38,370 bases of DNA from Minisyncoccota bacterium (GTDB taxonomy: Bacteria; Patescibacteriota; Minisyncoccia; Phycocordibacterales; UBA5272): the NCBI GenBank assembly GCA_018063165.1, contig JAGOQU010000008.1, positions 1 to 38,370 on the forward strand, in the 5' to 3' direction. The notes beneath the pieces are model-generated. The model was not told the origin of the DNA and ran no database searches. It worked only from the letters and a program-made list of their open reading frames with translations. Below, piece by piece: positions 1 through 38,370 of this stretch. The position numbers and the translations under genes are program-made. Each line of letters opens with the position of its first letter. The first letter of the stretch is position 1.

Positions 1-117
1 ACCTTAGTGTCTGATGAGGAAATAGCTAAGGTTGAGTATATACTTAACACAAGACCAAGAAAAAGATTGAACTGGTCAACACCATTACAAGTTATGGGTG
101 TTGCACTTCATTATTGA
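1..117 (+). CDS. IS30-type transposase, C-terminal end (partial)
   Basis: An open frame enters from the left edge and stops at TGA 115-117. The last 38 residues include LNTRPRKRLNWSTPLQV, the typical C-terminal signature of IS30-family DDE transposases (xxRPRKxLxxxTPxEV). Only the tail is visible, so whether the element is intact cannot be judged, and I could not delimit a terminal inverted repeat downstream. An insertion sequence therefore probably lies just left of the window. Confidence 0.85.
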   Translation, partial: TLVSDEEIAKVEYILNTRPRKRLNWSTPLQVMGVALHY

Positions 118-194
118 ATTCAGCTAAATAAAATTTGCCAATACTATATAATTGTGTTAGTTTTGGTGTAATTGTTGTTTTTAAAAAAGGAAAT

Positions 195-689
195 ATGATG
201 AAAATACGTTTATACGATAGTGTTCAAAAACTTCCAGGAGATTCTTATTCTAAACTTTCTGATGTTTTTTTAACAAAAGAACAACTGCTTAAAGATGAAA
301 AAGATTCAGAGTTACGTGATTGCTTGCTTGCCATTTTAGAAACTGATCTACGTTTAACTGCTCATATTTACATCAATAGAAAACCAGTTTCTTTAGGTGG
401 AAGCGAAGTCCGTCCAGTTGTAACAACTTCTTCTGTTGATCAAGAAGGTATTATTTGGGGTACTGGTTACGATATTGGACGAGAAGGGGGGCCTTATGTT
501 AAGTCTCTTCATGTTGATATTGATATTTCAAAAGTTGCAGAGCATGCAAAAGAAAAATATAAAAATAGTAAAAAAAATTTCAAAGAATGGAAAAAGTTTT
601 TTTATGATATTTTTGAAAATATGCGTAAAGAAAAATTAAAAAATATAGAACAAGCTCAACATATTCTTACATTTCTAAGACCGGTTTAA
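195..689 (+). CDS. Hypothetical protein, 164 aa
   Basis: I do not recognise this family. The open frame extends to 135, but the double ATG at 195/198 is preceded by AAAAAAGG 6 nt upstream, a good ribosome site, so I place the start at 195. The product is soluble, with no signal peptide or membrane segment. The middle is a beta-rich stretch (residues about 55-110) with GSEVRPV and a Gly-rich GREGGPY segment, and the C-terminus is Lys-rich and helical. It lies between an IS30 tail and trpS and has its own terminator directly after the stop, so it is probably a single-gene unit, possibly cargo next to the insertion sequence. Confidence 0.6.
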   Translation: MMKIRLYDSVQKLPGDSYSKLSDVFLTKEQLLKDEKDSELRDCLLAILETDLRLTAHIYINRKPVSLGGSEVRPVVTTSSVDQEGIIWGTGYDIGREGGPYVKSLHVDIDISKVAEHAKEKYKNSKKNFKEWKKFFYDIFENMRKEKLKNIEQAQHILTFLRPV

Positions 690-692
690 GAT

Positions 693-727
693 AAAACCAC
701 CCCGTTCTGGGTGGTTTTCTTATTTTG
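693..727 (+). terminator. Rho-independent terminator
   Basis: A perfect 10-bp stem (AAAACCACCC 693-702 with GGGTGGTTTT 709-718), a 6-nt loop and a T-rich tail begin 3 nt after the stop of the preceding gene. Confidence 0.9.
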
Positions 728-735
728 TACATATT

Positions 736-744
736 TGATACACT
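736..744 (+). promoter_or_regulatory. Extended -10 promoter of trpS
   Basis: TGA-TACACT (TGN plus a -10 hexamer at 739-744) ends 7 nt before the trpS ATG. Transcription would start at or next to the ATG, predicting a leaderless mRNA. No Shine-Dalgarno is present. Confidence 0.6.
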
Positions 745-751
745 ATAGAGT

Positions 752-1735
752 ATGTCAAAGAAAATTTTAGTATCAGGAATAAAACCAACAGGACTTCTTC
801 ATTTTGGTAATTATTTTGGTGCTATGAAACAGAATATTGATCTTTCGAATTCTGGTGAATATGAGAGTTATGTTTTTCTTGCAGATTACCATGCTCTTAC
901 CACTGTAAGAAATGGTGATGATCTGCGAAAGCAAACCATAGAAGCTGTGGCGTCATATATTGCATGTGGTCTTGATTTGTCAAACGTTGTTTTGTTTAAA
1001 CAATCAGACGTACCTCAGGTTACAGAACTTACTTGGATTTTTAATAATCTTGTAACGATACCGTATATGATGCGAGCACATGCTTTTAAGGACAGTGAAG
1101 CTAAAAATAAAGACGTCAATGTTGGTCTTTTTGATTATCCAGTGCTTATGGCTGCTGACATTCTTATATATGGCGCTGATATTGTTCCTGTCGGTCCAGA
1201 TCAGAAACAGCATGTAGAGTATGCTCGTGATATAGCTGGTTTTTATAATCGTGCTTATGCTGTAGAAGAACTTGTTCTTCCAAAAGAATATATAGTAGAA
1301 AGTATTGGTAATGTTTCTGGTATTAATGGAGAAAAAATGAGTAAAAGTTACAATAATCATATTCCACTTTTTTGTTCAGAAGAAGAATTAAAAAAACGTG
1401 TGATGGGTATAGTAACAGATAGTAAGGCGCCAGAAGAGAAGAAAGATCCTGATACAAATACTATTTACTCTATTCATAAACTCTTTTTAACAAAAGAAGA
1501 AGACGAAGTGCTTCGTACAAAATTTACTGATGGAGGATATGGGTATAAACAAGCAAAAGATGATTTATTGACATCAATAATGAAATGGCGAGAAGGAAAG
1601 ATTGAAATATATAATGATCTCATTACTCATCCAGAAAAAATACAAAAAATACTAAAAGAAGGTGGAAATGTTGCTAAAGCAAAAGCAGAAAAAACAATGG
1701 AAGTTGTGAGAAAAACTGTTGGTATATCTTTTTAA
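752..1735 (+). CDS. trpS: Tryptophanyl-tRNA synthetase
   Basis: Class Ic synthetase that charges tRNA-Trp with tryptophan using ATP, in the cytoplasm. The length (327 aa) is normal for bacterial TrpRS. The HIGH-type signature is GLLHFGN at residues 14-20, and the KMSKS loop is intact (GEKMSKS, residues 193-199). Other family segments are ADYHALT (45-50), VGPDQKQHVEYARD (147-160) and the DYPVLMAADILIY helix (128-140). It is preceded by a terminator and its own extended -10 box, and followed 18 nt later by the MscS-like gene, with which it may be cotranscribed. Confidence 0.97.
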   Translation: MSKKILVSGIKPTGLLHFGNYFGAMKQNIDLSNSGEYESYVFLADYHALTTVRNGDDLRKQTIEAVASYIACGLDLSNVVLFKQSDVPQVTELTWIFNNLVTIPYMMRAHAFKDSEAKNKDVNVGLFDYPVLMAADILIYGADIVPVGPDQKQHVEYARDIAGFYNRAYAVEELVLPKEYIVESIGNVSGINGEKMSKSYNNHIPLFCSEEELKKRVMGIVTDSKAPEEKKDPDTNTIYSIHKLFLTKEEDEVLRTKFTDGGYGYKQAKDDLLTSIMKWREGKIEIYNDLITHPEKIQKILKEGGNVAKAKAEKTMEVVRKTVGISF

Positions 1736-1753
1736 TAAAATAATGCTATTTAT

Positions 1754-2620
1754 ATGACATCTTTTTTTACAAGTGTATTTTCTTTTTCCTTTCCTTCTCA
1801 TAGTGTTTTGTATGCAATTGTATTTTTTGTATATGTATTTTTTGAATTTTTTATCCGTACCTATAAGAGTAGTTTAAAAAAAGAATATCATAATAAAAAA
1901 GAATTAATACACTCCTCAGAAGAAGCTGAACGTGTTTCTATACAACACTTTAATACATTGCAAACGATAGATATAACAAGAATTATTGTTTTAGTTGCCG
2001 TTGTTGGTATTTTTCTATCTATTGCTGATATACGAACATTTAGTTTTTTGGCTGTTACAGTTGGAGCTATTATTATTTCTCTTCGAGATTATATTATTTC
2101 TCTTGTTTCGTACATTTATGTGCTTGCAAATTTTGATATAGGTGATGATGTCAAAGTATCTCTTGTGTTAGGTGAAATTGTTCGTATTAGGCCACTTACT
2201 ACATCTATAGCAGGAAAAGATAAACATGGTGATTTTAATGGTATCCTTCACCATATACCAAATTCAAAATTTATAGTAGAAATGGTTGAAAGACAGGAGA
2301 TAAAAAATAATAATTATAGGTGTGTTACGTTAGAAGCTCTTTATTCGAATGAGTTTTTTAAAGAAAATTTTTCTGTATGGCTTGGTAATTTAAAAAAATA
2401 TTTAGACACTATTTTACCTAAACGTTCACTTAAAGACGTTGGTAATTATAAAAGTTATGCAGGTATACAATATAAAATTCATTATGATTATGATGAAGAT
2501 GGAAAAATCGTTGTTAGTATTTCTTTTATTTCTCGTACAAAGAATGCTGCACATAAGAAAGAAGAGATTATTGAATTTATAGAAACAACAAGAAGAGAAT
2601 GGAAAGAAATTGTTCCTTAA
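1754..2620 (+). CDS. MscS-family mechanosensitive channel-like protein
   Basis: Predicted small-conductance mechanosensitive channel of the cytoplasmic membrane, 288 aa, similar in length to E. coli MscS. Hydrophobic segments lie at about residues 12-34, 72-92 and 95-120. The last resembles the pore helix plus the start of the beta domain: VGAIIISLRDYIISLVSYI, followed by NFDIGDDVKVSLVLGEIVRI and a HIPNSKFI segment, all typical of MscS (usual forms are FDVGD and the IPN motif). The C-terminal part (about 185-288) is the soluble vestibule region. It follows trpS by 18 nt and precedes the aspS leader. The family assignment is good. Ion selectivity and gating cannot be judged from sequence. Confidence 0.85.
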   Translation: MTSFFTSVFSFSFPSHSVLYAIVFFVYVFFEFFIRTYKSSLKKEYHNKKELIHSSEEAERVSIQHFNTLQTIDITRIIVLVAVVGIFLSIADIRTFSFLAVTVGAIIISLRDYIISLVSYIYVLANFDIGDDVKVSLVLGEIVRIRPLTTSIAGKDKHGDFNGILHHIPNSKFIVEMVERQEIKNNNYRCVTLEALYSNEFFKENFSVWLGNLKKYLDTILPKRSLKDVGNYKSYAGIQYKIHYDYDEDGKIVVSISFISRTKNAAHKKEEIIEFIETTRREWKEIVP

Positions 2621-2637
2621 GAATGACTCTTGCATAC

Positions 2638-2825
2638 TTGAATGTCTGTGATAGTATGTATATATAAGTATTGATGAAATTAACAACTTCGGAGCTTATG
2701 CTATTTTAATAATATGAGTGGCTACAATAAGTAGCAAGGTATGGTGGCACCACGGTTCTCCGTAATCGTCCGTACACAGAAAAGTAACTTTTGTTACGTC
2801 TTCTGTTTACGGACTTTTTATTTTT
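2638..2825 (+). promoter_or_regulatory. T-box riboswitch leader of aspS, with promoter
   Basis: A promoter (TTGAAT 2638-2643, 17-nt spacer, TATATA 2661-2666) precedes a leader with a T-box core at 2736-2755 that reads GGTGGCACCACGG, close to the GGTGGTACCGCGG consensus. The tRNA-binding tetranucleotide is TGGC (2745-2748), complementary to a GCCA 3' end; the tRNA-Asp in this window has discriminator G73. A small hairpin (GCTAC/GTAGC, 2721-2735) sits where stem III is expected. A strong terminator follows: GTCCGTA (2768-2774) pairs with TACGGAC (2808-2814), then ACAGAA/TTCTGT and GTAAC/GTTAC inside, then a T-tract (2815-2825) ending at the aspS ATG. ATGG (2741-2744) could pair with CCGT (2770-2773) in the alternative antiterminator. 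The specifier loop is not clear: AAC occurs at 2682-2687 and GAT at 2673-2675. Confidence 0.82.
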
Positions 2826-4241
2826 ATGTCTAGAATATATATTAAAGATGTTTCAGAACATATTGGTGAAGAAATTGTTGTAAAAACATGGGTTGATGTG
2901 CGTCGTGATCAAGGGAAAATGGTTTTTCTTGACCTTCGTGATATGACAGGAAAAGTACAAGCTGTCGTGCTTCCTAATCATACTGAAGCATTAGAAGTTG
3001 CACAAAAGGTAAGACCTGAATGGGTACTTTCTGTAACAGCGAAAGTTAATAAGAGACCAGAGAAAAATATAAAAGTCGGTGTAATAGGTGGTGATGTTGA
3101 ACTTGAAGTACTTGCTATTGAAGTGCTTAATGAAGCTACTACGCCTGCTTTTGATATTTCTACTGATGGTTATGAAGTTGGGGAAGAGGTAAGACTTGAG
3201 TATAAATATCTTGATCAAAGACGTTCTCGTATACAAAGAAATATACGTACACGTCATAAAGTAATAGCAACTATTAGAAGTTATTTTAACGATCGTGGTT
3301 TTGTAGAAGTTGATACTCCATTACTTACTAATCCAACTCCTGAAGGTTCACGAAGTTATCTGGTACCTTCTCGTGTACATCAGGGAACATTTTATGCTCT
3401 ACCTCAATCACCACAACAATACAAACAGCTTCTTATGGCAGGAGGTGTAGAGCGTTATTTTCAAATAGCAAAATGTATGCGTGATGAAGATACCAGAGGT
3501 GACAGACAGCCAGAATTTACTCAAATGGACTTAGAAATGAGTTTTGTTGAAAGAGAGGATGTAATGAAAATTAATGAAGAATTACTTATTAAAATAGTTA
3601 CAGAATTATTTCCAGAAAAAAGAATACAACAAGTTCCTTTTCCTGTATTTACCTACAAAGAGGTGATGGAAAAATATAATTCAGATAAGCCAGATATACG
3701 AGAAGATAAAAATGATCCTAACTTACTTGCTTTTTGTTGGGTTATCGATTTTCCTGCTTTTGAAAAAACAGGAGAAGATAACGTAGACGGAACAGGGGAA
3801 TGGACATTTACTCATAATCCTTTCACTGGTATACAAAAAGAGTTCAAATCAGATTTTTTGGCTAAGAAAAATATTGGATCAATACTTTCTACTCAGTATG
3901 ATATAGCTATGAATGGATATGAAATTGGTGGAGGTGGTATACGTCTTCATAAAGCAGAAGAATTAAAAACAGCTTTTGAAATTATGGGGTACGATGATCT
4001 TCGTATAGAAAAGAATTTTGGTCATATGCTTAAAGCTCTTGCGTCAGGTACGCCTCCACATGGAGGAATAGCTTGGGGGTTAGATAGGCTTCTTATGATT
4101 TTACTTAATGAGCCTAACATTCGTGAAGTGATAGCGTTTCCAAAAACAGGAGAAGGACGTGACATTCTTATGCAAGCACCAGCTCCTATGCCAACAAAAG
4201 CATTACGAGAATTAGGTATAGAACATAGAAAGAGTAATTAA
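2826..4241 (+). CDS. aspS: Aspartyl-tRNA synthetase lacking the GAD insertion (likely non-discriminating)
   Basis: Class IIb synthetase that charges tRNA with aspartate. Residues 1-110 form the OB-fold anticodon-binding domain. The catalytic core carries motif 2 (FQIAKCMRDEDTRGDRQPEFTQ) and motif 3 (GGIAWGLDRLLMIL). The bacterial-type segment YNSDKPDIR is present, but at 471 aa the protein is about 120 residues shorter than typical bacterial AspRS (about 590): the GAD domain normally inserted after this segment is absent. Because gatC-gatA occur in the same window, the enzyme probably also misacylates tRNA-Asn to feed amidation; that is inference. The ATG follows the riboswitch terminator T-tract directly, with no Shine-Dalgarno, so expression should depend on T-box antitermination. 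Confidence 0.96.
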   Translation: MSRIYIKDVSEHIGEEIVVKTWVDVRRDQGKMVFLDLRDMTGKVQAVVLPNHTEALEVAQKVRPEWVLSVTAKVNKRPEKNIKVGVIGGDVELEVLAIEVLNEATTPAFDISTDGYEVGEEVRLEYKYLDQRRSRIQRNIRTRHKVIATIRSYFNDRGFVEVDTPLLTNPTPEGSRSYLVPSRVHQGTFYALPQSPQQYKQLLMAGGVERYFQIAKCMRDEDTRGDRQPEFTQMDLEMSFVEREDVMKINEELLIKIVTELFPEKRIQQVPFPVFTYKEVMEKYNSDKPDIREDKNDPNLLAFCWVIDFPAFEKTGEDNVDGTGEWTFTHNPFTGIQKEFKSDFLAKKNIGSILSTQYDIAMNGYEIGGGGIRLHKAEELKTAFEIMGYDDLRIEKNFGHMLKALASGTPPHGGIAWGLDRLLMILLNEPNIREVIAFPKTGEGRDILMQAPAPMPTKALRELGIEHRKSN

Positions 4242-4261
4242 CAAATAGAAGGAATACTTAT

Positions 4262-4295
4262 AAAAATCACACACTTGATACTGTGTGGTTTTTTA
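4262..4295 (+). terminator. Rho-independent terminator after aspS
   Basis: A stem of about 12 bp (AAAAATCACACA 4262-4273 with TGTGTGGTTTTT 4282-4293, one G-U pair) with an 8-nt loop and a T-run. Confidence 0.85.
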
Positions 4296-4298
4296 ATA

Positions 4299-4307
4299 TG
4301 ATACAAT
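4299..4307 (+). promoter_or_regulatory. Extended -10 promoter of the GH18 gene
   Basis: TGA-TACAAT (-10 hexamer 4302-4307) overlaps the first possible ATG (4306) but lies 7 nt before the second ATG (4315). This is the spacing seen at other genes here, so it argues for the 4315 start. Confidence 0.6.
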
Positions 4308-4314
4308 GAAAAGT

Positions 4315-5454
4315 ATGAAAAAGCTTTTTATACTTTCAGTAGTTGTTATGTCTTTATACGATAGTGTTTTTGCTGTAAGCTCTACTTTTGAAAAAGCGAT
4401 ATGGATTCCATATTGGAGAAAAACAGAAGGTGCTAGTACAACACTTGAACATCTTTCTTCTCTTACACAGATAAGTCCTTTTGCGTATGAGCTTCAAACA
4501 GACTATTCTATTAAAAATGCAATGAAAATAGAAAGTGAACCTTGGACAACACTTATATCAGATGCTAAAAAGAAGAAAATAAAAATATATCCAAGTATTT
4601 TATCGTATCCGCATAATGAGAAAGAAAAAAATATACAGTATTTACTTTTTGCACAGAAAAAGAAAAGACAAGCTCATGTAAAAGAAATAGTTGCTCTTGT
4701 TAAGAAAAATAAATTTGATGGTATTGATATAGATTACGAAGCTAAACTTGCAGAGTCAGGTCCATATTTTTCTCTTTTTTTACAGGAATTATCTACTGCT
4801 CTTCATAAAGATAAAAAACAATTAATTTGTACAATAGAAGCGCGTACTCCTCCTGAAAGTAGGTATGCGACTACTTCTAAAAAAATACTTTCTAAAGTTG
4901 AATATGCAAATGATTATAAGGTTATAGGAAGAGTGTGTGATCAGGTTCGTATTATGGCTTATGATCAAGCAGGAGATGATGCAAATCTTATTAATAAAAA
5001 TAAAAATGCTGGTGTTGAATATAAACCAGTAGCTGATATAGAGTGGATAAAAAAAGTTCTTAGTCTTGCTATGTGGGATATACCTGCAAAGAAGATTATA
5101 TTAGGTGTCCCAACATATGGTTATAAATACGAAGTCTTACCTCGAATAGGAACAAGTACACAAAAATATTCTCGTATAGGATCAATGAATTTTAAATATG
5201 CAGATGAGCTCGCAAAAAATCTAAATATTACACCTGTTCGTAATTCTGCAGGGGAACTTAGTTTTTCATATGCCACAAGTACAGGTATAAATGGTGAACA
5301 GTTGGGTGGTATGAAGCAATATCTTGTATGGTATTCTGATGCTGAAGCAATTGCAGATAAAATTAGAATAGCAAAATTATATAAATTAGGAGGTGTTGTC
5401 GTATTTAAAATAGACGGTGCTAATGATCCAAGAGTTTGGGATGTTTTAAAATAG
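4315..5454 (+). CDS. Secreted glycoside hydrolase family 18 protein
   Basis: Predicted exported GH18 (chitinase / spore-peptidoglycan hydrolase-like) protein. The N-terminus MKKLFILSVVVMSLYDSVFA is a signal peptide with a plausible cleavage after FA. The family catalytic motif DxxDxDxE is complete as DGIDIDYE (residues 138-145 counted from the upstream ATG at 4306), with E145 the expected proton donor. Downstream RIMAYDQAG and LGVPTYGYKY match the GH18 barrel strands beta6 and beta7. At about 380 aa it is a single catalytic domain without a recognisable binding module. I chose 4315 because the promoter -10 box overlaps the 4306 ATG. The substrate, chitin or peptidoglycan, cannot be told; SleL/YaaH-like peptidoglycan hydrolases are the closest style. 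Confidence 0.88.
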   Translation: MKKLFILSVVVMSLYDSVFAVSSTFEKAIWIPYWRKTEGASTTLEHLSSLTQISPFAYELQTDYSIKNAMKIESEPWTTLISDAKKKKIKIYPSILSYPHNEKEKNIQYLLFAQKKKRQAHVKEIVALVKKNKFDGIDIDYEAKLAESGPYFSLFLQELSTALHKDKKQLICTIEARTPPESRYATTSKKILSKVEYANDYKVIGRVCDQVRIMAYDQAGDDANLINKNKNAGVEYKPVADIEWIKKVLSLAMWDIPAKKIILGVPTYGYKYEVLPRIGTSTQKYSRIGSMNFKYADELAKNLNITPVRNSAGELSFSYATSTGINGEQLGGMKQYLVWYSDAEAIADKIRIAKLYKLGGVVVFKIDGANDPRVWDVLK

Positions 5455-5486
5455 TTTTTTATTAACTGGTAACTCATAGATATTAG

Positions 5487-5495
5487 CTATATACT
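5487..5495 (+). promoter_or_regulatory. -10 promoter element of scpA
   Basis: TATACT at 5490-5495 is 6 nt before the scpA ATG, predicting a leaderless transcript. It lacks the upstream TG seen at other genes of the window. Confidence 0.55.
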
Positions 5496-5501
5496 AGTCT
5501 T

Positions 5502-6209
5502 ATGGAATTTACTGTTAAACTTGATCGATATGAAGGTCCTTATACGAAATTGCTTGAGCTTATAGAACAGCGAAAGCTTTCGATAACTGAAATCTCTCTT
5601 GTGTCTGTTTCTGATGATTATATTGCATATATAAAAACATTAGAACAAAAAAACTTAGTAGACATTTCTCAGTTTATTGTTGTTGCATCGACTTTAATTT
5701 TAATGAAGGCAAAGTCACTTCTTCCTGGAGTTGTATATACCGAAGAAGAAGAAAAACAGGTGCATGATCTGGAAGAAAAATTGGCATTATATGCACTTCT
5801 TTCTTCTTTGTCATCAAAAATTAGAGAAAGATATAATGTATCTGTTTTACATACCCGTGAACATGCCTCATTTAAAAATGTTTCTGTTTTTGTTCCTGAT
5901 TCACGTATAGATCAAAACATGCTACATTCAATTGCTGAATTAACATTGGCTACTTTTATAACTCCTAAAGCTTTAGTAAAAGTTGCTGTAGAACAAGCAC
6001 TCAGAATAGAAAATGTTATAGAAAGTTTATTAGATAGAGTAAATAAAGTACAATCAGTTACACTTCAAAGTTTGGCTGGAGACGCAAAAAATATAACCGA
6101 ACAGAAAAAAATTCTTATTGTTAACTTTATTGCACTACTTGAGTTGTTACGTCAAGGAGGTGTGTATGCAGAGCAATATGATGGAGGAGATATAACTATA
6201 CGTAAATAA
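5502..6209 (+). CDS. scpA: Segregation and condensation protein A (kleisin)
   Basis: Kleisin subunit of the bacterial SMC-ScpAB condensin, which compacts and separates chromosomes. The N-terminal pattern YEGPYTKLLELIEQRKLSITEISLVSVSDDYIAYI, followed by FIVVASTLILMKAKSLLP (residues about 50-75), is the SMC-neck-binding helical domain of ScpA. The C-terminal winged-helix part spans about 160-235 (IVNFIALLELLRQGGV). At 235 aa it is close to the normal size (about 240-260). scpB follows 85 nt downstream on the same strand, the usual pairing. No smc gene is in the window. Confidence 0.94.
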   Translation: MEFTVKLDRYEGPYTKLLELIEQRKLSITEISLVSVSDDYIAYIKTLEQKNLVDISQFIVVASTLILMKAKSLLPGVVYTEEEEKQVHDLEEKLALYALLSSLSSKIRERYNVSVLHTREHASFKNVSVFVPDSRIDQNMLHSIAELTLATFITPKALVKVAVEQALRIENVIESLLDRVNKVQSVTLQSLAGDAKNITEQKKILIVNFIALLELLRQGGVYAEQYDGGDITIRK

Positions 6210-6294
6210 TTTTTTTATTTTAAAATACTATTTAGAAATAAGAAAGATTTATACCTTTTATGGTTAATGGCTATACTGTATACTGTAATGTATT

Positions 6295-6801
6295 ATGCTT
6301 CAAAAAATTGTCACTATTTTATATTTGTCAGGTGATCCGCTACCAATTAATACTGTTGCTAGTATTCTTAAAATATCTGTAGAAGAAATAGAAAATAATA
6401 TCCCTTTTTTAAAATCTTCTTTAGAAAGTATTGGATTAACTCTTTTACATAATGAAAAAGAAATAGCCATCGTTACAAAACCAGAAGAATCAGCTCTCGT
6501 TGAAACATTTTGGAAAGATGAATTACAAGGGGATCTTACTCCTGCAGCTTTGCAAGTACTAACTCTTGTAGCATATCTTGGTAATGGTACACGTGAACAG
6601 ATTTCGTATATACGAGGTGTTCAGTCTGCTCAATCAGTAAGATCTCTTACTGTACGAGGACTTATTACAAGAAATGGAGAAGTGTGTACACTTACAATGG
6701 AAGCACTTAAACATCTTGGTGTTACAAAACAAGAAGAATTACCTGAGTATGTTTCTATTCATGCTCAGCTTATTGAAAAATTAGAACAAAGAACTGTTTA
6801 A
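6295..6801 (+). CDS. scpB: Segregation and condensation protein B
   Basis: Partner of ScpA in the SMC condensin complex; it forms dimers of tandem winged helices. The conserved ScpB core is present: LTPAALQVLTLVAYLGNGTREQISYIRGV, then SVRSLTVRGLITRNG (residues about 80-130). It is 168 aa, slightly short compared with 180-200 aa. Two overlapping TATACT boxes (6272-6277 and 6279-6284) lie 10-17 nt before the ATG, so scpB probably has its own promoter instead of depending on scpA. The carboxypeptidase gene starts 9 nt after its stop and is likely cotranscribed. Confidence 0.93.
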   Translation: MLQKIVTILYLSGDPLPINTVASILKISVEEIENNIPFLKSSLESIGLTLLHNEKEIAIVTKPEESALVETFWKDELQGDLTPAALQVLTLVAYLGNGTREQISYIRGVQSAQSVRSLTVRGLITRNGEVCTLTMEALKHLGVTKQEELPEYVSIHAQLIEKLEQRTV

Positions 6802-6810
6802 AGTGATGAT

Positions 6811-7737
6811 ATGTTAAGACACGCAAAACAACATAGTATTGATAGTGCAATTATCTATGGTTTTGCTGTTATTTCTATAGTAATACTTTCTTATAGTAGT
6901 AGATATATTCATAAACCTGTTCAAAATAGTGTGATTATAAAAAATAATACTCCCGTTGTAGAAAAACCACTTTTTGACACTACTGTTTTTAAAGATATTT
7001 CTGTTTATGGAAAATCATATGTTGTATATGATATTGTTAATAAACAAGTATTAGCAGGAAAAAATGAAGAAGTAATTTTACCGTTAGCTAGTATCACAAA
7101 AGTAATGATGGGTGTAACAGCTAGGTTACATAACAAACAAGATACAAAAATAGTTATTTCAGATCAGAGTATAGATGGTTCATATGATTTAGGTCTTATA
7201 AAAGGACAGATCTGGAATCTAGATGAATTACTTAAGTACACTTTAGTTTTTTCTTCTAATGATGGTTCTTTAGCTATTGCAGACGGTCTAGGAGGTAGAA
7301 AATTTTTTATTTCCCAGATGAATGAAGACGCTGAAAAGCTAGGGTTGTTACTTCATTTTACTCACCCTGCAGGTCTTGATGAAAATCATGAAGTAGGCGG
7401 TATAGGTTCAGCGCTTTCAGTTGCTAAACTCGTTTCTTTTGCTACAAGAAAATTTCCAGATATTTTTGATGCAACTACAAAAAAAAGAGTAAATGTCGAA
7501 GCAAGTAACGGTAGAATTATAGGTATACCAAACACTAATCAAGAAGTTTCTTCTCTTACTGGAATAAGTATGTCAAAAACTGGTTTTACGGATAAAGCAG
7601 GTGGTAATCTAGTTGTTGTTGTAGATATAGCTGTCGGACACCCTGTTGCTATTGTTGTACTTGGTTCTACACACACAGAAAGATTTAAAGATGTAGATAG
7701 ATTATATAAAGCACTTCAAAAAAGTATTTTAAAATAA
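6811..7737 (+). CDS. D-alanyl-D-alanine carboxypeptidase (PBP5/6-type, S11)
   Basis: Serine-type peptidase that trims the terminal D-Ala from peptidoglycan stem peptides. One N-terminal membrane segment (residues about 12-30) anchors it, with the catalytic domain outside. All three penicillin-binding motifs are present: SITK (94-97, nucleophile Ser94), SSN (148-150) and KTG (256-258). At 308 aa it holds the S11 transpeptidase-like domain without the C-terminal PBP5 beta domain. It sits between scpB (9-nt gap) and mraY, next to the peptidoglycan precursor genes. Confidence 0.92.
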   Translation: MLRHAKQHSIDSAIIYGFAVISIVILSYSSRYIHKPVQNSVIIKNNTPVVEKPLFDTTVFKDISVYGKSYVVYDIVNKQVLAGKNEEVILPLASITKVMMGVTARLHNKQDTKIVISDQSIDGSYDLGLIKGQIWNLDELLKYTLVFSSNDGSLAIADGLGGRKFFISQMNEDAEKLGLLLHFTHPAGLDENHEVGGIGSALSVAKLVSFATRKFPDIFDATTKKRVNVEASNGRIIGIPNTNQEVSSLTGISMSKTGFTDKAGGNLVVVVDIAVGHPVAIVVLGSTHTERFKDVDRLYKALQKSILK

Positions 7738-7773
7738 AGTGGATTACGTACATATATAAGAGATATTTCTTTG

Positions 7774-7782
7774 TGATATACT
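7774..7782 (+). promoter_or_regulatory. Extended -10 promoter of mraY
   Basis: TGA-TATACT (hexamer 7777-7782) ends 7 nt before the mraY ATG, the clearest example of the leaderless pattern in this window. It probably drives mraY-ftsW-murG. Confidence 0.65.
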
Positions 7783-7789
7783 AAGTACC

Positions 7790-8860
7790 ATGTTTGCACT
7801 TGATCCATTCAAAGTACTTTTACCAGCAATTGTATCTTTTGTTGTTGGTATTTTTTTTGCTCCAATTTTAGGAAGGTTTTTAATACGAAATAAACTCTGG
7901 AAAAAGAAAAATGTTACAAAAACAATAGACGGAAGAGAAGCGACAATAACAGCATCTCTTCATAATGATGAAAAAGCACCAGTCCCACGGTTAGGTGGTG
8001 TTGTTGTATGGTTTTCTGTATTTGCGACTGCTTTATTGTTCTGGGCTATTTCTAAAGTCTTTCCTAGTCCTTTTACTGAAAAAATAGATTTTATTTCTCG
8101 TAATCAGACATGGTTACCTCTTGTTGCTATGCTTGTTGGTGCTGTTGTAGGTGCATTAGATGATCTTCTTGTTGTGGATGCTTTTGGTAGTAAACTTAAT
8201 TCATATATTGGAGGAGGTCTTTCTTTTCCTATTAGATTTTTGGCTGTATCTCTTCTTGGTCTTTTTGCTGGATGGTGGTTTTATGCAAAATTAGGAGTTG
8301 ATTCTGTATATATTCCTTTTCATGGAGATGTACATTTGGGTGGTCTATTGTTTATTATTTTCTTTATTTTAGTAACGTTGGCAACTTTTTCTACAGGAGT
8401 TATAGATGGTGTCGATGGTCTTTCTGGTGGAGTTATGTCTGCTGTATTTACTGCATATGGAATGATTGCATATGCTCACGGTCAAGTAAATATTGCTGCT
8501 CTTTGTTTTGTTATTTTAGGAGGTATTATGGCTTTTCTTTGGTTTAATATTCCTCCTGCACTTTTTTATCTTACCGAAACTGGCATGCTGGCATTGTCTT
8601 TATCTCTTTCCGTTATTGCTTTTCTTACTGATGCCGTTATGTATCTTCCTATTATAGCGTTCCCGCTTATGATGACAACTCTTTCTGTAATTCTTCAATT
8701 AGTATGGAAAAAATTCTTTAAAAGAAAACTCTTTCTTGTTGCACCTCTTCATCATCATTTTCAAGCTAAAGGATGGCCAGCTTCAAAAGTTGCAATGAGA
8801 TATTGGATTGTGTCATACATGTGTGCTCTCTTAGGTGTAATAATTGTTCTCGTAAGTTAA
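7790..8860 (+). CDS. mraY: Phospho-N-acetylmuramoyl-pentapeptide transferase
   Basis: Integral membrane enzyme that transfers phospho-MurNAc-pentapeptide from UDP to undecaprenyl phosphate, making lipid I. At 356 aa with about ten hydrophobic segments it has the usual length. Diagnostic motifs are PRLGGVVVW (residues 65-74), the acidic GALDDLL loop (about 121-127), GVIDGVDGLSGG (the nucleophile-region Asp motif, about 203-214) and the histidine motif APLHHHFQAKGW (about 319-330). ftsW follows 6 nt downstream and murG overlaps ftsW, giving a lipid-I, flippase/polymerase, lipid-II order. Confidence 0.97.
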   Translation: MFALDPFKVLLPAIVSFVVGIFFAPILGRFLIRNKLWKKKNVTKTIDGREATITASLHNDEKAPVPRLGGVVVWFSVFATALLFWAISKVFPSPFTEKIDFISRNQTWLPLVAMLVGAVVGALDDLLVVDAFGSKLNSYIGGGLSFPIRFLAVSLLGLFAGWWFYAKLGVDSVYIPFHGDVHLGGLLFIIFFILVTLATFSTGVIDGVDGLSGGVMSAVFTAYGMIAYAHGQVNIAALCFVILGGIMAFLWFNIPPALFYLTETGMLALSLSLSVIAFLTDAVMYLPIIAFPLMMTTLSVILQLVWKKFFKRKLFLVAPLHHHFQAKGWPASKVAMRYWIVSYMCALLGVIIVLVS

Positions 8861-8866
8861 AATAAT

Positions 8867-9967
8867 ATGTTTAAATATGTTGATAAAGTACTCCTGATAA
8901 CAGTTATTTTACTTCTTGCTACAGGCCTTGTTATTTTTGGTTCTGCTGCTCTTGGTGTCCTTGCTGTTAATGAAGCTAAATTTTATTCAATCATAAAAAC
9001 ACAATTAATATACGCTCTCATAGGAGGGGGTATTGCATTATACATAGGAACTGCTATACCTTATGAATTTTACAAAAAACATGCTTTTTTATTTTTTGGT
9101 ATAGCACTAGCTGTAACATCACTTGTTTTTGTTCCTTTTTTCTCTAGATATCATGGTGGTGCACATAGATGGATAGATATCGGTTCTTTTACTGTACAGC
9201 CAAGTGAAATGCTTAAATTTACTTTTGTGGCCGTTGTTGCTTATTGGTGTTCTACGTACCGTAACATGTTTAAAAATTGGAAATATGGCCTTCTCCCATA
9301 TATGGTTTCAGCAGGTCTCGTTACGGTAATACTTCTTGCTCAGCCAGATTTTGGTACATATTTGATTATTATAACAGCGTCTTTTATAACATATTTTGTT
9401 GGAGGTGCAAGAAAAAAACATATACAAATTTTATTTTTAGCAGGGGTTATAGGTTTCGTTCTTCTTATTGCTGTAAGACCTTATATGCTAGAAAGACTTA
9501 AGACTTTTTTTGATAGTTCTCATGACCCTCGTGGTTCATCATGGCAACTTAATCAATCTTTAATTGCGCTCGGTGGAGGTGGTTTAACTGGTAGAGGTTT
9601 AGGCCAAAGTGTTCAAAAGTTTAATTATTTACCTGAACCTATAGGAGATTCTATTTTTGCAGTACTCGGAGAAGAGCTTGGTTTTATAGGGGCTCTATAT
9701 ATCATATTGTTATATGGTATAGTAGGTGCTAGGGGGTATTTTATTTTTAAAGAAAGTATTGATCCGTTTGGTAGACTTTTGGCTGTGGGTATTGTTTCTA
9801 TTATTCTAGCTCAAGCTACATTAAACATAGGTTCAATGCTTGGTGTTTTTCCGCTTTCTGGCGTACCTATGCCACTTGTGTCTCATGGTGGAACTGCGCT
9901 TATGGTTACATTGTTTGAGCTTGGTGTTTTGCTTAATATTTCTAAATCTATTCGTACATACTTATGA
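8867..9967 (+). CDS. ftsW: SEDS-family peptidoglycan glycosyltransferase (FtsW/RodA)
   Basis: Multi-pass membrane polymerase of lipid II that works with a class B penicillin-binding protein in division (FtsW) or elongation (RodA). About ten membrane segments are visible in 366 aa. Family motifs are RWIDIGSFTVQPSEMLKF (residues about 102-118), QPDFGTYLI (about 159-167), the catalytic-Asp segment PEPIGDSIFAVLGEELGF, and the C-terminal NIGSMLGVFPLSGVPMPLVSHGG. The position between mraY and murG favours FtsW over RodA, but sequence alone does not separate them safely. The last four bases overlap the murG start (ATGA), which suggests translational coupling. Confidence 0.92.
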   Translation: MFKYVDKVLLITVILLLATGLVIFGSAALGVLAVNEAKFYSIIKTQLIYALIGGGIALYIGTAIPYEFYKKHAFLFFGIALAVTSLVFVPFFSRYHGGAHRWIDIGSFTVQPSEMLKFTFVAVVAYWCSTYRNMFKNWKYGLLPYMVSAGLVTVILLAQPDFGTYLIIITASFITYFVGGARKKHIQILFLAGVIGFVLLIAVRPYMLERLKTFFDSSHDPRGSSWQLNQSLIALGGGGLTGRGLGQSVQKFNYLPEPIGDSIFAVLGEELGFIGALYIILLYGIVGARGYFIFKESIDPFGRLLAVGIVSIILAQATLNIGSMLGVFPLSGVPMPLVSHGGTALMVTLFELGVLLNISKSIRTYL

Positions 9968-11073
9968 AAATAGTTATAACAGGAGCGGGTGGTGGTCACT
10001 TTTATCCTTTAATTGCAGTTGTTGAAAGTATAAGAAAACAAGTTTTTATACAAAAAATAGTACAGCCTGAAGTTTTTTTCTTTTCTGATAAACCATATGA
10101 TGAAAAGCTTCTTTTTGAACAGCAAATTTCTTTTATAGAAATACCAGCTGGTAAATTAAGAGTCTATAGTTCGTTTGAGACTATTACTGATTTTTTTAAA
10201 ACTATACAAGGATGTATTGTGGCTTTGTTTAAATTATATTCTGTGTATCCAGATGTTGTTTTTGCTAAAGGTGGATATGCAAGTTTTCCTACATTGGTTG
10301 CTGCGAGAATACTTTCTATACCTGTAGTTGTGCATGAGAGTGATACTATTCCTGGCAGAACAACGGTCTTTGGTGGTAATTTTGCTGCAAGAATTGCTTT
10401 ATCATATCCGGAGGCTGCTCCATTTTTTCCAAAGGAGAAAATAGCGTTAACCGGTCAACCTATACGTGATAGTATTCTTCCGAAAGATGGTTACATAAGA
10501 GAGTATGGAAAAAGAGAAAGACCTGCAATTATGATTTTGTGCGGTTCTCAAGGAAGTCAAAGGGTTAATGAAATGATACTTAGAATATTGCCTGAGCTTC
10601 TTACTAAATACGATGTTGTGCATCAGGTTGGTACGTTAAATTTAGAGGAGATGAAAAAAATAACGTCAGAGTTACTTCATGGACATGAATTTAAAAATCA
10701 TTATTTCGTTGATGGTTTTATTGATGTATCTTTGTTTTATCCAAAAGTAGATTTACTTATTACTCGTGGTAGTTCAGCTATGTTTGAAGCTGCTATTTGG
10801 CAATTACCAATGATAGTCATACCTATACCGGAAACGATCAGCAGAGATCAATGTAGTAATGCTTATGCTATGGCAGGAAGAGGTGTTGCTTCTGTGCTTG
10901 AAGAAAATAATATAGGTAATACTGTTATTCTTTCTGAGATTTCTCGTATTTTAGAAGATGAAGAATTGTACACTAAAATGTCAAAATCAGGATTAAAGTT
11001 TGAATCTAGTAGAGATGCTTCAAATGTTATAGGAAGAGAGCTTGTTAGAATTTGCTTATCACATTCTTCATAA
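9964..11073 (+). CDS. murG: UDP-GlcNAc:lipid I N-acetylglucosaminyltransferase
   Basis: GT28 glycosyltransferase on the inner membrane face that adds GlcNAc to lipid I to form lipid II. The N-terminal loop GAGGGHFYPLIAVV (residues 7-20) replaces the usual GGTGGHxxPALA. Further signatures are FAKGGYASFPTLVAA (about 100-114), HESDTIPGRT (about 121-130), CGSQGSQRVNE (about 194-204) and the donor-site segment TRGSSAMFEAAIWQLPMIVIPIP. The length of 369 aa is typical. Family Gln residues appear changed in places (HESD for HEQN), a divergence that does not remove the core motifs. The start overlaps ftsW by 4 nt. Confidence 0.94.
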   Translation: MKIVITGAGGGHFYPLIAVVESIRKQVFIQKIVQPEVFFFSDKPYDEKLLFEQQISFIEIPAGKLRVYSSFETITDFFKTIQGCIVALFKLYSVYPDVVFAKGGYASFPTLVAARILSIPVVVHESDTIPGRTTVFGGNFAARIALSYPEAAPFFPKEKIALTGQPIRDSILPKDGYIREYGKRERPAIMILCGSQGSQRVNEMILRILPELLTKYDVVHQVGTLNLEEMKKITSELLHGHEFKNHYFVDGFIDVSLFYPKVDLLITRGSSAMFEAAIWQLPMIVIPIPETISRDQCSNAYAMAGRGVASVLEENNIGNTVILSEISRILEDEELYTKMSKSGLKFESSRDASNVIGRELVRICLSHSS

Positions 11074-11101
11074 ATGATGGTTATATTATAAGATACATTT
11101 G

Positions 11102-11110
11102 TGATATACT
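11102..11110 (+). promoter_or_regulatory. Extended -10 promoter of gltX
   Basis: TGA-TATACT (hexamer 11105-11110) ends 9 nt before the gltX ATG, again the leaderless arrangement, with no Shine-Dalgarno. Confidence 0.6.
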
Positions 11111-11119
11111 GATATAATT

Positions 11120-12538
11120 ATGTCTCCAAAAGTAGTTACACGTTTTGCACCTAGTCCTACTGGTTTTATTCATGTTGGAAATATTCGTACCGCACTTTAT
11201 GCGTGGGCTTGGGCAAGAAAAAATAATGGAACCTTTATTCTTCGTATAGAAGATACAGATAAAGCACGAGAAGTAGAAGGTTCAATCGAACGTATTATTG
11301 AATCGCTTAGCTGGCTTAATATTACTTGGGATGAGGGTGTGGATATTGGTGGACAGCATGCACCATACAAACAGTCTGAGAGGCTTGATTCATATGTAAA
11401 GTATGCAAAAATTCTTATTGAAAAAGGGTATGCATATCCTGATCCGTATACTAATCAAGAAGTAGCAGCTCTTAGATTGCAAGCTGAAGCAGATGGAAAA
11501 ACTTTTTTGTTTAGAGATTTTAGACCGGACACATTTGAAGAATGGGATGGAACAAAACCACTTAGATTTAAAGTGCCTGAATTAAAAAAATATACTTGGA
11601 ACGATGCAGTACGTGGAGATCTGTCAGCAGGAATTGATGCGCTTGATGATTTTATTTTGATTAAAAGTGACGGATATCCAACGTATAATTTTGCGCATAT
11701 TATCGATGATCTTCTTATGGGTGTTACTCATATCATGAGAGCTGATGAATTTATAGCGTCTACACCAAAATTTTTATCATTGTATGAAGCTCTTGAAATC
11801 ACACCTCCAATTTTTGTTACATTACCACCAATTTTAGGAGAGGCAGGAACAAAAAAGCTTGGTAAACGAGATGGCGCAAAAGATGTACTTGAATATAGAT
11901 CTGAAGGATATTTGCCAGAAGCAATGGTTAATTTTCTTGCTCTTTTAGGGTGGAATCCAGGAGGTGAAAAGGAAATTATGACAGGAGAAGAAATTTGCTC
12001 ACTGTTCAGTGTTGAGCGTATTCATAAAGCAGGAGCTATGTTCAATGAAGAAAAATTATTATGGATGAACAGAGAGCATATGAAATTACAATCCAAAGAA
12101 TCTAAACTTTTGTCTGTTAAAAAATATATGCCGATGTATTCGGATATAATTTTAGAAAAATTACTTCCCGTTATAATAGATCGTATTTCTTTATATAGTG
12201 AACTTTCTGCTATAGAATCTTCTGAATTTAGATTTTTTATTGAAAGACCTGTTGTAGATATAAAAAAAATAGTGTGGAAAAATGCAGATATCGATGATGC
12301 AAAAAAACATCTCAATACTGTTCTTAGTTTGCTCGAAGATGCTGATTTTTCATCACCAGAAACTATTAAAAGCGTTATTATGCCATATGCAGAAGAACAA
12401 GGGAAAGGAAATGTTTTATGGCCGCTTAGATCAACTCTTTCAGGACAAGAAAAATCTGTTGACCCTTTTACAATTTGCTACGTTTTAGGAAAAGAAGAAA
12501 CATCTGTGCGTATTAGACTTACCTTGGATACTCTTTAG
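11120..12538 (+). CDS. gltX: Glutamyl-tRNA synthetase
   Basis: Class Ib synthetase that charges tRNA-Glu and, in organisms with GatCAB, usually tRNA-Gln as well. The HIGH-type motif is in RFAPSPTGFIHVGNIRTALY (residues 8-27), the ATP-site LRIEDTD at 41-47, and the KMSKS-type loop KKLGKRDG at 245-252. The protein is 472 aa, normal for GluRS. The segment around residues 104-130, where many GluRS bind zinc, has no Cys, so this is a zinc-free type. No glnS is visible and gatC-gatA lie close by, so a non-discriminating role is likely but inferred. The stop overlaps a GTG that opens the next frame. Confidence 0.96.
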   Translation: MSPKVVTRFAPSPTGFIHVGNIRTALYAWAWARKNNGTFILRIEDTDKAREVEGSIERIIESLSWLNITWDEGVDIGGQHAPYKQSERLDSYVKYAKILIEKGYAYPDPYTNQEVAALRLQAEADGKTFLFRDFRPDTFEEWDGTKPLRFKVPELKKYTWNDAVRGDLSAGIDALDDFILIKSDGYPTYNFAHIIDDLLMGVTHIMRADEFIASTPKFLSLYEALEITPPIFVTLPPILGEAGTKKLGKRDGAKDVLEYRSEGYLPEAMVNFLALLGWNPGGEKEIMTGEEICSLFSVERIHKAGAMFNEEKLLWMNREHMKLQSKESKLLSVKKYMPMYSDIILEKLLPVIIDRISLYSELSAIESSEFRFFIERPVVDIKKIVWKNADIDDAKKHLNTVLSLLEDADFSSPETIKSVIMPYAEEQGKGNVLWPLRSTLSGQEKSVDPFTICYVLGKEETSVRIRLTLDTL

Positions 12539-12555
12539 TGTATACTAAAAGGTAT

Positions 12556-13875
12556 ATGTTTAGACGTGTTTTATTTTTTGTATGTTTTCTTTTTATAGTC
12601 ACTTTCTTTCAAAAAGTGTCGAACTTTGTATATGCTCAAACATCAACAACATCAGATAATCAAACAGCTGAAGAGTTGAAATCGGACTTGGATTCTCTGT
12701 CATCTAAAATTAAATCACTGGATGCAGAGATAAAAAGTTATAATTTAAAAATAAGTAAAACACGCGGTGACGCAAAGACTTTAAAACAAGCACTCGCTAA
12801 TTTGGAAGATCGAAGAAAATTACTTTCTAAAGATATTGAGTATACAAAATTACGTATTATCAGGGCGCAAGAAAATATTGTTTTTACTAAAGATAAAATA
12901 GAAGCAACTGAAACTGTTTTAGAGAGAAATAAAAAAGCTCTTTCTGAGTCTTTGCGGTTAATTATGCATAATGAACAATCTGTTCCACCTTTTATAGGTG
13001 CTCTTGCACCAGGATCTCATCTTTCAGATGCTATAGAAATAATAAAAAGAGGGGGTGATGCAACCAATGGTATCAATGAAAAAGTAAGAGCTTTGTTAGA
13101 CACAAAAACATCACTTGCCTTACAAAAAGCGAGTTACGAGTCACGTAAACATATTTTAGAAAACCTAAATGAAACACTTACAGATCAAAAAGTGTTAGTT
13201 GAACAAACATCTAAAGATAAGAACACATTATTAACACAAACAAAAAATAAAGAAACTGAGTATCAGAAATTATTAGCTGACAAAAAATCTAAAAAAGATA
13301 AATTAGAAACAGAAATGATAGATGTAGAATCAAAACTACGAGTTATTGTTGATGTGTCAAAGTTACCAACAGTAGGAAAGGGTATATTACAATATCCTGT
13401 TGATAAAGTTGTTGTTACTCAATATTTTGGTACTACAGCTTTTTCTACAAAAAATCCTCAAGTTTATAATGGTTCAGGACATAATGGTATTGATTTTGGT
13501 ATTCCAGTAGGAACTCCTATTTATTCTGCTCTTGCAGGTACTGTTATAGGTACAGGTAACACTGATGCTTCATGTAGCGGTGTGTCATATGGTAAGTGGG
13601 TGCTTGTTAGACATACTAATGGTCTCACAACTTTGTATGCACACTTATCAGTGATTAGTGTGTCTACAGGTGACAAAGTTACAACAAGGCAAAAAGTTGG
13701 TCTTTCTGGTAACACAGGATATAGTACTGGGCCACATCTTCATTTTACTGTGTATGCTTCTGATTCTGTGCATGTGTCTGGTCCGACAGAGTATAAGAGT
13801 AAGGTATGTGGTACGTATATGATAATGCCTCTTGCACCTAAAGCAGGATACCTTAACCCGCTTAGTTATTTATAG
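12556..13875 (+). CDS. Secreted coiled-coil M23 metallopeptidase (EnvC/NlpD-like)
   Basis: Predicted exported peptidoglycan hydrolase or amidase activator. A signal peptide (MFRRVLFFVCFLFIVTFF to about VYAQ) precedes a long coiled coil (residues about 40-130 and 195-270) and a C-terminal LytM/M23 domain (about 275-435). All zinc and catalytic residues are visible: H and D in GHNGIDFG, the His of LYAHLS, and HxH in GPHLHFTVY, so it should be an active endopeptidase instead of a degenerate activator. The open frame begins with a GTG at 12538, but TATACT at 12541-12546 lies inside that extension and 9 nt before the ATG at 12556, so I start there. The coiled-coil plus M23 design matches EnvC-type division factors. 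Confidence 0.92.
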   Translation: MFRRVLFFVCFLFIVTFFQKVSNFVYAQTSTTSDNQTAEELKSDLDSLSSKIKSLDAEIKSYNLKISKTRGDAKTLKQALANLEDRRKLLSKDIEYTKLRIIRAQENIVFTKDKIEATETVLERNKKALSESLRLIMHNEQSVPPFIGALAPGSHLSDAIEIIKRGGDATNGINEKVRALLDTKTSLALQKASYESRKHILENLNETLTDQKVLVEQTSKDKNTLLTQTKNKETEYQKLLADKKSKKDKLETEMIDVESKLRVIVDVSKLPTVGKGILQYPVDKVVVTQYFGTTAFSTKNPQVYNGSGHNGIDFGIPVGTPIYSALAGTVIGTGNTDASCSGVSYGKWVLVRHTNGLTTLYAHLSVISVSTGDKVTTRQKVGLSGNTGYSTGPHLHFTVYASDSVHVSGPTEYKSKVCGTYMIMPLAPKAGYLNPLSYL

Positions 13876-13892
13876 TACTATATATACCATAT

Positions 13893-13997
13893 ATGGTCAC
13901 ATTCACACTTCCAGCAGTAATTCTTATATTCCTTATAGTATTCATTGTAGGACTAATGTTTGGTCTTGCTTTTATTCAGTTTGTATACAAAGGATAA
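13893..13997 (+). CDS. 34-aa single-pass membrane microprotein
   Basis: The short frame begins MVTFTLPAVILIFLIVF and ends GLAFIQFVYKG. Almost the whole peptide is one transmembrane helix with a Lys at the C-terminal end. It is the first of two tandem paralogues: the next frame begins MIVTFTIPTFLL and ends with a similar helix and KG. Shared features are VTFT-(L/I)-P at the start, a Gly pair about 20 residues in, and a basic C-terminus. It lies 17 nt after the M23 gene, possibly as the tail of that transcript. Function unknown. The paralogy between two tiny adjacent frames is the main evidence that both are real. Confidence 0.65.
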   Translation: MVTFTLPAVILIFLIVFIVGLMFGLAFIQFVYKG

Positions 13998-14002
13998 ACT
14001 AT

Positions 14003-14113
14003 ATGATAGTAACATTTACCATACCAACTTTCCTTTTGATGATATTCACAACGTTTGTCTTAGGTGTTGTTTTAGGTATTTTTTTAATATTAAAAGGTCA
14101 TGCTTCTTTTTAA
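14003..14113 (+). CDS. 36-aa single-pass membrane microprotein, paralogue of the preceding one
   Basis: It begins MIVTFTIPTFLLMIF and ends ILKGHASF, one transmembrane helix with a GxxxG-like centre (LGVVLG) that could support helix packing. The start is 5 nt after the stop of its paralogue. A longer open frame in the same phase begins at 13832 inside the M23 gene, but only the part from 14003 aligns with the neighbour, so this is the credible start. Plausible roles include a subunit or regulator of the adjacent cell-wall proteins or a small LapA-like envelope peptide; neither is supported beyond position. Confidence 0.65.
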   Translation: MIVTFTIPTFLLMIFTTFVLGVVLGIFLILKGHASF

Positions 14114-14152
14114 GTACCACGTTTGATATCTTTGTGCTAAAATATTGATATT

Positions 14153-14437
14153 ATGTCATTTACTGAACAAGATTTAGATAATTTATCAAAATTAGCACGT
14201 ATTACTATAGCTGAAGAAGAAAAGCAAAAAATGCTTCTAGATATTCAGTCTATTTTAGGATATGTTTCTGAAATAAATGCCGTTGAAGGTAGTCTTGCTC
14301 GAGGTGAAGAAGATTTTTTTAATGTTGTTCGAGAAGATGTAGTTACTCTAGAGTCAGGATCATCCACAGAAGTGCTTATGCGCGAAGCGCCACTTACTAA
14401 GGATGGATATGTGGAAGTTGTTCAAGTTCTTAAATAA
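14153..14437 (+). CDS. gatC: Aspartyl/glutamyl-tRNA(Asn/Gln) amidotransferase subunit C
   Basis: Small structural subunit of GatCAB that holds the GatA and GatB parts together. It is 94 aa, the standard length, and starts with the typical FTEQDLDNLSKLARITIAEEEKQKMLLDIQ helix pair. The C-terminus has the usual acidic REDVV and REAPLTKDGYVEVVQVLK, the last being the hallmark ending of GatC. A -10-like TAAAAT lies about 10 nt before the ATG. gatA follows 30 nt downstream. Confidence 0.95.
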   Translation: MSFTEQDLDNLSKLARITIAEEEKQKMLLDIQSILGYVSEINAVEGSLARGEEDFFNVVREDVVTLESGSSTEVLMREAPLTKDGYVEVVQVLK

Positions 14438-14467
14438 ATAGTATTTAGAGACTATACATATATACTT

Positions 14468-15886
14468 ATGAAAACACTCACACAATTACACGAAGAATTA
14501 AAAAATGGAACAATGACTGTTGAAGCCTTAGTCAATGATTGTAAAAAAACTATCGCAGAAAAAGACGGAGAAATACATGCGTTACTTGGACTGTACTCAG
14601 AATCTCTCGTAGAAGAACAAATCATTCAAGCAAAAAAAATGTTTAAAGATGGAGTGTCTACAACGCTTACTGGTATTCCAATAGTTCTTAAAGATAATAT
14701 TCTTGTAAAAGATCAAATAGCTACAGGGGGTTCAAAAATTTTAGAACACTATGAAGCAACATACGATGCAACAGTTGTGCGAAATTTAAAAAAAGCAGGT
14801 GCCATTATTTTAGGAAGAGCAAATCTTGATGAGTTTGCTATGGGTGGAAGTACTGAAAATTCTGCTTATGGTGTAACAAAAAACCCACATGATATACAGA
14901 GGGTGGCGGGGGGGTCTTCAGGTGGGTCTGCTGCTGTAGTTGCTTATGGAGGGGTTCCTATAGCTCTTGGGTCTGACACTGGAGGATCAATACGTCAACC
15001 TGCATCTTTTTGTGGTGTTGTAGGCCTAAAACCGACCTATGGTAACGTTTCTAGATATGGGGTGATGGCTATGGGGTCTTCTTTAGATCAAATTGGTCCT
15101 TTTGGTAAAACTGTATCAGATGTAGAGGAGGTGTATAAAGTTATATCTGGATATGATGTTTTGGATAGTACATCTATACCAGAATATATAAGAAAAGAAC
15201 AAGGAGAAAAAAATGTAGCTCCAAAAAAAATAATAGGTGTTCCTATGAATTTTATTAATCGAAAAGGTATACATGAAGAGGTTCTTGCTAATTTTAATGA
15301 ATCACTTGATAAATTACGTGACGATGGTTATACGATACAAGACGTCTCTATTGAACATTTAGAAAAATCTCTTTCTGTTTATTATATTGTAATGTTTGCT
15401 GAAGTTTCAAGTAATCTTGCAAAATATGACGGAATCCGTTTTGGACTTTCTCATCCAGGAGAAAATAGTATACAAAGTTATTTTAAATCACGTACGGCAG
15501 GTTTTGGTGCTGAAGTAAGACGAAGAATTCTTATAGGTACCTATGTTCTTTCTTCTGGATATTATGATGCATATTACAATAAAGCAAATCTTGTTCGAGA
15601 AATGCTTAGAAAAGAATTTAAAGAAGTCTTTAATAATGTTGATGTTATAGCTATGCCAAACGCTCCTACGCCTGCGTTTTTGGTAGGAGAAAAAATTAGT
15701 GACCCACTTGCTATGTATCTTGAAGATATTTTTACTGTACCTGTTAACATTGTGGGTGTTCCTGCTATTGCTATTCCGTCAGGAAAAACAAAAAATGGCC
15801 TTCCTCTTGGTATACAATTTATCGCGCCACATATGAGAGAAGATTTGTTATTCACTATCGGTAAAGATTTTGAAAGGCTATACTAG
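14468..15886 (+). CDS. gatA: Aspartyl/glutamyl-tRNA(Asn/Gln) amidotransferase subunit A
   Basis: Amidase-signature glutaminase subunit of GatCAB. It releases ammonia from glutamine for conversion of Asp-tRNA-Asn or Glu-tRNA-Gln. The Ser-cisSer-Lys triad is visible: Lys in VLKDNI (residues about 72-77), cis-Ser in GGSSGGSAA (about 153-161), and the nucleophile Ser in GSDTGGSIRQPA (about 173-184). At 472 aa it is full length. gatB is not in the window. With AspRS and GluRS nearby, this completes most of an indirect aminoacylation set. Its stop is followed at once by a large imperfect hairpin. Confidence 0.97.
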   Translation: MKTLTQLHEELKNGTMTVEALVNDCKKTIAEKDGEIHALLGLYSESLVEEQIIQAKKMFKDGVSTTLTGIPIVLKDNILVKDQIATGGSKILEHYEATYDATVVRNLKKAGAIILGRANLDEFAMGGSTENSAYGVTKNPHDIQRVAGGSSGGSAAVVAYGGVPIALGSDTGGSIRQPASFCGVVGLKPTYGNVSRYGVMAMGSSLDQIGPFGKTVSDVEEVYKVISGYDVLDSTSIPEYIRKEQGEKNVAPKKIIGVPMNFINRKGIHEEVLANFNESLDKLRDDGYTIQDVSIEHLEKSLSVYYIVMFAEVSSNLAKYDGIRFGLSHPGENSIQSYFKSRTAGFGAEVRRRILIGTYVLSSGYYDAYYNKANLVREMLRKEFKEVFNNVDVIAMPNAPTPAFLVGEKISDPLAMYLEDIFTVPVNIVGVPAIAIPSGKTKNGLPLGIQFIAPHMREDLLFTIGKDFERLY

Positions 15887-15887
15887 G

Positions 15888-15978
15888 AACAGCTTGTAGC
15901 CTTTAGCTATTAGCTTGTAGCAAATATACTTTCTGTCTTCTATTGCTATAAGCTAACAGCTAATAACTAATGGCTGTT
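15888..15978. repeat. Large imperfect inverted repeat between gatA and the TSP3 gene
   Basis: Two 34-nt arms (15888-15921 and 15945-15978) are inverted copies with 26 of 34 positions matching, separated by a 23-nt loop. Both arms are built from short TTAGCT/TAGC units (for example AGCTATTAGCTTGTAGC). It directly follows the gatA stop and could end transcription or stabilise the 3' end, but there is no T-run, so a REP-like palindromic repeat is an alternative. It occupies nearly the whole intergenic space. Confidence 0.7.
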
Positions 15979-15983
15979 TTGAT

Positions 15984-17393
15984 ATGTATTCTTTATCTAT
16001 AGATTATATTTTTAATAGAGTGTACGATGTTCTCTTGTGGTTTAAATACACATGGCTTTTTGGTATTTTACGAAAAGATAAAGAGGAGTATCTTACGCTT
16101 CATGAAAATAGAGATTGGGACGGTCTTAGAGATAGAGGGTGGTTTGATGATTATATTGCTTCAAAAAATGTAGCAGTTCCACCAGCTGATATGCACATGC
16201 CTTTATGGCAACGTATTTTAGAATCACTTGGTGTAAAGCTACGTGATAGTGATGGAGATGGTGTTCCAGATGTAACTGATTCAAGTCCATATGATCCTGC
16301 TAATTTAACAAAAGCAGAATTAAAAGAGAAATTTCAAGAAGATTATAATTTTTCTGATCATGTTAGAGATATTTTTGGTATTGGTCCAAAAGATAGAGAT
16401 GGTGATGGTGTGCCTGATAGTTATGAAACATCTCATAATCTTGATCCTCTTAACCCAGACTCTGATAGAGATGGAATGCTTGATGGTCAAGAATTAATTG
16501 CAGGAACAGATCCTCTTAATAATGATTCTGATCATGATAGTGTTATTGATGGTAGAGATGAGGCACCAACAAATACTGATATTACTTCTATCGGACCAGA
16601 TTCTGATTTTGATGGTGTAAGCGATCTTATTGAAAAAAAACTTGGTACGGATATTCATTTAAAAGATACAGATAATGACGGAATACCAGATGGTATGGAT
16701 ACGTATCCACTTGATCCAAATAATATAAGTCAAATAGCTCAATTTGATATTGAAAAAAATACACAAGGAATTTATTTTTCTATACAAAACCCTGTACTTT
16801 CTTTATTTGCAGATTTTATTTCTGTTCTTTCTATTATTTTTATTGTAATACTTGCATACGTTTCTATGAGATGGTTCTTAGCATTTTTTGGTGCACTTAC
16901 TCATTATGAACATCATTTTGAAGGTGGGCATGGTCACGGACATGGTGGACATGCTGGTGGGCATAAAGATATACATACAATTAAACATACACACACAGAG
17001 ACGATACACGCAGGTATACCAGGACTACCAATTTTTGAAGAAAGTGTAACAAATATTGAAACACCAACACCTAAAGATTTTCAAGATCATCCAAAATTTG
17101 CTGTTATACAAGGATATATGAGTAGTACAAGTGAGGCACTTTGGAGAATAGGTATCATGGAGGCAGATAATCTTTTAGGAGAGGTATTACGTGAAAAAGG
17201 ATATGCAGGAGAAGGTGTAGGTGAGATGCTTAAAAATGCAAGTTTCAAAACTATAGATCTTGCGTGGGATGCTCATAAAATAAGAAATAGAATAGCTCAT
17301 GAAGGTTCTGATTTTGAATTAACAGAAAGAGAAGCTAAACGTGCTTTCATGCTGTATGAGTCAGTTTTAAGAGAAATGAAAGCAGTTAGATAA
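15984..17393 (+). CDS. Membrane protein with TSP3-type calcium repeats, His-rich linker and HEPN-like C-terminus
   Basis: 469 aa with a mosaic layout. Residues about 1-75 contain aromatic helices (LLWFKYTWLFGIL). Residues about 85-245 hold five or more thrombospondin type-3-like Asp repeats (DSDGDGVPD, DRDGDGVPD, DSDRDGMLDGQE, DSDFDGVSD, DTDNDGIPDGMD), which normally bind calcium. A transmembrane helix at about 268-292 is followed by a His/Gly linker (HGHGHGGHAGGH). The C-terminal 110 residues end in a helical domain with the segment AHKIRNRIAHEG, an Rx4H signature like HEPN ribonuclease domains. The repeats should lie on one side of the membrane and the HEPN-like domain on the other. Family unknown; nuclease activity is inference only. 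Confidence 0.75.
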   Translation: MYSLSIDYIFNRVYDVLLWFKYTWLFGILRKDKEEYLTLHENRDWDGLRDRGWFDDYIASKNVAVPPADMHMPLWQRILESLGVKLRDSDGDGVPDVTDSSPYDPANLTKAELKEKFQEDYNFSDHVRDIFGIGPKDRDGDGVPDSYETSHNLDPLNPDSDRDGMLDGQELIAGTDPLNNDSDHDSVIDGRDEAPTNTDITSIGPDSDFDGVSDLIEKKLGTDIHLKDTDNDGIPDGMDTYPLDPNNISQIAQFDIEKNTQGIYFSIQNPVLSLFADFISVLSIIFIVILAYVSMRWFLAFFGALTHYEHHFEGGHGHGHGGHAGGHKDIHTIKHTHTETIHAGIPGLPIFEESVTNIETPTPKDFQDHPKFAVIQGYMSSTSEALWRIGIMEADNLLGEVLREKGYAGEGVGEMLKNASFKTIDLAWDAHKIRNRIAHEGSDFELTEREAKRAFMLYESVLREMKAVR

Positions 17394-17425
17394 CTAACAC
17401 ACAAGAAGAATGTATGATTACATAA

Positions 17426-17460
17426 CAAAATAACTACAACATAATGTTGTAGTTATTTTG
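17426..17460 (+). terminator. Perfect-stem terminator after the TSP3 gene
   Basis: A 16-bp perfect stem with a 3-nt TAA loop, the 3' arm ending in TTATTTTG. It lies 32 nt after the stop. The stem is symmetric, so it could act in both directions. Confidence 0.8.
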
Positions 17461-17469
17461 TTAATGTTT

Positions 17470-17493
17470 GTTGCGGGAATAGGAATCGATCAC
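17470..17493 (-). repeat. Degraded copy of the initiator-tRNA 3' end
   Basis: Bases 17470-17493 repeat 17638-17661 (3' end and T-arm of the neighbouring minus-strand tRNA) in the same orientation, with about 20 of 24 positions identical and the GTTGCGGGA and AGGAATCGA blocks unchanged. No full tRNA can be folded here. It resembles the duplicated 3' tRNA segment left by an integration event, or an expanded repeat. Confidence 0.6.
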
Positions 17494-17590
17494 GGTTTCT
17501 ATTCCTCTCTTCGTTCGTCATAATAGAAACCTCGACCTAGTATTCGCTTCCTGACGCAAGTGACGAAGGTCACTTGTTTTCTATATAACT

Positions 17591-17636
17591 AGAAATATAA
17601 AAGGAGTACTAATTACAGTACTCCTTTTATATTTCT
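17591..17636 (-). terminator. Perfect 20-bp palindrome terminating the initiator tRNA
   Basis: A 20-bp perfect stem (17591-17610 with 17617-17636) and 6-nt loop. It begins 3 nt after the tRNA discriminator on the minus strand, with a T-rich 3' arm in that direction. Confidence 0.75.
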
Positions 17637-17638
17637 TG

Positions 17639-17709
17639 TTGCGGGAACAGGAATCGAACCTGTGTCCCGAGGTTATGAGCCTCGTGAGTTACCTCTACTC
17701 TATCCCGCT
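17639..17709 (-). tRNA. tRNA-Met (CAU), probable initiator tRNA-fMet
   Basis: A full cloverleaf can be drawn: acceptor stem with an A1/A72 mismatch, D-stem GAGT/ACTC with a short 7-nt loop, anticodon loop CTCATAA, and T-arm ACAGG-TTCGATT-CCTGT. The unpaired 1/72 position and the A11:T24 pair are hallmarks of bacterial initiators. The three G-C pairs expected at 29-31/39-41 are only partly present (AGG). CCA is not encoded (discriminator A, then CAA). A minus-strand promoter TTGTGC / 17 nt / TACTAT lies upstream. Confidence 0.9.
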
Positions 17710-17790
17710 ATATTTAATGGATTCATTATATATAGTACCACAATAATAAAGAAAGCACAAGACTTTTTGTGGATATTGATAGTTATCATA

Positions 17791-17819
17791 TTGAAAAAGT
17801 AACTATTTTGTAGTAGTAT
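17791..17819 (+). promoter_or_regulatory. Promoter of elongator tRNA-Met
   Basis: TTGAAA (17791-17796), 17-nt spacer, TAGTAT (17814-17819). The mature tRNA starts 11 nt after the -10. The region between the two divergent tRNAs (17710-17829) holds only these two promoters. Confidence 0.65.
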
Positions 17820-17829
17820 ATACGTACTT

Positions 17830-17903
17830 GTCGGTGTAGCTCAGTTGGTTAGAGCACATCACTCATAAAGATGAGGTCGGAGGTTCGATCCCTCCCACCG
17901 ACA
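17830..17903 (+). tRNA. tRNA-Met (CAU), elongator
   Basis: A standard cloverleaf of 74 nt. The acceptor GTCGGTG/CACCGAC is fully paired, unlike the initiator. The central part, from TAGCTCAGTTGG through the CTCATAA anticodon loop, is nearly identical to elongator tRNA-Met of E. coli as I recall it, which argues against tRNA-Ile2. CCA is not encoded. The 3' acceptor strand is the start of a long perfect palindrome. Confidence 0.92.
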
Positions 17904-17961
17904 CAGAAATACAAAAACGAACAACTTAAAGTTGTTCGTTTTTGTATTTCTGTGTCGGTGG
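17895..17961 (+). repeat. 33-bp perfect palindrome that includes the tRNA-Met 3' acceptor strand
   Basis: The 5' arm 17895-17927 and the 3' arm 17929-17961 are exact inverted copies, 33 bp. The 5' arm begins inside the tRNA (CCACCGAC plus discriminator), so the 3' arm ends with an inverted copy of the tRNA acceptor. It probably ends tRNA transcription (GTTGTTCGTTTTTG), but its length and overlap with the tRNA are unusual. Confidence 0.85.
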
Positions 17962-18260
17962 AGAAAGTGACCTGAGTCACTTTCATGAGGGATCGAATAC
18001 AGGTCAGAAAATCTCTTGTTCTTCGTACTCAAAGAACTGATTTTGTGACCGATCCCGACAACGTCTGCTCGTCATGTGTGGAAGGATCGAATACGCAAAT
18101 CAGCAAACGAATTACCAAATTTGCTTTCTGAAAGCGGTTCTAGGAAAGAGAAAATCTCTTGTTCTTTGTACTCAAAGAACTGATTTTGTGACCGATCCCT
18201 CCTTATATATCTTTGTTACTTTCGTATTGACGATTAGTAGTAAATCACGTCAAGAGATGT
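17962..18260. repeat. Gene-free repeat mosaic with a 51-nt direct repeat
   Basis: Two copies of a 51-nt sequence (18006-18056 and 18149-18199) differ at a single base (C/T). Around them are T-arm-like fragments with GGATCGAATAC (near 17991 and 18082) and a hairpin AAAGTGAC-4-GTCACTTT (near 17965). A similar hairpin, AAGTGAC-4-GTCACTT, lies on the other side of the tRNA pair near 17558-17577. I see no convincing protein gene; the 62-codon frame at 18074 runs through the repeats. Confidence 0.7.
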
Positions 18261-18269
18261 GAATATATT

Positions 18270-19502
18270 TTATTCTTCCCATTTTTTAGTTACCTTTTCA
18301 ATATCCTTTTTTACATTTTCAATAAACCCACCATCAATACCTGATTGTTTGAGCAGTGTTCGTGTATACCTATCATAAGGGAAAAGAGGACAAAGAGATG
18401 ATTTTGTATGTGACAATGTGCAAGACACTTGTGCACTTTTATCGGCTTTTCTCGTATCTGTAAAAGAGAACGAAAGTGCGACATTTTCTATAGTATAGTG
18501 AGGCAATTTTTGTACCAATTCAAGTTCTTCGAGAGTGCTAAAAAGTGGATTAAGTCCATATTCTTGAACAGTACTTGGAAGAGATAATCTCATTCTTTTT
18601 TTAGTTTTTTCACCATTACCAAAAGAAAGAGTAATAGCTTTGATTTTCCATGTTAGTAACGGTACTCCTTTATTTGTTTTTGAAAAATCAAAATCTTGTT
18701 TTTTAAATATTTGTATATCAAATGTTTCTATTTTATCTTCAAAACCTGTTTTACAAACAATTCGTAAAAAAGTATCAAGAAAAATAAGTTTCTCATACTT
18801 ACTTCCTGTATAAGAAATAAGTACTTCTTTATCTTTTGGAAGATACACTATTTTTACTTCCTCTTGTTTTTTTACAGTTCTGGTTCTGTCTAATTCACCC
18901 GTAACTTTGTCTCGTTTTGGTTTTAATTCTGCAGCTCCTTCAAAAGTTGTATGAATATATAGCATTCCATCTAAACTTTTGGCTGTTACGTCACATTCAG
19001 TTACTCTGTCTTCTTTATTTGCTATACGTACAAATTCTTTTGTAAGTTCTGTTACAGCTAATTCTGCTGTAAGTAAATCAATTTCTCCTGCTTCATACAG
19101 CATGTATCCACGAGATATATAAAAATCATGGAAGAACATAACCTCGTCAAAAAGGTCTTTGTGATAAAGATAATAATAGAGTACTTTATCTTGATCTGTT
19201 TTACATTCAACAGTGGTTTCCTCATAAGGTAATTTTTTTTCTTTACAAAGAGAAAGGAATAGCGGGATAGCATGTTTTGTTGATAGTGTATTAATGAGAG
19301 TAAACTCTTTTTCAATATCTATTTTTCGTGAAGGGTCTAATGTTTTATAAAAATCCATGAGTATATCAACTGCGTTTTTGCGTGGTGTATTGTCTGTAAT
19401 TTCAAAAAGAGCAACAACGTCGTGTCTTTCATATAAAGTAACTAAAAGTTCATGTGTATGTATTTTTTTGAAATAGTTTTTTACTGAAAATGATTTTGCC
19501 AT
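18270..19502 (-). CDS. Hypothetical protein, 410 aa
   Basis: I do not recognise it. It is soluble, without signal peptide or membrane helix. The N-terminal half (residues 1-190) is helical and rich in charged and aromatic residues. The second half (about 190-400) looks beta-rich, with KKQEEVKIVYLPKDKEVLISYTG and alternating hydrophobic strands. There are no Walker, nuclease or metal motifs that I can point to. The ATG at 19502 opens the frame, with a TATAAT about 25 nt upstream on the minus strand. It is divergent from the small membrane protein gene at 19639 and convergent with nothing nearby. Confidence 0.7.
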   Translation of the reverse strand: MAKSFSVKNYFKKIHTHELLVTLYERHDVVALFEITDNTPRKNAVDILMDFYKTLDPSRKIDIEKEFTLINTLSTKHAIPLFLSLCKEKKLPYEETTVECKTDQDKVLYYYLYHKDLFDEVMFFHDFYISRGYMLYEAGEIDLLTAELAVTELTKEFVRIANKEDRVTECDVTAKSLDGMLYIHTTFEGAAELKPKRDKVTGELDRTRTVKKQEEVKIVYLPKDKEVLISYTGSKYEKLIFLDTFLRIVCKTGFEDKIETFDIQIFKKQDFDFSKTNKGVPLLTWKIKAITLSFGNGEKTKKRMRLSLPSTVQEYGLNPLFSTLEELELVQKLPHYTIENVALSFSFTDTRKADKSAQVSCTLSHTKSSLCPLFPYDRYTRTLLKQSGIDGGFIENVKKDIEKVTKKWEE

Positions 19503-19638
19503 AGAGGGTATTTAAAAATTGAGTGATTATAAAAGTTAGAAATTACAAACAATTCAAGTAGTGTAACATATACATCAGTCATGTTTATGTGGAATACATA
19601 AAAATAACTTGTTGTAACTATGATAAACTAAATATGTA

Positions 19639-20031
19639 ATGATAAGTCTTTTTATTGATTATACTAAATGGCATTATACACATGCTGTAGTGGGTATTTT
19701 TGTTCTTACAAGAGAGTTTATTCGTTTTTTTCTTAATCTATTTTCTTTCTCTCTTTTTGTTAGAACACTTTTTAGTCCTATTTATAGTATACGAGTGGCG
19801 CATATAGAAGAAGATGCTATTACTGACATACTTGCTGTGTTTATTGTTGATACAATTATGCGTTTGCTTGGTGCTATGATACGTCTTACTTCTATTTGTT
19901 TAGCTTTATTTTTTAGTGTACTTACTTTGGTTTTTTCTATACTACTTTTTGTTACATGGTTAACAATGCCTGTTGTTTTTCTTACTCTTATATATGGTAT
20001 TTTCTTTTTTCTTAACTCTTTACTTATATGA
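19639..20031 (+). CDS. Small membrane protein upstream of the Clp-like ATPase, 130 aa
   Basis: Unrecognised family. The N-terminus is soluble (MISLFIDYTKWHYTHA) and followed by hydrophobic stretches at about 15-45, 63-105 and 108-130, giving three or four membrane helices. A short basic/acidic segment SIRVAHIEEDAITD (about 50-63) joins them. Its stop overlaps the next start by 4 nt (ATGA), so it is translationally coupled to the membrane-anchored AAA+ protein and is probably its partner. A TAAACT box lies about 9 nt before the ATG. Confidence 0.75.
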   Translation: MISLFIDYTKWHYTHAVVGIFVLTREFIRFFLNLFSFSLFVRTLFSPIYSIRVAHIEEDAITDILAVFIVDTIMRLLGAMIRLTSICLALFFSVLTLVFSILLFVTWLTMPVVFLTLIYGIFFFLNSLLI

Positions 20032-22457
20032 AAATAAATGAAGCTATTTCTTTAGCAAGAAACTATTCTAGTGTTCTTTATCTAAATAAAGTGTTCCCTA
20101 TAAAATTTAGAAGTTTTTTATTAGTTACTATTTTTATATTGTTTATATGTGCAACATTTTGTTTAAGTATAATTAAAATAGGAACAATATATACACCTTT
20201 ATTTATTCCAGAATTAGCAAAATACGTATATGTATTGTTAAGTATCGAATCTATTTCTTTACTTCTTTTATTTTTTACATACGCACTACATGCCTATTCT
20301 AGGTATTATAGATTAGGAAGTGTAGTAAAAGTTTTTGGTAATAATACTAATAGATTTCTTGTAACGTATGAGGCAGGTGAAGTGTTGTTACATACTGAGA
20401 AAATTTCTTTTATAGAAGGACTTCTGTCTGTGCCTGATTCACAATTTATATTAAATAGATTACTTATTGACCGCAATGAGGTGATTGCTGTATGTGGTAC
20501 TGTTTCTATAGATCAAGAATACACACTGTCTAATTACAAAAATACGATAACACTTGGATCTCTTTGGATAGATTTATATGATTCAAGTGAGGAATTTAGA
20601 AAGTTTCTTTTATCAAAGAAAATACAAAAAGAAATATATGCTGACGCATGTAATTGGCTGGATACACTTCTTGAACAAGATAAAAGAAATAGTGCGTGGT
20701 GGTGGAGAGAAAATCTAAGTAAAAGAAGAGGAGTAGGAAAATCACTTTCTTATGGTGATACATATTTTATTAATAAAATTGCTAGAGAACTTGGTTACGA
20801 AAAAGAAAGTAGTACTATTACGTTACATAAAGAATCATTACAGAAACTTGAAGAGACGTTAGTAAAAGTACGAGGCGCTAACGCAGTGATAGTAGGAAGT
20901 AGAGGAACAGGAAGACATACAATTGTAAAAATTCTTTCAAAGATGATACAAGAAGGAAATTGTTATTCTGATATTGAACATAAGAGAGTATTTGAGTTAG
21001 ATAATACTGTTCTTGATAGTTTAGATGAAAGGGATCTTATTAATGTATTGGAAAAATCTTTTCATGAAGCCTCTGTTGCAAGAAATATTATTTTTGTAGT
21101 TAATGATCTTCCTGTTTTACATGAATCATGTAAACGAAAAGGTATAGATTTTTTTCAAATAAAAGAAAGATATATTACACATGCAGACATTTCTGTTATA
21201 TGTATTTGTGATCAACCTTTTTATCAAAATGAAGCACATAAGGTTATTTTCGATAAAGATTTTGAAGTAATTCATATTGAAGATATGAATAAGGAACTTT
21301 TGATTCCGTATATACAAGATGTTGCTCTTACCATAGAAAAACAAACAGGAACATTTTTCCCTTCACTTTCTATACGTATTATTGCTAGTTCTCTTACTAA
21401 ATATTTTGTCGAAGATTCACCTCTTGTTAAAGCTAGCGATCTAATGTATAAAGTTGCCACAGATATACATAATGGAAAGAGTAGTATTCTTGACGAAGAT
21501 CATATATCAGAAACACTTAAAGCTATGACTGGTATTTCAACAGGAGTCGTTAGTGGTGAAGAAAAAAATATGTTACTTAATCTTGAGAATATTTTACATA
21601 AAAATATTATAGGACAACACGAGGCTGTAAAAGTAGTTTCTAGTACTATGAGAAGGTCTCGTGCAGGTCTTGTGAGTCCAAATAAACCAATAGGGTCTTT
21701 TCTTTTTCTTGGTCCAACAGGTGTTGGAAAAACTGAAACAGCAAAAGCTTTGGCTGAAGTATTTTTTGGTGATGAAAATCACATGTCTAGAATCGATATG
21801 AATGAATACACTATGAATAATTCTTCATATAGAATTTTAGGGGATATAGATCAAGAGGGTGACCTTGCTTCTTGTATACATAAAAGACCATATGGAGTAC
21901 TTCTTTTAGATGAATTTGAAAAAGCAACAACAGAAGTAAAAGATGTATTTCTTAGAGTTCTTGATGAGGGGGTGTATACAAACGGTTCTGGTAAAATGAT
22001 CTCTGCGAGAACTCAAATTATCGTAGCAACATCAAATGCTGGATCTGATTATATACGAAAAAGTGGTATTAATGCATATAGCACAAAAGAAGAAATAGAA
22101 GCTGTCAAAACTACTCTTGTAGATACTATTATTTCTGATGGTTTGTTTCGTCCAGAGTTACTTAATAGATTCGATGCTGTTGTACTTTTCCATCCTTTGG
22201 GTGATGACTCTCGTATTTTGATAGCAAAAAAATTACTCGAATCTTTAAAACAGAGAGTGTCTTTAGATGGGTACGATGTTAGTTTTACTGATGCTCTTGT
22301 ACAAAAAATAGTAGGTGAAGAAGATGGTGTATTTGGAGGTAGGGCAATACAAAGAAATATACAAACAAAAGTAGAAGAAGCTATTGCAAAGAAGATTATA
22401 GAAGGTAGTTTAAGGGCAGGGGACAGTGTACTTCTTGATGTTGTGGATGTGGAGTAG
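20028..22457 (+). CDS. Membrane-anchored Clp/Hsp100-type AAA+ ATPase with degenerate first module
   Basis: 809 aa. Two N-terminal transmembrane helices (about 28-50 and 65-88) replace the usual ClpC N-domain. The first AAA module (about 280-500) has a damaged Walker A, GSRGTGRHT (290-298, Arg for Lys), and VVND at the Walker B position. The second module is intact: GPTGVGKTET (562-571), VLLLDEFEKA (624-633), sensor-1 VATSNAGSDYI, and the LFRPELLNRFD arginine-finger segment, followed by a D2-small domain (GGRAIQRNIQ). It should unfold or remodel substrates at the membrane. No clpP is in view and I see no clear IGF/LGF ClpP loop. It is coupled to the small membrane protein by a 4-nt overlap. 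Confidence 0.88.
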   Translation: MKINEAISLARNYSSVLYLNKVFPIKFRSFLLVTIFILFICATFCLSIIKIGTIYTPLFIPELAKYVYVLLSIESISLLLLFFTYALHAYSRYYRLGSVVKVFGNNTNRFLVTYEAGEVLLHTEKISFIEGLLSVPDSQFILNRLLIDRNEVIAVCGTVSIDQEYTLSNYKNTITLGSLWIDLYDSSEEFRKFLLSKKIQKEIYADACNWLDTLLEQDKRNSAWWWRENLSKRRGVGKSLSYGDTYFINKIARELGYEKESSTITLHKESLQKLEETLVKVRGANAVIVGSRGTGRHTIVKILSKMIQEGNCYSDIEHKRVFELDNTVLDSLDERDLINVLEKSFHEASVARNIIFVVNDLPVLHESCKRKGIDFFQIKERYITHADISVICICDQPFYQNEAHKVIFDKDFEVIHIEDMNKELLIPYIQDVALTIEKQTGTFFPSLSIRIIASSLTKYFVEDSPLVKASDLMYKVATDIHNGKSSILDEDHISETLKAMTGISTGVVSGEEKNMLLNLENILHKNIIGQHEAVKVVSSTMRRSRAGLVSPNKPIGSFLFLGPTGVGKTETAKALAEVFFGDENHMSRIDMNEYTMNNSSYRILGDIDQEGDLASCIHKRPYGVLLLDEFEKATTEVKDVFLRVLDEGVYTNGSGKMISARTQIIVATSNAGSDYIRKSGINAYSTKEEIEAVKTTLVDTIISDGLFRPELLNRFDAVVLFHPLGDDSRILIAKKLLESLKQRVSLDGYDVSFTDALVQKIVGEEDGVFGGRAIQRNIQTKVEEAIAKKIIEGSLRAGDSVLLDVVDVE

Positions 22458-22467
22458 TGTTTATTCT

Positions 22468-22488
22468 CTTTATTAAATAAAGTTTTTT
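22468..22488 (+). terminator. AT-rich terminator after the Clp-like gene
   Basis: A short CTTTATT/AATAAAG stem followed by TTTTTT. It is weak by pairing energy but positioned 11 nt after the stop. Confidence 0.55.
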
Positions 22489-22536
22489 GAGAAAGTTTAC
22501 ACTAAAAAGATATAAAGTTTTATAGTAAATAATTAC

Positions 22537-22564
22537 TTGAAAGATATTGTATATGTGTTAGAAT
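22537..22564 (+). promoter_or_regulatory. Promoter of tRNA-Asp
   Basis: TTGAAA (22537-22542), 16-nt spacer, TAGAAT (22559-22564), about 28 nt before the mature tRNA. Confidence 0.6.
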
Positions 22565-22592
22565 ATTGTAGTGACTTTGTTTATTATTATAC

Positions 22593-22666
22593 GCGGTCGT
22601 AGCTCAGCTGGTTAGAGCACTGCCCTGTCACGGCAGGGGTCGTGGGTTCAAATCCCATCGACCGCG
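22593..22666 (+). tRNA. tRNA-Asp (GUC)
   Basis: A complete cloverleaf: acceptor GCGGTCG/CGACCGC, anticodon loop CTGTCAC with GUC, T-arm GTGGG-TTCAAAT-CCCAT, and discriminator G73. CCA is not encoded. The 3' half (22628-22666) is overlapped on the opposite strand by the end of the recombinase frame, marking this tRNA as the probable integration site. G73 is the base expected by the TGGC of the aspS T-box. Confidence 0.96.
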
Positions 22667-24265
22667 CAAAAATATAGAGGAAGGGGCGTAAGCCTCTTTT
22701 TCTATTTGTACTGAAGGTGTGACGGGTTCATACGGGCTTATATGGACATCGATAACATCTTTGTACTTTTCGATTGAAGTTACCCAATGGTGCTTGTTAA
22801 TGCTGAGTTTTTTGTCTTTCAGTGTGCAGTTCCCACCGAGTGAAATAAAGATACCTTTTTTATCTTCAAGTGTTCCTTTTTCAAACTTTTCTTTTAGTCT
22901 TGTTGCATGTGTGAACTTGTCACCAATCTCTTTCATGGTCCTACGTGCTGATTCCTCCTTATCTTCAATAAGTGCCTTTAGTCGCACTATTTTGTCTTCA
23001 CGTATATTTGTCTCCTCTGCGTATTTTTCATCGTCTATACGACCTCCTATTCGCATCTGGAAGATGTTCCTCAGTTCCGTTTCAAGTGTTGAGAGTTCTC
23101 TTAGTTGAGAGTCATAAATAGCTTGTTCTTCTCTTGCTATAACTGCGTAGTCTTCTTGTATTGCTTCGAGTGCCATTTCTTTGAATGTATCACTTATTGT
23201 TACCTTTTCGAGCTCAGTAGATATCTGGCTCTCGAGTTCTTCTAAAGTGATTACTTTTTTCTGCGTACAGTTTTCTGTGCCAGCTTTTCTTCTTGTGCAA
23301 TAGTAAAAAGTGTACTTTTTTAGCTGACCTGTAGTTTTGATTATCTTGGTCTTCTCACACGCTGTAATGGCACAGCCACATTCACCACATTTCATTAGTC
23401 CTGTATACGTAAAGAAGTGTTGCTTTGGTCTTGGTTTACCATTCCTTCCAAGCATGATTTGAACTTTATCAAAATCATCCATGGTTATCATTGGCTTATG
23501 TATACCTTGATACAACTTTCCTTTGTAATAAAATAATCCAGCATAAAAAGGGTCAGTTAAGATTCTGTATACACAACTTCTTGAGATAGGTTTGCCTCCT
23601 CGCAATTTTGTTAGACGTGTTCTTAATCCCCAATCATTATTTGCTTTGTCTCGTATTTGTGATGGTGTGTGTACACCTTCTAGCATCATCATCCAAATTT
23701 TTCTTATGATATCAAATCTATCAGGATCAACAATAATGCTATTAGATCCATGTTCTGGTAGCATTGTGTTCTTATAACCAAGAGGAGCAGAAATAGGGGC
23801 TATGCCAAGGGTTAGTTTTTTATCTAAACCGCTCTTCACACTCTTACTAAGATCTTTACTGTACTGGTTAGACATACCACTCTCGACACTCATAATAATC
23901 TGGTTGTCTTCTGGACGGTATTCACGATCCATTGTCTGTATAGAGAGAATTTCGCCATCAGCAAGCATTTGCTGTATGATTCCCCACTCAAGCGGGTTAC
24001 GAGAGAGTCTGTTTAGATGCCAGCAAACAATAGCATTTGCTGCACCTTTCTTTATTTTTTTGATCATGTCTGTGAACTCTGGTCTGTTGTAAGGAAACCT
24101 CGCAGACTTACTTTCACTGAATGTTCCCACAGTTGTTATTCCAAGCCTCTTGGTTAGCTTGTTTATTTCATCTTGTTGTCGTTCTATCGACTGAACCTGA
24201 CGGTCTTCCCCCTCTGAGGACTTCCTTAGATACTCAAAGTACTTGAGTTTGTTGTTTCTTTTCAT
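22628..24265 (-). CDS. Large serine recombinase (site-specific integrase)
   Basis: About 545 aa. The N-terminal resolvase domain (residues about 8-155) carries the nucleophile motif YLRKSS and the conserved CWHLNRLSRNPLEWG segment. The recombinase domain (about 165-290) and a zinc-ribbon (CGECGC ... YYCTRRKAGTENC, about 310-355) follow, then a coiled coil (about 375-460), the usual large serine integrase order. The frame opens at a TTG (24280), but ATG 24265 (MKRNNK) is the likely start. The last dozen residues (GRWDLNPRPLP) are the antisense reading of tRNA-Asp, so the natural C-terminus depends on the integration state. Genes of this class excise and insert DNA by a double-strand, Ser-linked mechanism. 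Confidence 0.93.
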   Translation of the reverse strand: MKRNNKLKYFEYLRKSSEGEDRQVQSIERQQDEINKLTKRLGITTVGTFSESKSARFPYNRPEFTDMIKKIKKGAANAIVCWHLNRLSRNPLEWGIIQQMLADGEILSIQTMDREYRPEDNQIIMSVESGMSNQYSKDLSKSVKSGLDKKLTLGIAPISAPLGYKNTMLPEHGSNSIIVDPDRFDIIRKIWMMMLEGVHTPSQIRDKANNDWGLRTRLTKLRGGKPISRSCVYRILTDPFYAGLFYYKGKLYQGIHKPMITMDDFDKVQIMLGRNGKPRPKQHFFTYTGLMKCGECGCAITACEKTKIIKTTGQLKKYTFYYCTRRKAGTENCTQKKVITLEELESQISTELEKVTISDTFKEMALEAIQEDYAVIAREEQAIYDSQLRELSTLETELRNIFQMRIGGRIDDEKYAEETNIREDKIVRLKALIEDKEESARRTMKEIGDKFTHATRLKEKFEKGTLEDKKGIFISLGGNCTLKDKKLSINKHHWVTSIEKYKDVIDVHISPYEPVTPSVQIEKEAYAPSSIFLRGRWDLNPRPLP

Positions 24266-24272
24266 ACTGTTG

Positions 24273-24401
24273 TTATCCAAGCCTCTTGATTAGCTTGTTA
24301 ATTTCATCTTGTTGTCGTTCTATTGACTGAACATGAAGATTTCCCTCTTCTGAAGATTTTCTCAAGTACTGGTAAAAATTGATTTTATTGTTTCTTTTCA
24401 T
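24273..24401 (-). pseudogene. Truncated second copy of the recombinase N-terminus (42 aa)
   Basis: This frame starts MKRNNKINFYQYLRKSSEEG and ends EINKLIKRLG before a TAA, 8 nt before the ATG of the full recombinase. It aligns residue by residue with the first 42 residues of the full gene (MKRNNKLKYFEYLRKSSEGE ... KRLG), with about a dozen differences. The DNA is a tandem, diverged duplication of about 137 bp. A -10-like TTTAAT lies 10 nt before its ATG, so the promoter of the recombinase may now first translate this leader peptide. It could be a recombination scar between two integrase genes or a regulatory upstream frame. Confidence 0.8.
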
Positions 24402-24427
24402 AATGTAGTTAATTAAATATAAAGAGG

Positions 24428-24559
24428 GATGACGGTATGCCACTTCGGGTTGCTACACACAAAGAAGGCCCGTCACCCCTCACTAGATTCAATTAAAAAT
24501 CATGATGAGTGGAGAAACTTATTGCCTTCTTTGTGTGTAGCACTCTTATTATACCCGAA
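24428..24559 (-). repeat. Long hairpin upstream of the recombinase with competing stems
   Basis: TTCGGGT + 19 nt (24444-24469) pairs perfectly with 24524-24542 and, after a 10-nt bulge, ACCCGAA 24553-24559: 26 base pairs around a 54-nt loop. A competing short stem TGACGG (24430-24435) / CCGTCA (24470-24475) would force another fold. It lies between the 51-aa gene and the recombinase copy. It could end the leftward rep operon, regulate the recombinase, or be a DNA site for replication or transfer. Confidence 0.75.
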
Positions 24560-24562
24560 TAA

Positions 24563-24718
24563 TTAGTTTTTATTAATGTTGTGTTGTGGGTACATAATCC
24601 CCACTATGTGTATTAAGCTTCTGAAGCTTTCCAACGCATCTGTTCGATTCAGTTCAATACCGTATTCTGTCTTGTATTGTTGAATAAATCTGTCTAGCTG
24701 GTCATCTCGAATCATCAT
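24563..24718 (-). CDS. Small hypothetical protein, 51 aa, last gene of the rep operon
   Basis: The frame reads MMIRDDQLDRFIQQYKTEYG, then IELNRTDALESFRSLIHIVG and a short polar tail. It begins 5 nt after the stop of the primase-helicase gene and uses the same strand, so it belongs to that operon. The sequence is helical and amphipathic with no cysteines or membrane segment. Short proteins with a similar LDxFIxxYKxxxGIEL start are, as I recall, frequent in CPR genomes and mobile DNA, with no known function. The first of two adjacent ATGs is taken as start. Confidence 0.75.
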   Translation of the reverse strand: MMIRDDQLDRFIQQYKTEYGIELNRTDALESFRSLIHIVGIMYPQHNINKN

Positions 24719-24723
24719 TTAGA

Positions 24724-26778
24724 TTAATGTGGTTCTGTCTGCCATTCGGGGGTTTCAGCTTCTTCCTGGTTTCCTGCTTCTATATCTGAATAGGAAACAG
24801 GAATTTCATCATGACTACTTTGCTCTTCTTCCTGTTTTCCTGTGCTTATAGTAGGTAAGGAAACAGGAAGGTCATTTTCAGTGGTTCCAGTAAATAACCT
24901 AAGGTACTTCTTCTTTTTGTTTCCTGTTTTCAATTCTTTTGAAGGCACTTTCTCGATATCTTCATTATCAATGGCTATATCAATACCATCATCGATAGTG
25001 TTTTTGCCGTATTCCTCTGAAAGAATTTCATGAATCTCTTCACGGTTTTTCATTCCTTCACTTAACAGTGTTATGACAATTTCAGCAACTTCCTCAGACT
25101 TCTTTTTTCTATCATCATAGTCACCAGCATAGGCGAAGTCAGATGGACCATTGATATCTTTGATAACATTAATCTCAAATGGTTTGAGTGCCTCAGCTTG
25201 TCGTAATTTTGTTTGTCTTATAACGAGCTTATCTTCCTCGTCCTTTTTTCTTTCGATGGTAATGTGACAGTCAACGGCAGCCAATATGTCAGAAGATCCA
25301 CGCATGCTTTGTCCTGAGTTAGTTGTATTGAACGATGTTTGTTTTCTGTGATGATGCGTGAAGAGAATGGAGGCACCAGCAGTAATAACTTTTTGAAGGC
25401 TACTAAATACTCTTGCCATACCTTTTGCATCATTCTCTTCTTGTCCATGGACTCTTACAAGAGAGTCCAGTATTACAAGTTTAATGTTATGTTTTTTAAC
25501 AATGTCCACTATCATATCTCTAGCTCTTTCGTCATCAACTTTGATACCACTTTGTGATATATAATGGATGTTGTCATCCTCTTTTGCACCTAGTAAGCCG
25601 AGTCGTTTCTTGAGTAGTCTGATATGATCTTCCTCATCGATAATAAGAACTCCACCTTGTGTTGTTTTGAACTTACCAAAGACAGGTAGTCCTCGAGCAA
25701 TTCCTAAAGCAAAGTGAATAGTAACCCATGTCTTGAAGTCTCCAGGATTGCCTGAGAAGGCGGTTATTCCTTGTTTTGAGACTAAATACTCTATTAGCCA
25801 TTCTTCTTCACCAAAGTCTGTTTTTAAGATTTCTCCAATGTTCCATAGTCGAGGAACTGTATATGGTTTCTCATCTTGATTAAGTCTCTCTGAAGATCTG
25901 TTTTCTTGTTCTTTTTTCCATATAGCATCTATGGTGTCATCTATTTCTTTCTGCCTTTCTGTGAATGATTCTGGTGATTTTTGAATAATCTTGTCCCATC
26001 CATATACAGCAAGTCTTGCAACTTCAACGTCATCAGGTGTTTTAGCGTTTCTTAATGCCATTCCAGCAACTTGTGATAGTGCTCTGTGTCTTAATCCTTG
26101 CCCAGTTTCTACACCTTTCAGTAAGACATTTTGAACTGAGTTACTAATTGCCTGAGATGTCTTACTTTCTATTGATAAAAAGGGGACCATTTTATCTAAT
26201 TCTTCGAGAGTTGTTCTTTCGTCTTTGTTATAAGCGAGAATTTTTACTTCAAAAGGTTCATTAGGATTTTTGAGATGTAGCGTGTATGGAAGTCGCAGTA
26301 CTCGTGCAGGGTCCATAGCATTGGTATCACCATTAAAGAATTGAACTATTCTTTTTTGAACCTCTTTCCACTTTGCAATGTTTTCAACAGTCGGTTCGAT
26401 TGGTTCTGGATAGAGCCATATCATATGGACTCCTTTTTTGGTTCTGTTGATAATTGTTGGTAATGGTATATGATTCTCTACTCCAAGCATTCGTGCCTCT
26501 TGTATGAGTGTATCTATTTCTTCTTGTGGAAGCTTAGATTCAAAATCTATATCTACAAAGTTTGCGTTAAGTGATGACAACATTGTCTCATCTGCTTTCC
26601 CTTCAGAAGGGAATCCGTTAACAGTGTAGAAGGTTCCATAACCTCTACTATTGTGTGACATATCAAGAGTGTTGTTGCCTTGTATCACATCTTTTTTATT
26701 TACATCATGAATGTATCGTGATCTTGTGTTAAGGAAGAGCCTCATAAACTCTTCTTGTGTTAGTAATTTTTCTTGCAT
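24724..26778 (-). CDS. Primase-helicase fusion of a mobile element (RepA/KaiC-type ATPase C-terminal)
   Basis: 684 aa. The N-terminal part (about 1-200) has a primase-polymerase (AEP-like) pattern: FVDIDFE with D76 and D78, then the basic MDPARVLRLPYTLHLK segment (about 155-170). The middle (about 330-560) is a RecA-fold ATPase of the RepA/RadA-like AAA_25 type, with Walker A GNPGDFKT (343-350), IIDEED (379-384) and Walker B LVILDS (433-438), and LFTHHHRK as the family histidine segment. A winged-helix-like region (about 580-630) and a disordered acidic tail follow. It should start and unwind DNA for replication of the element. The tail is encoded by two 66-bp repeat units. Confidence 0.85.
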   Translation of the reverse strand: MQEKLLTQEEFMRLFLNTRSRYIHDVNKKDVIQGNNTLDMSHNSRGYGTFYTVNGFPSEGKADETMLSSLNANFVDIDFESKLPQEEIDTLIQEARMLGVENHIPLPTIINRTKKGVHMIWLYPEPIEPTVENIAKWKEVQKRIVQFFNGDTNAMDPARVLRLPYTLHLKNPNEPFEVKILAYNKDERTTLEELDKMVPFLSIESKTSQAISNSVQNVLLKGVETGQGLRHRALSQVAGMALRNAKTPDDVEVARLAVYGWDKIIQKSPESFTERQKEIDDTIDAIWKKEQENRSSERLNQDEKPYTVPRLWNIGEILKTDFGEEEWLIEYLVSKQGITAFSGNPGDFKTWVTIHFALGIARGLPVFGKFKTTQGGVLIIDEEDHIRLLKKRLGLLGAKEDDNIHYISQSGIKVDDERARDMIVDIVKKHNIKLVILDSLVRVHGQEENDAKGMARVFSSLQKVITAGASILFTHHHRKQTSFNTTNSGQSMRGSSDILAAVDCHITIERKKDEEDKLVIRQTKLRQAEALKPFEINVIKDINGPSDFAYAGDYDDRKKKSEEVAEIVITLLSEGMKNREEIHEILSEEYGKNTIDDGIDIAIDNEDIEKVPSKELKTGNKKKKYLRLFTGTTENDLPVSLPTISTGKQEEEQSSHDEIPVSYSDIEAGNQEEAETPEWQTEPH
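24763..24869. repeat. Two 66-bp inverted-repeat units inside the 3' end of the primase-helicase gene
   Basis: Unit 1 has TTCCTGGTTTCCT (24763-24775) and AGGAAACAGGAA (24792-24803); unit 2 has TTCCTGTTTTCCT (24829-24841) and AGGAAACAGGAA (24858-24869). The period is exactly 66 bp, 22 codons, so the protein tail is also repeated (PVSLPTIS-TGKQEEE / PVSYSDIE-AGNQEEA). Another TTTCCTGTTTTC half-site lies near 24920. The arrangement is compatible with iteron-type binding sites or a simple tandem coding duplication. Confidence 0.7.
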
Positions 26779-26780
26779 AT

Positions 26781-27047
26781 TTACTCTGTGTCTTTACCTA
26801 TATAATTTCTATAGAAATTTTGAAGAGTTATGCTTGGTGATTTCTCGAACATTGAGTCAAGAAAGTTTTGCATAGATTCTTTAATTTTTTGAGAATTTGC
26901 CTTAGAAAGATCTTTCTTTTTTAGGAGGTTGTCAGCTTCTTCAAAAAATGCATCTATTTCGCCTTCTAAATCATCTAATACTTTTAACATTGCTGTAGCA
27001 ATCATGTTATTTGTAATTTTCTGATTCGTTCGTTTTTTATTGGTCAT
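26781..27047 (-). CDS. Hypothetical helical protein, 88 aa, in the rep operon
   Basis: Not recognised. The first 20 residues are basic (NKKRTNQKITNN), the rest acidic and helical (LDDLEGEIDAFFEEADNLLKKKDL), suggesting a coiled-coil or helix-bundle protein. Its stop is 2 nt before the primase-helicase start, and it begins 4 nt after the stop of the upstream 49-aa gene, so the three are one operon. A small replication accessory or DNA-binding protein would fit, but nothing in the sequence proves it. Confidence 0.75.
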   Translation of the reverse strand: MTNKKRTNQKITNNMIATAMLKVLDDLEGEIDAFFEEADNLLKKKDLSKANSQKIKESMQNFLDSMFEKSPSITLQNFYRNYIGKDTE

Positions 27048-27051
27048 ATGT

Positions 27052-27201
27052 TTAATTTTTAATTGTTGATAGATATTCCTTTGTTAGCCTTTGTTGGATA
27101 TTAAGGAAATCTTTAATAATTTCTTCATCGATATATGTATCTTCTGGTAAATCTAATGTTAATGGTTCTAGCATGTCAGCTTTTTCTATTTTTCTTTTCA
27201 T
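27052..27201 (-). CDS. Small hypothetical protein, 49 aa, first gene of the rep operon
   Basis: The frame reads MKRKIEKADMLEPLTLDLPE, then an acidic and helical remainder ending YLSTIKN. Its TAA is 4 nt from the ATG of the 88-aa gene, and a promoter with an operator-like repeat lies about 50-95 nt upstream. The length, tight spacing and operon-leader position support a real gene. No known domain is seen. It could be a regulator or a packaging/partition peptide; this is open. Confidence 0.65.
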   Translation of the reverse strand: MKRKIEKADMLEPLTLDLPEDTYIDEEIIKDFLNIQQRLTKEYLSTIKN

Positions 27202-27254
27202 TTCTTATTTTGTATTTTTAGATTAATTGATTAACGTTTTGTAAAGTTTTTAGG

Positions 27255-27299
27255 AGTATGTCTCTCCATACTATAAATGTGGACAAGTCAGGGTGTAAA
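27255..27299 (-). promoter_or_regulatory. Promoter of the rep operon with an overlapping inverted repeat
   Basis: On the minus strand a TTTACA -35 (27294-27299) and a TATAGT -10 (27270-27275) are 18 nt apart. An 18-bp inverted repeat AGTATG-6-CATACT (27255-27272) overlaps the -10 and the start of the transcript, the place expected for a repressor operator. Confidence 0.5.
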
Positions 27300-27341
27300 A
27301 ATAAAAGCAATAAAAATAAAGCTCTTTTGACAAAAAACAAT

Positions 27342-27371
27342 AAAAAAACAGCCTGATTTTTCAGTCTGTTT
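27342..27371 (-). terminator. Terminator of the 347-aa gene
   Basis: AAACAG-C-CTGA (27346-27356) pairs with TCAG-T-CTGTTT (27361-27371) with one mismatch. Read leftward it ends in a T-run, 4 nt after the stop of the gene at 27375. Confidence 0.75.
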
Positions 27372-27374
27372 GTT

Positions 27375-28418
27375 TTAGTTATCTTCGAGTTCTTCTATTT
27401 TAAATGTTCTATCTTCATAATAACCTTCTTCGCTATCTTCTTCATTTATTTGTGTGTTGTAATTTAATGATGATGTTGCTGAGAATAGTCTTTTGTCTCT
27501 CAGATCAGGTTCTGGTTGGATCTTGAAGATAGGTTCATAATACTTATCCTTGCTACTCTTGTCACTGATATCTACGAAAGGGTCTTTTTCTGTATCAAAC
27601 ATCACACACAAGGCCTCTGAAAGATGTCTTTTTGCTTGGTATATAGAATCTAAGCTCAATGTTTTCCCATTTTTGCCTTTTATTGTTCCTATTAAAGTAT
27701 TGGGTGTTGCTCTTCCAAGTTTTTTATCAGTAAAAATTGACAGTGCCACTAAAAGGTCCCACTCTCTGTTTTTCTTATGGTTTTTTAGGTTAGAACTAAA
27801 ACCAAGTTCTATATAATCACCTTTTTTGATAATTTTTCCTCCGTAACATATTTCTGCACCATCAGAATCACTGGTTATTTTAATTTCAACTTTGTTCCAT
27901 TCAAAGTTTTTGGGAATATTATCAAACTTCGAGTATTTCTTTTTCATTAAAGACCTATGTCCTGTTTTTTTAGAAAAGCTAATAATAAAAGGTTGTAGCT
28001 CTTTTAGTATTTTAAGTATTTCAGAAAGTATTTCTCTATCCTTTGCAAAAAACTTAAAAAGTAAATCAGATTTTTCTGTAGCAATTTGTGATTCGTAAAC
28101 CGAGTCAGGATATTTTTTAAAAAAGGACTCTAAGTTGATTTCCTTTATTTGTTCACGTTTAGGAAATAGCTGAGCATTATCTTTTGCTTTTTTCCCGTAA
28201 GCAAGAATATAATTTACACTTGTTAGAAAAAATTCATCATCAACATATATGCCATTATGGAGATCTTTTTGAAAATCTTCATTTTCTAAGATTTCATATG
28301 CAAGATTATTCACGCCAACAAGAAATACCTTTGCTTCATCGATATTTTGGACCTTATTTTTTAAAAGGTTTTTTGCAATAATATGAAGTTCAGTTTTCTT
28401 ATTTTTTACAGTTTCCAT
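27375..28418 (-). CDS. Hypothetical protein, 347 aa
   Basis: Not recognised. It is soluble and Lys/Glu rich. The N-terminal part (1-130) is helical. The middle (about 165-210) is beta-like, with EWNKVEIKITSDSDGAEICYGGKIIKKGDYIELGF. A later segment (RATPNTLIGTIKGKNGKTLSLDSIYQAKRHLSEAL, about 240-275) looks like a helix-turn-helix or compact helical domain. A TATAAT (28426-28431) with upstream TGT lies 7 nt before the ATG, a leaderless promoter on the minus strand. It is divergent from the HEPN-like gene, with promoters back to back in 54 nt, a layout often seen when one protein controls the other. Confidence 0.65.
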   Translation of the reverse strand: METVKNKKTELHIIAKNLLKNKVQNIDEAKVFLVGVNNLAYEILENEDFQKDLHNGIYVDDEFFLTSVNYILAYGKKAKDNAQLFPKREQIKEINLESFFKKYPDSVYESQIATEKSDLLFKFFAKDREILSEILKILKELQPFIISFSKKTGHRSLMKKKYSKFDNIPKNFEWNKVEIKITSDSDGAEICYGGKIIKKGDYIELGFSSNLKNHKKNREWDLLVALSIFTDKKLGRATPNTLIGTIKGKNGKTLSLDSIYQAKRHLSEALCVMFDTEKDPFVDISDKSSKDKYYEPIFKIQPEPDLRDKRLFSATSSLNYNTQINEEDSEEGYYEDRTFKIEELEDN

Positions 28419-28425
28419 TTGTTTT

Positions 28426-28463
28426 ATTATAACAAGAATATTATTTTTTAATACTGGTATACT
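28426..28463. promoter_or_regulatory. Divergent leaderless promoters
   Basis: Minus strand: TGT-TATAAT (28426-28431), 7 nt before the ATG of the 347-aa gene. Plus strand: TGG-TATACT (28458-28463), 9 nt before the ATG of the HEPN-like gene. Confidence 0.6.
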
Positions 28464-28472
28464 TGTTAGATA

Positions 28473-29234
28473 ATGAATAACAAAGAATTTAAAGGAAATC
28501 TTGATAGTTTGCCAGCTTCTTTGTTTATAGATAAAAATAAAAAATCTGATGATTATGAAAACTTCTTTTTGGTTTTAGGTGTTGTTTTCAATGATCTGAA
28601 AGGATTAATGATGTTTGATATGCTTATAAAAGAGTCGTATAGAAAACCTGAAGAAGGAGAGGTTTCCTCACATACGGGTGAATATGGAGGTGCCAGAATT
28701 CAAATAAACAAATTCTTAATTGGTGTTATTAATGAATTCTTGGAATTTTTGAAAAGTAATGAAGGCACGATGAAAACTTTAGAATTTCAGTTGTTGTTAA
28801 AAAACTTGTCTCCAGAACATAGAAAAAGATGGACTGATTTGGTTGATGTTGCTATGAAAAAAAATACCTCAGATTCAGAAATATTAAAAACGTTGGTTAA
28901 CATTAGAAATAACGTTGCGTTTCATTACTACCAATCTGGGAAAGTTCTTAGAAAAGGTTTCATTGATGTTTTTAATAATCAGAAAGATGATAAGCCTCAA
29001 TACAAAAAGCCATACTTTTCAGTTGGAGAAACAATGGAGTCAACTAGATTTTATTATTCTGATGCTTCCGTAGAAGCGTATACCCGTTCTGTTCTTACAA
29101 AGGAACAGGTCGAAAGTATTAGCAATATTGTTGACGATATGAACAGTACAATAACAGCGTTAATGACTGCATACATTACATCACTTAAAAATAAAATTAA
29201 GGTAAATAATAAACCGAAAAAGAAAAAGAGATAA
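28473..29234 (+). CDS. HEPN-like domain protein, 253 aa
   Basis: Mostly alpha-helical, soluble. Residues about 145-165 contain LVNIRNNVAFHYYQSG with R-x5-H, the pattern of the HEPN active site, which in toxins and defence nucleases cuts RNA. The segment IRNxVAFHY is close to that seen in several abortive-infection and unknown HEPN families. The C-terminus is Lys-rich (NKPKKKKR). It shares a divergent promoter region with the 347-aa gene and is convergent with the HD hydrolase, the two stop codons touching (29234/29235). The ribonuclease role is inferred from the motif and the neighbourhood. Confidence 0.65.
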   Translation: MNNKEFKGNLDSLPASLFIDKNKKSDDYENFFLVLGVVFNDLKGLMMFDMLIKESYRKPEEGEVSSHTGEYGGARIQINKFLIGVINEFLEFLKSNEGTMKTLEFQLLLKNLSPEHRKRWTDLVDVAMKKNTSDSEILKTLVNIRNNVAFHYYQSGKVLRKGFIDVFNNQKDDKPQYKKPYFSVGETMESTRFYYSDASVEAYTRSVLTKEQVESISNIVDDMNSTITALMTAYITSLKNKIKVNNKPKKKKR

Positions 29235-29849
29235 CTACTTTTTTATTTCTAAAGTTGTCTTTAGGTGGTGGTGATATTTTTTTCCATATCCATCAATCCA
29301 GTCTGTGAGGCGGAGTAAGAGAGGAACTTTTACTTCCACCATAAACCTACGATTTTCTTCAGATAGTCCATGTGCTTGTGTTAGGTTATCTGCTAAGTCG
29401 CACAGCTTGATGTACCACGCTTCTTCGTCTCTAGCTTCAATAAGCTTAGCAACCATAAGTGTCCAGCGTTCAGTCTTGTTCTCGATACTCATATCGTGCG
29501 TACAGAGGCGTATAAGCTCGATAGTTCGTCCTGTGAAGCCAAGAGCTACTAATTCTTTAAAGCTAACACCTCCGTCTTCTACGATGTCATGGAGAAGTGC
29601 AGCGAGAAATAGTTCTAAATCAGGATCATCCCAGTGGTGAAGTCTTTTTACTGCATCGTAAACACGGATAGAGTGCATATAGTTGTGTTCACCTGGTAAT
29701 CCTTTTCGTTCACCTTTAATTTTTTCTTGCACAAGAGCTTTAGCAATCGGTTCCATCTTTTCGAAGTATTCCCAGTACTCAGTGAGTGTCATTCCTTTTA
29801 CGCTTTTTGTGTTGTTTAATAATTCTTGAAATTCTTTTGTGTATGTCAT
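29235..29849 (-). CDS. HD-domain hydrolase of RelA/SpoT type
   Basis: Metal-dependent HD phosphohydrolase. Motifs in order: HNYMHSIRV (His of helix 2), LLHDIVEDGG (the HD pair plus ED) and IKLCDLADNL (final Asp), the order of the (p)ppGpp hydrolase domain. There is no synthetase or TGS/ACT domain, so it is a small alarmone hydrolase-like or nucleotide hydrolase protein. The frame extends to a TTG at 29903; I take ATG 29849 as start because the extension has no ribosome site and lies between the terminator and the gene. Its upstream region is a structured RNA with promoter and terminator. Substrate unknown. Confidence 0.85.
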   Translation of the reverse strand: MTYTKEFQELLNNTKSVKGMTLTEYWEYFEKMEPIAKALVQEKIKGERKGLPGEHNYMHSIRVYDAVKRLHHWDDPDLELFLAALLHDIVEDGGVSFKELVALGFTGRTIELIRLCTHDMSIENKTERWTLMVAKLIEARDEEAWYIKLCDLADNLTQAHGLSEENRRFMVEVKVPLLLRLTDWIDGYGKKYHHHLKTTLEIKK

Positions 29850-29904
29850 GTTTTCGTTTGTTATCTGATAGTCTCTCAGGGGCTTTTGCTGTGGACTAGA
29901 CAAA

Positions 29905-30096
29905 CAAAAAAGCGACTAAGAGTTTTGATCCAGCTTGTTGTGGCTGAATGAAATCTCCCAATCGCTTTTCGCAATCAGTCATTTATATCATGTGGTTCCT
30001 CGCAGATTTCCCAAGTTGCCTACTTCAAGCCTAGAACTTGAAGAGATATAAACGGTCCAAATTATTGCATGGACTGCATATTCATGTGAATGAACT
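29905..30096 (-). ncRNA. Structured RNA candidate (~190 nt) upstream of the HD hydrolase
   Basis: On the minus strand a TATACT -10 (30103-30108, part of TGCTATACT) precedes a compact RNA. Visible pairings (plus coordinates): 30045-30052 with 29982-29989 (8 bp, TTTATATC/GATATAAA), the hairpin CTTCAAG/CTTGAAG (30023-30043), 30072-30076 with 29976-29980 (5 bp), and a terminal stem of 13 pairs (29955-29967 with 29910-29922, including G-U) followed by a T-run to 29905. The terminal stem has an inner CAGC/GCTG hairpin. GTCCA/TGGAC (30055-30059/30070-30074) competes with the 5-bp pairing. I do not recognise a known family. It is either a standalone RNA or a riboswitch for the HD gene 56 nt downstream. 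Confidence 0.6.
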
Positions 30097-30180
30097 ACCT
30101 ATAGTATAGCATATTTAGGAGTACTTGACTCATCCACCATTAACACATGTTTTCCAATAGACCAACCCCTAAAAATTGAG

Positions 30181-30186
30181 TATAAT
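30181..30186 (+). promoter_or_regulatory. -10 box of the defence-type cassette
   Basis: Consensus TATAAT 26 nt before the first ATG. No clear -35. Unlike the leaderless genes, this leaves a short untranslated leader. Confidence 0.5.
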
Positions 30187-30211
30187 CAAAGTTGTATATT
30201 AAATAACTATT

Positions 30212-33200
30212 ATGAATAATCTATTACAAAATTGCCGAGTTAGAGAGTCTGCATTAAGTGACAATACACAAGATGATGTATTGGAAATATTAAATCTTCT
30301 TAAAGATGATATTGATGCAGAAAGGTTTTTTACAGAAAGTTACTTTACTGATGGTATAAACACTCTCCTAAAAACGGCTTTTGGTAGATTTGAAGGAAAG
30401 GAGGATAAGGGTGTTGTAAAACTGACACAGAATATGGGTGGTGGTAAAACACACAGTATGATTACGCTTGGTCTTTTGGCTAAGCATCCAGAATATAGAA
30501 AAAAATTCTTAGGAGATAGCCACTATAAAGATAAGGTTAGAGTGATAGGTTTTTCTGGAAGACAGTCTGATACCAATCTTGGAATTTGGGGAGAACTTGC
30601 TAAACAGCTTGGTAAAGAAGAACAGTTCAAGGAGTATTTTAATCCACAGTTCAAAGCTCCAGGAAATGAAGCATGGATTAATCTCTTAAAAGGAGAACCA
30701 ACTCTTATTCTTCTTGATGAGCTACCACCATATTTTGTTAGTGCAAAATCAAGAACAATAGGTAATTCTGACTTAAGTAAAGAAACTGCTATTGCTTTGG
30801 CTAATCTTTTTAATGCCATCAAGGAAAAGGAACTTTCCAACGTACTGGTTGTTATCTCTGACTTGTCTGGAAGCTATAGAGAGGGCAGTAACATGATTCA
30901 AGAGGTTCTAAAGGACTTAAAAAGTGAACTCAGTAGAGTTTCTTTGAATTTAACACCTGTTGATTCTCAAAATGATTTGGTAGAAATTTTGAAGACAAAA
31001 TTGTTCGAAAAGTTGCCTGCAAAAAACGTAATAGAAGATGTTGCTAAGAATTATCAAAACATTTTGAAGGAGGCAAATCAAAATGGTCTCACAAAGAGTG
31101 ATCCTGCCGTTCTTTATACTCAAATAGTAAAAAGCTATCCATTCCATCCTTCTTTTATTAATCTATATAATCGTTTTAAAGAGAACGAAGGGTTCCAGCA
31201 GACAAGAGGTGTTATACGTCTTGTTAGAATGATGCTTCAGGACCTACAGTCTTCAAAATTTGAAGGACAGTTAATAGCTCCTCAGGATATTAATTTAACT
31301 AACCCTAGAATAAGAACAACAATAGAGCAATTGAACGATACTTTGGTTGGAGCTATTAAAAAAGATATTTCTGATCAGGGGTCTTCTGCTGCAGAACTTG
31401 CTGACGAAAAACTAAACACAAAGAATGTTTCAAATATCGCAAAGTTGATATTAGTGTCATCTCTCTCAAGTGCGTCAGGTGGAATTAAGGGGTTACATTT
31501 AAATGAGATTGTTGATTACGTAATAACCCCTGAAACAAAAGTAACAGATATTAAACCAGCGATTGAGCAACTTGATCTTGGTTCATGGTATCTAGCTCGT
31601 GATAAAGACGGTAAATTATATTTCCAGAATCAACAAAATATTGTAGCTAGACTAAATGAGCTTGTGAATAGTTATGATGATGAAAGTGCTAAAAAAGAAA
31701 TTAAGGCATATCTTTCTGAAGAATTTAAGCCACAAGTAAAAGATCTCTATCAAAAGATGGTAGTCTTTCCTGCTGTGGATGAGTTAGATATTTCATCAAA
31801 GGAGATTACTCTTATTGTTACAGAGCCTAGTGCTTTGCAGGCTGGTCTTTCTAAAGATTTGAAGGAATACTGGAATGATTCTTCTTTCAAGAATAGATTC
31901 CTCTTTCTTTCTGGAGAAAGGCAAACGTGGGAGAACCTTTTGAAAATGTTTAAGGAGTATAAGGGTATCAAGTCAATCATTGAACAAATGCAATCAGATC
32001 GTATTCCTGATACTGATGCTCAGTTTACAAAAGCAAAAGATAAGAAGGATAAAATTAGATTGAGTATAAATTCTGCAATCAGAGAAACTTTCATTAAACT
32101 ATTCTTTCCAAGAAGTAACTCAGATACTGGGGTTGAGGCTTTAGCAGAAGCGGAGATCACATTTCAGTTTTCAGAGAACAGTTTTAGTGCCGAAGAGCAG
32201 ATGAGAAATGTCTTAAAAGACGAAAGGAAATTTACAGCGGACATAAGCACTCCTGCATTTAGGACAATGGTGGAAGATAAATTGTTTGGTGAAAATCAAA
32301 AAGAAATTCAATGGGATAATTTGAAAGAGAACGCAGCTAGATATTGTCGTTGGACATGGCATCATCCAAGAGCTTTGGATGATTTAAGAACGAAAGCATT
32401 AGCAGAGGGACTTTGGAGAGATAATGGTGGATATATACAAAAGGGTCCATTTCAAAAAGAACCAACCAATCTTGATGTGAAGTTTTTGGATTACGATAAA
32501 GTAAGCAAGGGGACATCTGTTAAGGTTTCTTTGAAGTATGGAGATCAGGTTTATCAAGACACTAACGAAAATGTTACAGATAAATCAAGACTTGTTGAGA
32601 ATCCTGACTATTTGACACTCACTGGATACAAAACATATTTTCTTTGTGTTGACTCTAAAGGTAAACACGAAACTGGTCCCGTAAAGTGTTATACAACTCC
32701 ACTTGTTATAACAAATAGAATTGTTGAAAATACTATAGAGCTTGAGGTTAACTGTGATGCTCATATTAAGTACACAACAGATGGTAGTGATCCTAGAGAA
32801 GACGGTGGTACGTATGATGGTCCTACAAAAATCCCTGAGGGAGCAAAATATGTGAGGGCGGTTGCAGAGATAGGTGGTGATTTTGGACCAGTGGAAGATA
32901 TTGTCATTCCAGAAACAAACAAGCCACGAGAGATAGATTCAAGTAAGCCTGTCACATATAAAGAGCCAACGAAGACATCGGATAACAATGAAACATTTTC
33001 TTTAGTTGAAGAACTCGAACGAGCAAGTGCAAAAGTAACATTGCTTGCTATTGATTTTAATGTGAATGGTAGTAGTGACTGGATAACAATAAACTTTTCT
33101 GAAACTATGACATTAGACATGGTTAAACTTAAAAAACTTCTTGATCAGGTAAGAGAAGTTGTTGCGGTCGAGGGTCAAACTGTTGAAATTGCGGTGAACC

Positions 33201-33304
33201 TAAGAAGTATGTTCTTTTTAGACGGTGCAAGCTTCAAGCAATTCTTGGCTTCTCGTAAGATTTCATTGAACGATATTAATCAAAATTATGTTGACCAAAA
33301 CTAA
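30212..33304 (+). CDS. DUF499-family AAA+ ATPase of a modification/defence cassette
   Basis: 1030 aa. The DUF499 signature is clear: LTQNMGGGKTHSMITLGLLAKHPEYR with Walker A GGGKTHS (76-82) and the Walker B LILLDELPPYF (165-175). The ATPase core covers about 30-450. The middle is helical, and residues about 850-900 (IKYTTDGSDPREDGGTY ... AVAEIGG) resemble the beta-sandwich chitobiase-C-terminal-like repeat, a protein- or sugar-binding module. DUF499 proteins occur with DUF1156 methylases in predicted defence islands. It is the first gene of the four-gene unit and overlaps the next one by 17 nt. Confidence 0.9.
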   Translation: MNNLLQNCRVRESALSDNTQDDVLEILNLLKDDIDAERFFTESYFTDGINTLLKTAFGRFEGKEDKGVVKLTQNMGGGKTHSMITLGLLAKHPEYRKKFLGDSHYKDKVRVIGFSGRQSDTNLGIWGELAKQLGKEEQFKEYFNPQFKAPGNEAWINLLKGEPTLILLDELPPYFVSAKSRTIGNSDLSKETAIALANLFNAIKEKELSNVLVVISDLSGSYREGSNMIQEVLKDLKSELSRVSLNLTPVDSQNDLVEILKTKLFEKLPAKNVIEDVAKNYQNILKEANQNGLTKSDPAVLYTQIVKSYPFHPSFINLYNRFKENEGFQQTRGVIRLVRMMLQDLQSSKFEGQLIAPQDINLTNPRIRTTIEQLNDTLVGAIKKDISDQGSSAAELADEKLNTKNVSNIAKLILVSSLSSASGGIKGLHLNEIVDYVITPETKVTDIKPAIEQLDLGSWYLARDKDGKLYFQNQQNIVARLNELVNSYDDESAKKEIKAYLSEEFKPQVKDLYQKMVVFPAVDELDISSKEITLIVTEPSALQAGLSKDLKEYWNDSSFKNRFLFLSGERQTWENLLKMFKEYKGIKSIIEQMQSDRIPDTDAQFTKAKDKKDKIRLSINSAIRETFIKLFFPRSNSDTGVEALAEAEITFQFSENSFSAEEQMRNVLKDERKFTADISTPAFRTMVEDKLFGENQKEIQWDNLKENAARYCRWTWHHPRALDDLRTKALAEGLWRDNGGYIQKGPFQKEPTNLDVKFLDYDKVSKGTSVKVSLKYGDQVYQDTNENVTDKSRLVENPDYLTLTGYKTYFLCVDSKGKHETGPVKCYTTPLVITNRIVENTIELEVNCDAHIKYTTDGSDPREDGGTYDGPTKIPEGAKYVRAVAEIGGDFGPVEDIVIPETNKPREIDSSKPVTYKEPTKTSDNNETFSLVEELERASAKVTLLAIDFNVNGSSDWITINFSETMTLDMVKLKKLLDQVREVVAVEGQTVEIAVNLRSMFFLDGASFKQFLASRKISLNDINQNYVDQN

Positions 33305-33854
33305 ACGTTCTACTTCAATAGGATATGGTTTTATGCCTGAGGAGTCACAGCTCCACTTTTTGGTTGAGATTTCTCGAAGCAAAGATAAAGATATTAAAAT
33401 TTTTGAGAGAGCGAGATGGGAAGACGGTGAAGTAAAGATTGATTATCGTCACGATACTTTAAAGGTGTTAGTTGCTCCACATAAATGGGAAAAAATTAAA
33501 GATACCTTGCATAAAGAATTCAATCTAAGGCTTGGTTCCAAAAAATATAAAAGTGGTTCATGGGTAGCTGGGAAAAATCCAGTACACAGACTCTTGGGTA
33601 AAGAGTTAGTTTTACTTGCTTGGGTTGTTGCAGATTGCGACCCTAGTAACATCGACTCTGCCTTAAAGAATTGGCTTGGTTTACGACCAGAAGAAAGATG
33701 GTGGTTATATACAATGACTAATGCAACAAGTGGAGGGCTCGAGGATAATTTTGGCTGGAGAAAAGCCATCAGATATGCTCTTACAGAGAACCCTGTAACA
33801 GAAAACAAGAAGAGAGAGTCACTCTTTTTCAACCTTAACGAAGATGAAATCTAA
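33288..33854 (+). CDS. DUF3780-family protein
   Basis: 188 aa. The recognisable part spans about 60-185: APHKWEKI, EFNLRL, SWVAGKNPVHRLLGKELVLLAWVVADCD, WLGLRPEERWWLYTMTNATSG and RYALTENPV, the core I associate with DUF3780, a family found with DUF1156 and DUF499 genes. No catalytic motif is obvious; the conserved Trp/Arg/Glu block could be a binding surface. The start lies inside the 3' end of the DUF499 gene and the stop is 2 nt before the methylase, so it is coupled to both. The exact function is unknown. Confidence 0.8.
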   Translation: MLTKTKRSTSIGYGFMPEESQLHFLVEISRSKDKDIKIFERARWEDGEVKIDYRHDTLKVLVAPHKWEKIKDTLHKEFNLRLGSKKYKSGSWVAGKNPVHRLLGKELVLLAWVVADCDPSNIDSALKNWLGLRPEERWWLYTMTNATSGGLEDNFGWRKAIRYALTENPVTENKKRESLFFNLNEDEI

Positions 33855-33856
33855 GC

Positions 33857-36745
33857 ATGAATAAATCATTTATTGAAACACAGTTTCCTGTATCTAAAAT
33901 ATCTAAGGAAAGTTATAAAGAAAGAAAGGCTGTTCAAGGGCAAACACTCACAGGAATTGGTAAGTGGTGGGGGCGTAAGCCTCTTATTTTGGTTAGAGCA
34001 ACTATACTGGGGTTACTGCTTCCTGCAACAGAAAATCCTCAAAAGGATCGTGAAATTTTCCTTAAGATTTTATCTATGGATGATGATGGACTGTGGCAAA
34101 GAAAAGAAAAAAGTGTTCCAGCAAAGGATTTGTATGATATTGCAAATACTAGTGAGAGAAATAAGTATTTCATTTTACAAGAAGAAGTTCCTAAGTGGAA
34201 TGCTTCAATATCTAACATAGAAAAAGAAGCAATTCAAAAGTCCTTATTTGAGAAAATGAGTTATGACCAAAAAATAACATATTGCATTCGTCCTGAAGAA
34301 CTTGTTAATTTGAATGCTTCTACTTGGGTAGATATTAATAGTTATCTTGGAACAACTGCAACTAATTTACAAGAATTAATGGAACAACTTAGTATTCTTA
34401 GATATGGAAATCTTGTTACTGTTGGTGATTGTTTTTCTGGAGGAGGAAGTGTTCCTTTTGAGGCCGCTCGTATTGGTTTAAAGGCTTATGGATCAGACCT
34501 TAATCCAGTAGCAACTCTGCTTTCATGGGCTGCTTTAAATATAAATGGTTCGACAGATGACGAGGTAGAACAGCTTCGTATTTTTCAAAAAAAAGTTTAC
34601 GATGTTGTTGACTCACAAATAACAACTTGGGGAGTTGAACATAATGAACAAGGTGATCGTGCTAATAGCTACCTTTACTGTAATGAAACAAAATGTCCTG
34701 CGTGTGATTGGGTCGTTCCAATGGCTCCTTCTTGGGTTATAGGTGAAGGACCTACGAGGACTATTGCAGTACTGAAGCCAAATAATGAAAAAAAATGTTT
34801 TGATATAGAGGTTCATCAAGATGTTTCTAGTAGTGAACTTAAAGAAGCTGAAAATTCAGGCACAATCTCTCGAGAAGGTCTATCTTGTCCATATTGTAGA
34901 ACTATTTCCCCAATTTCCTCTGTTCGTCATGATCGTAAAGATTCTGATGGAGTAAAAATTAGTGGTTTACGTCAGTGGGGGAAAACAGATTTTTATCCTA
35001 ATGTGAATGATATTTTTCAAGAGCGATTATATTGTATACGTTATGAAAAAAAGTTAAATGGTAAAACGTCACGATATTATACTGCTCCAACAAATCAAGA
35101 TCTTTTAAGAGAGAAAAAAGTAATTAGTTTGATAGCTGATAATCTTACTGAATGGCAAAAAAATGGTTACATACCTTCAGATAAAATTGATTCTGGTTAT
35201 AATACTGACCAACCAATACGTGAACGTGGCTGGCAATACTGGCATCAACTTTTTAATCCACGACAACTTTTAATCGTTGGATTGCTATTGCAAAAAAGTA
35301 TGGAATTAGCAAAGACAAAAAAAGAAATAGTAGTAGGGATTCTTGGCGTTAATCATAACGCTAATTGGAACTCAAAATTGTCAAGGTGGGATAGCGGAAA
35401 GAGTCCTTCGGTAAAAGACACTTTTAGTAATCAAGCCCTGAACACTTTATATAATTACAGTAGTCGTGGTTTAACATTAGGTAGTTCTGTTTGGTTTTTT
35501 TCTATAAATAACTCAACTATGCGTTTTCCTTCAGACATATTGATTTCTGATGCTAGAAAAGTAACCAAGAATAGTACTTTTTGGATAACAGATCCTCCAT
35601 ACGCCGATGCTGTAAATTACCACGAACTCTCAGAATTCTTTCTATCTTGGGATAAAAAAAATTTAAAGAAAGCTTTTCCAGATTGGAATATTGAGAGCCA
35701 TCGTAATGATGCTGTTAAAGGCAATGATTCGGCATTTACTCATTCCATGATAGATGTTTATCGAAATTTGGCAGCACATATGCCTGATGATGGTATGCAA
35801 GTGGTAATGTTTACACATCAAGATCCTGCTGTTTGGGCGGAGTTATCCCTCATCTTGTGGTCTGCTGGATTACAGGTTACTTCTGCTTGGAATATAGCAA
35901 CAGAAACAGAGTCTGGTGGACTCAAGTCAGGTAACTATGTAAAAGGAACAGTGCTATTGGTATTACGTAAAAATGCATCAGATAAGAGTGGATGGCTCGA
36001 TGATATTTATCCTCAAATAAAAGAAGAGGTAAAAAATCAGATAGACTCTATGCAGAATCTTGATGACAAGGATGATCCTGATTTTACTGATAATGACTTC
36101 TTGCTTGCTGCGTATGCGGCTTCACTGAAAGTTCTCACGAAGTATAAAAAGATTGGAGACATTGATATTGAATATGAGATTTCTCGTAAAAGGGATAAGA
36201 ATACCAAGAATCCTATTCAAGATATTATCGAGTCAGCTATTAAGGTTGCTTATGATTATCTTATTCCAAAAGGAATCAGTAAAAATATTTGGAAGGACCT
36301 TACAAAAGAAGAAAAGTTTTATATTAAAGGGTTGGATTTTGAGAGAGGTGGTCTGCTCACTAGTGCTTCATATCAAGAACTTGCAAAAGGGTTAGGTGTT
36401 TCAGATTATACAAGTTTACTTGCATCCACTAAAGCTAATCAAGTGCGAGTAAAGACTCCTATGGACTTCACTAATAAGCAAGTAGGAAGTTCGGATGCGT
36501 TTTCTTCTGGACTGGTTCGTCAGATTTTGATGGCTATATATCTCTCTGTTAAATCAGAGGATGCGAATGCTGGTAAAAATTGGTTTAGAAATGAGCTTCC
36601 AGATTATTGGAATAATCGTAGTAGGATTATTGAAATACTTCAGCTTATAGATGGGTTGCAAACAATCGCTGACTCGGAACACTGGCAGGCATCTTCTCAA
36701 TATGCTGGTTATTTAAAAAGCTTAGTTGAAAATGATGGACTATAA
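33857..36745 (+). CDS. DUF1156-family adenine-specific DNA methylase with Zn-ribbon
   Basis: 962 aa. The N-terminal DUF1156 segment (FIETQFPVSKISKES ... GIGKWWGRKPLILVRATILG, about 5-52) is followed by SAM motif I, VGDCFSGGGSVPFEAARIG (189-207), and the catalytic DPPY (579-582) in TFWITDPPYADAVNYHELSEFF. Cys pairs at 275/280/283 and 344/347 form the expected zinc-ribbon. The C-terminal 250 residues are helical. DPPY is typical of N6-adenine or N4-cytosine enzymes; this family (COG1743) is annotated as adenine-specific. It would mark host DNA, sparing it from the associated helicase-nuclease. It is the third gene of the cassette, 5 nt before the helicase. Confidence 0.93.
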   Translation: MNKSFIETQFPVSKISKESYKERKAVQGQTLTGIGKWWGRKPLILVRATILGLLLPATENPQKDREIFLKILSMDDDGLWQRKEKSVPAKDLYDIANTSERNKYFILQEEVPKWNASISNIEKEAIQKSLFEKMSYDQKITYCIRPEELVNLNASTWVDINSYLGTTATNLQELMEQLSILRYGNLVTVGDCFSGGGSVPFEAARIGLKAYGSDLNPVATLLSWAALNINGSTDDEVEQLRIFQKKVYDVVDSQITTWGVEHNEQGDRANSYLYCNETKCPACDWVVPMAPSWVIGEGPTRTIAVLKPNNEKKCFDIEVHQDVSSSELKEAENSGTISREGLSCPYCRTISPISSVRHDRKDSDGVKISGLRQWGKTDFYPNVNDIFQERLYCIRYEKKLNGKTSRYYTAPTNQDLLREKKVISLIADNLTEWQKNGYIPSDKIDSGYNTDQPIRERGWQYWHQLFNPRQLLIVGLLLQKSMELAKTKKEIVVGILGVNHNANWNSKLSRWDSGKSPSVKDTFSNQALNTLYNYSSRGLTLGSSVWFFSINNSTMRFPSDILISDARKVTKNSTFWITDPPYADAVNYHELSEFFLSWDKKNLKKAFPDWNIESHRNDAVKGNDSAFTHSMIDVYRNLAAHMPDDGMQVVMFTHQDPAVWAELSLILWSAGLQVTSAWNIATETESGGLKSGNYVKGTVLLVLRKNASDKSGWLDDIYPQIKEEVKNQIDSMQNLDDKDDPDFTDNDFLLAAYAASLKVLTKYKKIGDIDIEYEISRKRDKNTKNPIQDIIESAIKVAYDYLIPKGISKNIWKDLTKEEKFYIKGLDFERGGLLTSASYQELAKGLGVSDYTSLLASTKANQVRVKTPMDFTNKQVGSSDAFSSGLVRQILMAIYLSVKSEDANAGKNWFRNELPDYWNNRSRIIEILQLIDGLQTIADSEHWQASSQYAGYLKSLVENDGL

Positions 36746-36750
36746 TAATT

Positions 36751-38370
36751 ATGATAAATAGATTTTCTTCACGTCGTGAACAACTCAATGCTTCACTCCT
36801 TAACGCTAAGCTTCAAGGGTCTAGTCAATACGATAGAATTGCTGGGTACTTTTCTACTTCTATCTTTGATATTTCTGGAGAAGCTATTGACCTCGTTAAT
36901 GGAAAGGTAAGAATTATTTGTAATGCACATTTGCAGATTGACGATGTTCGTAACATAAAAGCTTTTGAAGCTGCACTCAGAAAAGATTGGTGTGAAAGTC
37001 AGCCAGAAAAAAGCGATATTCAATTCCCTGACAGATTAGAAAAACTATACACATTGATTCGTTCTGGAAAATTAGAAATAAGAGTATTACCAGATGAGGT
37101 TTTTGGTTTTATACACGGTAAGGCAGGGGTCATTACATATCCTGATGGCAATAAGACATCATTCTTGGGAAGTATGAATGAAAGTCAATCTGGATGGGAG
37201 AGAAATTATGAGTTGGTATGGGAAGATAGTTCTTCTGAAGCAGTTGCTTGGGTGCAGGAAGAATTTGATGTTTTATGGAATAGTGATAAGGCGAGACCTT
37301 TAATTGATTTTATTGTTGATGATATTAAAAGAATTGCTGAGAGAAAAATTGTTTATCAGATAGAGCAAATATCAAAGCCAGAAGAAACAATAGTGGAGTC
37401 GCCTGTGTATCGTCAGCAGTTAGGGTTGTGGGAACATCAGAAGCAGTTTGTTGATTTGGTATACAGAACACAACAAGCAGGCTCTAAAGCAAGATATGTT
37501 CTTGCTGATATGGTTGGTCTTGGTAAGACGATACAGTTAGGACTTTCTGCACAAGTTCTTTCGCTACATAGTGAAAAGCCTGTTCTTATTATATGTCCAA
37601 AAACATTGGTCTGGCAGTGGCAGGATGAATTGAATGTATTGATGGGGTTACCTTCTGCTGTTTGGGATGGTAAAGCTTGGGTAGATGAAACAGGAAACAT
37701 TTTTGGTGGTAAAAGTAGCTTTGACATAAAAAGATGCCCAAGAAAGATAGGTATTATTTCACAAGGAATCATTACAGCAAATACTGATATTGTTAAACAT
37801 TTATTAGATATAGAATTCAATACAGTTATAGTTGACGAGTGTCACAGATCTAGAAGAAAGAATCTTGGAAAGGATAAAGAAAATGAAAGACCTGAGCCAA
37901 ATAACTTGTATTCATACTTGCTTAAACTAGCAAAAAAGACAGACCATCTTTTAATGGGGACTGCTACTCCAATACAACTCTATCCAATCGAAGCATGGGA
38001 CCTTTTGAATATTCTTGCTCAAGGAGATAATAAGATACTTGGCTCTACTGCTAGTAACTGGCAAAGCGACCCACAGAAGGCACTCAAAATGCTCTCTGGT
38101 AAGGAAACTCTCACTAGAATTGAAGAGATATTCGATTGGATGAGAAATCCTCTTCCTGATGCTTTTGAAGACCCTAAAAACATTGGAGTATTGAGAGACT
38201 CAGCTTCGCTTGAAGTTTCTGATTACATTCTTAATAAGTCATATAATGATTTGTTGCCAATACAAAAAAATATTGTAGAGAGACTTGGTGGAACATATAT
38301 CGGAGAGCATAATCCATTTATTAGAAAAATTGTCAGAAGAACAAGAAAGTATCTTGAGACAACTATTAAT
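36751..38370 (+). CDS. PLD-nuclease / SNF2-type helicase fusion (partial, runs off the edge)
   Basis: 540 codons are visible without a stop, so the gene continues past the window. The N-terminal 190 residues are a phospholipase-D nuclease domain: YFSTSIFDISGEAI, then HGK (122-124), LGSMNES (139-145) and RNYEL. A superfamily-2 SNF2 helicase follows: ADMVGLGKT (252-260), ICPKTLVWQW (281-290), VDECHRSRRK (361-370, DECH box) and MGTATP (402-407). Such PLD-helicases occur in DNA modification/defence systems and probably translocate on and cut unmodified DNA. The ATG at 36751 is 5 nt after the methylase stop. Confidence 0.92.
   Translation, partial: MINRFSSRREQLNASLLNAKLQGSSQYDRIAGYFSTSIFDISGEAIDLVNGKVRIICNAHLQIDDVRNIKAFEAALRKDWCESQPEKSDIQFPDRLEKLYTLIRSGKLEIRVLPDEVFGFIHGKAGVITYPDGNKTSFLGSMNESQSGWERNYELVWEDSSSEAVAWVQEEFDVLWNSDKARPLIDFIVDDIKRIAERKIVYQIEQISKPEETIVESPVYRQQLGLWEHQKQFVDLVYRTQQAGSKARYVLADMVGLGKTIQLGLSAQVLSLHSEKPVLIICPKTLVWQWQDELNVLMGLPSAVWDGKAWVDETGNIFGGKSSFDIKRCPRKIGIISQGIITANTDIVKHLLDIEFNTVIVDECHRSRRKNLGKDKENERPEPNNLYSYLLKLAKKTDHLLMGTATPIQLYPIEAWDLLNILAQGDNKILGSTASNWQSDPQKALKMLSGKETLTRIEEIFDWMRNPLPDAFEDPKNIGVLRDSASLEVSDYILNKSYNDLLPIQKNIVERLGGTYIGEHNPFIRKIVRRTRKYLETTIN

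Follow-up and report, generated by a model that had tools for sequence, protein, structure and literature searches.

The closest described systems

Rakesh and Krishnan (2026; PMC12839542) named the Type-2 BREX-Related (BR) system, which they found in 1,120 taxa, 98% of them with DUF3780. In their description, the ATPase carries a C-terminal RRM-like domain, preceded in about half of the taxa by two FnIII-like beta-sandwiches; an N-terminal HKD nuclease replaces TUDOR in the helicase; and DUF3780 may occur fused to readers of modified bases (RAMA or ASCH/PUA). Antiphage activity is reported there for the related Type-1/Hma helicase; for Type-2 BR systems, the literature searched gave no experiment on phage resistance or methylation. 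The main text of Rakesh and Krishnan mentions neither CPR nor Patescibacteria. As to auxiliary nucleases, HEC-05 is BrxU according to PMC11411939, and the same source, citing Payne et al., describes GmrSD-like genes embedded in Hma clusters.

The locus described here was found in a window of 38,370 nt, the whole stretch of DNA analyzed, which is an entire contig (C3) of a genome of 842,756 bases in 15 contigs (G000), from a bacterium that probably depends on a host. Four plus-strand genes, encoding DUF499, DUF3780, a DUF1156 amino-methyltransferase, and a PLD-nuclease/SNF2-helicase, are packed into positions 30212-38370. The initial annotation had named the same four families, as PADLOC, NCBIfam, and Pfam matches bear out, and had linked them to surveys of defense islands; they now form a named and surveyed system with dedicated models.

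A cassette continued on a second contig

The first gene (30212..33304, +) encodes a 1030-aa protein that is a DUF499 AAA+ ATPase by its PADLOC, Pfam, and NCBIfam matches and BrxC-like by its structure model. It overlaps by 17 nt the gene for a DUF3780 protein of 188 aa (33288..33854, +), a candidate reader or adaptor characterized by family models, alignment, and a structure model. After a gap of 2 nt follows a DUF1156-type DNA amino-methyltransferase of 962 aa (33857..36745, +), recognized from family models and conserved motifs, and after another 5 nt a PLD (HKD) nuclease-SNF2 helicase (36751..38370, +), of which the window holds the N-terminal 540 of 911 aa. The tight linkage claimed in the initial annotation is thus confirmed.

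For each of the four proteins, the dedicated models (NCBIfam NF042961-NF042964 and PADLOC PDLC02189-02193) were the top match. PADLOC E-values were 9e-188 for DUF499, 3e-43 for DUF3780, 2e-275 for DUF1156_MTase, and 5e-151 for PLD_Helicase; those of the NCBIfam 'antiphage' equivalogs were 6e-227, 3e-44, 0, and 7e-221, respectively. Only the methyltransferase (1341 versus 1000) and the joined helicase scored above the equivalog cut-off, whereas DUF499 (756 versus 1200) and DUF3780 (151 versus 200) stayed under it. Both of the latter pass the Pfam gathering scores, DUF3780 with 149 bits against a cut-off of 27 (PF12635). Judged by these scores, the DUF499 and DUF3780 of the window are divergent family members.

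The helicase frame is open at the window end, where the contig stops within the gene. The end of C3 and the start of contig C2 are identical over 127 nt, and the frame continues across this overlap to C2:128-1243. The joined helicase of 911 aa scores 1200.5 bits against the equivalog cut-off of 1100 and spans model positions 2-895 of 895. The exact overlap has the look of an assembly-graph edge, so a branch at the join is possible.

Only 7 nt past the helicase end begins a fifth gene (C2:1250-3394; L007), whose 714-aa product was assigned by Pfam and PADLOC. It combines GmrSD_N (DUF262; 3.4e-29), with a DGQQR motif at residue 83, an HNH-like motif, and a C-terminal SLFN_AlbA_2 domain. The HNH-like motif, DHIFP at 442 (DHIFP...NRAILTQLGN), was seen by eye, and Pfam GmrSD_C gave no match; the top PADLOC match was HEC-05 (1.2e-49). 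All five reading frames are intact. Reading past 38370, as the initial annotation had advised, therefore completed the helicase and added a gene. The proposed four-gene unit, about 9.3 kb in size, stands as to its four genes and falls short as to the operon, which has at least five. Right of it lie this auxiliary nuclease and then other genes, with no different known system.

Full-length homologues of the fifth protein occur on Sinorhizobium pSymA (61%) and on haloarchaeal plasmids (34-36%), so the GmrSD-AlbA_2 fusion is not unique and moves independently of the cassette. A GmrSD-type gene lies inside the cassette or less than 100 nt away in L078, L079, L081, L103, and L153; such genes are near only a minority of cassettes, and we rejected GmrSD as an obligatory fifth component. 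It is distinctly unlikely that the fifth protein (GmrSD-HNH plus Schlafen AlbA_2) serves this lineage as a partner dedicated to the Type-2 BR complex. Were it so, one chain would unite two kinds of auxiliary nuclease that are separate at the locus in relatives (GmrSD; AlbA_2 with HATPase_c_4), and it would cut the DNA of modified phage genomes and then, as a last resort, RNA.

Conserved motifs and predicted structures

The Walker, SAM/DPPY, HKD, and SNF2 motifs of the cassette are intact and nearly invariant. DUF499 has Walker A GGGKT at residue 76 and Walker B LILLDEL at 165, with GGGKT and DE 98-100% conserved in 65 homologues. Its predicted structure (pLDDT 87.5) found its best solved matches in BrxC (9zll_B, Z 17.0, rmsd 4.0 over 396 residues; 9zdx_C, Z 16.0), followed by ORC at Z 12.4. 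Pfam places an Fn3_assoc/CHB_HEX_C_1 match at residues 841-885, and the model shows a beta-rich region at about 753-898 and then an alpha/beta domain at about 914-1014. The modeled C-terminus thus appears to consist of a beta-sandwich region and, after it, an RRM-like alpha/beta domain, the latter being the domain that marks the Type-2 BR ATPase.

In the methyltransferase, PF06634 (DUF1156) spans 9-71, the SAM motif FSGGGS lies at 193, and the catalytic TDPPY at 578. Among 87 sequences, F.GGGS is conserved to at least 98%, except for its variable second position, and TDPPY to 96-100%. Both motifs of the methylase on which the initial annotation had relied are intact. In the helicase, Pfam finds PLDc_2 at 50-176 and then SNF2-rel_dom; HGK and the helicase motifs are conserved among homologues.

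DUF3780 retains 21 invariant residues in 73 homologues, for example, GKE 104-106, EERWW 135-139, and GWR 156-158. Its structure is predicted with confidence (pLDDT 89.8), but a comparison with the PDB returned nothing at a Foldseek E of ≤0.001 and a top VIA-align Z of 3.4, and the sequence profile reached only E-values of 0.49 or more. Fold homology was therefore dropped for this protein; small, well predicted, highly conserved, and with no known fold match, it is a tractable target. Apart from generic domains, no solved close homologues of the cassette components were found.

Probable insertion at a tRNA-Asp gene

A large serine recombinase gene (22628..24280, -), with Resolvase, Recombinase, and Zn_ribbon_recom domains and a match to the phrog_95 integrase (1.5e-65), probably encodes an integrase. 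Its last ~40 nt overlap the 3' part of a tRNA-Asp(GTC) gene (22593..22667, +), which, from comparison with relatives, we infer to be the integration site and the left boundary of the element. In genus relatives, a rhodanese gene lies near tRNA-Asp, at ~490 nt from it in G003; in G013, the distance from the left-flank AAA gene to the rhodanese gene is ~630 nt. In the genome studied here, the rhodanese gene (C2:12235) lies ~28 kb from tRNA-Asp, and genes from ~22.7 kb to C2:~11.8 kb have no homologues in the comparison loci of genus relatives. Because the flanking host genes sit close together in these relatives, the insertion amounts to ~27.3 kb. These comparisons support the placement of the cassette on an element that would have integrated at tRNA-Asp, and the claim of an integrated element in a small-genome bacterium is upheld.

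The element flanks are on two contigs, with chromosomal genes of the same lineage on both sides, and a binning artefact is therefore unlikely for the cassette. The right end of the element lies somewhere between C2:3394 and C2:~11.8 kb. Near it, no repeat of any 12-mer from the tRNA-Asp end was found; the longest shared word, the 10-nt TAGCTCAGCT, was rejected as an attachment repeat, as it lies within the tRNA and falls short of the boundary by ~8 kb. The cassette has a GC content of 35.9% versus 32-33% in the flanks.

Left of the cassette (24724-29903), the element carries a gene for a RepA/primase-helicase-like AAA_25 protein (24724..26778, -; phrog_3123, 6e-36; phrog_906 DNA polymerase/primase, 2e-22), an HD-domain phosphohydrolase-like gene, and three genes with no Pfam match above the cut-off; most genes in this interval have no family. 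A left-flank two-gene unit with a ClpB-like AAA_2 domain (19639-22457) adjoins the tRNA-Asp site and is patchy in the genus (58% in G013, 41% in G009). In L064 (G006), ~3.7 kb of different sequence separates tRNA-Asp from the rhodanese gene, which points to tRNA-Asp as a hot spot of integration.

Distribution and relatives of the cassette

Few members of the phylum carry the cassette: DUF3780 exceeded the cut-off in 2 of the 380 phylum genomes sampled and, among 99 relatives, in 1; the genome studied here is included in both counts. A scan of a genome collection yielded 473 encoding stretches, from which 80 loci were kept. Across 86 loci examined, all 74 with the four genes have the order DUF499-DUF3780-MTase-PLD, and they span many bacterial phyla and archaea. 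Scattering of the genes in relatives, which the initial annotation had named as evidence against a functional unit, was thus not seen. Moreover, the identity matrices of the four proteins correlate (r 0.80-0.94 in 60 loci; permuted maximum, 0.32), and therefore the four genes travel as a unit.

The gap between the methyltransferase and helicase genes exceeds 300 nt in 26 of the 74 loci, and the genes lying there include those for AlbA_2 with HATPase_c_4, OLD-TOPRIM, GmrSD, and Fic proteins. Nine loci (L071, L098, L102, L130, L131, L138, L141, L143, and L149) share an accessory family of ~440-560 aa at this position, which had AlbA_2 plus HATPase_c_4 in the three members scanned and is similar to the auxiliary effectors of Schlafen type in the BREX-related survey. 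A rearranged locus in Candidatus Epulonipiscium viviparus (L151) has DUF3780 between two methyltransferase-type genes and DUF499 last.

Two other small-genome bacteria carry the four genes of the window in the same order and with near-identical spacing. In bacterium DTUPAT2 (G463, L078), of the same phylum, identities are 68/75/66/80% for DUF499/DUF3780/MTase/helicase; in Candidatus Saccharibacteria UBA6223 (L128), they are 56/59/60/62%. The GmrSD gene of DTUPAT2 lies upstream of the ATPase, whereas that of the genome studied here is downstream of the helicase. In the methyltransferase tree, the three sequences form one clade with 100% support, grouped with mostly Bacillota. A single arrival in small-genome bacteria and later exchange among them would fit this tree, although three sequences are too few for proof.

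When the window is compared with DTUPAT2, helicase and catalytic blocks have diverged least, with several helicase and methyltransferase blocks 90-98% identical, and identity is lowest in the mid-methyltransferase and the DUF499 C-terminus (40-58% in most 50-aa blocks). This is the pattern expected if specificity sits there, in the target-recognition region of the methyltransferase and the tail of the ATPase; relaxed constraint could also produce it. The two copies are a natural pair for finding the parts that set specificity. A search of viral contigs with the methyltransferase gave no relative, and phage records yielded Sulfolobus virus STSV1 alone (22% over half of the protein); the cassette therefore does not look phage-borne.

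Proposed mechanism and alternatives

Altogether, we consider it very probable that the locus is a complete Type-2 BR defense operon, acquired horizontally on the ~27-kb element at tRNA-Asp and working in the manner of restriction-modification. The biochemical steps that follow are deduced from the parts, their intact motifs, the conserved order, the co-inheritance, and the insertion, all read from sequence. The DUF1156 methyltransferase would methylate an exocyclic amino group, most likely N6 of adenine, in a specific motif, thereby marking self DNA. The BrxC-like DUF499 would scan incoming DNA by means of its C-terminal beta-sandwich/RRM-like region, together with DUF3780 as a reader or adaptor, and sense whether the mark is missing (or present). 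The SNF2 translocase with its HKD (phospholipase-D-fold) nuclease would then be loaded and cut DNA that lacks the mark. The GmrSD-AlbA_2 protein would probably add a second layer against phages whose DNA is otherwise modified. The marking of self and attack on unmarked DNA suggested in the initial annotation are consistent with this scheme.

The operon could instead serve its element, acting like the addiction or exclusion modules of plasmids to stabilize the insertion at tRNA-Asp and bar competitors, with phage defense incidental. The cassette does sit on an element that has a recombinase and that genus relatives lack, beside an HD-domain gene and a replication-type gene; it also has homologues on plasmids, with 20 conjugative records among the 127 that matched. 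However, most collected homologues are on genome contigs across phyla, and defense cargo is common on elements, so the two readings are compatible; as the main role of the operon, we judge service to the element unlikely. Detection of modified phage bases by DUF3780 or the ATPase, in a modification-dependent (Type IV-like) system whose methyltransferase is regulatory or epigenetic, would accord with the described fusions of DUF3780 to RAMA or ASCH/PUA readers (PMC12839542) and with the GmrSD-type gene, from a family of modification-dependent nucleases, that ends the operon and recurs at or in the five cassettes listed above. Yet strict retention of an intact methyltransferase suggests that self-marking is essential, and GmrSD-type genes accompany a minority of cassettes only, making such a system quite improbable. 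That the cassette is decayed or silent, recently acquired and unexpressed in this organism, is very improbable: promoter-like sites are no commoner than in shuffled sequence, but none of the five frames is broken, their motifs are full-length, and two other small-genome lineages have kept the same cassette, with 60-66% methyltransferase identity.

On the restriction-like defense reading, a genome below 1 Mb can hold a ~9.3-kb system and an auxiliary nuclease, delivered by a site-specific element, in a phylum where the system is rare.

Comparison with known defense systems

The assignment to defense in the initial annotation agrees with the 'antiphage' NCBIfam and PADLOC models and can be referred to a named system, Type-2 BR. 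The locus had also been called neither standard BREX nor DISARM, which is correct on both counts, although kinship with BREX is real: the two share the ATPase fold, and BrxC is the closest structure to the DUF499 model. Canonical BREX was rejected, with PglX and BrxH as weak partial matches only and no PADLOC match to PglZ, BrxB, or BrxL among the cassette, the fifth gene, and the scanned neighbors. DISARM was likewise set aside, the likeness being a partial helicase-domain similarity to DrmD/DrmA with no DrmB or DrmC match. The HsdM_N domain of type I restriction-modification is absent from the genome.

Hma (Type-1 BR) shares with the locus the logic of helicase, methyltransferase, and DUF499-type ATPase, as well as embedded accessory genes. 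It lacks DUF3780, however, which is present here, and the HmaA/B/C PADLOC scores of the window are far weaker than those of the Type-2 models; Hma was therefore rejected. The fifth protein resembles the HEC-05/BrxU-like GmrSD nucleases in its GmrSD_N and DGQQR, and perhaps in the HNH-like DHIFP seen by eye, and differs from them by its C-terminal Schlafen AlbA_2.

Identification of the cassette as a complete Type-2 BR operon, a known system, is well supported, as all the defining features that can be assessed from sequence are found: a BrxC-like DUF499 ATPase, a stand-alone DUF3780, a DUF1156 amino-methyltransferase with DPPY, and an HKD-SNF2 helicase. The locus and Type-2 BR systems have in common the four core genes, the predicted beta-sandwich and RRM-like C-terminus of the ATPase, and nearby auxiliary nucleases. 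They differ in nothing essential, and the locus adds modest extras to the known system: a small-genome host, the tRNA-Asp element, and a GmrSD-AlbA_2 fusion as auxiliary nuclease at the 3' end.
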